This document shows positions 1 to 64,000 of a DNA stretch of 64,000 nucleotides, one piece after another; position 1 is the first letter of the stretch, and every line of letters starts with the position of its first letter. The translations under genes were made by a program, and so were the position numbers. The stretch covers positions 1,364,001 to 1,428,000 of the forward strand of contig NZ_CP116009.1 in NCBI RefSeq assembly GCF_027941915.1, given 5' to 3'. The stretch is from Ramlibacter tataouinensis (GTDB lineage: Bacteria; Pseudomonadota; Gammaproteobacteria; Burkholderiales; Burkholderiaceae_C). The notes under the pieces are model-generated. The model saw nothing but the letters and a program-made list of their open reading frames with translations. It was not told the DNA's origin and ran no database searches.

Positions 1-1116
1 ATAGAAGCTGCCGCCGTCATAGCCCTCGCCGGTGAGCCGCTGGCCGCCCGCAAGCAGCTTGCCGCCGCGCGCCACGGCATCCTGCACGTGGCGCTGGACG
101 CGCTCGATCTGCGCGTCGTTGATCATCGGCCCGAACAGCGCGCCGGGCGCGGCGCCGTCCATCGGCCGGACCGCCCGGGTCGCCTCGACGAAGGCATCGA
201 GGAAGCGGCCGCGGATCTTCTCGGCCACGTAGATGCGGTTGACCGACAGGCAGATCTGGCCCATGTTGGTGTACGAGCGCTGCACGGCGGCCGCGACCGC
301 CAGGTCGAGGTCGGCGTCGGGCATCACGATCATGGGGCACTGGCCGCCCAGCTCCAGCACGATCCGCTTGAGCTCGGTGGCGGCTTCCCGCATCACCATC
401 TGGCCGGTCTCGATCGAGCCGGTCAGGGTGACCAGGCGCGAGCGCGGATCGCGGATCAGCTTCATCGATAGGCCCTCGTTGCTGCCGACGACGTTGTTGA
501 TGACACCGGCGGGGATGCCCGCGTCCACCAGGCACTGCACCGTCAGCGCGGTCGACAGCGGCGTCAGCGGCGACGGCTTGTTGACCACCGTGCAGCCGGC
601 CGCCAGCGCCGGCGCGACCTTCCAGGCGAAGATGTCGACCGGGTAGTTCCAGGGCACCATGGTGACCACCACGCCCAGCGGCTGGTGGATCACCAGCACC
701 CGCAGTTCCTTGGAGATGGCGTTCTCCTGCGGGTGCTTCCAGGCGTCGGCGCGCAGCGGCGCCATGTCCGCGTAGAACTCGAACACGCGCGCCGTGTAGT
801 CGATCTCGCGCAGGCTGTCGACGATCGGCTTGCCCTGCTCGCTGGTCAGCGCCTGCGCGATCTCCATCCGGCGCTCGCGGATCAGCTCGCCGGTGCGGCG
901 CAGCAGCTTGGCCCGGATCTCGACGTCGGTCGCCGCCCAGCCCGGGAAGGCGGCCTGCGCCGCCGCGAGCGCGCGGTCGGCGTCGGCCGCGGTGCCCCAG
1001 GCGGTGGTGCCGACGATGCTTCCATTGGCCGGGTTGCGCACGTCGATCGTGCCGCCTTCCAGCGCTTCGACCGCCTTGCCGTCAATGAGGAAGGGGGCGT
1101 GCCGTTGCTGTGACAT
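1..1116 (-). CDS. NAD(P)-dependent aldehyde dehydrogenase, 3' end outside window
   Basis: Oxidises an aldehyde to a carboxylic acid in the cytoplasm. 372 codons are present of the usual 480-500; the gene runs off the left edge. Visible: the ELGGQ motif with general-base Glu255, the catalytic Cys289 in YTNMGQICLSV, and GEGYDGG near the edge. The start ATG at 1116 has GGAG six bases upstream and lies inside the last 35 bases of the upstream ABC ATPase gene, so the two are translationally linked. It is last in the importer/SMP-30/ComA-like operon, so it probably oxidises an aldehyde made in that pathway. The family assignment is secure; the substrate is not visible. Confidence 0.93.
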   Translation of the reverse strand, partial: MSQQRHAPFLIDGKAVEALEGGTIDVRNPANGSIVGTTAWGTAADADRALAAAQAAFPGWAATDVEIRAKLLRRTGELIRERRMEIAQALTSEQGKPIVDSLREIDYTARVFEFYADMAPLRADAWKHPQENAISKELRVLVIHQPLGVVVTMVPWNYPVDIFAWKVAPALAAGCTVVNKPSPLTPLSTALTVQCLVDAGIPAGVINNVVGSNEGLSMKLIRDPRSRLVTLTGSIETGQMVMREAATELKRIVLELGGQCPMIVMPDADLDLAVAAAVQRSYTNMGQICLSVNRIYVAEKIRGRFLDAFVEATRAVRPMDGAAPGALFGPMINDAQIERVQRHVQDAVARGGKLLAGGQRLTGEGYDGGSFY

Positions 1117-2719
1117 TCATTGCTCCATGGATGGGTGAAAACACGGGTGGCTGGGCGCCTTCGGCCGCTTCGCCGTCGTCCTGCGCCGGGCGCGCGCCGA
1201 GGTAGAGGTGCTCGACGCGCTCGTCGTTGAGCAGTTGCGCGCCGGTGCCGGTGTAGGCGTTGCGTCCCTGGTCGAGCACGTAGCCGCGGTCGCAGATCTC
1301 CAGGCAGCGCCGGGCGTTCTGCTCGACGATGAGCACGGCGACCCCCTGCAAGCGGATCGCCGCGATGAACTCGAACACCTGCTCCTGCATCAGCGGCGAC
1401 AGGCCGGCCGAGGGCTCGTCGAGCAGCAGCAGCGAGGGGCGCAGCATCAGGGCCCGGGCCAGCGCGACGATCTGCCGCTCGCCGCCCGACAGGTCGCCGG
1501 CGCGCTTGTGCAGCAACCGCTCCAGCGGCGGGAACAGCCCGCGCACGTAGTCGAAGCCGTCGCTCCAGCGGTCCGGGGCGATGAACACGCCGGTCTGCAG
1601 GTTCTCCAGCACCGTCAGCTGGGCGAACACGTTCTCCAGCTGCGGCACGTAGCCGATGCCGCGCGCGACCAGCCGGTGGCCGGCCGATCCCGTGATGTCC
1701 TGGCCCTCGTGGTGGATGGTCCCGACGCGGGTGCGCGCGATGCCGAACACCGACTTGAGCAGGGTCGACTTGCCGGCGCCGTTGGGCCCGAAGATGCCGA
1801 CGATCTCGCCCGGATGCAGCTCGAGCGAGCAGCCCCGCAGCACGTCGACCCCCGGCAGGTAGCCGGCCACCAGGTCCTGCACCGACAGGATCGGTGCCTG
1901 GCCTTCGGCCGGCCGCGGCTGCGGCTGCGGCCGGGCGGGGGCGGCGCCGGCGCGGCGCGCACCGAGGTAGGCCTCGATGACGGCCGGGTCGGCGGCCACC
2001 TGCGCGGCCTGCCCCTCGGCGATGATGCGTCCCTCGGCCATGCACACTACGTGGTCGCTGATGCGCCGCACCAGCTCCATGTCGTGCTCGATGATCAGGA
2101 CGCTGGTGCCCTGGCGATTGAGCGCCACGATGTGCTCGAGCAATGAATCGCGCAGCGCCGGGTTCACCCCGGCCATCGGCTCGTCCAGCATCAGCAGCTT
2201 GGGCTCGGCCATCAGGGCCCGGGCCATCTCCAGCAGCTTGCGCTGCCCGCCGGACAGCACGCTGGCCGGCTGGTCGCGCAGGTGCACGAGCTTGAAGCGC
2301 TCCAGCACCTCGGTGGCGCGTTCGGCCAGGCGCCGTTCCGCCGGCCGCCAGCGCGCCGGCCACAGCGCCGACAGCAGGGTCTCGCCCGCGGGGTCCTTGG
2401 CGCCGAGCATGACGTTCTCCAGCACCGACAGGCGCGCGGCCACGGCCGTGTGCTGGAAGGTCCGCACCAGCCCGAGCCGGGCGACGCGGTGCGCGCCCAG
2501 CTGCGAGATCTCGGTCGAATCGAAGCTCCAGCTCCCGGCCGAGGGCCGCATGAAGCCGGACAGCACGTTGAAGAAGGTGCTCTTGCCGGCCCCGTTGGGG
2601 CCGATCAGCGAGGTGATGGCGCCGCGCGCGATCGCGAACTGGTCGACGTCCACCGCGGTGAATGCGCCGAAGCGGCGCACCACGCCTTGCGCCTTCAGGA
2701 TGACAGGATCATGCGGCAC
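1082..2719 (-). CDS. Fused LivG-LivF ABC transporter ATPase
   Basis: A 545-residue protein containing both ATPases of a branched-chain amino-acid type (HAAT) importer in one chain. The N-terminal half is LivG-like, with Walker A GPNGAGKST at 40-48, signature LSGGQ near 156-160, Walker B LLMLDEP and an IEHDM switch region. A proline-rich linker covers about 256-276. The C-terminal half is LivF-like, with a second Walker A at 312-320, LSGGE and LLLLDEP. LivG and LivF are normally separate proteins of about 250 and 235 residues, as in the second importer of this window. It overlaps the livM stop by 11 bases and the aldehyde dehydrogenase start by 35. It should drive uptake of the substrate of this island. 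Confidence 0.95.
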   Translation of the reverse strand: MPHDPVILKAQGVVRRFGAFTAVDVDQFAIARGAITSLIGPNGAGKSTFFNVLSGFMRPSAGSWSFDSTEISQLGAHRVARLGLVRTFQHTAVAARLSVLENVMLGAKDPAGETLLSALWPARWRPAERRLAERATEVLERFKLVHLRDQPASVLSGGQRKLLEMARALMAEPKLLMLDEPMAGVNPALRDSLLEHIVALNRQGTSVLIIEHDMELVRRISDHVVCMAEGRIIAEGQAAQVAADPAVIEAYLGARRAGAAPARPQPQPRPAEGQAPILSVQDLVAGYLPGVDVLRGCSLELHPGEIVGIFGPNGAGKSTLLKSVFGIARTRVGTIHHEGQDITGSAGHRLVARGIGYVPQLENVFAQLTVLENLQTGVFIAPDRWSDGFDYVRGLFPPLERLLHKRAGDLSGGERQIVALARALMLRPSLLLLDEPSAGLSPLMQEQVFEFIAAIRLQGVAVLIVEQNARRCLEICDRGYVLDQGRNAYTGTGAQLLNDERVEHLYLGARPAQDDGEAAEGAQPPVFSPIHGAMNVTATARPLPH

Positions 2720-3683
2720 GACGTTGCCCCCGCTTTGCGAACAGGCCGTCGGGCCGGTACATGACGAGCAGCATCAGGCCTGCGCCGAGCAGCACGAAGC
2801 GTGCGGCACTGACCTGCTGCGGCCCCAGCCAGGAGAGCGTGTCGCTGGCGCCGGCCAGCAGGCCGTCGGTCACCGCCACGATCATCCAGAAGACCGCCAC
2901 CCCGAACACCGGTCCCCACGCCTTGCCCATGCCACCCAGGACCAGCCCGGTGTAGGCAAAGAAGGTCAGCGTCGGCAGGTAGGTCTCGGGGTTCACGTCC
3001 TGGTGGCTGAGGGCCAGCAGGACGCCGGCCAGGGCGCCGATCAGCCCGCCCAGCACCAGGCTCTGCATCTTGTAGCGGAACACCGGCTTGCCCAGCGAGG
3101 TCGGCCCCGGCTCGTTGTCGCGGATCGCACGGATCACGCGGCCCCAGGGCGAGGCGACCAGCATCCGCACCAGCAGGATGGTGGCGACCACGGTCACCCA
3201 CGCGACCAGGCACAGGAACAGCTGCGCCTCGTTCCAGTGCAGCGGACCGAGGACATAGTCGCCGGGCGGGATCGGGTTCAGCGCGAAGAAGCCGTCGCCG
3301 AAGCGCTGCAGGCCCTGGACGCCCCCGGTGACGGGTTCCATCCAGGTGCTGCGGAACAGCAGCCGCAGCGACTCGGTGACGGCCAGCGAGACGATCGCGA
3401 AGTAGTCGGCCCGCAGCCGCAGGGTCGGCAGGCCCATCAGCAGCGCCAGGACGGCGGCGAAGGCCAGCGCCATCGCCAGCGCACCGGCGAACCCCAGGCC
3501 GAGGGACAGCACCCCGATGGCCAGGCCGTAGGCGCCCATCATCATGAACCCGGCCTGGCCGAAGTTCAGCAGGCCCGTGTAGCCGTAGTGCAGGTTCAGG
3601 CCGACCGCGGCCAGCGCCAGCACGGCCGCCTCGGGCGACACGGCGGCACGCGCCGTGAGGGAGAGAAGCTCCAGGAAATCCAC
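2709..3683 (-). CDS. livM: Branched-chain-type ABC transporter permease LivM
   Basis: A 324-residue inner-membrane permease of the LivM family with about 8-9 hydrophobic segments. It carries the family motif region GLNLHYGYTGLLNFGQAGF near residues 28-46 and the downstream cytoplasmic-loop block around RAIRDNEPGPTSLGKP. It follows livH by six bases and overlaps the fused ATPase start, so it belongs to the same operon. It forms the translocation pore with the LivH protein. Members of this family carry amino acids, amides, urea and aromatic or short organic acids; the sequence alone does not tell which. Confidence 0.94.
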   Translation of the reverse strand: MDFLELLSLTARAAVSPEAAVLALAAVGLNLHYGYTGLLNFGQAGFMMMGAYGLAIGVLSLGLGFAGALAMALAFAAVLALLMGLPTLRLRADYFAIVSLAVTESLRLLFRSTWMEPVTGGVQGLQRFGDGFFALNPIPPGDYVLGPLHWNEAQLFLCLVAWVTVVATILLVRMLVASPWGRVIRAIRDNEPGPTSLGKPVFRYKMQSLVLGGLIGALAGVLLALSHQDVNPETYLPTLTFFAYTGLVLGGMGKAWGPVFGVAVFWMIVAVTDGLLAGASDTLSWLGPQQVSAARFVLLGAGLMLLVMYRPDGLFAKRGQRRAA

Positions 3684-3689
3684 GTCGAT

Positions 3690-4979
3690 CTACCCCACGC
3701 GCTGCGCGCGATTGAACAGGCCCTGCGGGCGCACCAGCAGCACGGCGGCCAGCGCCAGCATCGCGAGCGCCGTCTTGAGCTCGACCGGGAACACCAGCGT
3801 GCCCAGCTCCATGCAGATCCCCAGCACGACGCCGCCGGCGATCGTCCCGAAGGCGGTCCCGATGCCGCCGAGGATGACGGCGGCGAAGACGAACATCAGC
3901 GTCTGGTAGCCCATGTCCCAGCGCACCTGGTGGCTCACCGCCATCAGCACGCCGCCGGTGGCGGCCAGGGCCGAACCCACGATCCAGATGTCGCGCTTGA
4001 TCCGGTTGACGTCGATGCCGGTGGCCTCGGCCAGGCCGGGATCGCCCGCCACCGCGCGCATGGCGCGCCCGAGGCGGGTGCGCAGCAGCAGCACGCCCAG
4101 CCCGAGCAGCGCCAGTACCGCCACCGTGCAGACCACCAGGTCGCGCGGCGTGATGGCCAGGCCGGCGAAGCGCAGCGGCTCCTGCAGCGCGTACTCGCGG
4201 TACGGCTGGGTGTTCGATTCGAACAGCGCCAGCAGCAGGTAGCGCATGGCGAACGACAGCCCGATGGTGAACACCAGGATCGAGAAGTGCTCCTTGGCGC
4301 GCGACTCCAGCGGCCGCAGCAGCCCGGTTCCGAGCGCGCCCCCAAGCGCACCGACCGCCAGCACGGCCACGACCGCGGCCGCGATCAGCGGCCACTGCGG
4401 GCCGCCGGCCATGGTGCTGAGCAGGAAGGCCAGCAGGGCCCCCAGCGTCATGAACTCGCCGTGCGCGAAGTTGATGATCCGCGACACGCTGTAGATCAGC
4501 GAGAGCCCCACGGCCGCCATCGCGATGATCAGGCCGAACACGGTTCCGTCCAGCACCACCTGCAGCACCCGCGTCGCCACCGAAGGCCCCTGGCGCTGCT
4601 GCACGGCGCCGGCGCGCTCGAGCGGGAACAGCACCAGCTTGCTCTGCCCTTCCTGCACGTCCACCGTCAGGGTCGGCGAGCGGCCCGCCGGCAGCACCAC
4701 GCCGTCCGGCAGGGTCTTCGCCTCCAGGGTGACGCGGTACGGCCCGGCCGCGGGCAGCGGAATCTCGAAACGGCCGTCCGGCCCGGAGCGGCCGCGCACG
4801 GTCTCGCCGCCCTGGGTGGACTGCACCGCCAGCTCGACGCCCGCGACGGGCGCGGGTGCATCGGCGGATTTCACGCGCAGCGTTCCGCCGATCGCCGTGC
4901 CGGCCTGCGCCGGGACGGCGGCGGCCAGCAGCCCGGCTGCCGTCAGGAAGCAGGCGATCAGGAGCCTGAAAGCCGTCAT
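3690..4979 (-). CDS. LivH permease with N-terminal secreted beta-sandwich domain
   Basis: A 429-residue protein. Residues 1-26 look like a cleavable signal peptide ending AQA. Residues about 28-115 form a carboxypeptidase-regulatory-like/Ig-like domain (GGTLRVKSADAPAPVAGVEL, then GPDGRFEIPLP). A LivH permease follows from about residue 135, with GLSLIYSVSRIINFAHGEF and EATGIDVNRIKRDIW. Ordinary LivH has about 290-300 residues and no such extension; the second LivH here (55199) is of ordinary length. The start overlaps the binding-protein stop as ATGA. The extra domain would face the periplasm, where it could contact the binding protein or cell wall; that role is inferred. Confidence 0.92.
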   Translation of the reverse strand: MTAFRLLIACFLTAAGLLAAAVPAQAGTAIGGTLRVKSADAPAPVAGVELAVQSTQGGETVRGRSGPDGRFEIPLPAAGPYRVTLEAKTLPDGVVLPAGRSPTLTVDVQEGQSKLVLFPLERAGAVQQRQGPSVATRVLQVVLDGTVFGLIIAMAAVGLSLIYSVSRIINFAHGEFMTLGALLAFLLSTMAGGPQWPLIAAAVVAVLAVGALGGALGTGLLRPLESRAKEHFSILVFTIGLSFAMRYLLLALFESNTQPYREYALQEPLRFAGLAITPRDLVVCTVAVLALLGLGVLLLRTRLGRAMRAVAGDPGLAEATGIDVNRIKRDIWIVGSALAATGGVLMAVSHQVRWDMGYQTLMFVFAAVILGGIGTAFGTIAGGVVLGICMELGTLVFPVELKTALAMLALAAVLLVRPQGLFNRAQRVG

Positions 4980-6220
4980 GGCGCCTTCACTTGCACTTGG
5001 CGCACCGGCTGCGACACGCCCTTGGCGTCCACCGCGTAGATCTGGAAGCGCGCGGTGGTGGGGTCGCCCTTGTCCGTCAGCCGGGTCGGTCCGGTCGGGC
5101 CGACGTAGGCGATGGTCTTGCCCGCCGACAGCGAACGCACGCAGTCACGGTAGTTGGTGCACTCGACCTCGCCCTTGGTGACCAGGGGCACCTGGCTCTT
5201 GTAGATGCTGGGATCGGTCGACTTGGCCGCGGTCATCGCCAGCGCCGTGATCACCAGGCAGTCGTACTGTTCGGGCGCGAACTGGTTGGTGCGCAGGCCC
5301 GGCGCATGGGCCGCCAGCCGCGGGCCGAAGTCGTTGCCGCGGATGGTCAGCACCGAGCCGCCCTGCTTGACCTTCTCCAGCACCGAGGCATCGGCCGGGT
5401 TCACGCCCTTCCAGAAGTCGGGGCCCAGCACGCCGGTGGTGTACACGCCGATGTTGCGCGGCCCCAGGCCGCGCTCGATCATGGAGCGGAAGATCTTGCC
5501 GCGCTCGTCGTAGCCGATCACCGCCACGCCCTCGGGGCGCAGGCCGGCAATGCGCTGGACCTCGGAGTCGAAGCTGGTCTGGGCCGGGTCGTAGACGATC
5601 GTGGCCAGCACCTCGCCGCCGGCCGCCTTGAAGGCCTGTTCGATGGCCTCGGCCAGGCCTTTGCCAAAGGCGTCGCCGCGCGCCAGGATGGCGATCTTGC
5701 TGTGGCCGTCCTCGATCGCCAGTTGCGCGTAGACCGGGCCCTGCAGCACCTGCGAGTAGGAAGTCCGCGCGAAGTAGCCCTGGTGCGGATAGGCGGTCAG
5801 CTGGGGACCCGTGTTCGCGCCCGAGCACATCGAGGCGCGGGCCCGCACGACCTTGTCCAGCAGCGACAACGTCACCGAAGTCGATCCGGTTCCCATGACG
5901 GCGCGCACGTTCTGGCTGAGCAGGCGGTCCAGCGCCTGCGAGGCGATGTTGGCGTCACCCGCCTCGTCGGCATGCACCAGCGTGAGCTTGCGGCCCAGCA
6001 CGCCGCCGGCGTCGTTGACGTCCTTGGCCGCCAGTTCGACCGCGGCGGCCATCGGCGGGCCGAACTGCGCGGCCGGGCCGGTCATCGGCAGCAGGGTGCC
6101 GATCTTCAGCTCGCCGCCGGCGGGCTGCTGCGCGTGGACCGAGGCGGCGCCGATCGCGAAACTGATGCCCAGCGCGGCAGCGATCACCGCGCGCGGCATG
6201 GATGAGGGTGTCATGCGCAT
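4976..6220 (-). CDS. Periplasmic substrate-binding protein (Peripla_BP_6) of the importer
   Basis: A 414-residue solute-binding protein of the LivJ/AmiC type. It has a signal peptide ending near VHAQQ at about 30 and a typical mature start GELKIGTLLPMTGPAAQFG. The ATG at about 6220 is preferred over the GTG just before it because AGGAG lies seven bases upstream. It is the first of the transporter genes and is translationally coupled (ATGA) to the permease. Ligand contacts cannot be read from sequence. Its place beside a lactonase, a dehydratase and dehydrogenases suggests an organic or sugar acid rather than leucine. Confidence 0.93.
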   Translation of the reverse strand: MRMTPSSMPRAVIAAALGISFAIGAASVHAQQPAGGELKIGTLLPMTGPAAQFGPPMAAAVELAAKDVNDAGGVLGRKLTLVHADEAGDANIASQALDRLLSQNVRAVMGTGSTSVTLSLLDKVVRARASMCSGANTGPQLTAYPHQGYFARTSYSQVLQGPVYAQLAIEDGHSKIAILARGDAFGKGLAEAIEQAFKAAGGEVLATIVYDPAQTSFDSEVQRIAGLRPEGVAVIGYDERGKIFRSMIERGLGPRNIGVYTTGVLGPDFWKGVNPADASVLEKVKQGGSVLTIRGNDFGPRLAAHAPGLRTNQFAPEQYDCLVITALAMTAAKSTDPSIYKSQVPLVTKGEVECTNYRDCVRSLSAGKTIAYVGPTGPTRLTDKGDPTTARFQIYAVDAKGVSQPVRQVQVKAP

Positions 6221-6249
6221 CACTTATCTCCTTTGGTCATGTTTTCGGG

Positions 6250-7191
6250 CTAGAGCGGCCCGGACGCTTGCGAATGGGCAAAAAGCGGCCGTCCCGGCAC
6301 GGGCATGCGGGCGATTTGCACGGTGCCGGTGAGCGAGGCGGTCATGTACAGGTCGCGCGGCTCGCGCGGGTCGAAGGCCAGGTTGGTGAGGTGGGTCTCG
6401 TCGGCGGCCGGCTGCACCAGGTGCGTCGGCAGCATGCGCGCGTCGAATCGCCACACGCCCACGCCGAGGTGGCAAACGAGCAGCCCGTCCTCGGCGTCCG
6501 CCTCGATGCCATCCGGCCCCGCGGTCCCGCCGGACAACTGGATCGCGACGCCCACCTTGGAGACGCCGCCGTCGGCCATCAGCGGCACGCGCCAGACCTG
6601 CTGGCTGCGGGTGGCCGCGACGTAGCAGTGGCGGCCGCCTCCGGCGAGGGTCACGCCGTTCGGGCTGGGGATGCAGTCCAGCAGCTTGTCCAGTGCGCCA
6701 TCGGCGCGCAGCCGGTAGAGCCGCCCGGACGGGTCGGCCACGCCGGTCTGTCCCTGGTCGGTGAAGTAGAGGTCGCCGTTCGGCGCGAAGTGCAGGTCGT
6801 TCAACCCCTTGAAGCCTTCGCTGTGCACCGTCTCCAGCACCGGCTCGACCGCGCCGGAGGCGGCGTCCAGGCCCAGCAGGCCGCGGCGGTAGTCGCAGAT
6901 GAAGACGCGGCCGTCGCGGTGGATCTTCAGCCCGTTCGGCCAGCCGTCGTATTCGGTGACCAGCTCCCAGGCGCCGTCCGGATCGATCCGGAAGACGCGG
7001 CCGAACGGCACGTCCACCAGCCACAGCCGGCCCTGGCGGTCGAAGCTGGGCCCCTCCAGGAAGCAGTCCAGCAGCTCGCCGCCGCGGTTGGCATCGGCCC
7101 AGGTGCTGCGCTTGCCGCGGCGGTACTTCGCCGGCATGCGCGACCACACCCGGGCGGGGATGCGCTCGACGGGGCCGAAGGGATTGAACAT
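6250..7191 (-). CDS. SMP-30/gluconolactonase-like lactonase
   Basis: A 313-residue six-bladed beta-propeller of the SMP-30/gluconolactonase/LRE family, which hydrolyses lactones with a bound divalent metal. Candidate metal-site residues are the Glu of CFLEGPSFD near residue 45, the Asn of DGWPNGLK, the Asn of IPSPNGVTL and the Asp of GPDGIEAD, the usual four ligand positions. No signal peptide is visible. It lies seven bases after the ComA-like gene and upstream of the importer genes in one transcription unit. With an SDR dehydrogenase and an enolase-superfamily dehydratase nearby, opening of an aldonolactone-like intermediate is the likely role; the actual lactone is unknown. Confidence 0.88.
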   Translation of the reverse strand: MFNPFGPVERIPARVWSRMPAKYRRGKRSTWADANRGGELLDCFLEGPSFDRQGRLWLVDVPFGRVFRIDPDGAWELVTEYDGWPNGLKIHRDGRVFICDYRRGLLGLDAASGAVEPVLETVHSEGFKGLNDLHFAPNGDLYFTDQGQTGVADPSGRLYRLRADGALDKLLDCIPSPNGVTLAGGGRHCYVAATRSQQVWRVPLMADGGVSKVGVAIQLSGGTAGPDGIEADAEDGLLVCHLGVGVWRFDARMLPTHLVQPAADETHLTNLAFDPREPRDLYMTASLTGTVQIARMPVPGRPLFAHSQASGPL

Positions 7192-7198
7192 GGCCCGC

Positions 7199-8011
7199 TC
7201 AGCTCCAGTGCGGGCGGCCCCACACGGCCGACCAGAACGTCTCGTAGCCGAGCCGGCGGCGCTGCGCCTCCAGCTGCACGACCGTGCGCGGGTCGATGTG
7301 GCCCAGGCTGATGTCCGGGCCGAAGACGCGCAGGTACTTCAGCTGGTCGTCGGCCGACAGCGCTTCGCACACCATGCGCTCGCTGCCGATCTCGGCGATC
7401 ACCCGCTTGACCTGCTCGAACTTGATCGGACCGACGACGTCGGCCGGGGTCTCGCCCCGGGCCATGGCCTGGTAGATGAAGTGGGCCTGGGTGGCGCCGG
7501 CCTCGAAATCCGCCTTGGCGCGCGCGATCCGGTCGTTCAGCGGGACGATCTCGATCACCGGCTTGCGGATCGCCTCCTGCACGACGGTGGTGACGTTCAG
7601 GCCGCGCTCCACGCCCATGCGGATGTAGCCGGAGCGCTCCTCGCGCGTCATCTCCACCACGCCGTCGCAGATCTCGATGCCGGTGAAGCCCATCTCCTGG
7701 GCCCAGTCGTAGAAGGCCGGCACCTGGCCCAGGCGGATCGCCATCTCCAGGATCGTCCCGCCCGGATAGGGCTCGATGCCGCGCTCGCGCAGCATGCCGG
7801 TGATGGTTTTCAGCAGCGCCGGCTTGGCCAGCAGCGCCGAGCCGTAGGCCAGCTTGGCGCGGTCGATGAACTCGCTCGAGGTCTCGAGCAGCGCCTCGAG
7901 CTGGCGGGGGCCCTCCCCGAACAGCGTGATCCACGTGGAGCCCGCGATGCGGGGCTTGTCGGCCCGCGGGCTGACAAGCAGGCTGGCGAAGGAATTCGGG
8001 TCGGACATCAT
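7199..8011 (-). CDS. ComA-family (phosphosulfolactate synthase-like) TIM-barrel protein
   Basis: A 270-residue protein resembling archaeal ComA, which adds sulfite to phosphoenolpyruvate. Family blocks include YPGGTILEMA near residue 82, GFTGIEICDG near 107, an acidic DRIARAKADFEAGA stretch and a C-terminal ISLGHIDPRTVVQLEAQRR block. Coenzyme M synthesis is not expected in a betaproteobacterium, and no comB/comC is nearby. It is first in an operon behind a LacI-type operator, followed by lactonase, importer and aldehyde dehydrogenase. A lyase or aldolase-like step on a 2-keto acid, or C-S bond chemistry, are possible roles; both are inference. Confidence 0.85.
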   Translation of the reverse strand: MMSDPNSFASLLVSPRADKPRIAGSTWITLFGEGPRQLEALLETSSEFIDRAKLAYGSALLAKPALLKTITGMLRERGIEPYPGGTILEMAIRLGQVPAFYDWAQEMGFTGIEICDGVVEMTREERSGYIRMGVERGLNVTTVVQEAIRKPVIEIVPLNDRIARAKADFEAGATQAHFIYQAMARGETPADVVGPIKFEQVKRVIAEIGSERMVCEALSADDQLKYLRVFGPDISLGHIDPRTVVQLEAQRRRLGYETFWSAVWGRPHWS

Positions 8012-8047
8012 GTTTCCAGGAAGTGGGGGAGGGTCATCTCCGGCTGA

Positions 8048-8059
8048 GAAAACGTTTTC
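8048..8059. promoter_or_regulatory. LacI-family operator, perfect palindrome
   Basis: GAAAACGTTTTC, a perfect 12-base palindrome with the central CG typical of LacI-family operators. It lies 37 bases before the ComA-like start and just after the end of the lacI-type gene. The same sequence occurs before the bicupin gene at 11851. It is the likely binding site of the regulator at 8096-9145. Confidence 0.8.
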
Positions 8060-8095
8060 ATGTTAGCGCGCAAGCGGGCTCTGTCAATGCGGGAT

Positions 8096-9145
8096 TCAGG
8101 GTTTGCCGGACACGCGCGCGCTCGACTCGCGCACGATCAGCCGGGTGTCGAGCAGCACCCGTTTCGGCTCGGCCGAACGGTTGGCCAGGCGGGCGAGCAG
8201 CGTCCGGATCGAGGACGCGCCCAGCTCGTAGGTCGGCTGGGAAACGACCGTGACCGCGGGGCGGACCACATCGGTCCAGAGGGCGTCGTCATAGCCCACC
8301 AGTGCGAGCTCGTCGGGGATGTCGACGCGGTGGCGCAGGAAGACCCGCATCGCCCCGAGCGTCATCAGGTTGTTGGCGACGATCAGCCCGTCCGGCCGCG
8401 GCTTGAGGTCGAGCAGCGCCAGCGCCTGGTTCTCGCCGCTCTCGAAGCTGTAGTCGCCGGGCAGCACCAGGTCCGGATCGAATTCCAGCCCGGCTTCCTT
8501 CAGCCCCTCCAGGTAGCCCTTGAACTTCTCGGAGGCGGTCCACAGGCCCGAGGGGCCTGCCAGCAGGGCGATCCGGCGGCAGCGGTTGGCCGCCAGGTGC
8601 AGCACGGCCTCGCGCGTGCCGGCGCGGGTGTTGACCAGCACCTGGTCCATGCCGGCGCCGCGGATGGCGCGGTCCATCGCCAGCACGGGCACGCCCCGCT
8701 CGATCGTCGACGAGAGCGCCTTCGTCGCGGTGGGCGACGACGACACGAGGACGATGCCGTCCACCTGGCGCTCTTCCAGCGTGCGCAGGGCCGCGACCTC
8801 CTGCGCCGGCTCGCCGTCCGAGTTGACGACCAGGGCGGTGTAGCCCTCGTCGCTGGCGACGTCCTGGATCGCTCGCACGGCGTCGCTGAAGTGGGCGTTG
8901 CCGATGTGCGGCACCACCACCCCCACGGTGTGGGACTTCTGCATCCGCAGCGTGCGGGCCGAGAAGTTCGGCCGGTAGTTCAGCCGCCTCACCACCTCCT
9001 CCACCTTCGCCTTGAGGTCGCCGGAGACGCGGGCATTGCCCTGCAGCACGCGCGACACGGTGGCGATGGAGACGCCGCTTTCCCGGGCGATCTCGCGGAT
9101 GCCGACGGGTTCTGGCAGGTTGGCGAGCGGACTGCTGGACTTCAT
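8096..9145 (-). CDS. LacI-family transcriptional regulator
   Basis: A 349-residue repressor. The DNA-binding domain is at about 14-60 (GIREIARESGVSIATVSRVL, then the hinge helix NYRPNFSARTLR). A periplasmic-binding-protein-like effector domain follows (VGVVVPHIGNAHFSDAVRAI onward). The start overlaps the SDR gene stop as ATGA. Two perfect GAAAACGTTTTC palindromes and one near-match flank the two transcription units of the island, so it probably controls both and its own gene. The inducer would be a metabolite of the imported compound. Confidence 0.95.
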   Translation of the reverse strand: MKSSSPLANLPEPVGIREIARESGVSIATVSRVLQGNARVSGDLKAKVEEVVRRLNYRPNFSARTLRMQKSHTVGVVVPHIGNAHFSDAVRAIQDVASDEGYTALVVNSDGEPAQEVAALRTLEERQVDGIVLVSSSPTATKALSSTIERGVPVLAMDRAIRGAGMDQVLVNTRAGTREAVLHLAANRCRRIALLAGPSGLWTASEKFKGYLEGLKEAGLEFDPDLVLPGDYSFESGENQALALLDLKPRPDGLIVANNLMTLGAMRVFLRHRVDIPDELALVGYDDALWTDVVRPAVTVVSQPTYELGASSIRTLLARLANRSAEPKRVLLDTRLIVRESSARVSGKP

Positions 9146-9981
9146 TGGTCTTGCAGGTGGGCGTGGGCGGCGCGCCGGAACCGTCCGAGCGCATCGGGCA
9201 AGGGCCGGTCCATCTCCGGCGGACGCAGCTGGGCGTGCATGCCGCCGTCAATGTAGAGCACCTGGCCGGTAATGTACGACGCGTCGGATGAGGCGAGGAA
9301 CGCCGCGCCGCTCGCGATGTCCTGGACCTGTCCGACCCGTCCGAGCGGTACGGGCCGGGCCCGCGTCCGCTGGCCCTCCAGCCCCTCGTGGTCGAAGAAC
9401 TCGGTGTGGATCGCGCCCGGGCCGATCGCATTGACGCGCACGCCGAACGGCGCCAGGTCGAGCGCCGCCGCGCGGGTGAAGCCTTCCACGCCGCCCTTGG
9501 AGGCGTCGTAGGCGGCCATCGCGCGATGGGCCCGGGTGGCGCCGAACGAGCTGAGGCAGACGATCGAGCCGTCGCGGCCCGCCTCCACCATGGAGCGCGC
9601 CGCCGTCTGGGTGCACAGGAACATGCTCTTGAGGTTGGTGCGCAGGACGTCGTCCCAGTGCGACTCGGTCATCTCCAGCAGGTGCGACACCGGCACCGAC
9701 CAGCCCGCGTTGTTCACCAGCACGTCGACGCCGCCCTGCCAGGCCTCGGCCTGCGCGAACATCGCCTCCACCTGCGGGCGGCTGCCCACGTCGGCGACGA
9801 TCGACAGCACCTGCGCGCCCTGCTCCCTCAGCTCGCCGGCCGTGAGCGCCAGCGCCTCCTCGGCGATGTCGTTGAGCACCAGCTTGCAGCCCTCGCGCGC
9901 CAGCCGCTGGGCGATGCCGCGGCCGATCCCCTGGGCGCTCCCGGTGACCACCGCCACCTTGCCGTGCAGGTCGTGATACAT
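9142..9981 (-). CDS. Short-chain dehydrogenase/reductase (SDR)
   Basis: A 279-residue classical SDR. It has TGSAQGIG at 13-20, NNAG near residue 90, the catalytic Ser in IVCLSSFG and the YxxxK pair in YDASK near 158-162; the C-terminus has GQVLYIDGG and a 30-residue tail. The ATG at 9981 (MYHDLHGKV) is chosen because the Rossmann fold begins at once; the upstream open frame is a shadow. It is flanked by the dehydratase gene (12 bases upstream) and the lacI-type gene (ATGA overlap). It likely oxidises a sugar to a lactone or a hydroxy acid to a keto acid. Confidence 0.9.
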   Translation of the reverse strand: MYHDLHGKVAVVTGSAQGIGRGIAQRLAREGCKLVLNDIAEEALALTAGELREQGAQVLSIVADVGSRPQVEAMFAQAEAWQGGVDVLVNNAGWSVPVSHLLEMTESHWDDVLRTNLKSMFLCTQTAARSMVEAGRDGSIVCLSSFGATRAHRAMAAYDASKGGVEGFTRAAALDLAPFGVRVNAIGPGAIHTEFFDHEGLEGQRTRARPVPLGRVGQVQDIASGAAFLASSDASYITGQVLYIDGGMHAQLRPPEMDRPLPDALGRFRRAAHAHLQDQ

Positions 9982-9992
9982 GCCCGTGCGCC

Positions 9993-11120
9993 TCACGCGA
10001 GCCTGAACTGCTCGACCGCCTGCGGATCGAACTCGACCCCGAGGCCGGGGACATCCGGGACCGCCAGGCAGCCGCCCTCGGGCCGCGCCCGCGACGCCGG
10101 GGTCAGCAGCCGCTCGAAGTTGAACACGTCCTTGGCCAGGTCGAAGTGCTCGACGACCATGCAGTTGGGCGTGGATGCGGCCAGGTGCACGTGCAGGTTG
10201 TGGTGCCAGTGGGGCGCCATCGGCACGTCGAACGAGGCGCACAGGGCCGCGATCCGGCGCCACTCGCTGATGCCGCCCACCACGGCCGCGTCGGCCTGGA
10301 CGATCGCGGCGGCGCCCTGCTCCATCAGCGCGCGGAAATCCCAGCGCGTCTGGTGGATCTCGCCGGTGGCGACCGGGGTTTCCAGCGCCGCCGCGACCCG
10401 CGCATGGCCGGCCACGTCTTCCGGCGACAGCGGCTCCTCGAACCACCACAGCCCCAGCGGGCCGGCGGCACGCTCGAAGGCCCGACCGGCCTCGATCGCC
10501 TCGGCCGCATGGCGGTAGGCGTTGTTGGCATCGAGCGAGAGCCGACCCTCGGGGCCGACCAGCTCGCGCGCCAGCTTCACGCGGGCGGCATCCTCGCGCA
10601 CCGTGCGGCCGCCCACCTTGATCTTGTGGTCGGTGAAGCCCAGCGCCTGGTTGCCGCGGATCTCGCGCTCGAGCTGCTCGAACGGATCGCCCGCCCGGTA
10701 GTAGCCGCCGGACGCATAGGCCGGCACCTTGTCCTTCCAGCCGCCCAGGAACTTGGCCAGCGGCAGGCCGGCCTTGCGCGAGACGAGGTCGAACAGCGCG
10801 ATGTCGATCGCCGACATCGAGCGCAGCACCGCGCCGCGCCGCCCGATCAGCAGGGCCTCCTGGTACATGTCCTTCCAGGCACCCTCGATGTCGTGCACCG
10901 GCCGCCCGCGCAGCACCGGCAGCAGCGACTGCAGCACGGTATCGCGCACCGCCCGCCCGCCGGTGGTGCCGGCATAGGTGTAGCCGGTGCCGGTGCTCCC
11001 GTCCTCGTCCTCGACGGTGACGATCACGTACTCGCGCGCATGCACCGTGCGGCTCGACATGCTGGTGACGATCTCCAGCGGCACGGAGACGGCGACCGCC
11101 GTCACTTGCTTGATCAGCAT
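9993..11120 (-). CDS. Enolase-superfamily (MR/MLE) acid-sugar dehydratase-like protein
   Basis: A 375-residue member of the mandelate racemase/muconate lactonising subgroup. Its N-terminal capping domain ends near 120. In the barrel, K166-x-K168 (HKIKVG) is the acid/base pair, and metal ligands are D197 (LDANNAY), E228 or E229 (WWFEEP) and E254 (ATGE). A HWHH segment near the end could supply the opposing His. The family abstracts a proton alpha to a carboxylate; in sugar-acid clusters it usually dehydrates to a 2-keto-3-deoxy acid. It lies 20 bases after the bicupin gene and ahead of the SDR gene. Confidence 0.92.
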   Translation of the reverse strand: MLIKQVTAVAVSVPLEIVTSMSSRTVHAREYVIVTVEDEDGSTGTGYTYAGTTGGRAVRDTVLQSLLPVLRGRPVHDIEGAWKDMYQEALLIGRRGAVLRSMSAIDIALFDLVSRKAGLPLAKFLGGWKDKVPAYASGGYYRAGDPFEQLEREIRGNQALGFTDHKIKVGGRTVREDAARVKLARELVGPEGRLSLDANNAYRHAAEAIEAGRAFERAAGPLGLWWFEEPLSPEDVAGHARVAAALETPVATGEIHQTRWDFRALMEQGAAAIVQADAAVVGGISEWRRIAALCASFDVPMAPHWHHNLHVHLAASTPNCMVVEHFDLAKDVFNFERLLTPASRARPEGGCLAVPDVPGLGVEFDPQAVEQFRLA

Positions 11121-11139
11121 CGAAATGGCTCCAGCGGGT

Positions 11140-11829
11140 TTACAGGGGCGGCGCGTCGGACAGGCACAGCAGGCCGACCACGGTCAGCGGGCTGTCACCC
11201 ACGTTGCGGAAGAAGTGCGGCCGCCCCGGCGGCAGCCAGAAGCAGTTGGAGCCGTCCATGGCGTACTGCCACTCGTACTCGCCGCCCGGCAGGCCCACGT
11301 GCACGATGGCGAAGCCGCCGGAGATCGCGTAGACGACTTCCCGGTCGTCATGGGTCCACGAGGGCGACTGCTCGCCGGCCGCGACGGTGAATTTCCGGCA
11401 GGCCAGCCGTTGCAGGCCGTCGGCGCCGTGGGGCACCAGGTAGTCGCCGGTGTCCGGCAGCGCTTGCGCGGCCGGCGCGGGATGCGACAGGTCGGCGCTG
11501 ATGAGGATGTGCTCGAGCACGTCCTCGCCCGTGTTCACCACGTGGTGCGCGATCCCGCCCGGGATGGTCACGGCGGAGCCGGGACCGACCTCGACGTACT
11601 CGGCGCCGCGCAGCACCTTGCCGCGGCCGCGCCGGAAATAGATCACCTCCTCGGAATCACCCTCCGCATGGACCGGCGACTTGCCCCCGGCGAAGTACGT
11701 GGACTGCTCCACGGCCAGCACGCTGCTGGCCAGCAGGTCCGCGCGGCGGAACACGGTGCGCACCAGGCGGTGGTTCTCGTTCATCGTCGGCTGGGTGGGC
11801 AGGGTGGCCAGCCTCATTCGGGTTCCCAT
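11140..11829 (-). CDS. Bicupin protein, first gene of the catabolic island
   Basis: A 229-residue protein with two cupin modules. The first has PVHAEGDSEEVIYFRRGRG and PGGIAHHVVN near residues 52-100; the second has SWTHDDREVVYAISGG and PPGRPHFFRN near 157-210. His/Glu metal-ligand positions are recognisable in both. It has no signal peptide. Bicupins include isomerases, dioxygenases and sensor-like proteins; none can be chosen here. It directly follows a perfect GAAAACGTTTTC operator (11851-11862) and is the first gene of the transcript leading to the dehydratase, SDR and LacI genes. Confidence 0.85.
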   Translation of the reverse strand: MGTRMRLATLPTQPTMNENHRLVRTVFRRADLLASSVLAVEQSTYFAGGKSPVHAEGDSEEVIYFRRGRGKVLRGAEYVEVGPGSAVTIPGGIAHHVVNTGEDVLEHILISADLSHPAPAAQALPDTGDYLVPHGADGLQRLACRKFTVAAGEQSPSWTHDDREVVYAISGGFAIVHVGLPGGEYEWQYAMDGSNCFWLPPGRPHFFRNVGDSPLTVVGLLCLSDAPPL

Positions 11830-11850
11830 CGGTTCTCCTGTGATTTGCTA

Positions 11851-11862
11851 GAAAACGTTTTC
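11851..11862. promoter_or_regulatory. LacI-family operator upstream of the bicupin gene
   Basis: GAAAACGTTTTC, identical to the site at 8048-8059, lying 22 bases before the bicupin start codon. A repressor bound here would block the bicupin-dehydratase-SDR-lacI transcript. Confidence 0.8.
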
Positions 11863-12021
11863 ACGAACTATGACCGTAGAACCCCTTCGTGTCAACACCC
11901 TCGGCCAAGAAGTCGAGTTCCGGTCAAGAGCCGATCCCTCCAGGAGAAACCGGGGAAGGCGGTGCAGGCGAGCGTTCCCTGGGTGGGGCGCAACCGGCTT
12001 CGCCACACCGCCCGGAAATCT

Positions 12022-12033
12022 GGAAACGTTTTC
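12022..12033. promoter_or_regulatory. Auxiliary LacI-family operator-like site
   Basis: GGAAACGTTTTC, one base different from the two perfect operators. It lies about 171 bases upstream of the 11851 site, in the non-coding stretch between the bicupin gene and nirE. Paired operators at this distance allow DNA looping by tetrameric LacI-type repressors. Nothing else recognisable is in this 273-base gap. Confidence 0.55.
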
Positions 12034-12102
12034 GCAGCAAGCCGACGGGAGCCAAGCTGGAAGGAAGCGGTGCGCGGGCGCTGCCGGGGCGCGGCCCGGT
12101 CC

Positions 12103-12945
12103 TCAGGCGAACTGCGTCTCGCGCGCCCGCGCCGGCGGCGCCGGCGCGAACCAGCCCAGCTCGCCGTGCAGCCGCACGACGTCGCCGACCACGATCAGCG
12201 CCGGCGCCGCCACGCGGTGCTGCGCCGCCAGTGCCGGCAGACCGCCGAGCGCGCCCTCGATCACGCGCTGGCGCGGCGCGGTGGCCTGCTCCACCAGCGC
12301 CGCCGGCGTCGCCGGCGGCAGGCCGTGGGCCATCAGCTCGCGGCAGATCGTGTCCAGCCGCGCCAGCCCCATGTAGATCACCGCGGTCTGGTTCGGGCGC
12401 GCCAGAGCGGCCCAGTCCGGCTCCTCGCCGCCGTCACGGCAGTGGCCGGTGGCGAACACCACGCTGGAGGCCAGGCCGCGGTGCGTGAGCGGAATGCCGG
12501 CATACGCCGCCATGCCCTGGGCCGAGGTGATGCCCGGCACCACCTCGAACGGAATCCCGGCCTGCGCGAGCGCCATCGCCTCCTCCGCGCCGCGGCCGAA
12601 GACGTAGGGGTCGCCGCCCTTGAGGCGCACCACGTCCAGGCCCTCGCCCGCCAGCCGCACCAGCAGCGCGTTGGTCTCCTCCTGCGGCAGCGAGTGGTTG
12701 CGGTTGCGCTTGCCCACGCAGATGCGGCGCGCTTGCGCGGGCAGCAGCGCCATCACGTCCTCGCCGACCAGGTGGTCGTACAGCACCACCCGGGCACGGG
12801 ACAACAGGCGCGCGGCCTTCAGCGTGAGCAGGTCCGCATCGCCCGGGCCCGCGCCCACCAGCCAGACCTTGCCGGGCCGCCCTGCGGCGGCGGCGCGTCC
12901 CAGGGGTGCCACGACGGCATCGCGTTCGAACGTCATGGCCCGCAT
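12103..12945 (-). CDS. nirE: Uroporphyrinogen-III C-methyltransferase, NirE type
   Basis: A 280-residue SUMT that methylates uroporphyrinogen III to precorrin-2, the first committed step to sirohaem and haem d1. SAM-binding VGAGPGD is near residues 30-36; RLKGGDPYVFGRGAEE near 107 and PGITSAQGMAAYAGIPLTHR near 138 are typical. It is transcribed away from nirS, with only 106 bases between them containing a perfect FNR/Dnr box. Because it adjoins the full haem d1 set it is called nirE; the same protein could also serve sirohaem synthesis. The start is not well fixed: a second Met at residue 4 is equally possible. Confidence 0.9.
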   Translation of the reverse strand: MRAMTFERDAVVAPLGRAAAAGRPGKVWLVGAGPGDADLLTLKAARLLSRARVVLYDHLVGEDVMALLPAQARRICVGKRNRNHSLPQEETNALLVRLAGEGLDVVRLKGGDPYVFGRGAEEAMALAQAGIPFEVVPGITSAQGMAAYAGIPLTHRGLASSVVFATGHCRDGGEEPDWAALARPNQTAVIYMGLARLDTICRELMAHGLPPATPAALVEQATAPRQRVIEGALGGLPALAAQHRVAAPALIVVGDVVRLHGELGWFAPAPPARARETQFA

Positions 12946-12971
12946 GGTGGCCGCCGGGCGCCGCCGCGACC

Positions 12972-12985
12972 TTGAACCAAGTCAA
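12972..12985. promoter_or_regulatory. FNR/Dnr box upstream of nirS
   Basis: TTGAACCAAGTCAA, matching TTGA-N6-TCAA exactly. The centre is 73 bases before the nirS start, which allows a class II promoter with the transcript start near 13020. It likely binds the Dnr-type regulator encoded at 23314-24018, or FNR. Confidence 0.82.
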
Positions 12986-13030
12986 GGACATGCGCAGGGT
13001 TGCTCCGGATCATCCAGCGCAACCACTTAG

Positions 13031-14782
<1,752 letters not shown>

Positions 14783-14805
14783 TCCGCCATCGAAGGAGTC
14801 GACAG

Positions 14806-15123
14806 ATGAAACTGATGAACAAGCACCTGGCCCTGCTGGCCGTCGCCACCGCGTTCTCGGCCGGGGCCTGGGCCAATCCCGAGGCCGCCATGAACAAGGC
14901 CGGCTGCATGGCCTGCCACTCGAAGGACAAGAGGCTCGTGGGCCCGTCCTTCAAGGACATCGCGGCCAAGTACAAGGGCCAGGACGTGGTCGCCAGGCTG
15001 ATGGACAAGGTCCGCAAGGGCGGCAGCGGTGTCTTCGGCCCGGTGCCGATGGCGCCCAACACGCCGGCCCAGATCAACGACGCCGACCTGAAGGCGGCCG
15101 TCGAGTTCATCCTCAAGAGCTGA
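14806..15123 (+). CDS. nirM: Cytochrome c551, electron donor to NirS
   Basis: A 105-residue periplasmic cytochrome with a signal peptide ending AWA at about 23, one haem motif CMACH at 34-38, and a likely axial Met82 in FGPVPMAPN. GAAGGAG lies nine bases before the ATG. It sits 23 bases after nirS and five before nirC. Family size and motif spacing match cytochrome c551 (NirM), which delivers electrons from the bc1 complex to nitrite reductase. Confidence 0.93.
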   Translation: MKLMNKHLALLAVATAFSAGAWANPEAAMNKAGCMACHSKDKRLVGPSFKDIAAKYKGQDVVARLMDKVRKGGSGVFGPVPMAPNTPAQINDADLKAAVEFILKS

Positions 15124-15127
15124 AGCC

Positions 15128-15466
15128 ATGAAGCCCGCGTCAGTCGCTTGCTGGCTGTCCGCGCTGGCGCTCGCCGCCGCCGCGGCGCAGGCCGAGCCGG
15201 CGCCCGACGCGGCCCGCCAGCGCGAGCTGGTGCGCCTGGTGCGGCAGGACTGCGGGTCCTGCCACGGCATGCGCCTGACCGGCGGGCTCGGCCCTGCGCT
15301 CGATGCGCAGCGGCTGGCCGACTGGCCGCTGGATTCGCTGGTGGCCACCATCTACAAGGGCCGCCCCGGCACGCCGATGCCGGGCTGGTCCGCCCTCTTG
15401 TCCGAAGCCGACGCGACCTGGATCGCGCAGCAGCTGCGGCAAGGTTTCCCCTCGGAGGCAAGATGA
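15128..15466 (+). CDS. nirC: NirC-type monohaem cytochrome c55x
   Basis: A 112-residue periplasmic cytochrome with a signal peptide (cleavage near AQA/EPAP at 22), haem site CGSCH at 42-46 and a probable axial Met84 in GTPMPGW. The stop overlaps the nirF start as ATGA. NirC is found in many nir clusters as an electron carrier for cd1 maturation or for NirS itself. The short C-terminal domain and its position between nirM and nirF support the name. Confidence 0.88.
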   Translation: MKPASVACWLSALALAAAAAQAEPAPDAARQRELVRLVRQDCGSCHGMRLTGGLGPALDAQRLADWPLDSLVATIYKGRPGTPMPGWSALLSEADATWIAQQLRQGFPSEAR

Positions 15467-16659
15467 AGCGGCGCACGCTGCTCGCGGCCGGCGGCGGCGC
15501 CCTGCTGGCCGGCTGCGCGTCCTGGCCCGGCAGCGCGCCGGCCCGCGGCACCGGCGACCTGGGCGTGGTGGTGGCCCGCGCCACCGGCCAGCTGGCCGTG
15601 GTCGACACCACCGAACGCCGCATCCTGGGCACCATCGACGGCCTGGGCGACCTGTCGCATGCCAGCGTGGTCTATGCGCGCGACGGCGCCCATGCCTTCG
15701 TGTTCGGCCGCGACGGCGCCATGAGCCAGGTGCACCTGCCCAGCCGCCGCGTGCTGGCCCGGCTGATGCAGGCCGGCAACAGCATCGGCGGCGCGATCTC
15801 GCAGGACGGCACCCTGGTCGCCGCGCAGAACTACGCCCCCGGCGGCGTGCGCGTGTTCGACGCCCGCACCCTGGCGCCGATCGCCGACATCCCGGCCACC
15901 TACACCGCGGCCGACGGCTCGCAGCAGCGCTCGCGCGTGGTCGGCCTGGCCGACCTGCCGGGCCGCCGCTTCGTCTTCAGCCTGTTCGACGCCGACCAGG
16001 TCTGGGTCGCCGATCTCTCCGATGCCGCGCAACCGAAGATCACGAAGTTCGAAGGCATCGGCCGCCAGCCCTACGACGCGCTGCTCACGCCCGATGGCCG
16101 CCACTACCTGGCGGGTTTGTTCGGCGAGGACGGCCTGGCGATGATCGACTTCTGGTCGCCGCAGCCGCGCGCGCGCCGCATCCTGGCCGGCTACGGCCGC
16201 GGCCAGCAGCCGCTGCCCGTCTACAAGATGCCGCACCTGCGCGGCTGGGCGGTGGCCGGGCGCCACGCCTGGCTGCCGGCCATCGGCCGCCACGAGCTGC
16301 TGGTGGTGGACACCGCCACCTGGGAAGAAGTGGGCCGGGTGCCGGTCGCCGGCCAGCCGGTGTTCGTGATGGCGCGCCCCGACGGCCGCCAGGTCTGGGT
16401 CAACTTCGCGGTGCCCGACTACCACAAGGTGCAGGTGGTCGACACCGTCAGCCGGCAGGTGGTGCGCACCCTGGAGCCGGGCAAGGCGGTGTTGCACATG
16501 GAGTTCACGCCGCGCGGCGAAGCGGTCTGGATCAGCTCGCGCGACGCCAACCACGTCAGCGTGATCGACACCGCCCGCTTCGACACCCTGGCCCGGCTGC
16601 CGGTGGAGCAGCCCAGCGGCATCTTCTTCACCTCGCGCGCCGCGCGCATCGGGCTCTAG
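15463..16659 (+). CDS. nirF: Haem d1 biosynthesis protein NirF, lipoprotein
   Basis: A 398-residue beta-propeller protein. The N-terminus MKRRTLLAAGGGALLAGC carries a lipobox with Cys18, so it should be membrane-anchored on the periplasmic side. It resembles the d1 domain of NirS (repeating HVSVIDT-like blades) but lacks the cytochrome c domain. NirF acts in a late step of haem d1 formation, described as a dehydrogenase on the precursor. The start at 15463 is set by the ATGA overlap with nirC; the longer upstream frame is a shadow. Confidence 0.93.
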   Translation: MKRRTLLAAGGGALLAGCASWPGSAPARGTGDLGVVVARATGQLAVVDTTERRILGTIDGLGDLSHASVVYARDGAHAFVFGRDGAMSQVHLPSRRVLARLMQAGNSIGGAISQDGTLVAAQNYAPGGVRVFDARTLAPIADIPATYTAADGSQQRSRVVGLADLPGRRFVFSLFDADQVWVADLSDAAQPKITKFEGIGRQPYDALLTPDGRHYLAGLFGEDGLAMIDFWSPQPRARRILAGYGRGQQPLPVYKMPHLRGWAVAGRHAWLPAIGRHELLVVDTATWEEVGRVPVAGQPVFVMARPDGRQVWVNFAVPDYHKVQVVDTVSRQVVRTLEPGKAVLHMEFTPRGEAVWISSRDANHVSVIDTARFDTLARLPVEQPSGIFFTSRAARIGL

Positions 16660-16668
16660 GAGCGGCGG

Positions 16669-17679
16669 ATGGTGCGCCCGGTGGTCCTGCAAGGCGCTTC
16701 GCTGCAGTTGCTCAACCGGCTGCAGCGCGATTTCCCGTTCGAGCCGCAGCCGTTCAAGGCGGTGGCCGCATCGCTCGGCCTGGGCGAATCGCAGGCGATC
16801 GAGCGGCTGCGCGGCCTGCGCCAGCGCGGCGTGCTCGGGCGCATCGGCGCGGTCTGGAATCCGGGTGCGGGCGGTGCCGCGGCGCTCTGCGCGCTGGCCG
16901 TGCCGCCGGCTCGCCTGGCCGAAGTCGCCCAGCTGGTGAGCGACGAGCCCACCGTCAACCACAACTACGAGCGTGAGCACGACTGGAGCCTGTGGTACGT
17001 GCTCACCGCCGGCGACGCGCGGCGGGTGCGCGAGACCGCGGCGCGGCTGGCGCAACAGGCCGGCACGCCGTCGCTGTTCCTGCCGATGGTGCGGGCCTAC
17101 CGCATCGACCTCGGCTTCGATTTGTGCGGCACGCATGCGCCGGCGCTGGCGGCGCCGTTCGTCCAGCCGCGCGGCACGCCGGTGGCCGCGGCCGAGCGGC
17201 CGCTGGCGGCGCTGGCCGAACAGGGCCTGGCGCTGGTGCCGCGCCCCTACGACCTGTGGGCGGCCGAACTGGGCTGGCCGCTCGAAGCCGTGCTGCAACT
17301 GCTGCGACGCTGGCAGGCCGGCGGCACCCTGCGCCGCTTCGGCGCCGTGGTGCGCCACCACGAGGCCGGCTTCGGCGCCAACGCCATGACCGTGGTGCAG
17401 GCGCCGGCCGCGCAAGTCGATTCGCTCGGTGCCGCGCTGGCGGCCCAGCCCGGCGTCACCCTGGCCTACCAGCGCGTGCCCGACACCGGCTGGCCCTACA
17501 ACCTGTACTTCATGGTGCATGGCCGCGAACGCGCCGTCGTGCAACACCTCATCGCGCAGGCGCTGGCGCGCAGCGGCGCCCACCGCCATCCGCACGCCAC
17601 CCTGTTCAGCGGCCGCCGCTTCAAGCAGACCGGCGGGCGCTACTTCACCGACGCGGCGCCGGTCGCCTGCCCCGCCTGA
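16669..17679 (+). CDS. nirDL: NirDL fusion, sirohaem decarboxylase subunit
   Basis: A 336-residue protein made of two AsnC/Lrp-like units: residues about 1-160 resemble NirD and about 170-330 resemble NirL. Each unit starts with a degenerate helix-turn-helix (RLRGLRQRGVLGRIGAV; LLRRWQAGGTLRRFGAV) and ends in a RAM-like fold. Together with NirG and NirH it decarboxylates 12,18-didecarboxysirohaem precursors on the way to haem d1. In P. aeruginosa nirD and nirL are separate; fusion is a known alternative. The stop overlaps the ctaA start (TGATG). Confidence 0.92.
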   Translation: MVRPVVLQGASLQLLNRLQRDFPFEPQPFKAVAASLGLGESQAIERLRGLRQRGVLGRIGAVWNPGAGGAAALCALAVPPARLAEVAQLVSDEPTVNHNYEREHDWSLWYVLTAGDARRVRETAARLAQQAGTPSLFLPMVRAYRIDLGFDLCGTHAPALAAPFVQPRGTPVAAAERPLAALAEQGLALVPRPYDLWAAELGWPLEAVLQLLRRWQAGGTLRRFGAVVRHHEAGFGANAMTVVQAPAAQVDSLGAALAAQPGVTLAYQRVPDTGWPYNLYFMVHGRERAVVQHLIAQALARSGAHRHPHATLFSGRRFKQTGGRYFTDAAPVACPA

Positions 17680-18869
17680 TGGACGCGACGCCGCTCTACG
17701 ACCTGTCGCCGGGCCTGCGGCTGGCGTCGATGGGGTTGGCGCTGGCGGCCGGCCCGCTGGCCTGGGTCTGGCTGCGCCACGCCGGCGCCGGGCCGGCGCG
17801 GCGGCTGCGCGCGCTGACGCTGCTCACGCTGTTCCTCACCTTCGACCTGGTGGTGTTCGGCGCCTTCACCCGCCTGACCGACTCCGGCCTGGGCTGCCCC
17901 GACTGGCCCGGCTGCTACGCCAGCGCCAGCCCGCTGGGCGCCCACGCCGAGATCAGCGCGGCGCAGGCGCAGCTGCCGACCGGGCCGGTGACGCACGGCA
18001 AGGCCTGGATCGAGATGATCCACCGCTACCTGGCCACCACCGTGGGCGTGCTGATCACGGCGCTGGCCATCGGCACCTGGTCGCAGCGGCGCCGCGGGGT
18101 GCCGGTGCACCCGGCCTGGGCGATCGCCACCTTCGCCTGGGTCTGCGTGCAGGGCGCGTTCGGCGCGCTCACCGTGACCATGAAGCTGTTCCCGGCCATC
18201 GTCTCGCTGCACCTGCTGGGCGGCGTGCTGCTGCTGGTGCTGCTGCGCCGGCAGGCGGCGGACTACGCGTTCGCGCTGGACGGGCACCCAGCCGTCGGCA
18301 TCGGCGCCGGGCTGCGCCGGCTGCTGTGGGCCGGCTTCGGCCTGTTGTGGCTGCAGGTGGCGCTCGGCGGCTGGGTCAGCACCAACTACGCGGTGCTGGC
18401 CTGCAGCGACTTCCCGCAGTGCCAGGGCTCGTGGTGGCCGGCGATGGACGCACGGCAAGGCTTCGAGCTGTGGCGCGAGCTCGGGCTGACCTCGGCGGGT
18501 CAACCGATCGAGTTCGCCGCCCTCACCGCCATCCACTACGTGCACCGGCTGGCCGCCTATGTCGTGCTCGCGGTGCTGGGCGTGCTGGCCTGGCGGCTGC
18601 ACCGCGCCAACCTGCGCCGCCCGGCGCGCTGGCTGGGCGCGCTGCTGCTGGCGCAGTTGCTCACCGGCCTGTCCAACATCGTGCTCGGCTGGCCCTTGCT
18701 GGCGGCGGTGGCGCACACCGCTGGCGCGGCGGCGCTGCTGGTGGTGATGACGGGGGCACTGTGCGAAACGCGAGTCGGCGTCCGCCTGCACGATCGCTCC
18801 GCCCTGCGCTTGGTCAATCGGGACTCGCCGGTTTCCGCGCAGGATGACGGCAACCTGGAGGCCGCATGA
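17679..18869 (+). CDS. ctaA: Haem A synthase (CtaA/COX15 family) inside the nir operon
   Basis: A 396-residue membrane protein with about eight TM segments in two four-helix halves. The family motif GAFTRLTDSGLGCPDWPGCY lies at 61-80. Haem-ligand histidines are visible in all four positions: EMIHRYL, SLHLLGG, IHYVHRL and VAHTAGA. It converts haem O to haem A. It overlaps nirDL upstream (TGATG) and nirG downstream (ATGA), so it is co-translated with haem d1 genes, an unexpected partner. Haem A would be needed by the haem-copper enzymes encoded at 31293 and possibly 25998. A different role in haem d1 maturation cannot be excluded. Confidence 0.93.
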   Translation: MDATPLYDLSPGLRLASMGLALAAGPLAWVWLRHAGAGPARRLRALTLLTLFLTFDLVVFGAFTRLTDSGLGCPDWPGCYASASPLGAHAEISAAQAQLPTGPVTHGKAWIEMIHRYLATTVGVLITALAIGTWSQRRRGVPVHPAWAIATFAWVCVQGAFGALTVTMKLFPAIVSLHLLGGVLLLVLLRRQAADYAFALDGHPAVGIGAGLRRLLWAGFGLLWLQVALGGWVSTNYAVLACSDFPQCQGSWWPAMDARQGFELWRELGLTSAGQPIEFAALTAIHYVHRLAAYVVLAVLGVLAWRLHRANLRRPARWLGALLLAQLLTGLSNIVLGWPLLAAVAHTAGAAALLVVMTGALCETRVGVRLHDRSALRLVNRDSPVSAQDDGNLEAA

Positions 18870-19354
18870 ACGCCTTCGACGTCCACACCCATTCCGACCG
18901 CATCGACGCAGCGCTGATCGACCACCTGCACGAGGGCTTCCCGCTGTCCGACCGGCCGTTCGCCGAGATCGGCGCCGCGCTCGACCTGGGCGAGGAGGAA
19001 GTGATCGACCGCCTGCAGAAGCTGCTGGCGACCGGCGTGCTCAGCCGCTTCGGGCCGCTCTACCAGATCGAACGCGCCGGCGGCGCCTACCTGCTGGCCG
19101 CCTTGCAGGTGCCGGCCGGCCGCTTCGACGAGGTCGCCGCGCAGGTCAACGCCCACGTGGAAGTGGCGCACAACTACCGGCGCGGCCACCGCCTCAACAT
19201 GTGGTTCGTGGTGGCCGGCGAGTCGCCGTCGGCGGTGGACCGCTGCGTGGCGGCGATCGAGGCCGAGACCGGCCTGCCGGTGCACTGCTTCGTGCGCGAG
19301 CGCGAGTACCGCGTCGAGCTGCGCCTGCGGGCGCTGGCGCCGGAGCCGACATGA
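18866..19354 (+). CDS. nirG: Sirohaem decarboxylase subunit NirG
   Basis: A 162-residue AsnC/Lrp-like protein with an N-terminal winged-helix block (LQKLLATGVLSRFGPLYQIE) and a C-terminal RAM-like domain including AHNYRRGHRLNMWFVVAG. It acts with NirD, NirL and NirH in decarboxylation of the haem d1 precursor and is not expected to be a regulator. The start overlaps ctaA and the stop overlaps nirH, both as four-base ATGA junctions. Confidence 0.88.
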   Translation: MNAFDVHTHSDRIDAALIDHLHEGFPLSDRPFAEIGAALDLGEEEVIDRLQKLLATGVLSRFGPLYQIERAGGAYLLAALQVPAGRFDEVAAQVNAHVEVAHNYRRGHRLNMWFVVAGESPSAVDRCVAAIEAETGLPVHCFVREREYRVELRLRALAPEPT

Positions 19355-19890
19355 GCGCCGCCGGACCGCTCCCGGGCAGCCCTGTGGACGCGCCCGTCCT
19401 GAGCCCCTTCGAGCGCCAGCTGGTCGCCGCCACCCAGGGCGGCCTGCCGCTGGTGCCGCAGCCCTACGAGGCGGTGGGCGCGCTGCTGGGCGTGCCGGCG
19501 CGCGAGGTGCAGGACGCGCTGGCCTCGCTGCTGGCGCGCGGCGTCATCCGCCGCATCGGCGCCGTGCCCAACCACTACCGGCTGGGCTACGTCGCCAACG
19601 GCATGACGGTCTGGGACGTGGACGACGCGCGGGTCGACGAGCTGGGCGAGCGCATCGCGCAACTGCCCGGCGTCACCCACTGCTACCGCCGCCGCCGCGC
19701 CCTGCCCGACTGGCCCTACAACCTGTTCGTCATGCTGCACGGCCGCTCGCGCGTCGAGGTCGAGCGGCAGGCGCTCACGGTGCGCGATCTGCTGGGCGAT
19801 GCCTGCCGCGACCGCGCCATCCTGTACAGCACCCAGCTGCTGAAGAAAACCGGGGTCCGCCTGCCTGGCGGCGGACAGCCGAAGGAGTAG
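19351..19890 (+). CDS. nirH: Sirohaem decarboxylase subunit NirH
   Basis: A 179-residue AsnC/Lrp-like protein. It has the block LASLLARGVIRRIGAVPNHY followed by LGYVANGMTVWDV and DWPYNLFVMLHG, hallmarks shared with NirL and NirH. The start at 19351 is set by the ATGA overlap with nirG. It completes the D-L-G-H set. Assignment of NirG against NirH rests on order and similarity of the C-terminal DWPYNL block to the NirL half of NirDL. Confidence 0.87.
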   Translation: MSAAGPLPGSPVDAPVLSPFERQLVAATQGGLPLVPQPYEAVGALLGVPAREVQDALASLLARGVIRRIGAVPNHYRLGYVANGMTVWDVDDARVDELGERIAQLPGVTHCYRRRRALPDWPYNLFVMLHGRSRVEVERQALTVRDLLGDACRDRAILYSTQLLKKTGVRLPGGGQPKE

Positions 19891-19896
19891 CCGCGC

Positions 19897-21090
19897 ATGC
19901 TGCGCATTTCCCAATACCTGCGCGAAGTGGCCGAAGCCGAGCGCACCGGCCGCTACCCGGCCCCACCGCCGGCGCGCCGCCGCGGCCCGGTGCGGCCGGT
20001 GGTGATCTGGAACCTCACGCGCCGCTGCAACCTGACCTGCAAGCACTGCTACGCGCTGTCGGCCGACCACGCGTACCCCGGCGAGCTGGACGAGGCGCAA
20101 ATGCGGGCCGTGCTGGACGACCTCAAGGCCTACGGCGTGCCGGCGCTGATCCTCTCCGGCGGCGAGCCGCTGCTGTCGCCGCACCTGTGGGCGGTGGCGG
20201 CGCGTGCGCGCGAGCTGGGCTTCCACCTGGGCCTGTCGACCAACGGCACGCTGATCGACGCCGCCATGGCCGACCGCATCGCGGCGCACGGCTTCGACTA
20301 CGTGGGCATCAGCCTGGACGGCCTGCGCGAGACGCACGACCGCTTCCGCCGGCTGCCCGGCGCCTTCGACAGCTCGCTGGCGGCGCTGCGCCTGCTGCGC
20401 GAGCGCGGCGTGAACATCGGCATGCGCTACACGCTGACGGCGATGAATGCGCTCGACTTCGCACCGCTGCTCGAGCTGATGCGGCAGGAGCGCATCGGCA
20501 AGTTCTATTTCTCGCACCTGAACTACGCCGGCCGGGGCAACATCCACCGCGCGCGCGACGCGCAGTTCGCCGCCACCCGGGCGGCGATGGACCTGCTGCT
20601 CGAGACCGCCTGGCAGGCAGCGGCCCGGGGCGAGGCGGCCGACTTCGTCAGCGGCAACAACGACGCCGACGGCGTGTACCTGCTGCGCTGGGTGCAGGCG
20701 TCCTGGCCACGCTGGGCGCCGGCGCTGCGCGAGCGGCTGGTCGCCTGGGGCGGCAACGCCAGCGGCGTGGCGGTGGCCAACATCGACAACCTGGGCCACG
20801 TGCATCCGGACACGATGTGGTGGCACCACGACCTGGGCAGCGTGCGCGAGCGGCCGTTCTCCGCGATCTGGGAGGACCGCAGCGACGCGCTGATGGACGG
20901 CCTCAAGCGCCGGCCGCGTCCGCTCGAAGACCGCTGCGCGGCGTGCCCCCAGGCCGACATCTGCGGCGGCAACACCCGCGTGCGGGCCCAGCAGCTCACC
21001 GGCAACCCGTGGGCGGAGGACCCCGGCTGCTACCTCGATGACGGCGAACTGGGCATCGCCGGCGAAAGGACCGACCATGCGCTGGCCTGA
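19897..21090 (+). CDS. nirJ: Radical SAM haem d1 biosynthesis protein NirJ
   Basis: A 397-residue radical SAM enzyme. The CxxxCxxC cluster is Cys44, Cys48 and Cys51 (CNLTCKHCYA), followed by the SAM motif SGGEPLL. The C-terminal SPASM-like domain has CAACPQADICGGN and a later Cys near GCYLDD, which should bind a second cluster. NirJ removes propionate side chains and installs the oxo groups of haem d1. It lies six bases after nirH. Its last 14 bases overlap the ATG (21077) that looks like the ancestral start of nirN. Confidence 0.95.
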   Translation: MLRISQYLREVAEAERTGRYPAPPPARRRGPVRPVVIWNLTRRCNLTCKHCYALSADHAYPGELDEAQMRAVLDDLKAYGVPALILSGGEPLLSPHLWAVAARARELGFHLGLSTNGTLIDAAMADRIAAHGFDYVGISLDGLRETHDRFRRLPGAFDSSLAALRLLRERGVNIGMRYTLTAMNALDFAPLLELMRQERIGKFYFSHLNYAGRGNIHRARDAQFAATRAAMDLLLETAWQAAARGEAADFVSGNNDADGVYLLRWVQASWPRWAPALRERLVAWGGNASGVAVANIDNLGHVHPDTMWWHHDLGSVRERPFSAIWEDRSDALMDGLKRRPRPLEDRCAACPQADICGGNTRVRAQQLTGNPWAEDPGCYLDDGELGIAGERTDHALA

Positions 21091-21100
21091 AGCATTGGCC

Positions 21101-21180
21101 CACCCCCGAAGCGCCCTCCCGGGCGCTCCCCCCTCAAGGGGCGCCACCAGCGGCCCGGCAAAGCCGGTTCCGCGGTGGCC
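21101..21180. repeat. Dispersed repeat family 2, copy A, in the 5' end of nirN
   Basis: An about 80-base element running from CACCCCCGAAGCGCC to CCGGTTCCGCGGTGGC. It has two internal inverted repeats (around GAAGCGCC/GGGCGCT and GGCCCGGCAAAGCCGG). Close copies lie at 27469-27542 (opposite strand) and 46792-46867. Here it separates a good ribosome site and ATG (21077) from the body of nirN, in a different frame. Confidence 0.9.
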
Positions 21181-22731
21181 GCTGGCATGCTCCTGCTGGC
21201 GCATGTGCTTGCGCAGGCGCAGACTCCCGTGCCCGACCCGGTCACGCTGTATCGCACCCATTGCGCGTCCTGCCACGGCGAGCAGCGCCTGGGCGGCATG
21301 GGTCCCGCGCTGCTGCCGCAAAGCCTGGAGCGGCTCAAGCCGGTGGAAGCCACGCAGGTGATCCGCGACGGCCGCGCCGCCACCCAGATGCCGGCCTTCG
21401 GCCCGCAGCTGTCGAAGGACGAGGTGGCGGCGCTCGCGGCCTGGATCTACACCCCGGTGCTGCCGGCGCCGCGCTGGGAAGAGGCCGACATCCGCGCCTC
21501 GCGCGTGTTCGACTCCGCATCGACGACCTGGCCGGCCAGGCCGCGCTGGAGCGGCGACCCGATGAACCTGTTCGTGGTGGTGGAAGGCGGCGACCACCAC
21601 GTGTCGCTGGTCGATGGCGACCGGCTGGAGCCGATCCACCGCTTCGCCTCGCGCTTCGCGCTGCACGGCGGCCCCAAGTTCACGCCCGATGGCCGCTACG
21701 TGTACTTCGGCTCGCGCGACGGCTGGATCACCAAGTACGACCTGTGGAACCTGGCGGTGGTGGCCGAGGTGCGCGCCGGCCTGAACATGCGCAACGTCGC
21801 CGTCAGCAGCGACGGCCGCTGGGTGCTGGCGGCCAACTACCTGCCGCATTCGCTGGCGCTGTTCGACGCCGACCTCAACCTGGTGCGCACCTACGCGGCG
21901 GCCCGCCTGGACGGCCAGCAGACCTCGCGCGTGTCGGCGGTGTACGACGCGGCGCCGCGGCGCAGTTTCGTGGTCGCGCTCAAGGACATCCCGGAACTGT
22001 GGGAGATCTCGTACGACGAGAAGGCGCCGCCGGTGTACGACGGCCTGGTGCACGACCACCGCCTGGGCGAGGCGCTGGGCAAGCCCGGCTTCCTGGGCGT
22101 GCGCCGCACGCCGCTGGACGAGCCGCTGGACGACTTCTTCTTCGATCCGGAATACCGGCACGCGATCGGCGCCGCGCGGCCGAAGCCGGGGCAGCCGGGC
22201 TCGGGCCAGGTGGTCCACCTGGACGCGCGCCGGCGCATCGCCCAGCTGCCGCTCGGCGCGCTGCCGCACCTCGGCTCCGGCATCACCTTCGCCTGGAACG
22301 GCACCCGCGTGCTGGCCACGCCCGACCTGCGCGAAGGGCTGGTGACGGTGATCGACATGAACGGCTGGAAGCCGGTCAGGCGCATCGCCACGCCCGGCCC
22401 GGGCTTCTTCATGCGCAGCCACGAGAACACGCCCTACGCCTGGATCGACTCGATGATGAGCCCGTCGGCGCGCGACACGCTCACGGTGATCGACAAGCGC
22501 ACGCTCGAGCCGGTGAAGTCGCTGCGGCCCGAGCCGGGCCGGACCCTGGCGCACATCGAGTTCAGCAAGGACGGCCGCTACGCCCTGGCCAGCCTGTGGG
22601 AGCGCGACGGCGCGCTGATCGTCTACGACGCCGCGACGCTGACCGAAGTCAAGCGCCTGCCCATGAGCAAGCCGGTGGGCAAGTACAACGTCGGGAACAA
22701 GGTGGGAAGGTCGGAGGGGACGTCGCACTGA
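21175..22731 (+). CDS. nirN: NirN, cd1-like haem d1 dehydrogenase, repeat-altered start
   Basis: A 518-residue (from GTG 21175) periplasmic protein with an N-terminal cytochrome c domain (CASCH at 30-34) and a d1-type propeller. NirN oxidises the last haem d1 precursor and can hand haem d1 to NirS. Propeller histidines are visible in HDHRLGEALG and MRSHENTPYAW. The N-terminus is abnormal: the reading frame opens inside the repeat at 21101-21180, with no clear ribosome site. The first residues (GMLLLAHVLAQAQ) look like the remains of a signal peptide without a charged n-region. GAAAGGA plus ATG at 21077 would suit an original start but is out of frame. ATG 21187 is the alternative start. Confidence 0.85.
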   Translation: MAAGMLLLAHVLAQAQTPVPDPVTLYRTHCASCHGEQRLGGMGPALLPQSLERLKPVEATQVIRDGRAATQMPAFGPQLSKDEVAALAAWIYTPVLPAPRWEEADIRASRVFDSASTTWPARPRWSGDPMNLFVVVEGGDHHVSLVDGDRLEPIHRFASRFALHGGPKFTPDGRYVYFGSRDGWITKYDLWNLAVVAEVRAGLNMRNVAVSSDGRWVLAANYLPHSLALFDADLNLVRTYAAARLDGQQTSRVSAVYDAAPRRSFVVALKDIPELWEISYDEKAPPVYDGLVHDHRLGEALGKPGFLGVRRTPLDEPLDDFFFDPEYRHAIGAARPKPGQPGSGQVVHLDARRRIAQLPLGALPHLGSGITFAWNGTRVLATPDLREGLVTVIDMNGWKPVRRIATPGPGFFMRSHENTPYAWIDSMMSPSARDTLTVIDKRTLEPVKSLRPEPGRTLAHIEFSKDGRYALASLWERDGALIVYDAATLTEVKRLPMSKPVGKYNVGNKVGRSEGTSH

Positions 22732-22783
22732 CGCCGCCGCTGCCCTGCGGAGGGCCGACCCGCACGACGAGGCCTTCCCGGGA

Positions 22784-23179
22784 TCAGGCGCCCGCCTGCA
22801 GTGCCGCGCGCACCCGCTGCAGGCGTTGCCCGGCTTCATCGGCCACGCCGGTCACGCCCGGGTTGCCGGTGAGCTGGACCATCGTCTGCGGATCCAGGAA
22901 GCCCACCGAGACCCGGCCGCCATCCAGCTGCCGCAGCGTCACGTTGCAGGGCAGCAGCAAGCCGATGTCCGGTTCGGCCTGCAGTGCCTGGTGGGCCAGC
23001 GGCGGGTTGCAGGCGCCCAGGATGCGGTAGGCGGGCATGTCCTGGCCCAGCTTGTCCTTCATCGCCTTCTGGATGTCGATGTCGCTGAGTACCCCGAAGC
23101 CCTCGGCCTTCAGGGCGGCAAGCACCTTCTCGATCGCCTGTTCGAAGGGTCCGGGAATGTCGACGTGGAATCCATACAT
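22784..23179 (-). CDS. DUF302-family protein
   Basis: A 131-residue protein with the DUF302 core (GFGVLSDIDIQKAMKDKLGQ, then YRILGACNPPLAHQALQ and GLLLPCNVTLRQL). It has two conserved Cys, in GACNPP and LPCNV. It has no signal peptide. DUF302 proteins are small alpha/beta proteins often next to redox or metal-stress genes; their function is not established. It is the last gene of the minus-strand run, 134 bases after the dnr gene, and converges with nirN. Confidence 0.85.
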   Translation of the reverse strand: MYGFHVDIPGPFEQAIEKVLAALKAEGFGVLSDIDIQKAMKDKLGQDMPAYRILGACNPPLAHQALQAEPDIGLLLPCNVTLRQLDGGRVSVGFLDPQTMVQLTGNPGVTGVADEAGQRLQRVRAALQAGA

Positions 23180-23313
23180 GGTCAGTGGTCCTCGCTCGGT
23201 GCGACGCCGGAGTCACCCGGCGCCGGTGATGCCCGTTTCCGGGCGGAACGCCCGCGGCGCCGATCCTGCCGCCAGGCTCGCACCAGTGGACGGTCTGCTG
23301 GACCGCAGGCCCG

Positions 23314-24018
23314 CTACTGCAACTGGTACTGCGCCAGCTTCTTCGGATCGCTGATCCGGATCTCCCTGCGGTCGATCTCGATCAGGCCCTCCTCCTCCAG
23401 CTCGTGCAGCACGCGCGAGAAGTATTCGGGCGTGAGCGACAGCCTTGACGCGATGGTCGCCTTGCTCACCGGCAGCGACACGGTCACGCCGCCGTGCTTC
23501 TCGGCCGCCTCGCCGACGTCCCGCAGCAGGTAGCCGATGATGCGCTGGGCGCCGCTGCACAGCGTGTAGTCCTCGACGTCGCGCACCAGCCCGTGCAGGC
23601 GGCGCGAGATGCCGGCCAGCATGCGCAGGCAAAAGCGCGGGTCGTTCTCGATCTCGGACATCACCGCCGCCTTGGCCACGCTCAGCACCAGCGCATCGGT
23701 CAGCGCCTGCGCGGTGACGATGTAGGGCCGGCCGGTGAACATCAGCGCCTCGGCGAAGGTGCCGCCCGGGCCGATGATCTCGATCACCTTCTCCTGGCCG
23801 TTGGACGACAGGGCGAACAGCTTGACCTGCCCCATGACGGTGACGTGGAACTCCTCGCAGGGGTCGCCGACGCGGAAGACGGTCTGGCCTCGGCTGAAGC
23901 GGCGCAGCGTGCAGCCGCCCGCCAGCCGGGACAGCTCGGGCGGGGCCACGTCGTGGAACAGCGGCAGGGCCGACAGGTAGCGCGGCAGGTCGAAAGCGGG
24001 TCGGCTCGGGGTGTCCAT
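23314..24018 (-). CDS. dnr: Crp/Fnr-family regulator, Dnr/NnrR type
   Basis: A 234-residue activator with a cyclic-nucleotide-type effector domain (about 20-140), dimerisation helix and C-terminal helix-turn-helix (VSKATIASRLSLTPEYFSRV). The N-terminal Cys cluster of oxygen-sensing FNR is missing, as in NO-sensing Dnr/NnrR proteins. The ATG at 24018 (MDTPSRPAF) is chosen because the similarity begins there. TTGA-N6-TCAA boxes lie before nirS, the NOR-like operon and the aromatic genes, and a TTGC-variant box lies upstream of this gene, suggesting autoregulation. It is most likely the NO-dependent activator of the denitrification genes. Confidence 0.9.
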   Translation of the reverse strand: MDTPSRPAFDLPRYLSALPLFHDVAPPELSRLAGGCTLRRFSRGQTVFRVGDPCEEFHVTVMGQVKLFALSSNGQEKVIEIIGPGGTFAEALMFTGRPYIVTAQALTDALVLSVAKAAVMSEIENDPRFCLRMLAGISRRLHGLVRDVEDYTLCSGAQRIIGYLLRDVGEAAEKHGGVTVSLPVSKATIASRLSLTPEYFSRVLHELEEEGLIEIDRREIRISDPKKLAQYQLQ

Positions 24019-24089
24019 CGCGGCAGCCTTCCACGGTCCGGCCAAGCGCGGCCCGTGGCGCAAGTGTGGGTGCCTGGCCGGCCGGCGGT

Positions 24090-24103
24090 TTGCGCTCGGT
24101 CAA
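24090..24103. promoter_or_regulatory. FNR/Dnr-like box upstream of dnr
   Basis: TTGCGCTCGGTCAA, one base off TTGA-N6-TCAA. The centre is 78 bases before the dnr start, and the site overlaps the end of the upstream fusion gene. It could support autoregulation of dnr. Confidence 0.5.
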
Positions 24104-25998
24104 GCCGGCTGCACGGCCGGGGCGAAGGCGTCGGAAAAGCAGGCCTGCTCGTCCAGGCCGCGCGACAGGAAGGCCTGCACGGCGGTGTCGACCATCCGCA
24201 CCGAGCCGCAGACGTACACCTCGTGCGCGCCCAGGTCCGGGAAATCGGCCAGCAGCGCCTCGTGCACCAGGCCCGTGCGGCCGCTCCAGTGGTCGCCGGG
24301 CTGCGGCTCGGACACCACCGGGATCACCTGGAAGCCGGGGTGCCCGGCCTGCCACTGCAGCGCCTGCTCGAGCAGGTACAGGTCCTGCGGCCGGCGCACG
24401 CCCCAGTACAGGTGCATCGGCCGCTTCAGCCCCTGGTGGAACGCCTCCTCGACGATGCTCTTGACCGGCGCGAACCCGGTGGCGCCGGCCACGAACAGGA
24501 GCGGGCGCTCACCATCCTTGAGCTGGAACTGCCCCAGCGGGCCCTCGAAATCCACCAGGTCGCCGGGGCGCATCTGCTCGAACACATGGGTGGTGAAGCG
24601 CCCGCCCGGCACCAGCCGCACGTGCAGCTCGAGCCGGTCGTTGCGGTGCGGCGGGTTGGCGAACGAAAACGCGCGCCGGCCGCCGTCGGGCAGCACGATG
24701 TTGATGTACTGGCCGGCGGCGAACGGCACCGGGCCGCCCTCCACGTCCAGCCACAGCCGCATCACGTCGGGCGCCAGCCGCTCCATCTGCAGCACGCGGC
24801 CGCGATGGCTGCCCAGCGGTTGGGCGCCCTCGACCGCCCGCTCGACCTGGATGCACAGGTCCTCGCGCGCGGTGGCGCAGCACATCAGCGCCTGGCCCTG
24901 CGCCTTCATGGCGTCCGACAGCGCCGCCTGCTGCGCCGGCCGGTGGTCGACCGCGCCCTGCTCCACCGTGCACAGGCACAGCCCGCAGGCGCCGTTGCGG
25001 CATTCGTAGGGCAGCGCCAGGCCCTCGCGCAGGCCGGCATCGAGCAGCGTCTCGCCGGCGCGCACCGTCACCTGGGCCGACGCGCCGCCGGCGTCCAGCA
25101 CCACCATGCGGTGCTCGGCCTGCTTGCCGCCGGCCGGCCGCAGCAGCCAGGGCAGCGCCACCATCAGCCCGGTCGCGAGCACGGTGAGCGCCCACACCTG
25201 GGCATGGGCCCCCTGCGCCATCCAGGGCAGCAGCGCCAGGTAGAACCAGTCGAGCCGGACCTGCGCCACCGCGGTCGACAGGTCGGCCGCCCCGCCCTGG
25301 CTGAGCACCGGCAGCGCCAGCGACAGCAGCAGCAGCGCGGCCACCACGCCGATGGCGATCGGCTTCGGCGGCGTGGTGCGCGCGCGCGGCACCCGCTGCA
25401 CATGCACCCACATCAGCAGCAGCACCACCAGCGGCAGCCCGATGTGCAGGAACGACAGCAGCGAGAAGAAGCGGTCGCCCACGCTGGTGCTGTAGATGAA
25501 GTTGCGCATCAGCGTGCCCTGCAGGGTGGGCAGCCACTCCAGCCACTCGAAGCTGGTGACGATGGTGAACTGGGCCAGCCGGTCCCAGGGCAGCATGTAG
25601 CCGTTGATGCCGGAGGCGTACACGCCCCAGACCAGCACCACGCCGGTGACCCAGGAGAACCAGCGGTAGCCGTTGAAGCGCTCGAAGGCGAAGTGCCGCA
25701 GCAGGTGCAGCAGCATGGTCACCACCAGCGCGTCGGAGGCATAGCGGTGCAGGCTGCGCAGGATGCCGCCGGCGAACCACTGGCCATGGGTGATCGCCTC
25801 GACCGAGTCGTGCGCCGCATCGACCCCGGTCTCGAAGAAGGCGTACAGGTACAGGCCGCTGGCCGCCACCACCCAGAACAGGTAGAAGGTCAGCGAGCCC
25901 AGGTGGTACAGCGGGTTGACGCGGTCGCCGAAGGCGGCATCGAACAGCCCCTCCAAGCGCAGGAACAGCCAGCGCAGCCCGGCCTGGATCTTTCGCAT
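24100..25998 (-). CDS. Cytochrome b-[2Fe-2S] ferredoxin-FAD/NAD(P)H reductase fusion
   Basis: A 632-residue three-module protein. Residues 1 to about 320 are a membrane cytochrome b like the N-terminal half of bc1/b6 cytochrome b. It has two bis-His haem pairs (LHRY...LLHLL in one helix, FLHIG...WVHV in another) and a subunit-IV-like RLDWFYLALLP. About 335-425 is a plant-type [2Fe-2S] ferredoxin (CRNGACGLC plus a distal Cys). About 430-632 is a flavoreductase with RAFSFANPP for FAD, VAGATGFAP and EVYVCGSVRM for NAD(P). It should pass electrons between cytoplasmic NAD(P)H and membrane haems or quinone. The start overlaps the haem-copper gene stop (TGATG). Confidence 0.88.
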   Translation of the reverse strand: MRKIQAGLRWLFLRLEGLFDAAFGDRVNPLYHLGSLTFYLFWVVAASGLYLYAFFETGVDAAHDSVEAITHGQWFAGGILRSLHRYASDALVVTMLLHLLRHFAFERFNGYRWFSWVTGVVLVWGVYASGINGYMLPWDRLAQFTIVTSFEWLEWLPTLQGTLMRNFIYSTSVGDRFFSLLSFLHIGLPLVVLLLMWVHVQRVPRARTTPPKPIAIGVVAALLLLSLALPVLSQGGAADLSTAVAQVRLDWFYLALLPWMAQGAHAQVWALTVLATGLMVALPWLLRPAGGKQAEHRMVVLDAGGASAQVTVRAGETLLDAGLREGLALPYECRNGACGLCLCTVEQGAVDHRPAQQAALSDAMKAQGQALMCCATAREDLCIQVERAVEGAQPLGSHRGRVLQMERLAPDVMRLWLDVEGGPVPFAAGQYINIVLPDGGRRAFSFANPPHRNDRLELHVRLVPGGRFTTHVFEQMRPGDLVDFEGPLGQFQLKDGERPLLFVAGATGFAPVKSIVEEAFHQGLKRPMHLYWGVRRPQDLYLLEQALQWQAGHPGFQVIPVVSEPQPGDHWSGRTGLVHEALLADFPDLGAHEVYVCGSVRMVDTAVQAFLSRGLDEQACFSDAFAPAVQPA

Positions 25999-27431
25999 CA
26001 GTGCACCGCCCCCAGCGCCGCCGAGGGCGCACCGGCGCCGCGCATCGCGCGCAGCACCACCACCACGAACAGCAGGCCGCCGACGATGGCGATCGCCCCG
26101 CCCAGCCCCATCAGGCCCATGCCGGCGATCTCGCCGCCCGAGCGCAGCACCTGCCCGGCGCCCGCCACCTTGCGCTGCACGCCATAGCCGCCCGACCAGA
26201 CCAGGCCGACGATGTGCATCAGCTGGCCGATGCCGTAGATCCAGGGCTGCGCCGTGGCCAGCCGGCCTTGCGGCGCGGCATGGCCCAGCGCCGGCAGCAC
26301 CCGGTACACCACGCCCATCAGCGCCAGCGTCACGCCGACGATGCAGCCGTGGTAGTGCGCCGGGATGCGCACGTTGCTGCCGGTGATGAACACGCCGATC
26401 AGCCCGCCGGCGCCGAACAGCAGCACCGAGGACAGCAGCGCGGCGCGCCAGGGCCGGGCCGGCGCCGGCAGCGGCCCGGTCGCCAGCAGGCCGACCACCG
26501 CCGCCAGCGCCACCGGCAGGATCGCCGGGCCGCCGCCCAGGCGCATCGCCCAGGTCAGGATGGCGCGGTGCTCGACCGAGGCCACGTCGTAGGCCAGGTA
26601 GGCCACCGGGGTGGCGAACACCGCCGCCAGCGCCAGCCAGAACATCAGCACCGCCACCCGTGGGCTCAGCGGCAGCTTGGCGCCGCACGCCCCGGACAGC
26701 CACAGCCAGGCCACCAGCATCAGCAGCGTCCAGGTGAACTGCAGCGCATGGCCGCCGCCCCAGAACAGGATCTCGTAGTAGGCCTTGCCTTCCAGCGAGG
26801 TCGGCACGACAACCCACGACCAGGCGAACGCCAGCAGCGCGACGGCGGTGGCCACCGCGGCGGCATTGAGACCGAAACCCAGCGCGCCGGCGGCATCCAG
26901 CCTGGCGCCGGTGCCGCGCGCCTGCAGCAGGGTGCGGCCCACCAGCAGCGCACTGCCGGCGCCGAACAGCAGCAGCCCGATCACGAACAGCGGCGCCGTC
27001 AGCATCGGGATGTAGTTGGCCATGATGGCCTGGCCGGCGCCGGTAAAGGGCGCCAACGCCATCGCCACGGTACCGGCGCCGGCCAGCGCCAGCGCCGCCC
27101 AGGCCCAGCCCAGCGCGCGCGGCGCGGCATTCAGGCTCCACAGCATGCCAGCCAGGGCGACGAACCACACCAGCACCGACAGGTCGACGTGCGCCACCAG
27201 CGCCACGTGGAAGAAGTCGGCGGCCGGCAGCAGCCGGTTGACGCCGGGCGTGCGCGAGACCACCAGCAGGATGGAGAACAGGCCGGAGCCGACCAGCGCC
27301 GCCATGCCCAGCCAGAGCCAGCCGCGCGCCAGCGCGAGGCGGGCGTCGGTGGGGACCGAAAGGCCATAGATCGTGCCACCGCCGGTGGCGCGGTCCGAAC
27401 GGACGGACACAGGAAGATGCAGGGTACTCAC
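25998..27431 (-). CDS. Divergent haem-copper oxidase/NO reductase-superfamily subunit I
   Basis: A 477-residue protein with about 12 TM segments. Candidate ligands: His81 (helix II, VAHVDLSVLVW), His228 (helix VI, WGGGHALQF), His288 (helix VII) and His359/His361 (helix X, IPAHYHG). GGYGVQRK near 415 follows. The Tyr four residues after the helix VI His is Phe232, so the His-Tyr cofactor of O2 reductases is absent. The helix VII HH pair reads Glu287-His288, so one CuB ligand position is Glu. These features point to NO reduction or another reaction rather than O2 reduction. The GTG start overlaps the stop of the repeat-derived mini-ORF. No CuA or cytochrome c subunit adjoins directly. Confidence 0.82.
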   Translation of the reverse strand: MSTLHLPVSVRSDRATGGGTIYGLSVPTDARLALARGWLWLGMAALVGSGLFSILLVVSRTPGVNRLLPAADFFHVALVAHVDLSVLVWFVALAGMLWSLNAAPRALGWAWAALALAGAGTVAMALAPFTGAGQAIMANYIPMLTAPLFVIGLLLFGAGSALLVGRTLLQARGTGARLDAAGALGFGLNAAAVATAVALLAFAWSWVVVPTSLEGKAYYEILFWGGGHALQFTWTLLMLVAWLWLSGACGAKLPLSPRVAVLMFWLALAAVFATPVAYLAYDVASVEHRAILTWAMRLGGGPAILPVALAAVVGLLATGPLPAPARPWRAALLSSVLLFGAGGLIGVFITGSNVRIPAHYHGCIVGVTLALMGVVYRVLPALGHAAPQGRLATAQPWIYGIGQLMHIVGLVWSGGYGVQRKVAGAGQVLRSGGEIAGMGLMGLGGAIAIVGGLLFVVVVLRAMRGAGAPSAALGAVH

Positions 27432-27556
27432 GTCGCCGGTCGATCAAAAGCGCAATGCCTGTTCCAGCGCCACCGCGGAACCGGCTTTGCCGGGCCGCTG
27501 GTGGCGCCCCTTGAGGGGGAGCGCCGAAGGCGCTTCGGGGTGGTCCTGTTCTTCAT
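27428..27556 (-). CDS. Repeat-derived coupling mini-ORF (42 codons)
   Basis: A 42-codon frame made almost wholly of dispersed repeat family 2, copy B. Its ATG overlaps the stop of the upstream membrane-protein gene (ATGA), and its TGA overlaps the GTG start of the downstream haem-copper gene (GTGA). The predicted peptide is basic and Pro-rich (SRGATSGPAKPVPRW), in the same frame as copy A. A stable protein is doubtful; its likelier effect is to carry ribosomes across the repeat so the next cistron is translated. Confidence 0.5.
   Translation of the reverse strand: MKNRTTPKRLRRSPSRGATSGPAKPVPRWRWNRHCAFDRPAT
27469..27542. repeat. Dispersed repeat family 2, copy B
   Basis: The reverse complement of the element at 21101-21180, about 74 bases. 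It keeps the inverted-repeat core GGCCCGGCAAAGCCGG and the GAAGCGCCTTCGGCGCT stem. It lies between two cistrons of the NOR-like operon, with the same orientation relative to transcription as copies A and C. Confidence 0.9.
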
Positions 27557-28062
27557 GTGAACGTGATGCCGCCCTTCTCGGCGTCGAAATCGATCACCAG
27601 CACCTGCGCCGGCTTGAGCCTGAGCGTGGCTTCGCGGGTGTGGTTGAAGGCGTCGCCTGGCTTGTCGCGCAGGCGCACCACGATGCGGTGCTCGCCGGCC
27701 GGCAGGTCCAGGCGGTGGTAGACCGCGGAGGCGCCGTCGCGGCTCAGGCCGGACGGCGGCGCGACCTGGCTGAGGATGGTGCGCCCGTCCAGCTCCACCT
27801 CGATGGCCACCGGCACCCGCTCGCGCTCGCACTTCAGCGGCGTGCGCATGTTGGGCGGCAGCCGGGCCAGCTCCTCGGGCGTGTAGGGCCGGCAGGGCGC
27901 GACCCGCTCGCCATGGTGGATGAAGCTGACCTTCAGCACCGCCTCCTCCGGCCCCAGCGGGTGGTAGGTCGGCCCATGCGAGAACAGCGCCACGAAGGCG
28001 GCGAACAGGCCGTACAGCAAGCCCTGCCCGAGCCAGGTCTTCCAGGTGTTCCGGTGGTTCAT
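27553..28062 (-). CDS. Membrane-anchored periplasmic protein of unknown function
   Basis: A 169-residue protein with one TM segment (about 12-30, GLLYGLFAAFVALFSHG) and a soluble domain outside the membrane, rich in beta strands. Cys residues at CRPY and LKCER and a His in FNHTRE are present, but the CuA pattern CxxxCxxxHxxM is not. It overlaps both neighbours by ATGA junctions and lies between the cytochrome b-ferredoxin fusion and the divergent haem-copper subunit. It may be an accessory subunit of that complex. The family is not recognised. Confidence 0.75.
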   Translation of the reverse strand: MNHRNTWKTWLGQGLLYGLFAAFVALFSHGPTYHPLGPEEAVLKVSFIHHGERVAPCRPYTPEELARLPPNMRTPLKCERERVPVAIEVELDGRTILSQVAPPSGLSRDGASAVYHRLDLPAGEHRIVVRLRDKPGDAFNHTREATLRLKPAQVLVIDFDAEKGGITFT

Positions 28063-29540
28063 GCGATCGATCCCTCCGCTGGCCGCGGGCTGCGCAGCGC
28101 CTGCGCCAGTCGATGTTCTTCGCCGGCATCGGCCCAGACGCTGCGCCAGCGCCCGGACGGCCCGTCGCCGCGCAGGTACGGCTCGCGCGTGCCGGCCAAC
28201 CGCGCCTGCATCCACTCCGGGCCCAGCCGGTACTCGCAGCCGCCCTCGCGGCAACCGGCCACCAGCACGCCGGCCGCGCCTGCGCGCAGCGCGTACTCGA
28301 CGAAGGCGGGCGGCAGTTGCGCCGTGCAGCCCAGCTCCAGCACCAGCACGCCGGGCCCGGCCACCGCCTGCGCATCGGCGCCGCAGGCGCAGCTGAACAC
28401 CACCTGCGCCGCGCCTTGCTCCAGCCCGGCCCGCAGCCGCTCGCGCAACTGCGCCACGGTGGAGGCCGGCAGGTCGATGCCCGTGCGCAGCGGCTGCGCC
28501 TGGCGGAACGGGGTGGACGAGGGACAGGCGCCGGCGCAGATGCCGCAGCCGGCGCAGGCCGCCGCCCGCACCACCGCCACCTGCTTGCCGGCCCGGCCGT
28601 CCGGATGCGGCGCCAGCGCGATGGCGCCGAATGGACAGTCGTCGACGCAGCGGCCGCAACCGCTGCAGTGGTCCGGATCGACCACCGCCACCGGCGGCCG
28701 CGGCTTGCGCGACAGGAACGGCAGCGCGGACAGGGCGGCCAGCACGCCCGCGAGCAGCACCCAGCCGGCCTGCGCCGAGGTGGCATCCACCAGCGGATGC
28801 AGGAACAGCAGCAGCCCGTCGAGCGCGAGCCGCTGCGGCACCGTTCCGAGTTCGGCCGGACCCTGGCTTTGCACCGGCAATACCAGCGACAGGCCGGCCA
28901 GCAGCAGCACGGTGCCGGCGGCCAGCCCCCGGCGCGGGAACACCGCGGCATGGCCGGTGCGCTGGATGTGGGCCCAGCTGCCGAACACCAGCAGCAGCGG
29001 CAACCCGATGTGCACGAACACGAACAGCGAGAACAGCCGGTCGCCCACCGCGCCGCCGAGGAAATTGCGCGCCAGCGGCGAGGCGAGGAACGGCAGCGCG
29101 TCCAGCCATTCGGCGGTGGCGATGGCCGAGTACTGCCCGAGGCGGTCCCAGTTGAGCCAGAAGCCGCCGATGGCGCAGGCATAGGCCAGCGGCAGCAGCG
29201 GCACGCCGGTCAGCCAGGCGTAGCGGCGGTAGTGCCGGAAGCGGCCCAGCGCCGCTTCGCGCAGCAGGTGCAGCAGCAGCACGATGGCGAAGGCATCGGC
29301 GCCGTAGCGGTGCAGCCCGCGCAGCAGCGTGCCGGACGCGAGCGGCAGCTGCGCCAGCGCCTCGATCGAGCGGTACGCCCCCTGGGCCGAGGTGTCCAGC
29401 ACGATGTAGAGGACCACCCCGCTGGCCGCCAGCAGCCACAGCAGCAGGAAGGCCAGCGCGCCGAGCTGCTTGAGCGGGTTGCCGGCGGCGCCGAATGCGG
29501 CGTCGAAGCCGTGCTCAAGCCTGGTGACCCAGCGGCGCAT
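28059..29540 (-). CDS. Cytochrome b-2[4Fe-4S] ferredoxin-MvhD domain fusion
   Basis: A 493-residue protein. Residues 1 to about 275 are a bc1/b6-like cytochrome b with two bis-His pairs (LHRYGADAF...LLHLL; FVHIGLPLLLVFGSWAHIQ). About 288-350 holds two [4Fe-4S] ferredoxin motifs (CSGCGRCVDDCP and CAGCGICAGACP). About 365-470 resembles the MvhD/FlxD iron-sulfur subunit that links hydrogenase or flavoprotein to HdrA (LELGC and GCREGGCEYRLG). Such a chain could move electrons between ferredoxin-level carriers and membrane haems. It overlaps the SCO gene start region by 26 bases and the next gene by ATGA. Module identity is clear; the physiological partners are unknown. Confidence 0.86.
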   Translation of the reverse strand: MRRWVTRLEHGFDAAFGAAGNPLKQLGALAFLLLWLLAASGVVLYIVLDTSAQGAYRSIEALAQLPLASGTLLRGLHRYGADAFAIVLLLHLLREAALGRFRHYRRYAWLTGVPLLPLAYACAIGGFWLNWDRLGQYSAIATAEWLDALPFLASPLARNFLGGAVGDRLFSLFVFVHIGLPLLLVFGSWAHIQRTGHAAVFPRRGLAAGTVLLLAGLSLVLPVQSQGPAELGTVPQRLALDGLLLFLHPLVDATSAQAGWVLLAGVLAALSALPFLSRKPRPPVAVVDPDHCSGCGRCVDDCPFGAIALAPHPDGRAGKQVAVVRAAACAGCGICAGACPSSTPFRQAQPLRTGIDLPASTVAQLRERLRAGLEQGAAQVVFSCACGADAQAVAGPGVLVLELGCTAQLPPAFVEYALRAGAAGVLVAGCREGGCEYRLGPEWMQARLAGTREPYLRGDGPSGRWRSVWADAGEEHRLAQALRSPRPAEGSIA

Positions 29541-30381
29541 GCGGGCGCTCCTTCCGCCGTTGCCGGCGCCGCTGCCGCCATTCGTTGAGCATGTACAGCA
29601 GCATGGCCAGGATGAACGTCAGCCCGCCCGCGATCTCCCAGAGCAGGCTGTAGTCCACCCGGTAGGTGCCGGTGTCCGGGTCGTACACCGTGCAGACGAT
29701 GCGGATCTGGTCCCACAGCTCCTCCAGCAGGCCCTGCTGCGGCACCGGCTGCCCCGCCACCAGCGCCGTCAGCGCCGCGCCCAGCGTGTCCACCGCCGGG
29801 CGGTCGCCATAGACCTGGCGCACGATGCGGCCTTCGGCATCCAGCAGGGTGACCTGCAGCACGTGGTCGAAGCCCGCCGGTGTCATCGCGTAGCGGAAGC
29901 CGAAGCCGCTGGTCAGCGCCGGCAGCGCGGCGGCCGGGGCGCTGAGGAACTCCCAGTTGTCGCGGCTGATGCGGTGCTGGGCGGCGAAGGCGCGCATCGC
30001 CTCGGGCGAATCGGCCGGCTGGTTGAAGCCGATGCTGACCACGTTGAAGCGGTGGTCGCCGAAACGGGTGCCCAGCGCATCGACCGCCTCCAGCAGCGAG
30101 CGCGTGGTGGCCGGGCAGACCTCGAAGCAGCCGGTGTAGATGAAGCTGACCATCAGCGGCTTGCCGCGGTAGGACGACAGGCGCACCGGCCGGCGCTTGC
30201 GATCGAGCAGCACGGCGTCCGGGGCCAGCTGCCCGACCACGGCCTGGCTGGCCAGCTGCGCCTCGCGCGGATCCAGCTTGGGCACTTCCTGCGCCGCGGC
30301 GAGCGCGGCGCACGCGGCCAGCACGGTGGCGAACAACCGGCGGGCCAGGACCGGGATCAGGCGAAGGGCAACATCGGACAT
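29515..30381 (-). CDS. SCO1/SenC-type copper chaperone with C-terminal membrane anchor
   Basis: A 288-residue thioredoxin-fold protein. It has an N-terminal signal or anchor ending near AAAQ at 31, the copper-binding CxxxC in TGCFEVCP and the third ligand His in FDHVLQV. Unusually, it also has a C-terminal TM segment (about 248-268) followed by a basic tail (RRRQRRKERP). SCO proteins insert copper into the CuA site of subunit II. The CuA subunit encoded at 33031 in the same operon is the likely client. It lies four bases after ctaB. Confidence 0.92.
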   Translation of the reverse strand: MSDVALRLIPVLARRLFATVLAACAALAAAQEVPKLDPREAQLASQAVVGQLAPDAVLLDRKRRPVRLSSYRGKPLMVSFIYTGCFEVCPATTRSLLEAVDALGTRFGDHRFNVVSIGFNQPADSPEAMRAFAAQHRISRDNWEFLSAPAAALPALTSGFGFRYAMTPAGFDHVLQVTLLDAEGRIVRQVYGDRPAVDTLGAALTALVAGQPVPQQGLLEELWDQIRIVCTVYDPDTGTYRVDYSLLWEIAGGLTFILAMLLYMLNEWRQRRRQRRKERPHAPLGHQA

Positions 30382-30385
30382 CGGA

Positions 30386-31282
30386 CTACAGCAAAGCGTC
30401 CAGCGTGGCCGCCACCAGCAGCGCGCTCAGCTGGATCAGCGAGGCGAAGAACGCCGGCATGGCGGTGGCGCGCGAAGGCCGGCGCGCCAACTGCCAGGTC
30501 TTGAGCAGGAACCAGCCGCCGCCGCCGATGGCGCCCGCGGCATAGACGCCGCCGGCGCCGCAGGCGAACAGCGGCAGCAGCGAAGCGGCCACCAGCAGCA
30601 CCGTGCTGGCGAACACGATCCGGGCGGCGCGGGCGTCGCCCACCACCACCGGCAGCATCGGCACGCCGGCGCGCTCGTACTCGGGCCGGTTGGCGATCGC
30701 CAGCGCCCAGAAGTGCGGTGGCGTCCACAGGAACAGCACCAGCGCCAGCAGCCAGGCCTGCGCGCCGGGCACCGGGTTGGCGGCGGCGGCGCCGGCCAGC
30801 ACCGCGAAACTGCCGGCCAGGCCGCCGACGACGATGTTCCAGGGCGTGCGGCGCTTGAGCCACAGCGTGTAGACCACGCCGTAGAAGAACGCGCCCAGGA
30901 ACACGTAGGCGGCGGCCGCGGCATTGAGCGCCGCTGCCGCCGCGGCCACGGCGCCGACCAGCAGCAGCGCCATCACCCACAGCCAGCGCGGGTGCCGCTC
31001 GATCGCGCCGGTGGCGAAGGCACGGCCGCGGGTGCGGCCCATCAGGCGGTCGGCCTCGTGCTCGGCGTACTGGTTGAAGGCGCCGGCGCTGGCCGAGGCC
31101 AGCAGCACCGACAGCGCCAGCACCGCCACCTGCCAGGCCGCCAGCGACGCGCCCGGCGTCACGGCCAGCCCGACCAGCGCGGTGACCATGATCAGCGTGC
31201 CGATGCGCAGCTTGAACAGCGAGATCACCAGCCGGGCCCGGGCCAGGAGGCCCGGGCCGGCGGCGAGCGGGGGGGTGCCCAT
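30386..31282 (-). CDS. ctaB: Protohaem IX farnesyltransferase (haem O synthase)
   Basis: A 298-residue polytopic UbiA-family prenyltransferase. The Mg/prenyl-diphosphate motif NQYAEHEADRLMGRTRGR lies near residues 70-87, and LFLWTPPHFWALAIANRPEY near 183 is diagnostic for haem O synthase. It makes haem O, the substrate of haem A synthase. Its place directly after the haem-copper subunit I gene, with ctaA genes at 17679 and 33873, indicates that the terminal reductase here carries haem A or a related haem. Confidence 0.95.
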   Translation of the reverse strand: MGTPPLAAGPGLLARARLVISLFKLRIGTLIMVTALVGLAVTPGASLAAWQVAVLALSVLLASASAGAFNQYAEHEADRLMGRTRGRAFATGAIERHPRWLWVMALLLVGAVAAAAAALNAAAAAYVFLGAFFYGVVYTLWLKRRTPWNIVVGGLAGSFAVLAGAAAANPVPGAQAWLLALVLFLWTPPHFWALAIANRPEYERAGVPMLPVVVGDARAARIVFASTVLLVAASLLPLFACGAGGVYAAGAIGGGGWFLLKTWQLARRPSRATAMPAFFASLIQLSALLVAATLDALL

Positions 31283-31292
31283 CGCCGGCCTC

Positions 31293-33020
31293 CTAGCTCA
31301 GGCCCCAGAGCTGGCCCAGGTACTTCCAGTTGATGAAGTAGTACAGGACGAAGGCCACCAGGAACAGCATGGCGAGCATGAAGGTGCCCGGCGCCGCGAA
31401 GCCGGCCGACCCGTAGGTCTGCACCGCCACGCTGGGCGCCGCCCGCGGCACCGGCGTGCCGACCGCGCTCGGCTTGCCGGCATCGAGCTTCCTGCCCCAC
31501 AGCAGCGAGCCGACCGTGATCGCGATGTACAGCCCGCCGCCGGCGATGGCGGCCACGCCGGAGATGCCGACCAGGCCCATCATCAGGTAGGCGGCGCCCG
31601 GCCACTCGTAGGCCTGGGCGGCGCCCTGGAAGGCCATGTCCCAGTGCCGGCGCGACACCCCCAGCGTGCCCGCGCCCATCATCACCAGGGTGAAGAAGTA
31701 CATCGACAGGCCGAACAGGTAGGGCTGCAGCCTGGCCAGCTGGGGCCAGATCATTTCGCGCTTGAACAGCGCGGGGATCAGGAAGTAGGTCATCCCCATG
31801 AAGGTCAGCGTGGTGCCGATCACCACCGTGGCGTGGAAGTGCCCCGGCACGTAGATGGTGTTGTGGATCAGCATGTTCAGCTGCTCCGTGCCCATCATCA
31901 CGCCCGAGATGCCGCCCAGGAAGCCGAAGCCCACCAGCGACAGCGCCACGCTGGAGAACACCGGGTTGCCCCAGGGCGCCTTGCGCAGCCACTCGAACAG
32001 GCCGCGGGTGTAGCCCTTCTGGCGCTGCGCGACTTCCATCGCGCCGGGAATCGTCAGGCCGTGGATCATCGAGGCCAGCACCGCGAAGTACATGAAGTAG
32101 CTGGTGTTGACCACCTTCCAGCCGGTGGACATGCCGGGGTCGGCCAGCAGGTGGTGCGCGCTCGCCAGCTGCAGGAACAGGATGTACAGCAGGAAGGCGC
32201 CGCGGCTGACCCGCTCGCTCATCGGCTTGGCGCCGAAGGCGATGGCGGCGACCGCATACCAGATCGAGATGTGGGCGGCCACGTTGATCTGCTGCGAGGA
32301 GTGGCCGAAGGCCCACCAGATGGTGCGGTAGATCAGCGGATCGACCTCCTTGACCAGCCCGATCGACATCAGGAAGGTCGGGATCAGGATGATCGCGCCG
32401 GAGGTGATGGTGAACACCGCGATGATGGCCGCCGTGATGGCGCCGAAGGTCACCAGCGGCACCGAGCCCTCGTAGGTCTTCTCGCGCTTGGCCACCACCA
32501 GGGTGCCGAAGAACACGAAGCAGGCGATCAGCGCGCCGACGGCGAACAGGATCAGGCCGACGTAGAACGACGGCGCCGCCATCATCGGCACGTACGACGT
32601 CATCATCACGCTGGAGCCGCCCTGGAAGACGGCCACGTTGTTGACGACGGCGCCGATCAGCATCAGCGCGAAGGCCAGCCAGGCGATCTTCGGCGTCGCG
32701 ATCCGGCAGCGCAGCAGGGTCGAGGAGCAGAAGTACAGCACCGCGACCTCGAAGAAGATGATCCAGAAGATCAGCATGTCGATGCCGTGCGCGGTGAGCA
32801 CCATGTAGAAGGTGTCGGGCGCCAGCCAGTGCACCGCGGGCCAGCGGGTGAGCACCACGCCGATGGCGAGCAGGCCGCCCACCAGCAGGGCCACCACCGC
32901 GACCACGGCGTTGACGATCATCAGGCGCTCGGCCTGGGCCTCGAACTGCAGGCCGGTGCGCGGGCAGGTGCGGTAGGTGGTGCCGCCGAAGCTGCCGGAC
33001 AGGGGAAGGGTTGCGGACAT
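31293..33020 (-). CDS. Haem-copper subunit I, eNOR-like (probable NO reductase)
   Basis: A 575-residue protein with at least 12 TM segments. Conserved ligands: His78 (helix II), His240 (helix VI), His289/His290 (helix VII, SAHHLL) and His394/His396 (helix X, VPGHFH). The catalytic Tyr of O2 reductases, four residues after the helix VI His, is Gln244 (GHSSQQINV), as reported for alternative quinol/CuA NO reductases such as eNOR. With a CuA subunit II, a small TM subunit, SCO and ctaB in one operon, and nirS and dnr nearby, NO reduction is the best guess. Exact NOR subfamily is inference; a standard cytochrome oxidase is less likely. Confidence 0.87.
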   Translation of the reverse strand: MSATLPLSGSFGGTTYRTCPRTGLQFEAQAERLMIVNAVVAVVALLVGGLLAIGVVLTRWPAVHWLAPDTFYMVLTAHGIDMLIFWIIFFEVAVLYFCSSTLLRCRIATPKIAWLAFALMLIGAVVNNVAVFQGGSSVMMTSYVPMMAAPSFYVGLILFAVGALIACFVFFGTLVVAKREKTYEGSVPLVTFGAITAAIIAVFTITSGAIILIPTFLMSIGLVKEVDPLIYRTIWWAFGHSSQQINVAAHISIWYAVAAIAFGAKPMSERVSRGAFLLYILFLQLASAHHLLADPGMSTGWKVVNTSYFMYFAVLASMIHGLTIPGAMEVAQRQKGYTRGLFEWLRKAPWGNPVFSSVALSLVGFGFLGGISGVMMGTEQLNMLIHNTIYVPGHFHATVVIGTTLTFMGMTYFLIPALFKREMIWPQLARLQPYLFGLSMYFFTLVMMGAGTLGVSRRHWDMAFQGAAQAYEWPGAAYLMMGLVGISGVAAIAGGGLYIAITVGSLLWGRKLDAGKPSAVGTPVPRAAPSVAVQTYGSAGFAAPGTFMLAMLFLVAFVLYYFINWKYLGQLWGLS

Positions 33021-33030
33021 GGGCGCCTCC

Positions 33031-33570
33031 TTACTTGACGTAGAGGCGACCCACCATCTGGTGGTGGTTGATGCCGCAGTATTCGTTGCAGACGATCGAG
33101 TACGTGCCCGACTGGTTGGGCGTGACCTTGATCACGTGCTCGTAGCCGGGGACGACCTGGATGTTGATGTTGCTCGGCTGCAGCGAGAAGCCGTGGTTGT
33201 AGTCCATGGCGGTCAGGTGCAGCTTGTAGGTCTTGCCCTTCTCCAGCTCCAGGATCGGCCACCAGGACCACAGGCGGGCGATCAGGTAGACGTCGCTGTC
33301 GGGCGGCGGCGCCACCACCGGGATTTTCTGCTCGGTCTCGGTGCGGACGGTGTACTTGGCGGCGAAGGCCTCGGCCTTGGCGGCGAACTTGTCGGGGCTG
33401 GTCTTGTACGTCTCGGTGGAAAGGTTCTGCTTTCCGTAGGCGTGCCAGTAGACCATCATGAAGAACATCACCATGCACCACACGAAGGCAATGGCGATCC
33501 AGGTGCCTTCGACGCGGTCCAGCGGATGCTTCCACCAGAGGCGCTCGGCCGGCGGGAGGATGGCGGTCAT
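33031..33570 (-). CDS. CuA-containing subunit II of the haem-copper enzyme
   Basis: A 179-residue protein with one TM helix (about 23-43) and a periplasmic cupredoxin domain. The complete CuA site is visible: His126 (YNHGF), then Cys161, Glu163, Cys165, His169 and Met172 in CNEYCGINHHQM. It is shorter than aa3 subunit II, having one TM helix rather than two, as in B-type and eNOR-like enzymes. It should accept electrons from a periplasmic cytochrome c. It lies ten bases before the subunit I gene. Confidence 0.93.
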   Translation of the reverse strand: MTAILPPAERLWWKHPLDRVEGTWIAIAFVWCMVMFFMMVYWHAYGKQNLSTETYKTSPDKFAAKAEAFAAKYTVRTETEQKIPVVAPPPDSDVYLIARLWSWWPILELEKGKTYKLHLTAMDYNHGFSLQPSNINIQVVPGYEHVIKVTPNQSGTYSIVCNEYCGINHHQMVGRLYVK

Positions 33571-33580
33571 CGGCGTGCTC

Positions 33581-33736
33581 CTACTTGGCGACCGGGATGG
33601 TCAGGATGTCGATCACGCCCCACAGCGTGTAGACGACCATGGGGATCAGCACCCCCAGGAACAGCAGCAGGAAGGGGTTGTCCAGCAGCTGCTGCATCAG
33701 CGGGACCTTGCCGTCGTCGGTTTCCTCGTGGCTCAT
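33581..33736 (-). CDS. Small single-TM subunit of the haem-copper enzyme
   Basis: A 51-residue protein: a short acidic N-terminus (MSHEETDDGK) followed by one TM helix (about 23-44, NPFLLLFLGVLIPMVVYTLW). The ATG at 33736 is preferred over upstream starts because the hydrophilic head and operon spacing fit. It is the first gene of the NOR-like operon, about 60 bases downstream of an FNR/Dnr-like box. Similar tiny subunits accompany other haem-copper complexes and stabilise subunit I. Confidence 0.8.
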   Translation of the reverse strand: MSHEETDDGKVPLMQQLLDNPFLLLFLGVLIPMVVYTLWGVIDILTIPVAK

Positions 33737-33794
33737 GGCGCTCCTCACGTGTTGTTCGCGGACGCCATGGTTCTCCGAGTGCCGCAGTCGGACA

Positions 33795-33808
33795 TTGATC
33801 TGGAACAA
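33795..33808. promoter_or_regulatory. FNR/Dnr-like box between the NOR-like operon and ctaA2
   Basis: TTGATCTGGAACAA, one base off TTGA-N6-TCAA. With the centre at 33801.5, a transcript start 41.5 bases away falls about 25 bases before the small-subunit gene on one side and about 30 bases before the ctaA-like gene on the other, so it could serve both directions. Confidence 0.65.
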
Positions 33809-33872
33809 GTTTTAAAAATGTCCGATCGGCGGCGCTTTTGCGCGCGGGCGCAAGCGCACTAGCATCGGCTGC

Positions 33873-34790
33873 ATGACCGCCCTCCATCGCCGCCTGCAGA
33901 CGTTGCGCGCCCTCGCGTGGAGCTGCGCGGCGCTGGTCATCGCCATCACCACGCTCAGTGCCTACATCCGCCTGTCGCGCACCGGACTGGGCTGCCAGCC
34001 CTGGCCGGCCTGCTACGTGTCGGAGGCGCTGCGCACGGCCTCCCTGGACAGCGTCGCCATCGGCTTCGCGCGCATCGCGCACCGCATCAGCGCCAGTGCG
34101 GTGCTGGTGGCGATCATCGCGGCGCTGATGATCTCGCTGGCGCGCAACCCGGCGCTGTGGCGGCCGGGGCGGCTGGTGCTGGGGCTGCTGGGGCTGGCCG
34201 CCTTCCTGGCGGCGTTCGGCCGCGCCACGGCCGATTCGCTGCTGCCCGCGGTGACGCTGGGCAACCTGCTGGCGGGCATGGCCCTGTTCGCGGTCGCCTG
34301 CGCCTTCGTGCGGGCGACCCGCGACGACGGACCACCGGCCGCTTCCCGGCGCCTGCGCCTGTGGGCCTGGGCGGCCGCCGTCCTGCTGCTGGTGCAGATG
34401 GCGCTGGGCGGGCTGGTCAGCTCGGCCCATGCGGGGCTGAGCTGTCCGGCGCTGGCCGCCTGTTCGCTCGACGCGGGTTCGTGGGCCTTGTTCAACCCCT
34501 TCCACGCCGCCGGCGATCCGGCCCAGCCGCTGAACCCGGCCGGCGCGCTGGTGCACATGGCGCACCGGCTCGGCGGGCTGGTGGTGTCGCTGGTGCTGGT
34601 GGCGCTCGGGCTGGCGGCCTGGCGCGGCCGGCGCCGCTGGGCCGGGGCGCTGCTGGTGGTGCTGCCGCCGGCCCAGATCGCCGCCGGCGTGCTGCTGGTC
34701 TCCGCCGGGCTGCCGCTGGCCGTGGCGCTGGTCCACAACGTCATCGCGGCCGTGCTGCTGACCACCACCGCGGCGCTGCTGGACGGCTGA
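33873..34790 (+). CDS. Second CtaA/COX15-like protein, divergent
   Basis: A 305-residue membrane protein of the haem A synthase family with about eight TM helices. It has the signature YIRLSRTGLGCQPWPACY and a second Cys pair (LSCPALAACS). Three haem-ligand His positions are present (RIAHRIS, VHMAHRLGG, LVHNVIA). The position corresponding to SLHLLGG in the first paralogue reads TLGNLLAG, so that His is Asn. It is transcribed away from the NOR-like operon from a shared region with an FNR-like box. It is probably a haem-modifying enzyme for that complex, but activity as a normal haem A synthase is uncertain. Confidence 0.88.
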   Translation: MTALHRRLQTLRALAWSCAALVIAITTLSAYIRLSRTGLGCQPWPACYVSEALRTASLDSVAIGFARIAHRISASAVLVAIIAALMISLARNPALWRPGRLVLGLLGLAAFLAAFGRATADSLLPAVTLGNLLAGMALFAVACAFVRATRDDGPPAASRRLRLWAWAAAVLLLVQMALGGLVSSAHAGLSCPALAACSLDAGSWALFNPFHAAGDPAQPLNPAGALVHMAHRLGGLVVSLVLVALGLAAWRGRRRWAGALLVVLPPAQIAAGVLLVSAGLPLAVALVHNVIAAVLLTTTAALLDG

Positions 34791-34883
34791 CCCCTCCTAC
34801 ACCGATATCGGCCGGCGCCGGCTACCGGTCGGGCGCGGCACAGGCGCTACTGGCGACCCGTTCCACCTGCATCGGAGGTCATC

Positions 34884-35093
34884 ATGAGAATCCTTGCCAT
34901 CCCGGTTTCGCTGCTGGCCCTGGCCCTGCTCGCCGGCTGCGCGCAAATGCGCTCCGGTACCTCGACCATGGGCGCGAGCCGCCCGGCGACCAACGTCATG
35001 TGCAGGGACGGCGCCTGGGTCTCGAGCACCAGCCAATGCGGCGATCACATGGGCGTCGAGCGCGTCATGGGTACGACCGACACGCCGAAGTAG
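34884..35093 (+). CDS. Small lipoprotein of unknown function
   Basis: A 69-residue protein with a lipoprotein signal peptide: MRILAIPVSLLALALLAGC, lipidation Cys19. The mature part is hydrophilic with two further Cys (VMCRDG, SQCGDH) that could form a disulfide. GGAGG lies seven bases before the ATG. It follows the ctaA-like gene by 93 bases. No family is recognised. Short lipoproteins like this are common in Burkholderiales. Confidence 0.75.
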   Translation: MRILAIPVSLLALALLAGCAQMRSGTSTMGASRPATNVMCRDGAWVSSTSQCGDHMGVERVMGTTDTPK

Positions 35094-35107
35094 CGCGGGT
35101 CGGCGGG

Positions 35108-35407
35108 TCATGCCGGTGCCGCCCGCCGCCGGGCGGCGGCCCGCGGCGGCTCGATGACCACCACCTCGATGCGCCAGCGGCCTTGCAGGTGGTCGAACAG
35201 TTCGGCCTCGAGATCTTCGACCAGCAGTTGGCGCAGCATGCCGGGCGCCAGTTCCAGAACCACCCGTGCGCGGCCGTCGCGCAGGCTCGCGTGCCGCACC
35301 GCGCGGCGCTGCAGCAGGTGGGTGCCTTCCAGCGGATCGGTCACGGCGGCGAGCGCGCGCCGGATCGGCGCCAGCTCGCCGGCGGGGCCTTCGTAGGCGA
35401 AGAGCAT
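35108..35407 (-). CDS. DUF59/MIP18-like small protein at the end of the bcr operon
   Basis: A 99-residue protein starting MLFAYEGPAGEL. The stretch ALAAVTDPLEGTHLL followed by a strand-rich segment resembles the N-terminal part of DUF59/MIP18 (PaaD/Mrp N-terminal) proteins, which assist iron-sulfur cluster assembly. The usual conserved Cys is absent and the C-terminus is Ala/Arg-rich. It lies 47 bases after the ferredoxin gene, last in the benzoyl-CoA operon. No clear ribosome site is seen at this start, and a longer start upstream is possible. Confidence 0.55.
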   Translation of the reverse strand: MLFAYEGPAGELAPIRRALAAVTDPLEGTHLLQRRAVRHASLRDGRARVVLELAPGMLRQLLVEDLEAELFDHLQGRWRIEVVVIEPPRAAARRRAAPA

Positions 35408-35454
35408 GGGCGCGTGGCGCTGGATGCCCCCCTGCGCGGGGCACCGCGGCGCGA

Positions 35455-35700
35455 TCAGCCGTGCAGGCTCTCGTACTTCGCCTGCAACTCCTCGGGCGTC
35501 TCGACGAAGTCGGGGTGCTGGATGATGCAGTCGGCCGGACACACCAGCTTGCACTGGGGCTCGTCCTCGGCACCGACGCACTCGGTGCAGCGCAGCGGGT
35601 CGATCACGTAGATCTCCTCGCCCACGCTGATCGCTTCATTGGGGCAGACCGGGCGGCAGGCGTCGCACGCCGTGCAGCCTTCGACGATGGTCAGGGCCAT
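35455..35700 (-). CDS. fdx: 2[4Fe-4S] ferredoxin, electron donor to benzoyl-CoA reductase
   Basis: An 81-residue bacterial ferredoxin. Cluster motifs are CTACDACRPVCP near 9-20 and CTECVGAEDEPQCKLVCP near 41-58, the latter with the long insertion typical of Allochromatium-type ferredoxins. A C-terminal extension HPDFVETPEELQAKYESLHG is also typical. In Thauera this ferredoxin carries electrons from 2-oxoglutarate:ferredoxin oxidoreductase to benzoyl-CoA reductase. AAGGAG precedes the ATG. It lies 39 bases after bcrD. Confidence 0.95.
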   Translation of the reverse strand: MALTIVEGCTACDACRPVCPNEAISVGEEIYVIDPLRCTECVGAEDEPQCKLVCPADCIIQHPDFVETPEELQAKYESLHG

Positions 35701-35739
35701 GGTCCTTCTCCTTGGGGTACGGCTTGGAATAACGGGCAA

Positions 35740-36582
35740 TCAGGCGGCGGCCTGCCGCTGCAGTTCCTGCAGCTTGTCGTGCCGGTAGGCGCCCCACAGG
35801 GCCGCGCCGATCGCGCCGGCGTAGATGGAGTCCGGGTGGCTGGCCACCTCCACCGGCACCTTCTCGGCCACCATCTCCTCCTGCACCGCGGCCAGCAGGC
35901 CGGTGTCGAGCGCCAGCCCGCCGGTCAGCAGAGCGGTGCCGCTCTTGATGCCGGTGACCTTGAGCAGCTTGACGATGCGCGAGGCCATCGACACGTGGAT
36001 GCCCTTGAGGATGTCGGGGGTCGAGATGCCGCGGCTGACCATGTTGATCACGTCGGTCTCGGCCAGCACCGCGCAGATCGAGCTGACCTTCTCGGGGTCC
36101 TGCGAGCTTCTCGAGAGCGACCCGATCTCCTCCACCGCCACGCCCAGGTAGCGCGCGATGTTCTCCAGGAACTGGCCGGAGCCCGAGGCGCACTGGCTGG
36201 TCATCTTGTAGGCCAGCACCTTGCCGCGCTCGTCGACGTAGATCGCGCGGCCGTTGAGCGCACCCACGTCGACCACCGCGGCGATGCCCGGCTGCAGGTA
36301 CACCCCGCCGCGCGCGTGCGTGGTCATCGAATAGAAGTGGCCGGTGGCGAACCTGACGTTCTCGCCCTCGCCGGTGGTGGCGATGTAGTCGATGTCGTTG
36401 GCGGCCAGGCCGGCGTCGGCCAGCACCGCGTCGCGGCCCTCGTGCGCCAGCGTCATCGGGTCGCGCCGGCGGATGCGCTCGCAGCGCTTGGCCAGCCAGT
36501 GGATGCCGCCGCCCTCGTCGACGCGGAACAGCGTGCTCTTGACGGCGCCCGAGCCGATGTCGATGCCAATGGTGTGCGTCAT
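35740..36582 (-). CDS. bcrD: Benzoyl-CoA reductase subunit D
   Basis: A 280-residue ASKHA-fold ATPase subunit. It has an N-terminal phosphate-1 motif GIDIGSGAVKSTLF and later DVGALNGR and TGGLALDTG nucleotide-site segments. Cys residues at SQCASGSG and SSICAVLAETD are the likely two ligands to the [4Fe-4S] cluster shared with BcrA. It couples ATP hydrolysis to electron transfer into the BC module. The start at 36582 has GGAGG eight bases upstream; a second ATG six bases earlier overlaps the bcrA stop (ATGA). Length matches Thauera-type BcrD. Confidence 0.95.
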   Translation of the reverse strand: MTHTIGIDIGSGAVKSTLFRVDEGGGIHWLAKRCERIRRRDPMTLAHEGRDAVLADAGLAANDIDYIATTGEGENVRFATGHFYSMTTHARGGVYLQPGIAAVVDVGALNGRAIYVDERGKVLAYKMTSQCASGSGQFLENIARYLGVAVEEIGSLSRSSQDPEKVSSICAVLAETDVINMVSRGISTPDILKGIHVSMASRIVKLLKVTGIKSGTALLTGGLALDTGLLAAVQEEMVAEKVPVEVASHPDSIYAGAIGAALWGAYRHDKLQELQRQAAA

Positions 36583-36584
36583 GG

Positions 36585-37925
36585 TCATTCCCTCCGTTCG
36601 GCCGTCTTGCCGTCTTCCAGCACGGCGCGCCACGCGAAGGTGGCGGCGCCCAGCGCCCCGGTGTAGATCGAGTCCGGGTCGATGTTCAGGTCCAGGTCGC
36701 CGTAGTTCTCGTGCACCAGTTCCTTCAGCGCCTTGACGGCGGCCTCGTTCTTGGCCACCCCGCCGGTGAAGGTGAACTGGTTGCGGATGCCGCCCGAGCG
36801 CGCCAGGATCGACATGGCGCGCAGGATGATGGCGCGGTGCAGGCCGGCCATGATGTCCTCGCGCTTGTCGCCCAGGCTCAGGCGGTCGCGCAGCTCGGCG
36901 CCGGCGAACACGGTGCAGGTCGAGTTGATCTTCACCGCCTTGGTCGACTTCATGGCCATCGGGCCCAGCTCGTGCAGGCCCATGTTCATCTCGTCGGCGA
37001 TGTAGCCCAGGTAGCGTCCGCAGCCGGCGGCGCAGCGGTCGTTCATCTGGAAGCTCTCGACGATGCCCTTGGGGTCGACCTGGATCGCCTTGGTGTCCTG
37101 GCCGCCGATGTCCAGCACGGTGGCCGTGCCCGGGTACATCACGTGCGCGCCCAGGCCGTGGCACAGGATCTCGCTGCGGATGTGCTCCTTGGAGAACGGC
37201 AGCCGCGCGCGGCCGTAGCCGGTGCCCACGGTGTAGGTGTCCTCCATCTCGGTGTCCAGCACGCCCTTGATTGGCGCTTCCACCTGGGCGCGGCGGGCAC
37301 TGCTCTCGGGCAGGGCGATGAAGGTGCGTTCCAGCGCGTTGAGCAGGTGGCGCCGCACCGAGTCGGCATAGACGCGGTTCTCCACCTCGATGATCGAGCG
37401 GTCGAACAGGTTCAGCAGGTAGTCGTAGCGGGTGTTCGCCTCCTTGGCGACCTGCTCGCCGATCGCCAGGTACTGGCTGCCGGCGATGTCGCGGAAGAAG
37501 TCGCTCTTGCGGCGCGCGCCCGGCGCGAACAGCGAGGGCGCTTCGGCCTTGAGCCGGCGGAACACCTCCTCCAGCGCCTCGCCGACGGCCGGCGTGTCGG
37601 CGCCGAAGTGGGCGGTGACCAGGTTGCGCACGCAGGTCTCGTGCAGGTCCTCCAGCTGCTCCATGTACTGCTCGGCGCGGAAGTCGCGCTCGAGCTGCTC
37701 GATGAAGCCGTCCAGCGAACCATTCAAGGCGCCGGTGCCGGCCAGCGCCTGGCGGAACAGGTAGAAGCGGCCGTTGAGCAGCGCCTCGGTGCGCGCCACG
37801 GCGGCGGCGGTGTCGTAGTTGGAGCGCGAGTTGGTGATGCCGCGCCCGAGGATGTTGCGGTTCTCGTCCACCACCACCGCCTTGGTGGTGGTGGAGCCGA
37901 GGTCGATGCCGATGAAGCAGCGCAT
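36585..37925 (-). CDS. bcrA: Benzoyl-CoA reductase subunit A
   Basis: A 446-residue ASKHA-fold subunit. It begins [19 protein letters not shown], has an extra helical insertion (about 70-220) that distinguishes A from D, and carries [10 protein letters not shown], the cluster Cys in [11 protein letters not shown] and [10 protein letters not shown], and [16 protein letters not shown] near the end. With BcrD it forms the ATP-driven electron activator. GGAGACGACC precedes the ATG at 37925. It lies 17 bases after bcrB. Confidence 0.95.
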
Positions 37926-37942
37926 GGTCGTCTCCTTCGCTC

Positions 37943-39280
37943 TCAGGCCACCAGCGGCAGCGCGCCCGCGCCGACTCCGGTGGCGCGCTTTTGCTTGACC
38001 ATCTGGAAGTAGCTCTCCAGCCGGTTCTTGACGTTGGCCGCCGAGAAGTAGCGCGGGTCGACCAGGTCGGTCTCGATGAAGGCGGCCGGCTTGCCGGTGC
38101 GCTTCTCGACCTCGCGCAGGATCAGCAGCTGGCCGGCGGAGAAGCTGTTGCAGCTCTTGATCGAGTTGATCAGCAGGCCGTCGGCCTGGTACTCCTCGAT
38201 GTACCGGCAGATCATGTCGATCCGCGAGGGCAGGTTCAGGTTGGTGTAGCAGCCCAGGCAGTAGTCGGCCAGCGATTCCAGCGGCCGGTCGGGGTCGTGG
38301 CGGAAGCCGAAGTCGTACAGCCCGCCGACCTTGGCGTAGGTGGACGAGACCACCACCGCGCCCTCGTCGTAGAACATCTTCCAGAAGTCCCGGAAGCTGG
38401 TCCAGTTGGGTGGGCCCTCGACGATCAGCCGGTACTTCTCCTCGCCCATGTCGCCTTCCGGCGTGACCGGCCCCTTGCCTTCGCGGATGCGCTGCTCGAT
38501 CTCGGCGCGCAGCACCCGGTAGTACTCGGTGGCCTCGGGCGTGCCGCGGAAGGCGGTGAAGATCGGGCCGATGTAGTACACCGCGCCGAAGTAGCCGTCG
38601 ATCGGCGAAGGCCGGTGCTTGGCCGACTGCAGCACCGCCACCAGGTCGTCCTCGGCCTTGACCGACTCCTTCATGTACTGGCGCAGGCGGTCGATGTCGA
38701 ACTTCACGCCCGACACCTTCTCCAGCCCGGGGATGATGGTTTCCTTGAGCTGCTTGACCACGTAGTTGCGCATGGCCGGGTCGATCTGCCCCTTGCCCTG
38801 GTAGGGCACGTGCAGCATCAGGGTCTCGGTGCCGTACTTGTGGCGGATCAGCTCGAACCACTTCATGAAGGTGAAGCAGCCGGTGTACGACAGCAGCAGC
38901 ACGTCGGGCGTGGGCAGCGGGTCGCCGGTGGGGCCGACTTCGCCGCCCAGCATCATCCCGAGGTCGGCCTTGACGTAGGTGCAGACGTCCTCGGAGTGGC
39001 CGTCGCGCTCGGCGTCCATGATGAACTTGCCCGACTTCTTGCGCATGCCGTTCTGCAGCGCGTTGGTCTCGGGCAGGCTGCGCGCGAAGTCGAAGCACAT
39101 CAGCAGCTCGTTCAGGTTGCCGGGCACGAAGGTGGCGGCGACCTTGCGGTTGTTGGCGCGCGCCGCGGCCAGTTCGGCGTAATTGCGGTTGATGAGCTCC
39201 TTCTGGAGGTTCATCGCGTCGTCCTTGATCGCGGCCGGCTTGGCCTTGCGCGCGGCGGACAGGGGGGTCACGGTGTTCAT
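37943..39280 (-). CDS. bcrB: Benzoyl-CoA reductase subunit B
   Basis: A 445-residue subunit of the HgdB/BcrBC (2-hydroxyacyl-CoA dehydratase) family. It binds a [4Fe-4S] cluster at the benzoyl-CoA site with BcrC. Conserved Cys-containing segments are [36 protein letters not shown] and [15 protein letters not shown]. Length is as in Thauera BcrB. The start overlaps the bcrC stop as ATGA. No defect is seen. Confidence 0.95.
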
Positions 39281-40455
39281 GCGGCGTCGCTCCAGAGCTT
39301 GATGGAATCGGCGAAGGTGCCGGCCTGTTCGCGGATCGGCGCCATCTGGCCGGTGTTCTCCGCGTACTTGAAGGCGGTGTACGGAATGCCGTGCTTGGCC
39401 AGCACGTCCTGCAGCATCGGCCGCTCCAGCAGCGCCGGGTCGCAGAACGACGGCGCGGCGAACACCACGCCCTCGGCGCCGCGGGTCTTGACCTGCTTGA
39501 GCAGGAACACGCCCTTCTCGGCGCGGGTGGCGTCGTACTTGGCGGCGGTGGAGGCCGACTGGTGCAGGAAGGCCTTGGACAGCTCCTGCAGCGGGTCGCC
39601 GTCAGTGGGCACCTCGCCCAGCAGCCAGCGCGTGACCAGCATGAAGTCGTCGTCGACCACGTAGCAGCCGGCCATCTCGACCGACTTGATCAGCGCCAGC
39701 GGCGGCTGCTCGCAGAACGAGCCGGTCATCACCACCCGCGCGTTGTCGCGGCGCGGGCGCGGCACCTTGTCGGTCTCGGTCAGGTACTCGCGGATCAGCG
39801 CGGTGTGTTCTTCCGGCGGCAGCACCATGCCGGCGCGCAGCACCAGGTAGACCTCCGAGGTCGGCGCCTGCCAGGGCTGGGCCGAGCGGTAGGCGTAGAG
39901 GTCGCGCACCGCGGCGCGGTTGTCGTTGTAGACGCGGATCGAGGCGTTCAACTCCGCGTCGGTGATCGGCGAGCCGCGCAGGTTGCCGAGCGCCTCGCGC
40001 AGGTCCTGCATCTCGTGCACGTAGAAGTTGCCGCCGACCTCGTCCTGGTAGTTCTGCGGCACGTCGAAGTACTTGACGTACTTGTCCGGGAAGAGGATCT
40101 GCCACATGCCCGAGAGGTTGCGGATCACGTCGCAGATCGAGGGGAACAGCATGCCGTCCAGGCAGTCGAGCCGGCCGGTCAGCCCCAGCTCCAGCGTCGA
40201 GCGCGGGATGCGGCAGATGTAGCTCTGGTAGTAGGCGTCGCCCTGGATCACCTCCAGGTTGTCGCCGCCACCCAGGATGCCCACCGGCAGGTAGCCGGCG
40301 GCATGCACCAGCTCGCGCGGCACGTAGACCGGCATGTAGCCGATCGCCTTGCGGCCGGGTGCGGCCGCCTTCCATTCCTTCACGGCGGTGAAGTCCAGGT
40401 CGTCGAACAGGTTCTGGCAGCGCTCGACGATGCGCTGCACGGGAGTAAGGGTCAT
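39277..40455 (-). CDS. bcrC: Benzoyl-CoA reductase subunit C
   Basis: A 392-residue HgdB-family subunit. Typical segments are [57 protein letters not shown] and [17 protein letters not shown]. The start MTLTPVQRI at 40455 is supported by AAAGGAG eight bases upstream; the much longer open frame is a shadow. It is the first of the four bcr genes, 14 bases after dch. All four subunits are intact, so the ATP-dependent class I dearomatising enzyme should be functional. Confidence 0.95.
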
Positions 40456-40469
40456 CGTGATCGCTCCTT

Positions 40470-41246
<777 letters not shown>

Positions 41247-41247
41247 G

Positions 41248-42366
41248 TCAGGCCCCCTTCGGCTGGATCTCGTCGTGGAGCGAGCCGATCCAGCTCTGCC
41301 CCGCCGCCAGCTTCTGCCGCAGCGCGATGAAGTCGACCTCGCGGTCGTCCTTCGGCCCGTCGTTGAAGGCGGTGAAGCCCGAGCGGGCCTCGGTCATCAT
41401 GTTCAGCGCCAGCCAGGCGCGCGAGTTCTCCTTGTTGCGGGTCCAGGCGTCCAGCTTGGGCTTGCGCAGCTCCTCCAGCGTCTTGAGCGTGCACTCGGGG
41501 AAGGTCAGCAGGATCTTGGCGCACAGGGCCTCGACTGCTTCGTCCAGCATCGACAGGTCGACCGTGCCGCGCGCCAGCAGCGCCTTGGCTTCCTTGGCGG
41601 CGGCGCCGGTCTTGAACTCGCCGAAGGCGTAGCGGCCGAACTCGTCGAATGCGCGCTGCGTTTCCACCAGCGGGTTGGCCACGAACTGCCCATCGACCTT
41701 CAGCGCCGGCACCACGCCGGTGATCATTCCCATCTGGTAGGCCTTGTGCGCCGAGAACGGCTCGCACAGCACGCAGGCCGCCATGGCGCGCTCGGCGCCG
41801 ATGATCACCGGCAGGAAGTCGGTGGCACCGCCGATCGGGGCCGAGCCGTGCTTGGGGCCGGCCTGGCCGAACCGGGCCAGGTCCTGCGCCACCGTGAAGT
41901 CGCAGGCCATGCCGATCTCCTGGCCGCCGCCGATGCGCATGCCGTTGACGCGGCAGATCACCGGCTTGTCGGCCGCCAGGATGGCGCTGACCATGTCGTT
42001 GAACAGCCGCATGTACTGGCGGTACTCCTGCGGCTGGCCGGCGTAGTACTCGGCGTACTCCCTGGTGTTGCCGCCGGTGCAGAAGGCCTTGTCGCCGGCG
42101 CCGGTGAAGACGATGCAGTTGACGTCGCGCGCATTGGACGCGGCGCGGAACGCCAGGATCACCGCCTTCACCATGTCGGTGGTGTACGAGTTGTACTGGG
42201 CCGGGTTGTCCAGCGTGATCCAGGCGTTGTACAGCCCGGGCACCTCGGTGCCGTCGGGCAGGCGCGCGGGGCGCTTGTCGTAGCGCACGCCGGGCGTGCC
42301 CGGTTGCGGCGCCAGGTCGTGGTCCTTGAAATCCAGTCGGGGCAGCAGGCGATCGGGGGCGTTCAT
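41248..42366 (-). CDS. oah: 6-oxocyclohex-1-ene-1-carbonyl-CoA hydrolase
   Basis: A 372-residue crotonase-superfamily ring hydrolase that adds two waters and opens the ring to 3-hydroxypimelyl-CoA. Characteristic segments are NAWITLDNPAQYNSYTTDM, GDKAFCTGGNTREYAEYYAG and RVNGMRIGGGQEIGMACDF. The start at 42366 has AAGGAG upstream; the upstream extension is a shadow. The length of about 375 distinguishes Oah from shorter hydratases. It lies 20 bases after had. Confidence 0.95.
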   Translation of the reverse strand: MNAPDRLLPRLDFKDHDLAPQPGTPGVRYDKRPARLPDGTEVPGLYNAWITLDNPAQYNSYTTDMVKAVILAFRAASNARDVNCIVFTGAGDKAFCTGGNTREYAEYYAGQPQEYRQYMRLFNDMVSAILAADKPVICRVNGMRIGGGQEIGMACDFTVAQDLARFGQAGPKHGSAPIGGATDFLPVIIGAERAMAACVLCEPFSAHKAYQMGMITGVVPALKVDGQFVANPLVETQRAFDEFGRYAFGEFKTGAAAKEAKALLARGTVDLSMLDEAVEALCAKILLTFPECTLKTLEELRKPKLDAWTRNKENSRAWLALNMMTEARSGFTAFNDGPKDDREVDFIALRQKLAAGQSWIGSLHDEIQPKGA

Positions 42367-42386
42367 GGCTTTGTCTCCTTCGGGGG

Positions 42387-43454
42387 TCAGTTCGGTTGCA
42401 GCACCACGCGGGCGCGGATCTCGTGGCGGTGCACGGCTTCGAATACGGGGTTGATGTCGTCCAGCCGGTGGGCCTCGACGAAGGGCGCGACCTGCACCTT
42501 GCCGGCCAGCACCAGCTCCAGCGCGGCCGGGTACTGCTCGGGCGGGCAGCCCCAGTTGCCGAGCGCGCGCGCATCGAACGCCATCAGGTTGGACAGGCGC
42601 AACTCGACCTTGTCCATGGTGAAGCCGACCACGCTCAGGGTGGCGCCGTGCACCAGCAGGTTCCAGGCCGACTGCTGGCCGGCGGCGGTGCCCGAGCACT
42701 CGAAGATGAACCACTCGGTGGCGCGCAGGCCGCGTTCCTTGGCGAAGGCGGCGACCGCCTGCTTGACGGCCTTGGCATCCAGGCCGCGGCTGTTGAGCGT
42801 CTGGGCGGCACCGAAGCCCGAGATCGCTTCCAGCTTGCGGTCGTCGACGTCGATCGCCAGCACGCCGGCGCCGAAGGCGTTGGCGACCTGCACGCAGTAG
42901 CCGCCGACGCCGCCGGCACCGATCACCACCGCCAGGCTGCCGGGCGTGACGCCGGCGCGGCGCACCGCCTGGTAGGGCGTGGTCAGGGCATCGGCCACCA
43001 CCGACACCTGCCACAGCTGCAGGCCGGCGGCCGCCAGCCGCTGCTCGTCGACCTCGCACAGGCCGCGCGCCGGCACCACGATGTGCGAGGCGAAGCCGCC
43101 CTGGATGTCGTTGCCGGGCATCTTCTGGCCGCGGCAGATGGTGCCCAGCCCGCGCCGGCACAGGTCGCACTCGCCGCAGGGCAGCACGGCCGGCACGATG
43201 ACGGCCTTGCCGAGCCAGGCTTGCGCGCCCTCGCCCGCCGCCGCCACCCGGCCGCTGACCTCGTGGCCCAGCGCCAGTGGCAGCGGCTGGTTGGTGCGCA
43301 CGCCGTCGTAGAAGTAGCCCAGGTCGGTGTGGCAGACGCCGCAGCCGGCCACTTCCACCACCACCTCGCCGGCGGCCGGCGCGGCCCGGAAGCCGCGCCG
43401 CTCCATCGGGGCCTTCGGCTGCGTCATCACCCAGCGGTATGCGTCGATGCCCAT
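42387..43454 (-). CDS. had: 6-hydroxycyclohex-1-ene-1-carbonyl-CoA dehydrogenase
   Basis: A 355-residue zinc-dependent medium-chain dehydrogenase. Catalytic zinc ligands lie in [10 protein letters not shown] and GHEVSG; the structural zinc site is [15 protein letters not shown]; the NAD site is [13 protein letters not shown]. It oxidises the hydroxy group made by Dch, giving the oxo-CoA substrate of Oah. It is first in the minus-strand benzoyl-CoA operon and shares a 197-base regulatory region, containing a perfect FNR-type box, with korA. Confidence 0.94.
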
Positions 43455-43577
43455 TGCGTCTCCATCTCTCGTTTGCTTCCGCTCAGCTCGCGGATGCGGG
43501 TTTGTCCGGGGGCAAACGGTAAATTGGTACTCGATTGCCGATTTAGGGCATTCTGGGCAGCCGTTCCCGGCCAATCC

Positions 43578-43591
43578 TTGATCTGGTTCAA
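43578..43591. promoter_or_regulatory. FNR/Dnr-type box between had and korA
   Basis: TTGATCTGGTTCAA, a perfect TTGA-N6-TCAA. A class II start for korA would lie near 43626, 26 bases before its GTG. The minus-strand benzoyl-CoA operon begins 124 bases from the site and could use the same box. It suggests anaerobic activation of both transcripts. Confidence 0.8.
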
Positions 43592-43651
43592 GGCCGCCGA
43601 CGCATCGCGGGCGGTTTACTCCCACTCCACGAACCCGAGGAGACAAGCCCT

Positions 43652-45424
43652 GTGGATGCGAGCATCACCACCGAACAGCCGGCCCGCGCCGCGCCGGCCC
43701 ACCGACTCGACAGCGTGTCGCTGGCCATCGCCGGCAGCGGCGGCAGCGGCGTCATGACCGCCGGCACCTGGCTGCTGGACGCCGCCGCCCGCAGCGGCCT
43801 GTACGGCCTGATGGTGCGCACCAGCGGCCCGCAGATCCGCGGCGGCGAGGCGGCCGCGCTGCTGCGGCTGGGCACGGCCCAGCTCGAGTCGCTGGACGAC
43901 GCCTTCGACGTGCTGCTGGCGATCGACTGGCAGAACGTGCACCGCTTCGCCGACGAGATCCCGCTGCGCGCCGACGGGCTGCTGGTGTGCGACGCCGACG
44001 CCGGCGAAGTGCCCGAGGTCTTCCGCGCCACCGGCGCGAAGGTGATCGCCCTGCCGCTCAAGAAGATGGCCAAGGCGCACCCCGGCAGCTGGATCAACAT
44101 GCTGGCGCTGGGCATCACCGGCACGCTGGCCGGGCTGGCGATCGAGCCGCTGGAGGACGCCGTGCGCGCCGGCTGGAAGCGCGACGGCGAGGTGCTGCAG
44201 GCCAACCTGCGCGCCCTGCGCGCCGGCGCCGAGGCGGTGGCCGCGCACGCGCTGGTCCAGCGCCCGCCGGCCCCGCCCAGCCAGCGCCGCTGGCTGCTCA
44301 GCGGCAACGAGGCGGCCGGCTTCGGCGCGCTGCGCGGCGGCGTGCGCTTCGTCGCCGCCTACCCGATCACGCCGGCCACCGAGCTGCTCGAGTGGATGGC
44401 GCCGGCGCTGGCCCAGGCCGGCGGCTGCCTGCTGCAGGCCGAGGACGAGCTGGCCTCGATCAACATGATCATCGGCGCCTCCTTCGGCGGCGTGCCCTCG
44501 CTCACCGCCACCGCCGGCCCCGGGCTGGCGCTGATGACCGAGGGCATCGGCCTGGCGGTCGCGGCCGAGGTGCCGATCGTGGTGGTCGACGTGATGCGCG
44601 GCGGCCCCTCCACCGGCATCCCGGCCAAGAGCGAGCAAAGCGACCTGTCGTTCGCCGTCGGCGGCCTGCACGGCGACGCGCCGCGGCTGGTGCTGGCGCC
44701 GACCTCGATCTCCGATTGCGCCGCCACCACCCAGTGGGCGGTCGAGCTGGCCGAGGCGCTGCAGGCGCCGGCGATCGTGCTGTCCGACCAGTTCATGGGC
44801 CAGTCGCGCGCCATCGTGGCGGCGCCCGAGCTGCCGCCACCGGCCGCCCGGCGCCTGCTGGCCGAGCCGCATGCCCCCGACTACAAGCGCTACCGCGACA
44901 CCCCCAGCGGCGTCTCGCCCATGGCCATTCCCGGCGCGCCCGGCACCACCTACACGGCCGACGGCCTGGAGCACACCGAGGCCGCGATTCCCAGCAGCCA
45001 GGCGCGCGACCACGCCCGGCAGCTCGACAAGCGGCTGCGCAAGCTCACCGGCCACGACTACGGCGCGCGCTGGGCCGACATCGAGGGCGACGGCCCGCTG
45101 GCCGTGATCACCTTCGGCTCGGCCAGCGGCCCGGTGCACGAGGCGGCCCGGCGCGCCGCCGCCCAGGGCGTGCCGCTCAAGCGCGTCACGCTGCGGCTGC
45201 TGGCGCCGCTCGAGCCCGAGCTGCTGGCGCAGGCGCTGGCCGGGGTCGAGCGCGTGATGGTGGTCGAGCAGAACCACGGCGCCCAGCTGCTGCGCTACCT
45301 GCGGGGCATCGCCGACCTGCCCCACCCGCACAGTTTCCACAAGCCCGGACCGCTGCCGCTGCGGCCCGCCGAGATCTGCGCCGCCCTGGTGGAGTGGGCC
45401 GCGCGCCAGGAGCAGACCGCATGA
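43652..45424 (+). CDS. korA: 2-oxoglutarate:ferredoxin oxidoreductase, fused gamma-alpha subunit
   Basis: A 590-residue protein. Residues about 20-190 are the gamma domain ([17 protein letters not shown]). From about 215 is the alpha domain with [37 protein letters not shown] and [22 protein letters not shown]-terminal transketolase-like domain includes [14 protein letters not shown]. The GTG start follows GAGGAG. In Thauera aromatica KorAB supplies reduced ferredoxin for benzoyl-CoA reductase. Alternative: a related 2-oxoacid substrate, but gene context strongly favours 2-oxoglutarate. Confidence 0.93.
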
Positions 45425-46278
45425 ACGACATGTGCCAACCCCCGGCCCTGGCGGCCGCGGCCGAACCCTTCGCCGCCAGGGACTACAAGTCCGACTACAA
45501 GCCGATCTGGTGTCCCGGCTGCGGCGACTACACGGTGCTCAACTCGGTGACCAGGGCGCTGTCGATCGTGCAGCGCCCGCCGCACGAGGTGGCCGTGGTC
45601 TCGGGCATCGGCTGCTCCTCGCGCATCCCGGCCTACACCGCCTGCTACGGCTTCCACGGCGTGCACGGCCGCGCGCTGGCGGCGGCCACCGGCCTGAAGG
45701 TGGCGCGCCCCGACCTCACCGTGCTCGTGGCCAGCGGCGACGGCGACGGCTATTCGATCGGCGGCAACCACTTCCTGCACGCCTGCCGGCGCAACGTGGA
45801 CCTGACCTACATCGTGATGGACAACCACGTGTACGGCATGACCAAGGGCCAACCCTCGCCCACCACCGAGCCCGACTGGGACAGCAAGCTGTCGCCCGGC
45901 GGCACCGGCGTGCGCTCGTTCCATCCGCTGGTGATCGCGCTGGCCTCGGGCGCCAACTTCGTGGCGCGCTGCTTCTCGGGCGACCAGAACACCACCGCCG
46001 AGATCATCGCGGCCGGCATCCGCCACCCCGGCTTCTCCTTCATCGAGATCCTCAGCCCCTGCGTGACCTTCCGGCCCGAGCAGCGCGGCTGGAAGGACCT
46101 GGTGCACCCGGCCAGCGTGGCGCCGACCGACGATCCGGCGCGCGCGGCCAAGCGCATCATGACCGACGACGGCTTCAACATCGGCATCCTGTACGCCGGC
46201 CACCGCGCGCCCTACGGCGGCGGGCCGGTGCCTGCCACGCGCACGCCCGAGGAGATCGGCGAGGAGTTCGCGCTGTGA
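45421..46278 (+). CDS. korB: 2-oxoglutarate:ferredoxin oxidoreductase beta subunit
   Basis: A 285-residue TPP-binding subunit. Cluster Cys and TPP contacts: IWCPGCGDYTVLNSV near 29, GIGCSSRIPAY, and the TPP motif beginning GDGDGYSIGGNHF with VMDNHVYGMTKGQ after it. The start overlaps the korA stop (ATGA), and its stop overlaps the GTG of the next gene. With KorA it oxidises 2-oxoglutarate to succinyl-CoA and reduces ferredoxin. Confidence 0.94.
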   Translation: MNDMCQPPALAAAAEPFAARDYKSDYKPIWCPGCGDYTVLNSVTRALSIVQRPPHEVAVVSGIGCSSRIPAYTACYGFHGVHGRALAAATGLKVARPDLTVLVASGDGDGYSIGGNHFLHACRRNVDLTYIVMDNHVYGMTKGQPSPTTEPDWDSKLSPGGTGVRSFHPLVIALASGANFVARCFSGDQNTTAEIIAAGIRHPGFSFIEILSPCVTFRPEQRGWKDLVHPASVAPTDDPARAAKRIMTDDGFNIGILYAGHRAPYGGGPVPATRTPEEIGEEFAL

Positions 46279-46784
46279 AGGCCGCCCTGCTGTCCCCGCC
46301 GCGCAGCATCGACGAGCTGATGGCGCGCGCCTGGCTGCTGGAGCAGGAGGCGACGCAGCGCTACACCGAGTTCGCCGAGGTGATGGAGACCCACAACAAC
46401 CGCGAGGTGGCCGACCTGTTCCGCTCGCTGGCGGCGCAGGAGGCGGCCCACGCCGACCACATCCACAAGCGCATGGGCTGGGCGCGCCCGCCGGACGCCG
46501 CGGCCACGGTCGCCGCGCCCGAGGCGCCGCCGCTGGAGGAGGCCCACTACCTGATGCAGCCCTGGCATGCGCTGACGATCGCGCTGCAGGCCGAGCAGCA
46601 GGCGCACGACTTCTTCGCCTGGCTGGCCCAGTCCTGCGACGACCCCGAGCTGCGCCGCGCCGCCACCGACCTGCAGGCCGAGGAGAAGGAACACATCGCC
46701 CTGCTGCAGTCCTGGCTGCGGCGCGTGCCCGAGCCTGCGCCCGACTGGGACCAGGATCCCGACCCGCCTCGCTATACCGACTGA
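46275..46784 (+). CDS. Ferritin-like/rubrerythrin-type diiron protein
   Basis: A 169-residue four-helix protein with two ExxH-type pairs: LLEQEATQRY with AAQEAAHADHIHKRM, and QAEQQAHDFFAW with QAEEKEHIALLQ, giving the diiron ligands of the ferritin-like fold. There is no C-terminal rubredoxin domain. It starts at GTG 46275 overlapping the korB stop (GTGA), so it is co-translated with the oxygen-sensitive oxidoreductase. A role in peroxide or oxygen protection of the iron-sulfur enzymes is inferred. Confidence 0.85.
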   Translation: MKAALLSPPRSIDELMARAWLLEQEATQRYTEFAEVMETHNNREVADLFRSLAAQEAAHADHIHKRMGWARPPDAAATVAAPEAPPLEEAHYLMQPWHALTIALQAEQQAHDFFAWLAQSCDDPELRRAATDLQAEEKEHIALLQSWLRRVPEPAPDWDQDPDPPRYTD

Positions 46785-46785
46785 C

Positions 46786-46929
46786 ATGAAACACCCCCGA
46801 AGCGCCTTCGGCGCTCACCCCTCAAGGGGGCGCCGCGAGCGGCCCGGCAAAGCCGGTTCCGCGATGGCACTGGGTTTGGCCGTGCGTTTGCGTGCGCTGC
46901 GTGCCGCACGGCGCATGGTGGAGAACTGA
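46786..46929 (+). CDS. Repeat-derived coupling mini-ORF (47 codons)
   Basis: A 47-codon frame starting one base after the ferritin-like gene stop and ending one base before the ridA start. Its first half is dispersed repeat family 2, copy C; its second half is Leu/Arg/Ala-rich. Compared with copies A and B the repeat is read in a shifted frame after SRG, so the peptide is not conserved while the open frame bridging two cistrons is. A stable product is doubtful. Confidence 0.4.
   Translation: MKHPRSAFGAHPSRGRRERPGKAGSAMALGLAVRLRALRAARRMVEN
46792..46867. repeat. Dispersed repeat family 2, copy C
   Basis: About 76 bases matching 21101-21180 and the reverse complement of 27469-27542, with one extra G in the central run and a few substitutions. 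It contains the stem GAAGCGCCTTCGGCGCT and the GGCCCGGCAAAGCCGG palindrome. It lies between the ferritin-like gene and ridA. Confidence 0.9.
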
Positions 46930-46930
46930 C

Positions 46931-47332
46931 ATGCGTGTCTTGCTGCCCGAAGGCTGGACCCCGCCGCAGGGTTACGCCAACGGCATCGAGGTGCCGGCCG
47001 GCCGCATCGTGTTCATCGCGGGGCAGGTGGGCTGGGATGCGCAGCAACGCTTCCAGTCGGAACAGATCGCGCCGCAGTTCGCCCAGGCGCTGGACAACGT
47101 GCTGGCGGTGCTGGCGCAGGCCGGCGGCGAGCCGCACCACATCTGCCGCATGACCGCCTACTGCTGCGACAAGCCGGCCTACCTGGCCGCGCGCGCGGAA
47201 CTGGGCGCGATCTGGCGCGCCCGCATGGGCCGCCACTACCCGGCCATGAGCATGATCTTCGTGTCGGACCTGCTGGACCGGCCCGGCCTCATCGAGCTGG
47301 AGGCGACGGCGGTGCTGCCCGCCGCATCATGA
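46931..47332 (+). CDS. RidA-family (YjgF/YER057c/UK114) protein
   Basis: A 133-residue RidA fold protein. Blocks VFIAGQVGWDAQQRF, QFAQALDNVLAVLAQAGG and MSMIFVSDLLDRPGLIELEA are family-typical. RidA hydrolyses reactive enamine/imine intermediates; the key Arg of canonical RidA (in the CRVEA-like strand) is not evident here, as IELEATAVLP replaces it. It may therefore be one of the other Rid subfamilies with an unknown substrate. It converges on the minus-strand livF with a two-base gap. Confidence 0.85.
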   Translation: MRVLLPEGWTPPQGYANGIEVPAGRIVFIAGQVGWDAQQRFQSEQIAPQFAQALDNVLAVLAQAGGEPHHICRMTAYCCDKPAYLAARAELGAIWRARMGRHYPAMSMIFVSDLLDRPGLIELEATAVLPAAS

Positions 47333-47334
47333 GC

Positions 47335-48036
47335 TCACACGCCCAGCAAGGCCTGCAGCGCCGGCTCGTCGGCGGCCAGCTGGGCCGAGGGGCCGGCCAG
47401 CGCCACCCGGCCCTTGCGCAGCACCAGCGCGCGATCGGTGTGGCGCAGCACCGAGCGGTAGTTGCGATCGACGATGAGGGTGCTGATGCCGCTGGCGCGG
47501 ATCTGCGCAATCACCTGCCAGATGTGCTCGACGATGCGCGGGGCGAGGCCTTCGGTGGCCTCGTCCAGGATCATCAAACGCGGGTTGGTCATCAGCGCGC
47601 GGCCGATCGCCGCCATCTGCTGCTCGCCGCCCGAGACCTGCTGGCCGCCGGTGTCCAGCCGCTCCTTCAGCCGCGGGAAGGTCTCCAGCACCCGCTCGCA
47701 GGTCCAGTCGCAGCGGCCGTCGGGGCCGGGGCGCTGCGCCATCAGCAGGTTCTCGCGCACCGACAGGTTGGCGAAGATGCCGCGGCCCTCGGGCACGTAG
47801 CCGATGCCCAGGCGGGCGATCTCGAACGGCGTGCGGCGCGTGACATCCACGCCGGCGACGCGCACGCGCCCTTCGCGCGCGCGCACCAGGCCCAGCAGGG
47901 TCTTGATCAGCGTGGTCTTGCCCATGCCGTTGCGCCCCAGCAGGCCCAGCGCGCAGCCGGCCGGCAACTGCAGGTCCACGCCGTGCAGGATGTGGCTCTC
48001 GCCGTAGTAGCTGTGCAGGTTGGCGACATCGAGCAT
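47335..48036 (-). CDS. Orphan LivF-type ABC ATPase
   Basis: A 233-residue ATPase with Walker A GRNGMGKTTL near 35-44, signature VSGGEQQMAAIGRAL and Walker B LMILDEATEGLAP. The H-loop His is unusual: LIVDRNYRSVL rather than VEQN or VEHN. It stands alone, with no permease, LivG or binding protein adjacent; a complete Liv importer lies at 53935-58526. It could serve an importer encoded elsewhere. It diverges from padE across an 89-base gap with an FNR-type box. Confidence 0.9.
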   Translation of the reverse strand: MLDVANLHSYYGESHILHGVDLQLPAGCALGLLGRNGMGKTTLIKTLLGLVRAREGRVRVAGVDVTRRTPFEIARLGIGYVPEGRGIFANLSVRENLLMAQRPGPDGRCDWTCERVLETFPRLKERLDTGGQQVSGGEQQMAAIGRALMTNPRLMILDEATEGLAPRIVEHIWQVIAQIRASGISTLIVDRNYRSVLRHTDRALVLRKGRVALAGPSAQLAADEPALQALLGV

Positions 48037-48084
48037 GGCGGCCTCCGGTTGCGGGCCATCGTAGGCAGGCGCGTCGCGCCGGCC

Positions 48085-48098
48085 TTGAACTCCTTCAA
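48085..48098. promoter_or_regulatory. FNR/Dnr-type box between livF and padE
   Basis: TTGAACTCCTTCAA, a perfect TTGA-N6-TCAA. A class II start in the minus direction falls near 48050, 14 bases before the livF start. For padE, only 28 bases downstream, the spacing is too short for that arrangement, so control of padE would need another geometry or repression. Confidence 0.75.
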
Positions 48099-48125
48099 GA
48101 AATCCCCGAGCGGAGGACCCGTCCG

Positions 48126-48755
48126 ATGAAGGTCGAAGAGAAGGCCGGCGCGCGCACCGAAGCCGCGGCCGCCGACGGCGGGCGCAGCGCCGAAGCGATG
48201 CTGGAGATCATCGTGCAGGGCCGCGGCGGCCAGGGCGCGCAGACCGCGGGCCAACTGCTGGCGCGCGCGTTCTTCGCCTCGGGCCGGCAGGTGCAGGCCT
48301 TCGCCAGCTACGGCGGCGCCCGGCGCGGCACGCCGGTCAGTTCCTTCCTGCGCGTGGCGGACCGGCCGATCCGGCTGCGCTGCGACATCGAGCGCGCCGG
48401 CGCCATCCTGTGCTTCGATGCCAGCCTGCTGGCGCCGCCGCTGCTGTCGCGCGCCGACGCCAGGACGCTGGTCGTGGTGAATTCGGCGCGGCCGCCCTCC
48501 GCGTTCGCGGCCGAGCTGCCGGGCCATCGCGTGGTGCCGGTGGACGCGCTGGCGATCGCGCGCAGCCAGGGCATGGGGCGCATCGTCAACTCGGCCCTGA
48601 TCGGGGCCTTCGCGCGGGTGCTCGGATCACCCGCCCTGCCGGTGCTGCAGCAGCTGCTGCTGGCGCAATCGCCGACCAAGCCCGAGGAAAACGCCGCCGC
48701 CTGTGCGCTGGGCTGGGAAGCGGCCGGTGCACGGCTGCAGGACGTGAAGGCATGA
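48126..48755 (+). CDS. padE: Phenylglyoxylate:acceptor oxidoreductase gamma subunit
   Basis: A 209-residue gamma domain of the pyruvate/2-oxoacid oxidoreductase family: MLEIIVQGRGGQGAQTAGQLL near 25-45, then ASYGGARRGTPVSSFLRV. The ATG at 48126 has GGAGG nine bases upstream; an internal ATG at residue 25 is a possible alternative start and is where similarity begins. It is first of four tightly overlapping genes. Identification as phenylglyoxylate enzyme rests on the presence of the GltD-like subunit and the nearby padBCD and bcr genes. Confidence 0.86.
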   Translation: MKVEEKAGARTEAAAADGGRSAEAMLEIIVQGRGGQGAQTAGQLLARAFFASGRQVQAFASYGGARRGTPVSSFLRVADRPIRLRCDIERAGAILCFDASLLAPPLLSRADARTLVVVNSARPPSAFAAELPGHRVVPVDALAIARSQGMGRIVNSALIGAFARVLGSPALPVLQQLLLAQSPTKPEENAAACALGWEAAGARLQDVKA

Positions 48756-50404
48756 GCATGAACGCGGCACTGACCCCCACCGCCTGGACCACCGGCAGCA
48801 CCGAGGTCTTCAAGACCGGCACCTGGCGCGCGCTGCTGCCCGAGCACGTGATGCGGCCCTCGCCCTGCCAGCAGGCCTGCCCGGTCAACGGCGACATCGC
48901 GCAGTGGATCGGCCACGCGCGCGACGGCGACCTGCGCCGCGCCTGGGAAGTGCTCACCCTCCACAACCCGTTCCCGGCGATCGCCGGGCGCATCTGCCAC
49001 CACCCGTGCGAGACCGCCTGCAACCGCGGCGCCTACGACGAGGCGCTGTCGATCTGCCGGCTGGAGCGGGCCGCCGGCGACGCCGCGCTGGCCGCCGATT
49101 GGCAGTACGCGCCGCCCGAAGAGGAACGGCCCGGCCACATCGCCGTCGTCGGCGGCGGCCCCTCGGGGCTGTCGGCGGCCTACCAGTTGCGCCGGCGCGG
49201 CTGGCGCGTCAGCCTGTACGAAGCGCGGGCTGAACTGGGCGGGCTGATGCGCTACGGCATCCCGCCGTATCGGCTGTCGCGCGCGGTGCTCGACGGCGAG
49301 ATCGAACGCATCGTCCGGCTCGGCGTGCAGGTGCACGTGAACCGCGCGCTGGCCGGCCCCGGCGACCTGGAGCAGCTGGCCGCCCGCCACGACGCCGTCT
49401 ACCTGGCCACCGGCGCGGCGATCAGCCGGCCGCTGCCGCAGTTCCCGGCCGACGCCCCCTGGCTGATGCAGGGCAGCGACTACCTGGCGCTGTCCAATGC
49501 CGGCAAGCCGCCGCGCCTCGGCCGGCGGGTCGCCGTGATCGGCGGCGGCAGCGCCGCCATGGACGTGGCGCGCAGCGCGCGCCGGGCCGGCTGCGAGGTG
49601 CTGCTGCTGGCGCTGGAGCCGCGCGAGCGCCTGCCGGCGCAGCGCGAGGAACTGCAGGAGGCGCTGGAGGAAGGCGTGGTGCTGCACGACGCCACCCTGC
49701 TGCGCACGGTGGTCGGCGATGCCGGCCAGCCCCTGTCGCTGGGCTGCATCGGGGTGCGGATGGAATCGGCCGTGCGCGGCGAAGCGCCGCGCATCACGCC
49801 GGTCGAGGACAGCAGCTTCACGCTGGAGGCCGACGCCGTGCTGGTGGCGATCGGCCAGCAGGCCGACCTGCAGCCGTTCGGCGCGCTGGAATCGGCCGGC
49901 AGACTGCTGAAGGTCGATGCCGGCCAGTCCACCTCGAACCCGCGCATCTGGGCCGGCGGCGACGTCGCCAGCCTGGCCCGCTTCGTGACCGAGGCAGTGG
50001 GCATGGGCAAGCGCGCGGCGCTGGACATCGACCGCGCCCTGCGCGAACTGCCGCGCGTGCGGCCGGTGCTGCCGCCGCGCACCACGCTGGCCGACATCGC
50101 CACCTGGTACTACCCGCCAGCGCGCCGGCCGGGCGAGCGGCGGCTGCCGCCCGGGCAGCGCCTGGCCGACGGCGCCGAGGTGCAGCTGGCGCTGACGCCG
50201 CAGGAAGTCGCGGCCGAGGCGTCGCGCTGCTTCTCCTGCGGCACCTGCACCAGTTGCGACAACTGCTTCCAGTTCTGCCCCGACCTGGCCATCACCCACG
50301 TCGACGGCGGCTACGCGGTGCTGGCCGACTACTGCAAGGGCTGCGGGCTGTGCGTGCGCGAATGCCCGACCGGATCGATGCTGATCCGCGAGGAGACGAA
50401 ATGA
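48752..50404 (+). CDS. Fused FAD/NADH subunit and ferredoxin subunit (PadH-PadF) of phenylglyoxylate oxidoreductase
   Basis: A 550-residue protein. The N-terminal region has a GltD-like cluster motif (CQQACPVNGDI, CHHPCETACNRG). An FAD site VVGGGPSGLSAAYQL is near 127 and a second Rossmann motif VIGGGSAAMDVARSA near 260. C-terminal from about 485 are two [4Fe-4S] motifs (CGTCTSCDNCFQFCP, CKGCGLCVRECP). In Azoarcus evansii the flavoprotein (PadH) and ferredoxin (PadF) are separate; here they form one chain. It should pass electrons from 2-oxoacid oxidation to NAD or a membrane acceptor. ATGA overlaps occur at both ends. Confidence 0.87.
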   Translation: MSMNAALTPTAWTTGSTEVFKTGTWRALLPEHVMRPSPCQQACPVNGDIAQWIGHARDGDLRRAWEVLTLHNPFPAIAGRICHHPCETACNRGAYDEALSICRLERAAGDAALAADWQYAPPEEERPGHIAVVGGGPSGLSAAYQLRRRGWRVSLYEARAELGGLMRYGIPPYRLSRAVLDGEIERIVRLGVQVHVNRALAGPGDLEQLAARHDAVYLATGAAISRPLPQFPADAPWLMQGSDYLALSNAGKPPRLGRRVAVIGGGSAAMDVARSARRAGCEVLLLALEPRERLPAQREELQEALEEGVVLHDATLLRTVVGDAGQPLSLGCIGVRMESAVRGEAPRITPVEDSSFTLEADAVLVAIGQQADLQPFGALESAGRLLKVDAGQSTSNPRIWAGGDVASLARFVTEAVGMGKRAALDIDRALRELPRVRPVLPPRTTLADIATWYYPPARRPGERRLPPGQRLADGAEVQLALTPQEVAAEASRCFSCGTCTSCDNCFQFCPDLAITHVDGGYAVLADYCKGCGLCVRECPTGSMLIREETK

Positions 50405-51552
50405 ACCAGTCCCAGACCCTGCTGCTGGACGGCAACCATGCCGTCTCCTGGGCCGCCCGGCTGGCGCGGCCGCAGGTGGTGCCGGTCTACCCGATCACGC
50501 CGCAGACGCCGATCCTGGAGCTGATCACCGAGTTCCACGCCAACGGCGAGATGGACGCCGAGATCCTCACGCCGGAGTCCGAGCACTCGGTGCTGGCCGC
50601 CTGCGTGCCGGCCTCGCTGGCCGGTGCGCGGGTGTTCACCGCCACCGCCTCGCAGGGCCTGCTGCTGATGCACGAGGTGCTGCACTACGCGGCCGGCGCC
50701 CGGGCGCCGATCGTGATGGCCAACGTCAACCGCACCGTCGCCTCGCCCTGGGCCTTCTGGCCCGACCAGACCGACAGCCTGGCGCAGCGCGACACCGGCT
50801 GGCTGCAGTACTACAGCGAGAGCCCGCAGGAGTCGCTCGACTCGGTGCTGCAGGCGTTCCGGGTGGCCGAGCAGGTCGGGCTGCCGGCCATGGTCAACCA
50901 CGACGCCTTCTACGTCTCGCATTCGCTCGAGCCGGTGCAGGTGCCGGCGCAGGCGACCGTGGACGGGTTCCTGCCGCCCTACGCGCCGGCGCAGCGGCTG
51001 TCGCCCGAGCTCGGTTCGTCCTGGGGCAACGTCGTGAGCCAGGACATGTACTACCGGCACCGCCAGGCGATGGACGAGGCGATGGCGCGCGCGCTGGCGG
51101 CGGCGCAGGAGGCCGACCTCGAATGGGCGCGGCTGACCGGCCGGGCCTGGGGCATCCTGGAGCGCTACCGCTGCGAAGGCGCGCGGGTGGTGCTGGTGGC
51201 GCTCGGCAGCCTGTGCGGCACCACCCGCGAGGCCATCGATGCGCTGCGCGCCGAAGGCATCGCGGCCGGCCTGCTCAAGCTGCGGCTGCTGCGTCCGCTG
51301 CCGCAGGCCGCGCTGCGCGCCGCGCTGGCCGGCGTGCCCGACGTGCTGGTGCTGGACCGCGACCACTCGCCCGGGCTGGGCGGCATCCTGCACCAGGAGA
51401 TCCGCGGCGCCCTGTACGGCCTGGAGCGCGCGCCGCGCGTGCACGGCCTGCTGGCCGGCGTCGGCGGCGTCAACGTGCCGCCGCAGCGCATCTGCGAGCT
51501 GGTGCGGGCGGCGATCGGCCGCGCGCCGGCCTTCGAATCGACCTGGGGATGA
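50401..51552 (+). CDS. padG: Phenylglyoxylate:acceptor oxidoreductase alpha subunit
   Basis: A 383-residue alpha subunit of the pyruvate:ferredoxin oxidoreductase family. Key blocks are VVPVYPITPQTPILELI near 25-41, TATASQGLLLMHEVL, NVNRTVASPWAFWPDQTDSL and the C-terminal domain LGSLCGTTREAIDALRAEG. It pairs with the beta subunit to bind TPP and CoA and makes benzoyl-CoA from phenylglyoxylate. The ATG at 50401 overlaps the preceding stop; the upstream extension of the frame is a shadow. Confidence 0.87.
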   Translation: MNQSQTLLLDGNHAVSWAARLARPQVVPVYPITPQTPILELITEFHANGEMDAEILTPESEHSVLAACVPASLAGARVFTATASQGLLLMHEVLHYAAGARAPIVMANVNRTVASPWAFWPDQTDSLAQRDTGWLQYYSESPQESLDSVLQAFRVAEQVGLPAMVNHDAFYVSHSLEPVQVPAQATVDGFLPPYAPAQRLSPELGSSWGNVVSQDMYYRHRQAMDEAMARALAAAQEADLEWARLTGRAWGILERYRCEGARVVLVALGSLCGTTREAIDALRAEGIAAGLLKLRLLRPLPQAALRAALAGVPDVLVLDRDHSPGLGGILHQEIRGALYGLERAPRVHGLLAGVGGVNVPPQRICELVRAAIGRAPAFESTWG

Positions 51553-52451
51553 CCACCATGCACGCCCTCGCACCCGCTGCCGACCCGATGCTGTGCTCCG
51601 GCCATGCCGCCTGCCCGGGCTGCATGGACGCCCTGTCGGTGCGCCACGTGCTGGCCCGCATCGGCACCAACGCCGTCGCGGTGATCCCGCCGTCGTGCAT
51701 GGCGATCATCGCCGGGCCGCAGCCCTACAGCTCGCTGAAGATCCCGGTCTACCAACCGACGCTGGAAGCCAGCGCCGCCGCCGCGTCCGGGCTGCGCCGC
51801 GCCCTCGACGCGCAGGGCAAGCACGACACCCACGTGCTGGTGCTGGCCGGCGACGGCGGCACCTACGACATCGGCCTGCAGTGCCTGTCGTCGGCCGCCG
51901 AGCGCAACGAGAACATCCTGTACGTGTGCCTGGACAACGAGGGCTACATGAACACCGGGGCGCAGAAGTCGTCGTCGACGCCGCGCTACGCCCGCACCAG
52001 CTCCACGCCGGTCGGCAAGCCCACCCGCAAGAAGAACCTGACGGCCATCATGGCCGCGCACGGCGTGCCCTACGCCGCCACCGCCAGCATCGGCTTCCTG
52101 CCCGACCTGCTGCGCAAGGTGGACAAGGCCAAGGCGATCCGCGGTTTCCGCATCCTCACGCTGCTGGTGCCCTGCGTCGACGGCTGGGGCCTGGACGACG
52201 ACGCCGGCCTGCGCGCGGCACGCCATGCGGTCGAGTGCGGCGCCTTCCCGCTGTACGAGGTCGAGGACGGCCACCGCTACACCCTGAACCACACGGCGCG
52301 CAACCGGCCGGTGGCGGACTACCTGGCCGTGCAGAAGCGCTACCGCGGCATGTCGCAGGCCGACATCGACGCGTTGCAGGCGGAGGTGGACGAGGGCTGG
52401 CGCTGGCTGCTGCGGCTGGCGCAGCCGGACGAAGGGCAGGTGGCGCCGTGA
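51549..52451 (+). CDS. padI: Phenylglyoxylate:acceptor oxidoreductase beta subunit
   Basis: A 300-residue TPP-binding subunit. Cluster Cys appear in CSGHAACPGCMDAL near 16-29 with a later Cys in PPSCMAI. The TPP/Mg motif GDGGTYDIGLQCLSSAAERN and CLDNEGYMNTG follow near 108-140. The start at 51549 overlaps the padG stop; a second ATG (Met4) is possible. It is the last gene of the cluster before a 415-base non-coding stretch. Confidence 0.87.
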   Translation: MTTMHALAPAADPMLCSGHAACPGCMDALSVRHVLARIGTNAVAVIPPSCMAIIAGPQPYSSLKIPVYQPTLEASAAAASGLRRALDAQGKHDTHVLVLAGDGGTYDIGLQCLSSAAERNENILYVCLDNEGYMNTGAQKSSSTPRYARTSSTPVGKPTRKKNLTAIMAAHGVPYAATASIGFLPDLLRKVDKAKAIRGFRILTLLVPCVDGWGLDDDAGLRAARHAVECGAFPLYEVEDGHRYTLNHTARNRPVADYLAVQKRYRGMSQADIDALQAEVDEGWRWLLRLAQPDEGQVAP

Positions 52452-52572
52452 GGTATCTCAAGCCTGTGTCATGAGCCCGCCCGCTTTCCAGGCCACCCAG
52501 CCGAATGGGTTCTTGCACCCGCGCTGCGGTCTCCGCGGCGGACGGTGCCTGACGGGGCCGATTTGTGGGGCG

Positions 52573-52708
52573 CCGTGAAATTTCTCCGGCCTGGGGCCGC
52601 GCGCCGCAGGCGCGCGATCGTGATCTGACTGGCGGCATCTGTTTGAGCAGCGCGACGAAGGAGCGCAGCGAGTTATGCCGCCCGCCCCGGGCCGGAGAAA
52701 TTTCGCGG
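52573..52708. repeat. Nested inverted-repeat element between padI and the Rrf2 gene
   Basis: The outer arms, 52573-52597 and 52684-52708, are 25 bases each and complementary except for two positions (core GAAATTTCTCCGGCC). A second perfect pair, GGCGGCAT (52631-52638) and ATGCCGCC (52675-52682), lies inside. The whole can fold into a long two-level hairpin. It sits in the 415-base gap (52452-52866) between convergent genes. No coding sequence is supported there. It may act as a bidirectional terminator or be the remains of a small mobile element. Confidence 0.75.
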
Positions 52709-52866
52709 GAAGCCCTGCGAGCGAAGCGTGCAGGGCCGTCACACCATGAGGCAGCGGCAGGCGCCGTCCGCCGCGCGCCCCGGACGTAACGCCGGTTTCC
52801 GCCAGCGCGTTGCGCTGGATCCCTCCTCGCGGAACGACGATGTCCATGGCTGTCGCCGATGCGGCG

Positions 52867-53274
52867 TCAACCCGCCTTCTGCACCAGCTTGAGCATCGTC
52901 GCGATGGTGATCGAGCTGAACGTGGCGCGCGCGATCTGGTCGATCTCGGACAGCACCTGCGAGATGGCCCGGTCGGCCGGAGCCACCGCCTCGCCGGCGC
53001 CCCGGTGCGGCACCGACGAGATGTCCTCGAACTGCCCGATCACGTCCATCAGCGTCAGCCGTTTCGCATTGGCGGCGAAGCGGTAGCCGCCGCCGACACC
53101 GCGCACCGACTCGACCACGCCGGCGCGCGCCAGCTCGGCCAGCACCTTGGCCAGGTGGTGCGCCGACACGCCGTACTTGGCGGCGATCTCCGAGGCCGGG
53201 ATGTGCCGCTGCGGGTCGGCCGCGAACTCCAGCACGCTGTACAACGCCAGCAGGGTGTTGACCTGCAGCTTCAC
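52867..53274 (-). CDS. Rrf2-family transcriptional regulator lacking cluster cysteines
   Basis: A 135-residue Rrf2 protein with a winged helix (IPASEIAAKYGVSAHHLAKVL, then VVESVRGVGGGYRFA) and a dimerisation helix at the C-terminus. The three Cys that bind an iron-sulfur cluster in IscR, NsrR and RsrR are absent: that region reads ISSVPHRGAGEAVAPADRA. Its signal is therefore not an obvious cluster. The GTG start at 53274 overlaps the GNAT gene stop (GTGA), so the two genes are co-translated. Targets could be the adjacent pad and transporter genes; this is inference. Confidence 0.85.
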   Translation of the reverse strand: MKLQVNTLLALYSVLEFAADPQRHIPASEIAAKYGVSAHHLAKVLAELARAGVVESVRGVGGGYRFAANAKRLTLMDVIGQFEDISSVPHRGAGEAVAPADRAISQVLSEIDQIARATFSSITIATMLKLVQKAG

Positions 53275-53723
53275 CGGCGCGCCCTCGGTGCCGGCTGCAC
53301 GTCCATCTCCAGCGGGATCATCGGCGCGGCCATCATGCCCTGGCTGCGGAAGAACGACAGGATCAGCGTGTTGTCGCTGGCCAGCAGCGTGCGCAGCTGC
53401 CGCACCCCGGCGGCGCGCAGCGCATCGCACAGGGCGCCGAGCAGGCGCGTGCCGATGCCGGCCTGCCGCACGCGCGGGTCGATGTCGATGGCGAACACCC
53501 AGCCGCAGGGCGGCGAGCCGAACTCCCAGTCGCGCACCTCGCCGATCAGGAAGCCCACCACGTCGCGGCCGGCCACCGCGACCAGGAACCAGCGCTGCTC
53601 GCCGCGCGGCGCATGGCCGTAGCGGCGGTACACGCGCTCCCAGTAGCTGCGCTTTTCCACCCCGGTGACGGTGGCGTCGAGCGCGATCACCTGGTCGAGG
53701 TCGGCGCGGCGCACGGCGCGCAC
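53271..53723 (-). CDS. GNAT-family N-acetyltransferase
   Basis: A 150-residue GNAT protein: AVTVRAVRRADLDQVIALD at the start, acetyl-CoA loop VRQAGIGTRLLGALCDAL near 92-109, and a C-terminal RSQGMMAAPMIPLEM. GTG 53723 is chosen because GGGAG lies eight bases upstream and the fold starts there. The open frame extends to a TTG at 53849 through a Pro/Ala/Arg-rich segment that overlaps an FNR-like box and is unlikely to be coding. The acceptor is unknown; it could be a protein lysine or a small amine. Confidence 0.8.
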   Translation of the reverse strand: MRAVRRADLDQVIALDATVTGVEKRSYWERVYRRYGHAPRGEQRWFLVAVAGRDVVGFLIGEVRDWEFGSPPCGWVFAIDIDPRVRQAGIGTRLLGALCDALRAAGVRQLRTLLASDNTLILSFFRSQGMMAAPMIPLEMDVQPAPRARR

Positions 53724-53835
53724 GGTGACGGCTCCCGAGCTCGGCGGTATCGGCGGCGGCGCGGGGCGCCGCGCGGTGGCGCGCGCAGCGGCCGGGGGGG
53801 CGTGGCGGATGGCGATGGCGGGACTCCGGGAAAGC

Positions 53836-53849
53836 TTATGCCAGATCAA
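53836..53849. promoter_or_regulatory. FNR-like box upstream of the phenylacetate-cluster importer
   Basis: Read on the minus strand: TTGATCTGGCATAA, with one perfect TTGATCTGG half and a degraded second half. It lies 86 bases before the binding-protein start and 113 before the GNAT start. The half-site is identical to the boxes at 33795 and 43578. Confidence 0.5.
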
Positions 53850-53934
53850 GGAATTACGGCATCAGGCTACCAGAATGCCCTGCACTGCGGCGAACTCCAT
53901 TCAGCCGCGGGCAACGAACACAGGAGACAACGGC

Positions 53935-55107
53935 ATGGGCATGTTCAGGTTCAACCGGGCGCTGGCCCGGCAGGTGGCGGGCGCTGCGCTCGCCGTGTGC
54001 GGCGTGGCGGGCTTCGGCAGCGCCGGCGCGCAGGAGCAGCCGATCCGCATCGGCGCCTTCCTCTCGGTCACCGGGCCGGCGGCCTTCCTGGGCGACCCCG
54101 AGCTCAAGACGCTCGAGCTGTACGTCGATCGCATCAACGCCGAAGGCGGCCTGCTGGGCCGCAAGCTGCAGCTGTTCTCCTACGACGACGCCGGTGACGC
54201 CGAGAAGGCGCGCACCTTCGCCAAGCGCCTGATCGAGCAGGACAAGGTCGACGTGATCGTCGGCGGCTCCACCACCGGCACCACCATGGCCGCGATGCCG
54301 CTGGCCGAGCAGTCGTCCACGCCCTTCATCTCGCTGGCCGGCGCCGTGACCATCATCGAGCCGGTCAAGAAGTGGGTGTTCAAGACCCCGCACACCGACC
54401 GCATGGCGTGCGAGAAGATCTTCGTCGACATCAAGGCGCGCAACCTGTCCAAGGTCGCGCTGATCTCCGGCAGCGGCGGCTTCGACAAGTCGATGCGCGC
54501 CGAGTGCGTGAAGGTCGCGCCCAAGTACGGCATGGACCTGGTGGCCGACGAGACCTACGGCGCCACCGACACCGACATGACCGCGCAGCTCACCAAGATC
54601 AAGGGCAGCGGCGCGCAGGCGGTGCTCAACGCCGGCTTCGGCCAGGGCCCGGCGATCGTCACCCGAAACTACCGCCAGGTCGGCCTGGCGCTGCCGCTGT
54701 ACCAGTCGCACGGCGTCGCCTCGCGCGAGTACATCAAGCTGTCCGGCCCGGCCGCCGAGGGCGTGCGCCTGCCCGCCGCCGCGCTGCTGGTGTCCGACAT
54801 CCTGCCGGCCGAGGACGCGCAGAAGCCCGTGGTGGTGGCCTACCGCAAGGCCTACGAGGACAAGTTCAAGTCCGACGTCTCCACCTTCGGCGGCCATGCG
54901 TACGACGGCCTGATGATCGCCGTGAACGCCATCAAGGCAGCCAGGTCCACCGACAAGGCCAGGCTGCGCGACGCGATCGAGGCGACCAAGGGCTACGTCG
55001 GCACCGGCGGCGTGGTCAACATGTCGGCCGCCGACCACATGGGCCTGGACCTGAGCGCGTTCCGCATGCTCGAGGTCAAGGACGGCAACTGGTCGCTGGT
55101 CAAGTAG
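53935..55107 (+). CDS. livJ: Periplasmic substrate-binding protein, aromatic-acid importer
   Basis: A 390-residue Peripla_BP_6 protein. The signal peptide ends near GSAGAQE at 33; the mature start IRIGAFLSVTGPAAFLGDP is typical. The ATG at 53935 has AGGAG eight bases upstream. It is first gene of a complete LivJHMGF set that leads into padBCD and paaK, so phenylacetate or a related aromatic acid is the likely ligand. This is supported by context, not by visible ligand residues. Confidence 0.92.
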   Translation: MGMFRFNRALARQVAGAALAVCGVAGFGSAGAQEQPIRIGAFLSVTGPAAFLGDPELKTLELYVDRINAEGGLLGRKLQLFSYDDAGDAEKARTFAKRLIEQDKVDVIVGGSTTGTTMAAMPLAEQSSTPFISLAGAVTIIEPVKKWVFKTPHTDRMACEKIFVDIKARNLSKVALISGSGGFDKSMRAECVKVAPKYGMDLVADETYGATDTDMTAQLTKIKGSGAQAVLNAGFGQGPAIVTRNYRQVGLALPLYQSHGVASREYIKLSGPAAEGVRLPAAALLVSDILPAEDAQKPVVVAYRKAYEDKFKSDVSTFGGHAYDGLMIAVNAIKAARSTDKARLRDAIEATKGYVGTGGVVNMSAADHMGLDLSAFRMLEVKDGNWSLVK

Positions 55108-55136
55108 GCCCGTCCCGCCCCCCGAGGACCCCGGCA

Positions 55137-55192
55137 ATGAGCGCCGCACGGCCGCCCGAAGGCGCTCGCACCGCAGTGCGCAGCACGGAGGT
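55137..55192 (+). repeat. Dispersed repeat family 1, copy 1 (56 bases)
   Basis: A 56-base element, about 89 % identical (6 mismatches, no gaps) to 58954-59009. It starts with ATGAGCG, contains GCTCGCACCGCAGTGCG and ends CACGGAGGT, so its 3' end is a ribosome-binding site. It lies between the binding-protein gene and livH. Confidence 0.92.
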
Positions 55193-55202
55193 GATCAAGT
55201 GA
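55137..55202 (+). CDS. Repeat family 1 mini-ORF, 21 codons, coupled to livH
   Basis: A 21-codon frame starting ATGAGCGCC and ending in a TGA that overlaps the GTG start of livH (GTGA). The peptide core ARTAVRSTEV and the exact length of 21 codons recur in the mini-ORF at 58954-59019. The repeat also supplies the GGAGG that lies seven bases before livH. Probably a coupling leader rather than a protein. Confidence 0.5.
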   Translation: MSAARPPEGARTAVRSTEVIK

Positions 55203-56074
55203 CTTCCGCCTGGCTCCAGTTCATCGCCAGCGGATTGACCGCCGGGGCGATCTACGCCCTGGTGGCGCTCGGCTTCGCCATCGTGTTCAACGCCAGCGGC
55301 GCGATCAACTTCGCCCAGGGCGAGTTCGTGATGGTCGGCGGCATGAGCGCGGTGAGCTTCCTCGCCATGGGCGTGCCGCTGCCGCTGGCCATCGCGCTGG
55401 CGGTGGCCGCCTCGGTGGTCGTGGCGCTGCTGATCGAGCGCGTCGCGGTCTCGCCGGCGCGCAACGCCGGCACCGTCACGCTGATCATCATCACCATCGG
55501 CGTGGCGCTGTTCCTGCGCGGGCTGGCCCAGCTGGTCTGGGGCAAGGGCGTGTTCCGCCTGCCCGGCTTCTCCGGCGAGGAGCCGATCGCCTTCTTCGGC
55601 GCCACCCTGCTGCCGCAGAGCCTATGGGTGATGGGCGGCGCCGCGCTGGCGGTGCTGGCGCTGGGCGCCTTCTACGGCCGCACCCTGGCGGGCAAGGCGA
55701 TGCTGGCCACCAGCTACAACAAGCTGGCCGCGCAGCTGGTGGGCATCAACACCCGCGCCGTGCTGTTCGCCAGCTTCGGCCTGGCGGCGGCGCTGGGCGC
55801 CATCGGCGGCGTGCTGATCGCGCCGATCGCCTTCACCTCCTACGACGCCGGGATCATGCTGGGCCTCAAGGGCTTCGCCGCCGCCATGCTCGGCGGCCTG
55901 GGCAGCTTCGCCGGCGCCGTGCTCGGCGGCGTCGTGCTGGGCCTGCTCGAAGGCCTGGGCGCCGGCTTCGTCTCATCCGCCTACAAGGACGCGATCGCCT
56001 TCGTGGTGATCCTGGCCGTCCTGTTCTTCCTGCCTGGAGGGCTGCTCGGTGCACGCCACAGCGACCGTGTCTGA
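55199..56074 (+). CDS. livH: Branched-chain-type permease LivH
   Basis: A 291-residue permease with about eight TM segments. It has the family block ALGFAIVFNASGAINFAQGEF near 22-42 and GLKGFAAAMLGGLGSFAGA near 222. The GTG start is preceded by GGAGG from repeat family 1 at seven bases. It has normal length with no extra domain, in contrast to the LivH at 3690. It overlaps livM by 26 bases. Confidence 0.94.
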   Translation: MTSAWLQFIASGLTAGAIYALVALGFAIVFNASGAINFAQGEFVMVGGMSAVSFLAMGVPLPLAIALAVAASVVVALLIERVAVSPARNAGTVTLIIITIGVALFLRGLAQLVWGKGVFRLPGFSGEEPIAFFGATLLPQSLWVMGGAALAVLALGAFYGRTLAGKAMLATSYNKLAAQLVGINTRAVLFASFGLAAALGAIGGVLIAPIAFTSYDAGIMLGLKGFAAAMLGGLGSFAGAVLGGVVLGLLEGLGAGFVSSAYKDAIAFVVILAVLFFLPGGLLGARHSDRV

Positions 56075-57032
56075 ACCCGTGGCGCCGCGCCACTGGGCCG
56101 CGCACCCGCGCAGCGGGGGCACGCTGCTGCTGGCGGCCATCGTCGCCCTGCTGCCGCTGGCGCTGCCCAACAACTACGCCTGGGACGTCGCCATCCAGGT
56201 GGCGCTCAACGGCATCGTCTGCGTCGGGCTGAACCTGCTGATCGGCTATGCCGGCCAGATCAGCCTGGGCCATGCCGGCTTCTTCGCCCTGGGCGGCTAC
56301 GCCAGCGCCATCGCGGCTTCGCGCTGGGGCGTGCCGGTGTGGCTGGCGCTGCCGGGCGCCTGCGCCGCGGTCGGCGCGCTGGCCTACGTGATCGGCCGCC
56401 CCACCCTGCGGCTGAAGGGCCACACGCTGGCGATGGCGACGCTGGGGCTGGGCGTGATCATCTCGATCGGCCTGACCACCGAGGACCGCATCACCGGCGG
56501 CCCCGACGGCATGCCGGTGCCGCCGCTGGTGCTGTTCGGCCTCATCGTGCAGGGCGAGAAGGTCTGGTACTGGATCGCCGGCGCGCTGCTGGTCGCCACG
56601 GTGTGGCTGGCGCTGAACCTGATCGACTCGCCCAATGGGCGCGCGCTGCGCGCGCTGCACGGCTCCGAGGTCGCCTCGCAGACGCTGGGCATCGACAGCG
56701 CCCGCTTCAAGCTGCAGGTGTTCACGCTGTCGGCGGTGCTGGCGGCGCTGGCCGGCGCGCTGGCGGCGCACTACGCCGGCTTCATCACGCCGGCCAAGTC
56801 GTCCTTCCTGCACTCGGTCGAGCTGGTGATCATGGTGGTGTTCGGCGGCATGGCCTCGGTGTTCGGCGCCGTGATCGGCGCCGCCGTGCTGACCATGCTG
56901 CCGCAGGTGCTCACGGTGCTGAAGGACTACGAGATGATGGTCTTCGGCGCCGTGCTGGTGGCCACCATGGTGCTGTTCCCCGAGGGCCTGGTGCCCGGCA
57001 TCGCGCGCCGCTGGGCCGGGAGAAAACCATGA
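56049..57032 (+). CDS. livM: Branched-chain-type permease LivM
   Basis: A 327-residue permease. GLNLLIGYAGQISLGHAGFF near 58-77 is the LivM signature, and the later loop RALHGSEVASQTLGIDSARFK is typical. GTG 56049 has GGAGGG seven bases upstream, within the end of livH. The stop overlaps the livG start by four bases (ATGA). It forms the channel with LivH. Confidence 0.94.
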   Translation: MHATATVSEPVAPRHWAAHPRSGGTLLLAAIVALLPLALPNNYAWDVAIQVALNGIVCVGLNLLIGYAGQISLGHAGFFALGGYASAIAASRWGVPVWLALPGACAAVGALAYVIGRPTLRLKGHTLAMATLGLGVIISIGLTTEDRITGGPDGMPVPPLVLFGLIVQGEKVWYWIAGALLVATVWLALNLIDSPNGRALRALHGSEVASQTLGIDSARFKLQVFTLSAVLAALAGALAAHYAGFITPAKSSFLHSVELVIMVVFGGMASVFGAVIGAAVLTMLPQVLTVLKDYEMMVFGAVLVATMVLFPEGLVPGIARRWAGRKP

Positions 57033-57827
57033 CCGCCGCCCCGTGCCTGTTGCACGTCAGCGGCCTGTCCAAGGCTTTCGGCGGCGTGCACGCGGTCGCC
57101 GACGTCGAGATGCGCATCGCCCCGGGCGCGGTGCATTCGGTGATCGGCCCCAACGGGGCCGGCAAGACCACCCTGATCAACATGCTCAGCGGCGTGTACC
57201 GCCCCAGCGCCGGCTCGATCCGCCTCGACGGGATCGAGCTGGCCGGCCAGCCGGTGCACCGCTTCGCCGCCGGCGGCATCGGCCGCACCTTCCAGAACCT
57301 GCAGGTGTTCTTCAACATGACGGCGCTGGAGAACGTGATGACCGGGCGGCACCTGCGCGAGCGCTGCTCGCTGGCCGCCTCGCTGCTGCGCACGCGCGCC
57401 CTGGTGCGGGCCGAGGCCGAGTGCCGCGCCGTCGCCCGCGACCTGCTGCGCCAGGTCGGCCTGGCCGGCTTCGAGGACTCGCCCTCCGACGCCATGCCCT
57501 ACGGCGCGCTCAAGCGGCTGGAGATCGCCCGCGCCCTGGCGGCCCAGCCCAAGCTGCTGCTGCTGGACGAACCGGCCGCCGGCCTGAACGCCACCGAGGC
57601 GCGCGAGATCGACGCCCTGATCCAGCGCCTGGCCGAGGGCGGCACCACCATCGTGCTGGTCGAGCACAACATGGCGCTGGTGATGGAGGTGTCCGACCAC
57701 GTGTTCGTGATGGACCACGGCCGCAAGCTGGCCGAGGGCACGCCGGCCGAGGTCTCGCGCGATGCGCGCGTGATCGAGGCCTACCTGGGCAGCGAGACCG
57801 CGCCCGCAGCGCAAGCGGAGGCGGCCG

Positions 57828-57835
<8 letters not shown>
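57029..57835 (+). CDS. livG: ABC transporter ATPase LivG
   Basis: A 268-residue ATPase with Walker A GPNGAGKTTL near 39-48, Q-loop in GIGRTFQNLQVFF, signature region MPYGALKRLEIARAL (YGALK replaces the LSGGQ form, as often in LivG) and Walker B LLLLDEPAAGLN; the H-loop is VEHNM. The start at 57029 follows GGGAG. It overlaps livF by eight bases. Confidence 0.94.
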
Positions 57836-58526
<691 letters not shown>

Positions 58527-58549
58527 ACCCCACGGAAAGAGAAGGAACC

Positions 58550-58957
58550 ATGAAACCCAGCCTGCAACCCGGCCTGCGCCACACCGCCCGCTTCGAGGTC
58601 ACGCGCGAGCGCACCATCGACTTCATGGGCGAGAAGGCCCGCGTCTATGCCACGCCGATGCTGGTGCGCGACGTCGAGGTCGCCTGCCGCGAGCTGCTGC
58701 TGCCGCACCTGGACGCGGGCGAGGACTCGGTCGGCACCCGCATCGAGCTGGACCACACCGCCGCCACGCTGCAGGGCATGGCGGTCACGCTGGAGGTGGA
58801 ACTCACCGCGCTCAAGGGCCGGGCCGCCACCTTCAGCATCACCGGCAGCGACAGCGTCGAGCCGATCTGCCGCGCCACCCACCACCGCTTCATCGTCGAC
58901 GTCTGCACCACCGAGCAGCGGCTGGCCGCCAAGGCGGCCAAAGCAGGATTGGCATGA
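58550..58957 (+). CDS. FlK-type hotdog thioesterase
   Basis: A 135-residue hotdog-fold acyl-CoA thioesterase resembling fluoroacetyl-CoA thioesterase FlK. Catalytic triad positions can be matched: Thr35 (YATPML), Glu43 (VEVACRE) and His69 (LDHTAAT), with exactly the FlK spacings (8 and 26). AGAGAAGGA precedes the ATG. Within an operon for phenylacetyl-CoA oxidation it probably hydrolyses a CoA ester there, either to recycle CoA or to remove dead-end esters; the substrate is inferred. Its stop overlaps the mini-ORF start of repeat family 1 (ATGA). Confidence 0.87.
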   Translation: MKPSLQPGLRHTARFEVTRERTIDFMGEKARVYATPMLVRDVEVACRELLLPHLDAGEDSVGTRIELDHTAATLQGMAVTLEVELTALKGRAATFSITGSDSVEPICRATHHRFIVDVCTTEQRLAAKAAKAGLA

Positions 58958-59009
58958 GCGTCGCCGGGCCGCCCCAAGACGCTCGCACCGCAGTGCGAAG
59001 CACGGAGGT
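58954..59009 (+). repeat. Dispersed repeat family 1, copy 2 (56 bases)
   Basis: A 56-base element, about 89 % identical to 55137-55192 and in the same orientation. It bridges the thioesterase stop and padB, and its terminal GGAGGT forms the ribosome-binding site of padB. Confidence 0.92.
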
Positions 59010-59019
59010 CTTCCCATGA
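58954..59019 (+). CDS. Repeat family 1 mini-ORF, 21 codons, coupled to padB
   Basis: A 21-codon frame whose ATG overlaps the thioesterase stop (ATGA) and whose TGA overlaps the padB ATG (ATGA). It has the same length and core peptide (ARTAVRSTEV) as the frame at 55137-55202. It is likely to act by passing ribosomes to padB; a stable peptide is not expected. Confidence 0.5.
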   Translation: MSVAGPPQDARTAVRSTEVFP

Positions 59020-61745
59020 CGGCTCAGGCCGCCACCCGCAAGGTCCCCACGTACTGCTACCAGTGCGTGGCCGGGCCGGACCTGCTCACCGTCAAGGTGC
59101 AGGGCGGCGTGGCGACCGAGGTCGAGCCCAACTTCTGCGCCGCCGAGGTGCACCCGGGCGGCGGCAAGGTCTGCGTCAAGGCCTTCGGGCTGATCCAGAA
59201 GACCTACAACCCGAACCGGGTGCTCACGCCCATGAAGCGCACCAACCCGAAGAAGGGGCGCGACGAGGATCCGGGCTTCGTGCCGATCGCCTGGGACGAG
59301 GCGATGGCGCTGATCGCCGGCAAGCTCAACCAGGTGCGCGAGGAGGGCCTGACCGACGAATCGGGCTACCCCAAGGTCGCGGCCAGCTTCGGCGGCGGCG
59401 GCACCCCGCAGTCGTACATGGGCACCTTCCCGGCCTTCCTGTCGGCCTGGGGGCCGGTGGACATGGGCTTCGGCTCGGGCCAGGGCGTCAAGTGCTACCA
59501 CTCCGAACACCTGTACGGCGAGTTCTGGCACCGCGCCTTCATCGTCGCGCCCGACACCCCGCTGTGCAACTACCTGATCTCCTGCGGCACCAACATGGAG
59601 GCCTCCAGCGGCGTCGCCGGGATCTGGCGCCATTCGCGCGCCCGCGTGCGCGGCATGAAGCGGGTACAGGTCGAGCCGCACCTGTCGATCACCGGCGCCT
59701 GCTCGGCGCAGTGGGTGCCGATCAAGCCCAAGACCGACGCCGCCTTCCTGTACGCCCTGATCCAGGTGATGCTGCACGAGGCCCGGCGCGAGCAGCTGGA
59801 CGTCGAGTTCCTGTGCCGGCGCACCGGCTCGCCCTACCTGGTCGGGCCCAACGGCTACTTCCTGCGCGAGCGCGAGACGAGCAAGCCGCTGGTGTGGGAC
59901 ACGCTGCGCGGAGCCGCCTGCGCCCATGACACGCCCGGCATCCGCGAAGCGCTGGAAGGCCGCTACACGGTGGACGCGGTCGAGACCGGTCCCGACGGCG
60001 ACCTGCTGGCCGAGGGCCTGCTGGAGGGCCAGACCGCCTTCGGCCGGATGGTCGAGCACATGCGGCCCTACACGCCCGAGTGGGCCGCGGGCGTGTGCGA
60101 TGTCGACGCCGCCACGATCCGCCAGATCGCCCACGAGTACCTGGACCACGCCTGCATCGGCCAGACCATCGAGATCGACGGCCAGGTGATGCCCTACCGC
60201 CCGGTGGCGGTCACGCTCGGCAAGACCGTCAACAACGGCTGGGGCGGCTACGAATGCTGCTGGGCCCGCACCATGCTGGCCACCCTGGTCGGCGCGCTGG
60301 AAGTGCCCGGCGGCACCATCGGCACCACCGTGCGGCTGGCGCGCCCGATGGCGCAGCGGCTGGAGAGCGTCAAGCCCGGCCCGGACGGCTTCATGCACTT
60401 CGGCCTGAACCCGACCGACAAGCAGAACTGGTCGGCCAGGCCCAACATCCGCAACGCCTACCGCACCATGGTGCCGCTGGCCAGCGACGGCCCCTGGAGC
60501 CAGGCGCTCGGGCCGACGCACTTCTCGTGGATGTTCCTGGACCAGACGCCCCAGGGGCTGCCGCGCGTGACGCTGCCGGAGGTCTGGTTCTTCTACCGCA
60601 CCAACCCGGCGATCTCGTTCTGGGACACGGCGTCGCTGGCGCAGAAGATCGCGCGCTTCCCCTTCGTGGTGGCGTTCGCCTACACGCACGACGAGACCAA
60701 CCACTTCGCCGACGTCCTGCTGCCGGACGCGATGGACCTGGAGAGCCTGCAGCTGATCCGCATCGGCACCACCAAGTTCATCGAGCAGTTCTGGGAGCAC
60801 CAGGGCTTCGCGCTGCGCCAGCCGGCGGTGGCCCCGCGCGGCCAGGCGCGCGATTTCACCGACATCGCTACCGAGCTGGCCGCGCGCACCGGGCTGACCG
60901 ACCGGTACGTGGCAGCCATCAACAAGGGCGCGGCCGGGGTGCCGCTGAAGAACCCGCACGGCGACTTCTCGCTGCCGGCCGACCGGGTGCCCGAGCTGGA
61001 GGTCATCTGGGACGCCGTGTGCCGCGCCGCCAGCGCCGAACTCACCGAGGGCCGGGAGATCCACGGCCTCGACTGGTGGAAGGAACACGGGCTGGCCACC
61101 AAGCCGTTCCCGCGCCGCGAGTGGTACCTCTACCCGACCCTGGGCGAGCGCGGGCTGCGCTTCGAACTGCCCTACCAGGAACGGCTCGCGCGCGTCGGCG
61201 CCGAGCTCGGCCGCCGGCTGCACGAGAACGGCATGCACTGGTGGGACGAGCAGCTGAAGGAATACCAGGCGCTGCCGCCCTGCAAGGACTTCGGCGCGCC
61301 CTGGATCGCGTCCCTGCGCGCCGACGGCGGCACGCCGGAGGACTTCCCGTTCTGGCTGCTCACCGCGCGCAGCATGCAGTACGCCTGGGGCGGCAACGTC
61401 GGCCTGCAGATGATCAAGGAAGTGGCCGACAACATCGCCGGCCACAAGGGCCTGATCATCAACACGCGGGTTGCGCAGCGGCTGGGCATCGCCGAGGGCG
61501 ACCCGGTGGAGATCGCCACGCCGCAGCGCCGCGTCAGCGGCCGCGCCGTGCTGCGCCAGGGCATCCGGCCCGACACGCTGCTGGCCATCGGGCAGTTCGG
61601 CCACTGGAACACGCCGCTGGCCAGGGACTTCGGCGTCCCCAGCATGAACACGCTGACCTCCATGAAGCTGGAGCTGACCGACGCCACCGGCTCCGGCGCC
61701 GACATCGTGCGGGTCTCGCTGCGCCGCCTGAAGGAGGCCGCATGA
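59016..61745 (+). CDS. padB: Phenylacetyl-CoA:acceptor oxidoreductase, molybdopterin subunit
   Basis: A 909-residue DMSO-reductase-family molybdoenzyme. Cys residues near the N-terminus (YCYQC near 15-19, FCAAE, KVCVKA) could bind a [4Fe-4S] cluster. Later blocks include CGTNMEASSGVAGIWRHS, ETNHFADVLLPDAMDLES and a C-terminal cofactor domain (LLTARSMQYAWGGNVGLQ). There is no twin-arginine signal, in keeping with a cytoplasmic location. It oxidises phenylacetyl-CoA to phenylglyoxylate, with PadC and PadD passing electrons to quinone. GGAGG from repeat family 1 lies seven bases before the ATG. Confidence 0.9.
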   Translation: MTAQAATRKVPTYCYQCVAGPDLLTVKVQGGVATEVEPNFCAAEVHPGGGKVCVKAFGLIQKTYNPNRVLTPMKRTNPKKGRDEDPGFVPIAWDEAMALIAGKLNQVREEGLTDESGYPKVAASFGGGGTPQSYMGTFPAFLSAWGPVDMGFGSGQGVKCYHSEHLYGEFWHRAFIVAPDTPLCNYLISCGTNMEASSGVAGIWRHSRARVRGMKRVQVEPHLSITGACSAQWVPIKPKTDAAFLYALIQVMLHEARREQLDVEFLCRRTGSPYLVGPNGYFLRERETSKPLVWDTLRGAACAHDTPGIREALEGRYTVDAVETGPDGDLLAEGLLEGQTAFGRMVEHMRPYTPEWAAGVCDVDAATIRQIAHEYLDHACIGQTIEIDGQVMPYRPVAVTLGKTVNNGWGGYECCWARTMLATLVGALEVPGGTIGTTVRLARPMAQRLESVKPGPDGFMHFGLNPTDKQNWSARPNIRNAYRTMVPLASDGPWSQALGPTHFSWMFLDQTPQGLPRVTLPEVWFFYRTNPAISFWDTASLAQKIARFPFVVAFAYTHDETNHFADVLLPDAMDLESLQLIRIGTTKFIEQFWEHQGFALRQPAVAPRGQARDFTDIATELAARTGLTDRYVAAINKGAAGVPLKNPHGDFSLPADRVPELEVIWDAVCRAASAELTEGREIHGLDWWKEHGLATKPFPRREWYLYPTLGERGLRFELPYQERLARVGAELGRRLHENGMHWWDEQLKEYQALPPCKDFGAPWIASLRADGGTPEDFPFWLLTARSMQYAWGGNVGLQMIKEVADNIAGHKGLIINTRVAQRLGIAEGDPVEIATPQRRVSGRAVLRQGIRPDTLLAIGQFGHWNTPLARDFGVPSMNTLTSMKLELTDATGSGADIVRVSLRRLKEAA

Positions 61746-62401
61746 CGCGCTGGGCCATGGTCGCGGACCTGCGGCGCTGCGTCGGCTGCCAGACCTGCAC
61801 GGCCGCCTGCAAGCACGCCAATGCCACGCCGCCGGGCGTGCAGTGGCGCCGCGTGCTGGACATCGAGGTGGGCGAGTTCCCCGACGTGCAGCGCGCCTTC
61901 GTCCCGATGGGCTGCCAGCACTGCGACGAGCCGGCCTGCGTGGCCGTGTGCCCCACCACCGCCACCCGCAAGCGCACCGACGGCATCGTCACCATCGACT
62001 ACGACCTGTGCATCGGCTGCACCTACTGCGTGGTCGCCTGCCCCTACCAGGCGCGCTTCAAGACCCCGCTCGGACAGTTCGCCTACGGCGACCAGCCGAC
62101 CGAGAACGAGGCCTTCCGCGAGGACGAGGCCCGGCGCGAGGTCGCCACCAAGTGCACCTTCTGCGTCGAACGCATCGACAGCGGCCTGGACAAGGGCCTG
62201 AAGCCGGGCGTGCACCCCGAGGCCACGCCGGCCTGCGTCAACGCCTGCATCGCCGAGGCGCTGGCGTTCGGCGACATCGAGGATCCGGACAGCAACGTGT
62301 CGCAGCTGCTGGCGCGCAACCAGCACTTCCGCATCAACGAGGAGGCGGGCACCGGCCCCGGCTTCTTCTACCTGTGGGACCGCAAGAGGGACGCGACATG
62401 A
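61742..62401 (+). CDS. padC: Phenylacetyl-CoA:acceptor oxidoreductase, iron-sulfur subunit
   Basis: A 219-residue four-cluster ferredoxin subunit of the DmsB/NrfC type. Cys motifs are [13 protein letters not shown] near 13-25, [14 protein letters not shown] near 58-71, [12 protein letters not shown] near 90-101 and CTFCVERI with a later CVNAC. It wires PadB to the membrane subunit. ATGA overlaps with padB and padD show a single translation unit. Confidence 0.93.
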
Positions 62402-63252
62402 ACGCCAACCCCCTGCAGCGGCTGCAGACCTACTGGGACTGGCGCGCGGCCGGCAACTTCATCTGCGGCGGCGCCGGCGCCGGGCTGGCCGTGGTGACCA
62501 CGGTGCACGCGATGGACACGCCCGGCGCGCGCTGGATCGTGGCCGCCGGGCTGGCGCTGGTCGGCCTGGGCCTGTTCTGCGTCTGGCTGGAGATCGGCCG
62601 GCCACTCCGGGCGCTGAACGTGTTCCTCCACCTGCGCAGCTCCTGGATGTCGCGCGAGGCGGTCGCCGCGGTCGTGCTGTTCCTGCTGGGCAGCGGGCTG
62701 GTGCTGGGCATGCCCTGGCGCGCCTGGCCGACCGGCATCGCGGCGCTGGTGTTCCTGTACTGCCAGGCGCGGATCCTGCGCGAGGCGCGCGCGATTCCGG
62801 CCTGGCGCGCGCCGCTCACGCTGCCGCTGGTGATGCTCACCGGGCTGGCCGAGGGCATCGGCCTGTTCTGGCTGCTGGCCGCCTGGCTGCGCCCGGAAGC
62901 CTTCCTCATGCTGCCGCTGGCCGGGATGCCGATCGCGCGCGGGGCCTTGTGGCTGGTGTGGCGGCGCCAGCTGGAACGCCGCGCCTCGCCGGTGGCGCTG
63001 CGCGCGCTCGACCGCAACGGCCGCTGGTTGCTGGGGGCCGGCACCGTCGCGCCGGTCACGCTGGCGGCGCTGGGCGCCAGCGGCTGGCTGGCCTCGCCAG
63101 TCGCGGCCGCGGCGCTGGCGCTGGCCGGCGCACTGGTCGCGGGCACCGGCGCCGCCTTCAAGTTCTGCCTCATCACCCGCGCCTCGCACCACCTGGGCTA
63201 TTCAATCCCGCGCATGCCGGTGCGCGGGGTGGTGCACACCGCCTCCCACTGA
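62398..63252 (+). CDS. padD: Phenylacetyl-CoA:acceptor oxidoreductase, membrane anchor
   Basis: A 284-residue NrfD/DmsC-like membrane protein with about eight hydrophobic helices, an N-terminal [20 protein letters not shown] and a conserved [20 protein letters not shown] loop. It should anchor PadBC at the inner membrane and reduce quinone. It overlaps padC by four bases; paaK follows after 32 bases. Confidence 0.9.
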
Positions 63253-63284
63253 CGACAACGAGACAACCAGAGACCAACAACACC

Positions 63285-64000
63285 ATGGATGCCGCCAGTC
63301 CCACCGAAGCCGGCCGCGAGCAGCGCTTCCTGCACGCCGAACTGGAGACGATGCCGCGCGAGAAGATCGCGGCGCTGCAGTTGCGCCGCCTGCGCGACAC
63401 GCTGGAGAACGCGTACGCCCACGTGCCGCCGGTGCGCCGCAGGCTCGACGAAGCCGGCGTGCGCCCGTCGGACGTGCGCCGGCTGGAGGACGTGGCGCTG
63501 CTGCCCTTCACGAAGAAGACCGACCTGCGCGACAACTTCCCGTTCGGCCTGTTTGCGCGGCCGGTGGCGCAGCTGGCCCGCCTCCATGCCTCCTCCGGCA
63601 CCACCGGCAAGCCCACCGTGGTGGGCTACACCCGCCAGGACCTGGACCAGTGGGCCGACCTGATGGCGCGCTCGCTGTTCGCGGCCGGCGCCCGGCCCGG
63701 CGACATCGTGCACAACGCCTACGGCTACGGCCTGTTCACCGGCGGCCTCGGCGCCCACTACGGCGCCGAGCGGCTGGGCGCGGTGGTGGTGCCGGTGTCC
63801 GGCGGCGGCACCGAACGCCAGGTCGACCTGCTGCAGGACTTCGGCGCCCGCGTGCTGTGCTCGACTCCCTCGTACGCACTGGCCATCGCCGAGGCGGCCG
63901 AGCAGCAGGGCGTGGACCTGCGCCGCAGCCGGCTGCGCATCGGCCTGTTCGGCGCCGAGCCCTGGAGCGCGGCCATGCGGCGCGAGATCGAGGCGCGCAT
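63285..64000 (+). CDS. paaK: Phenylacetate-CoA ligase, 3' end outside window
   Basis: An AMP-forming ligase; 238 codons are present of about 430-440, and the gene runs off the right edge. Visible are the N-terminal [20 protein letters not shown] typical of PaaK, the ATP loop [15 protein letters not shown] near 103-117, the [20 protein letters not shown] substrate segment and FGAEPWS. It activates phenylacetate to phenylacetyl-CoA, the substrate of PadBCD. It corresponds to padJ of Azoarcus. No defect is visible in the part present. Confidence 0.94.

Follow-up and report, generated by a model that had tools for sequence, protein, structure and literature searches.

A run of eleven genes, all on the minus strand between positions 33736 and 22784 of a 64,000-nt window (the whole stretch of DNA analysed), combines a predicted nitric oxide (NO) reductase with two cytochrome b fusion proteins and a second haem-copper oxidase homologue, which raises the question of what these additional proteins do. 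The run is real by its coordinates, as the preliminary description had stated. Gaps of 10, 10, 10, and 4 nt separate genes 1/2, 2/3, 3/4, and 4/5, genes 5 and 6 (SCO/cytochrome b) overlap by 26 nt, genes 8 and 9 overlap by 1 nt, and gaps of 81 and 134 nt follow genes 9 and 10. By these coordinates a single ATGA overlap is present (genes 6/7), and the "many" reported earlier were an overstatement. The 121-nt gap between genes 7 and 8 contains part of a short palindromic genomic repeat (27507..27534, minus strand), an element with one copy in the window and four places in the genome in total, three of them with 2 mismatches. Lack of conservation in relatives had been named as grounds for abandoning the preliminary proposal; the arrangement recurs in dozens of genomes, and is hence more than chance. 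The view that this is not a standard denitrification operon was likewise borne out.

Judged from their sequences, genes 1–3 encode an eNOR, a known kind of NO reductase, and NO-reducing activity is predicted. These B-family-derived, CuA-containing enzymes were recently characterised and are relevant to N2O release; eNOR was reportedly described as a B-family haem-copper NO reductase by Hemp and Gennis in 2008, and is said to be treated by Murali et al. in 2024. Gene 3 (31293..33020; PF00115, 216 bits) corresponds to the catalytic subunit I. In an alignment filtered at ≥55% identity to the window protein and 400 columns, which dropped 25 of 104 rows, all 79 remaining rows (window included) carry Gln (Q244) at the active-site Tyr position along with H240, H289, H290, H394, and H396, and the relatives from Thermus and Thermomicrobium likewise read H-G-A-Q-Q. 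The closest solved structures are B-type oxidases, as expected for a B-family relationship: 19 of the 22 PDB matches at an E-value threshold of 0.001 are ba3-type entries or 7deg, at ~1e-42 or better, and the other three are at 6e-5 or weaker (7deg and the Thermus entries titled only "subunit 1" are presumably B-type). Across the 10-nt gap upstream lies gene 2 (33031..33570; PF00116), a cupredoxin subunit II with a complete CuA site, whose residues H126, C161, E163, C165, H169, and M172 are kept in 78 of 78 rows. Gene 1 (33581..33736) encodes a 51-aa protein, hydrophobic across residues 13–49 in a hydropathy scan and without a match in Pfam or NCBIfam; with homologues at 66 of the 80 named loci and also in the eNOR stretches of Thermus and Thermomicrobium, it is a candidate small subunit. 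On plasmids, every full-length eNOR-like gene found carried an annotation as a "cbb3-type" or "b(o/a)3-type" oxidase (12 of 12 records with 97% coverage).

The genes around this core include several for cofactor supply and control. Haem O synthase (gene 4, ctaB/cyoE, 30386..31282; TIGR01473, 252 bits, above cut-off) and a SCO-family copper protein (gene 5, 29515..30381; PF02630) had both been correctly named at the outset, and a divergent CtaA/COX15 family protein, a candidate haem A synthase, lies on the plus strand at 33873..34790 (PF02628, 108 bits). The regulator first described as Dnr, gene 10 (23314..24018), belongs to the Crp/Fnr family (PF00027 and PF13545), its best NCBIfam match being FtrB, below cut-off; a homologue occurs anywhere in the locus in 21 of the 80 named loci. 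Gene 11 (22784..23179; DUF302, PF03625) is outside the conserved unit, since only one locus has a homologue that spans 60% of the protein (2 rows, counting the window). An FNR/DNR-type box, TTGTT-N4-ATCAA (33795..33808, minus strand), stands 58 nt upstream of gene 1 and matches 9 of 10 bases of the consensus. In 26 of 77 relatives, a box scoring ≥9 lies in the 160 nt preceding gene 1, as compared to 0.39% of 770 single-base shuffles. Separate promoters for the two halves of the run would have spoken against their unity, and upstream of gene 8 neither the window nor the 39 relatives examined showed a FNR/DNR box; since a box precedes a cytochrome b gene in 16 of 90 cases, however, some relatives may use two transcripts. 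A nirS cluster adjoins the run, and a Pfam scan of 30 window proteins revealed no recognisable NorC, NorQ, or NorD. Elsewhere in the genome, a probable qNOR (L008) was identified by reading its sequence, while ferredoxin-oxidoreductase and BcrA/BadF-like genes are located further along the window.

Pfam confirmed both cytochrome b fusions. Gene 6 (28059..29540) joins a cytochrome b6-like domain to two [4Fe-4S] motifs and a FlpD/MvhD domain, with PDB profile matches to cytochrome b6, HdrA, and MvhD. Its four haem His and 12 Cys are each kept in 87 or 88 of 88 rows, and the eight ferredoxin Cys, conserved to this same degree, would hold two [4Fe-4S] clusters in a membrane protein. Gene 9 (24100..25998) joins a similar b6-like domain to a [2Fe-2S] and a FAD/NAD(P) reductase domain, with PDB matches to BenC-type reductases and cytochrome b6. 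The reductase domain is present in 72 of the 80 named loci and redox ligands are kept in at least 71 of 73 rows; a GYMLPWD loop was recognised by reading. Between gene 6 and the second haem-copper homologue, gene 7 (27553..28062) did not display any Pfam match, and of 20 members, no more than one matched any given family. Its AF2 model (mean pLDDT 93.8) includes an N-terminal helix (residues 6–28), not called by a simple hydropathy scan, and a beta-sandwich domain that is probably periplasmic, and C57, C78, N71, M72, and R73 are kept in ≥95% of 94 rows.

Gene 8 (25998..27431; COX1 family, 52 bits), hereafter HCO2, had been counted with gene 3 as one of two NOR-like catalytic subunits, acting as one or two NO reductases. 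Both are indeed COX1-family proteins, but a catalytic role as NO reductase is predicted for gene 3 only. HCO2 has the full 12-helix subunit I fold, and H81, H228, H359, and H361 are present in all but 4 of 113 rows, with H81, H359, and H361 assigned by alignment as ligands of the low- and high-spin haems. Only one of the three CuB/FeB His is found at the aligned positions, and the helix-VII HH pair is missing: eNOR H289/H290 align to A277/Y278, with His in 1 of 113 rows at each, and an HH elsewhere in the 255–300 stretch occurs in 11 rows, ~10 residues later. Tyr278 is found in 103 of 113 rows, and the position of eNOR Gln244 is Phe in 110 of 113. H288, which might be an alternative metal ligand, is present in 94 of the 112 rows with a residue there, is not invariant, and aligns ~10 residues past the eNOR HH pair. 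In profile comparisons, eNOR is the closest relative of HCO2 among the haem-copper types compared (E 8e-18 to 4e-24 for four single eNORs, vs 1e-5 for B-type and 0.0076 to 0.49 for A, C, C-like, and qNOR). On this reading, HCO2 resembles an enzyme in build, but most of its metal-binding active site has been lost.

The distribution of these genes pairs gene 6 closely with eNOR. Genes 1–9 occur in the same order in 40 of the 80 named loci. Among class-sample genomes, gene 6 was detected in 25 of the 26 with eNOR (Fisher p 8e-34, which ignores relatedness, the 26 genomes representing 21 family codes). The sole exception has its eNOR at a contig end, and of two gene-6 genomes outside the eNOR list, one has a cut eNOR beside gene 6 and the contig of the other stops short of the position concerned. 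HCO2 was found in 35 of 321 class genomes, 14 of which had no eNOR match at the threshold used (13 after reading G259, whose eNOR is cut) and six of these 14 no cytochrome d1 match either; hence, its role cannot be eNOR-specific. Conversely, 5 of the 26 eNOR genomes were without HCO2. In 17 of 34 class-sample loci, HCO2 stood without recognised cluster partners in the stretch examined, some of these being short contigs. Where the stretch around HCO2 contained no complete eNOR cluster (21 loci), the families encoded within 7 kb, named by reading sequences, included COX1 (7 loci), CtaA-like (6), ctaB-like (5), and SCO-like (4) proteins. At HCO2-less eNOR loci, gene 7 is followed by a CtaA-like gene in three of four cases (L199, L201, and L202, by reading), and in some clusters by a hemerythrin gene (partly by reading). 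Within 8 kb on either side of eNOR, one stretch from Thermus and one from Thermomicrobium carried homologues of genes 1–3 only, the latter with haem O synthase in addition; genes 6–9 were absent from both stretches and hence look like add-ons. Together with gene 6 matching a single plasmid record, from Defluviimonas, this suggests that genes 6–9 are not required for catalysis as such.

We tentatively favour, with a probability of about 0.4, a scenario in which genes 6–8 form a trans-membrane redox module dedicated to building or activating eNOR, HCO2 being non-catalytic. The eNOR of genes 1–3 would remove NO made by the neighbouring nirS system under FNR/DNR-type control of the cluster, with genes 4 and 5 and the nearby ctaA supplying haem O/A and copper. 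NAD(P)H or a donor at the level of ferredoxin would supply reducing power to the cytoplasmic Fe-S and flavin domains of the module, which gene 9 would join in the window's nearer kin; this reducing power would then cross the membrane via two b haems and on the periplasmic face serve to build or activate the eNOR metal centres by reducing a copper, iron, or haem-metal site. HCO2, related to eNOR but with its metal site lost, would then act as a haem-carrying scaffold or relay, and the module would serve eNOR much as CcoG serves the cbb3 oxidase. CcoG is described in PMC7558416 as a cupric reductase for cbb3 with two Fe-S clusters and a periplasmic Ig-like domain, and PMC13038864 describes a haem-dependent membrane protein that supports haem-copper oxidases. 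A maturation role is consistent with the presence of SCO, ctaB, and CtaA-like assembly genes in the same cluster, the near-constant pairing of gene 6 with eNOR, and the closeness of HCO2 to an enzyme whose CuB/FeB pair it lacks. Against it, the window genome already has a CcoG, to whose Ig-like domain gene 7 shows no significant relation, HCO2 and eNOR occur without each other in the numbers given above, and H288 might serve as a ligand after all.

The b6-like domains of genes 6 and 9 and the GYMLPWD loop would fit quinone chemistry equally well, and the main rival, close to the preliminary interpretation, is one of electron input. Both cytochrome b proteins would feed NAD(P)H and ferredoxin electrons to the quinone pool or the eNOR CuA subunit, with HCO2 as a two-haem relay in a NAD(P)H/ferredoxin:NO oxidoreductase assembly. 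This is possible, if somewhat doubtful: the redox chains of genes 6 and 9 are complete and lie in the same conserved cluster, and the ferredoxin-oxidoreductase and BcrA/BadF-like genes of the window point to ferredoxin metabolism, but the Thermus and Thermomicrobium stretches do without such genes, gene 9 directly follows HCO2 in none of 10 class-sample clusters, and a general quinone reductase need not track one enzyme so strictly. It is unlikely that HCO2 is itself a membrane mono-haem enzyme reducing NO or O2 or detoxifying NO, a membrane counterpart of flavohaemoglobin with a distal His/Tyr pocket and with the cytochrome b reductases as its electron source. Its conserved His and Tyr278, the hemerythrin genes, and the resemblance of the gene 9 reductase part to that of flavohaemoprotein, among many others (62 bits, far below the model cut-off), would suit such a catalyst, yet the binuclear site is missing, and half of the class-sample loci have HCO2 without recognised partners. 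To our knowledge, all characterised NO reductases and oxidases of the haem-copper superfamily have three metal-ligating His. Slightly less probable still is a single supercomplex with eNOR, in which HCO2 and the b6-FNR and b6-ferredoxin-MvhD proteins would form a membrane haem enzyme, driven by NAD(P)H/ferredoxin, that acts on NO or O2 at a mononuclear haem. That HCO2 is a genuine second NO reductase whose metal site has been rearranged (H228, H288, and other ligands) is highly improbable, given the displaced and variable H288 and the Phe in place of Gln244, even with a full haem-copper fold and H288 in most rows.

Overall, eNOR is a known but little-studied enzyme type, and its conserved set of partner genes is unexplained. 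If genes 6–8 are eNOR helpers in these bacteria, this would explain how eNOR is matured or powered and provide a genomic marker for it, and since gene 6 and eNOR are so closely paired, knock-out tests are straightforward. With HCO2 comes a widespread haem-copper family in which the binuclear centre is missing, and which makes it possible to ask what such a fold could do without CuB/FeB.

Compared to known systems, gene 6 resembles CcoG/FixG in encoding a membrane protein that would carry two Fe-S clusters and is associated with a single haem-copper enzyme, but differs in its two-haem cytochrome b6 and MvhD domains. The periplasmic Ig-like domain of CcoG/FixG is possibly a separate gene here, gene 7, although the FixG_C domain gave no Pfam match at E 0.1 in gene 6 or gene 7, and the gene 7 profile matched this genome's CcoG at E 0.013 to 0.06 (probability <4%, not significant). 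The ferredoxin and MvhD part of gene 6 is also akin to the HdrA2/MvhD ferredoxin module of heterodisulfide reductase systems, matching MvhD chains and positions 569–762 of NF040770 (81 bits, partial, far below cut-off), but gene 6 lacks an HdrA flavin match and is fused to cytochrome b6. Like qNOR and cNOR, eNOR represents NO reduction in denitrification, with a different catalytic subunit and active-site residue. Finally, the window genes share with known eNORs the Gln at the Tyr position, a CuA subunit II immediately upstream, and B-type relatedness. Genes 6–9 are lacking in the two stretches from other phyla. As a difference from known eNORs, the window and most class-sample eNOR genomes add SCO, the b6-ferredoxin-MvhD protein, and gene 7, often together with ctaB and the CuB-less haem-copper homologue and, in near kin, the b6-FNR protein.

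The host genome of the window comprises 4.47 Mb in one contig, and eleven genes run along the minus strand from 33736 to 22784. In order, these encode a 51-aa hydrophobic protein (gene 1), a CuA cupredoxin (gene 2), a haem-copper subunit I (gene 3), haem O synthase (gene 4), SCO (gene 5), a cytochrome b6 with two [4Fe-4S] and one FlpD/MvhD module (gene 6), an N-terminal helix with a beta-sandwich (gene 7), a weakly matching COX1-family protein (gene 8, hereafter HCO2), a cytochrome b6 with [2Fe-2S] and FAD/NAD reductase modules (gene 9), a Crp/Fnr regulator (gene 10) and a DUF302 protein (gene 11). Genes 1 to 7 are separated successively by gaps of 10, 10, 10 and 4 nt, an overlap of 26 nt and a 4-nt ATGA overlap; genes 7 and 8 lie 121 nt apart around a palindromic element, genes 8 and 9 share 1 nt, and gaps of 81 and 134 nt precede genes 10 and 11. 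The palindromic element (27507-27534) occurs at four places in the genome, the other three with two mismatches.

eNOR is a B-family-derived NO reductase with a CuA subunit. Passages of PMC8756737 describe its subunit I as recognised by a Gln replacing the oxidase Tyr; in the example given there, a cupredoxin subunit II lies directly upstream. Gene 3 carries the motif H240-S-S-Q-Q244, and Q244, H240, H289, H290, H394 and H396 are kept in all 79 alignment rows left after filtering (25 of 104 removed). Gene 2 has a full set of CuA residues in 78 of 78 rows. The closest solved structures to gene 3 are ba3-type oxidases and 7deg. Judged by sequence, gene 3 is an eNOR, and the catalytic core of the run is of an already known kind.

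Accepting boxes with at least 9 of 10 consensus bases and at most 160 nt upstream of a gene, we found that 26 of 77 relatives have an FNR/DNR box ahead of gene 1, versus 0.39% of 770 single-base shuffles; the window has one at 33808-33795. None was found upstream of gene 7 (0/78 relatives) or gene 8 (0/39). Cytochrome b genes were preceded by a box in 16/90 (gene 6 query) and 17/86 cases (gene 9 query), counts that may overlap as both queries may match the same genes. From this distribution, a single transcript appears plausible in the window, and two in some relatives.

A nirS cluster adjoins on the plus strand (13.0-22.7 kb, by domain matches), with two cytochrome c plus cytochrome d1 proteins (13052 and 21175), a NirF-like d1 protein (15124), NirD/L-like siroheme decarboxylases (16669, 18844) and a radical SAM protein (19897), which we take from their domains to merit the names nirS, nirF and nirJ. 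Between the decarboxylase genes, within this haem d1 cluster, lies a CtaA/COX15-family gene (17679-18869, from the frame's first ATG; match 17814-18749), and a tetrapyrrole methylase (12103-12945) occupies the opposite strand. A second CtaA/COX15-family gene (33873-34790, plus strand) diverges from gene 1; past it, BcrA/BadF-like, HgdD-like, enoyl-CoA hydratase, zinc alcohol dehydrogenase and ferredoxin-oxidoreductase genes (35740-45424) suggest anaerobic aromatic (benzoyl-CoA) degradation adjoining denitrification genes. Elsewhere, the genome encodes a TAT-type nosZ, which clears its cut-off at 989 bits, and has nine COX1-family matches, one of which, of 758 aa, reads like a qNOR in sequence and had no NCBIfam match at 1e-30. 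Two CcoN-like proteins have an added N-terminal stretch and ccoN scores (261 and 251 bits) far below the cut-off of 583.

HCO2 has at least 569 relatives, and among the best 80 of these, a set biased towards near kin and HCO2 carriers, eNOR was present at 71 loci, the gene 6 ferredoxin part at 73, gene 7 at 79 and the gene 9 reductase part at 72; 40 of these best 80 had complete genes 1-9 in the window's order, and 12 the order SCO, gene 9 type, gene 7, gene 6 type, HCO2. At nine loci no eNOR was in view; eight of these genomes encode it elsewhere. In a class sample of 321 evenly drawn genomes, eNOR occurred in 26, HCO2 in 35 and gene 6 in 27, eNOR pairing with gene 6 in 25 and with HCO2 in 21. 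The single eNOR genome without gene 6 has its eNOR at a contig end, and one genome scored as lacking eNOR has a cut eNOR beside gene 6 and HCO2, also at a contig end. Of 34 HCO2 loci inspected from this sample, 10 had a cluster from gene 1 to HCO2 (two with an internal gap above 700 nt and, at the thresholds used, one without SCO and some without ctaB), none with gene 9 directly behind HCO2; 7 were partial, and 17 had no recognised partner in the stretch covered, some being short contigs. In a phylum sample of 398 genomes, 58 carried HCO2. Because 6 of the 14 HCO2 genomes lacking eNOR by threshold had no cytochrome d1 protein (8 did), HCO2 is not confined to NirS denitrifiers. In several genomes (G353, G381, G350, G363, G430 and others) HCO2 is accompanied by a second relative that is more divergent, its frame, rather than its gene, often being longer.

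By reading, four eNOR loci without HCO2 (L199-L202) retain genes 1-3, SCO, gene 6 and gene 7, followed by a CtaA-like gene in three cases and by a hemerythrin-like gene in two. The hemerythrin-like protein follows gene 7 in L199, L201 and L178, possibly in place of HCO2. An alphaproteobacterial plasmid has genes 1-7, then hemerythrin, and HCO2 and gene 9 were not found in that stretch. One plasmid stretch each, the search having covered plasmids, had homologues of only genes 1-3 (Thermus thermophilus) or genes 1-3 and haem O synthase (Thermomicrobium roseum).

We tentatively favor, at a probability of roughly 40%, a dedicated maturation or activation role for gene 6, because it pairs closely with one enzyme, is absent from the eNOR stretches inspected in two other phyla, and is accompanied by SCO, ctaB and CtaA. 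The main rival, only somewhat less probable, is electron supply, which fits the NAD(P)H and MvhD modules and the cytochrome domain of b6 type as well as maturation does. HCO2 is unlikely to be a catalyst, and very improbably a second, rearranged NOR. An accessory module that includes a haem-copper relative lacking CuB was not found in the literature searched, a scope outside which the main eNOR paper lay. For a maturation role of gene 6, a precedent is CcoG, an assembly factor of cbb3 oxidase described in passages of PMC7558416 as having two Fe-S clusters together with an Ig-like domain in the periplasm. A second is the haem-dependent membrane protein that PMC13038864 presents as a helper of haem-copper enzymes and a proposed copper reductase.
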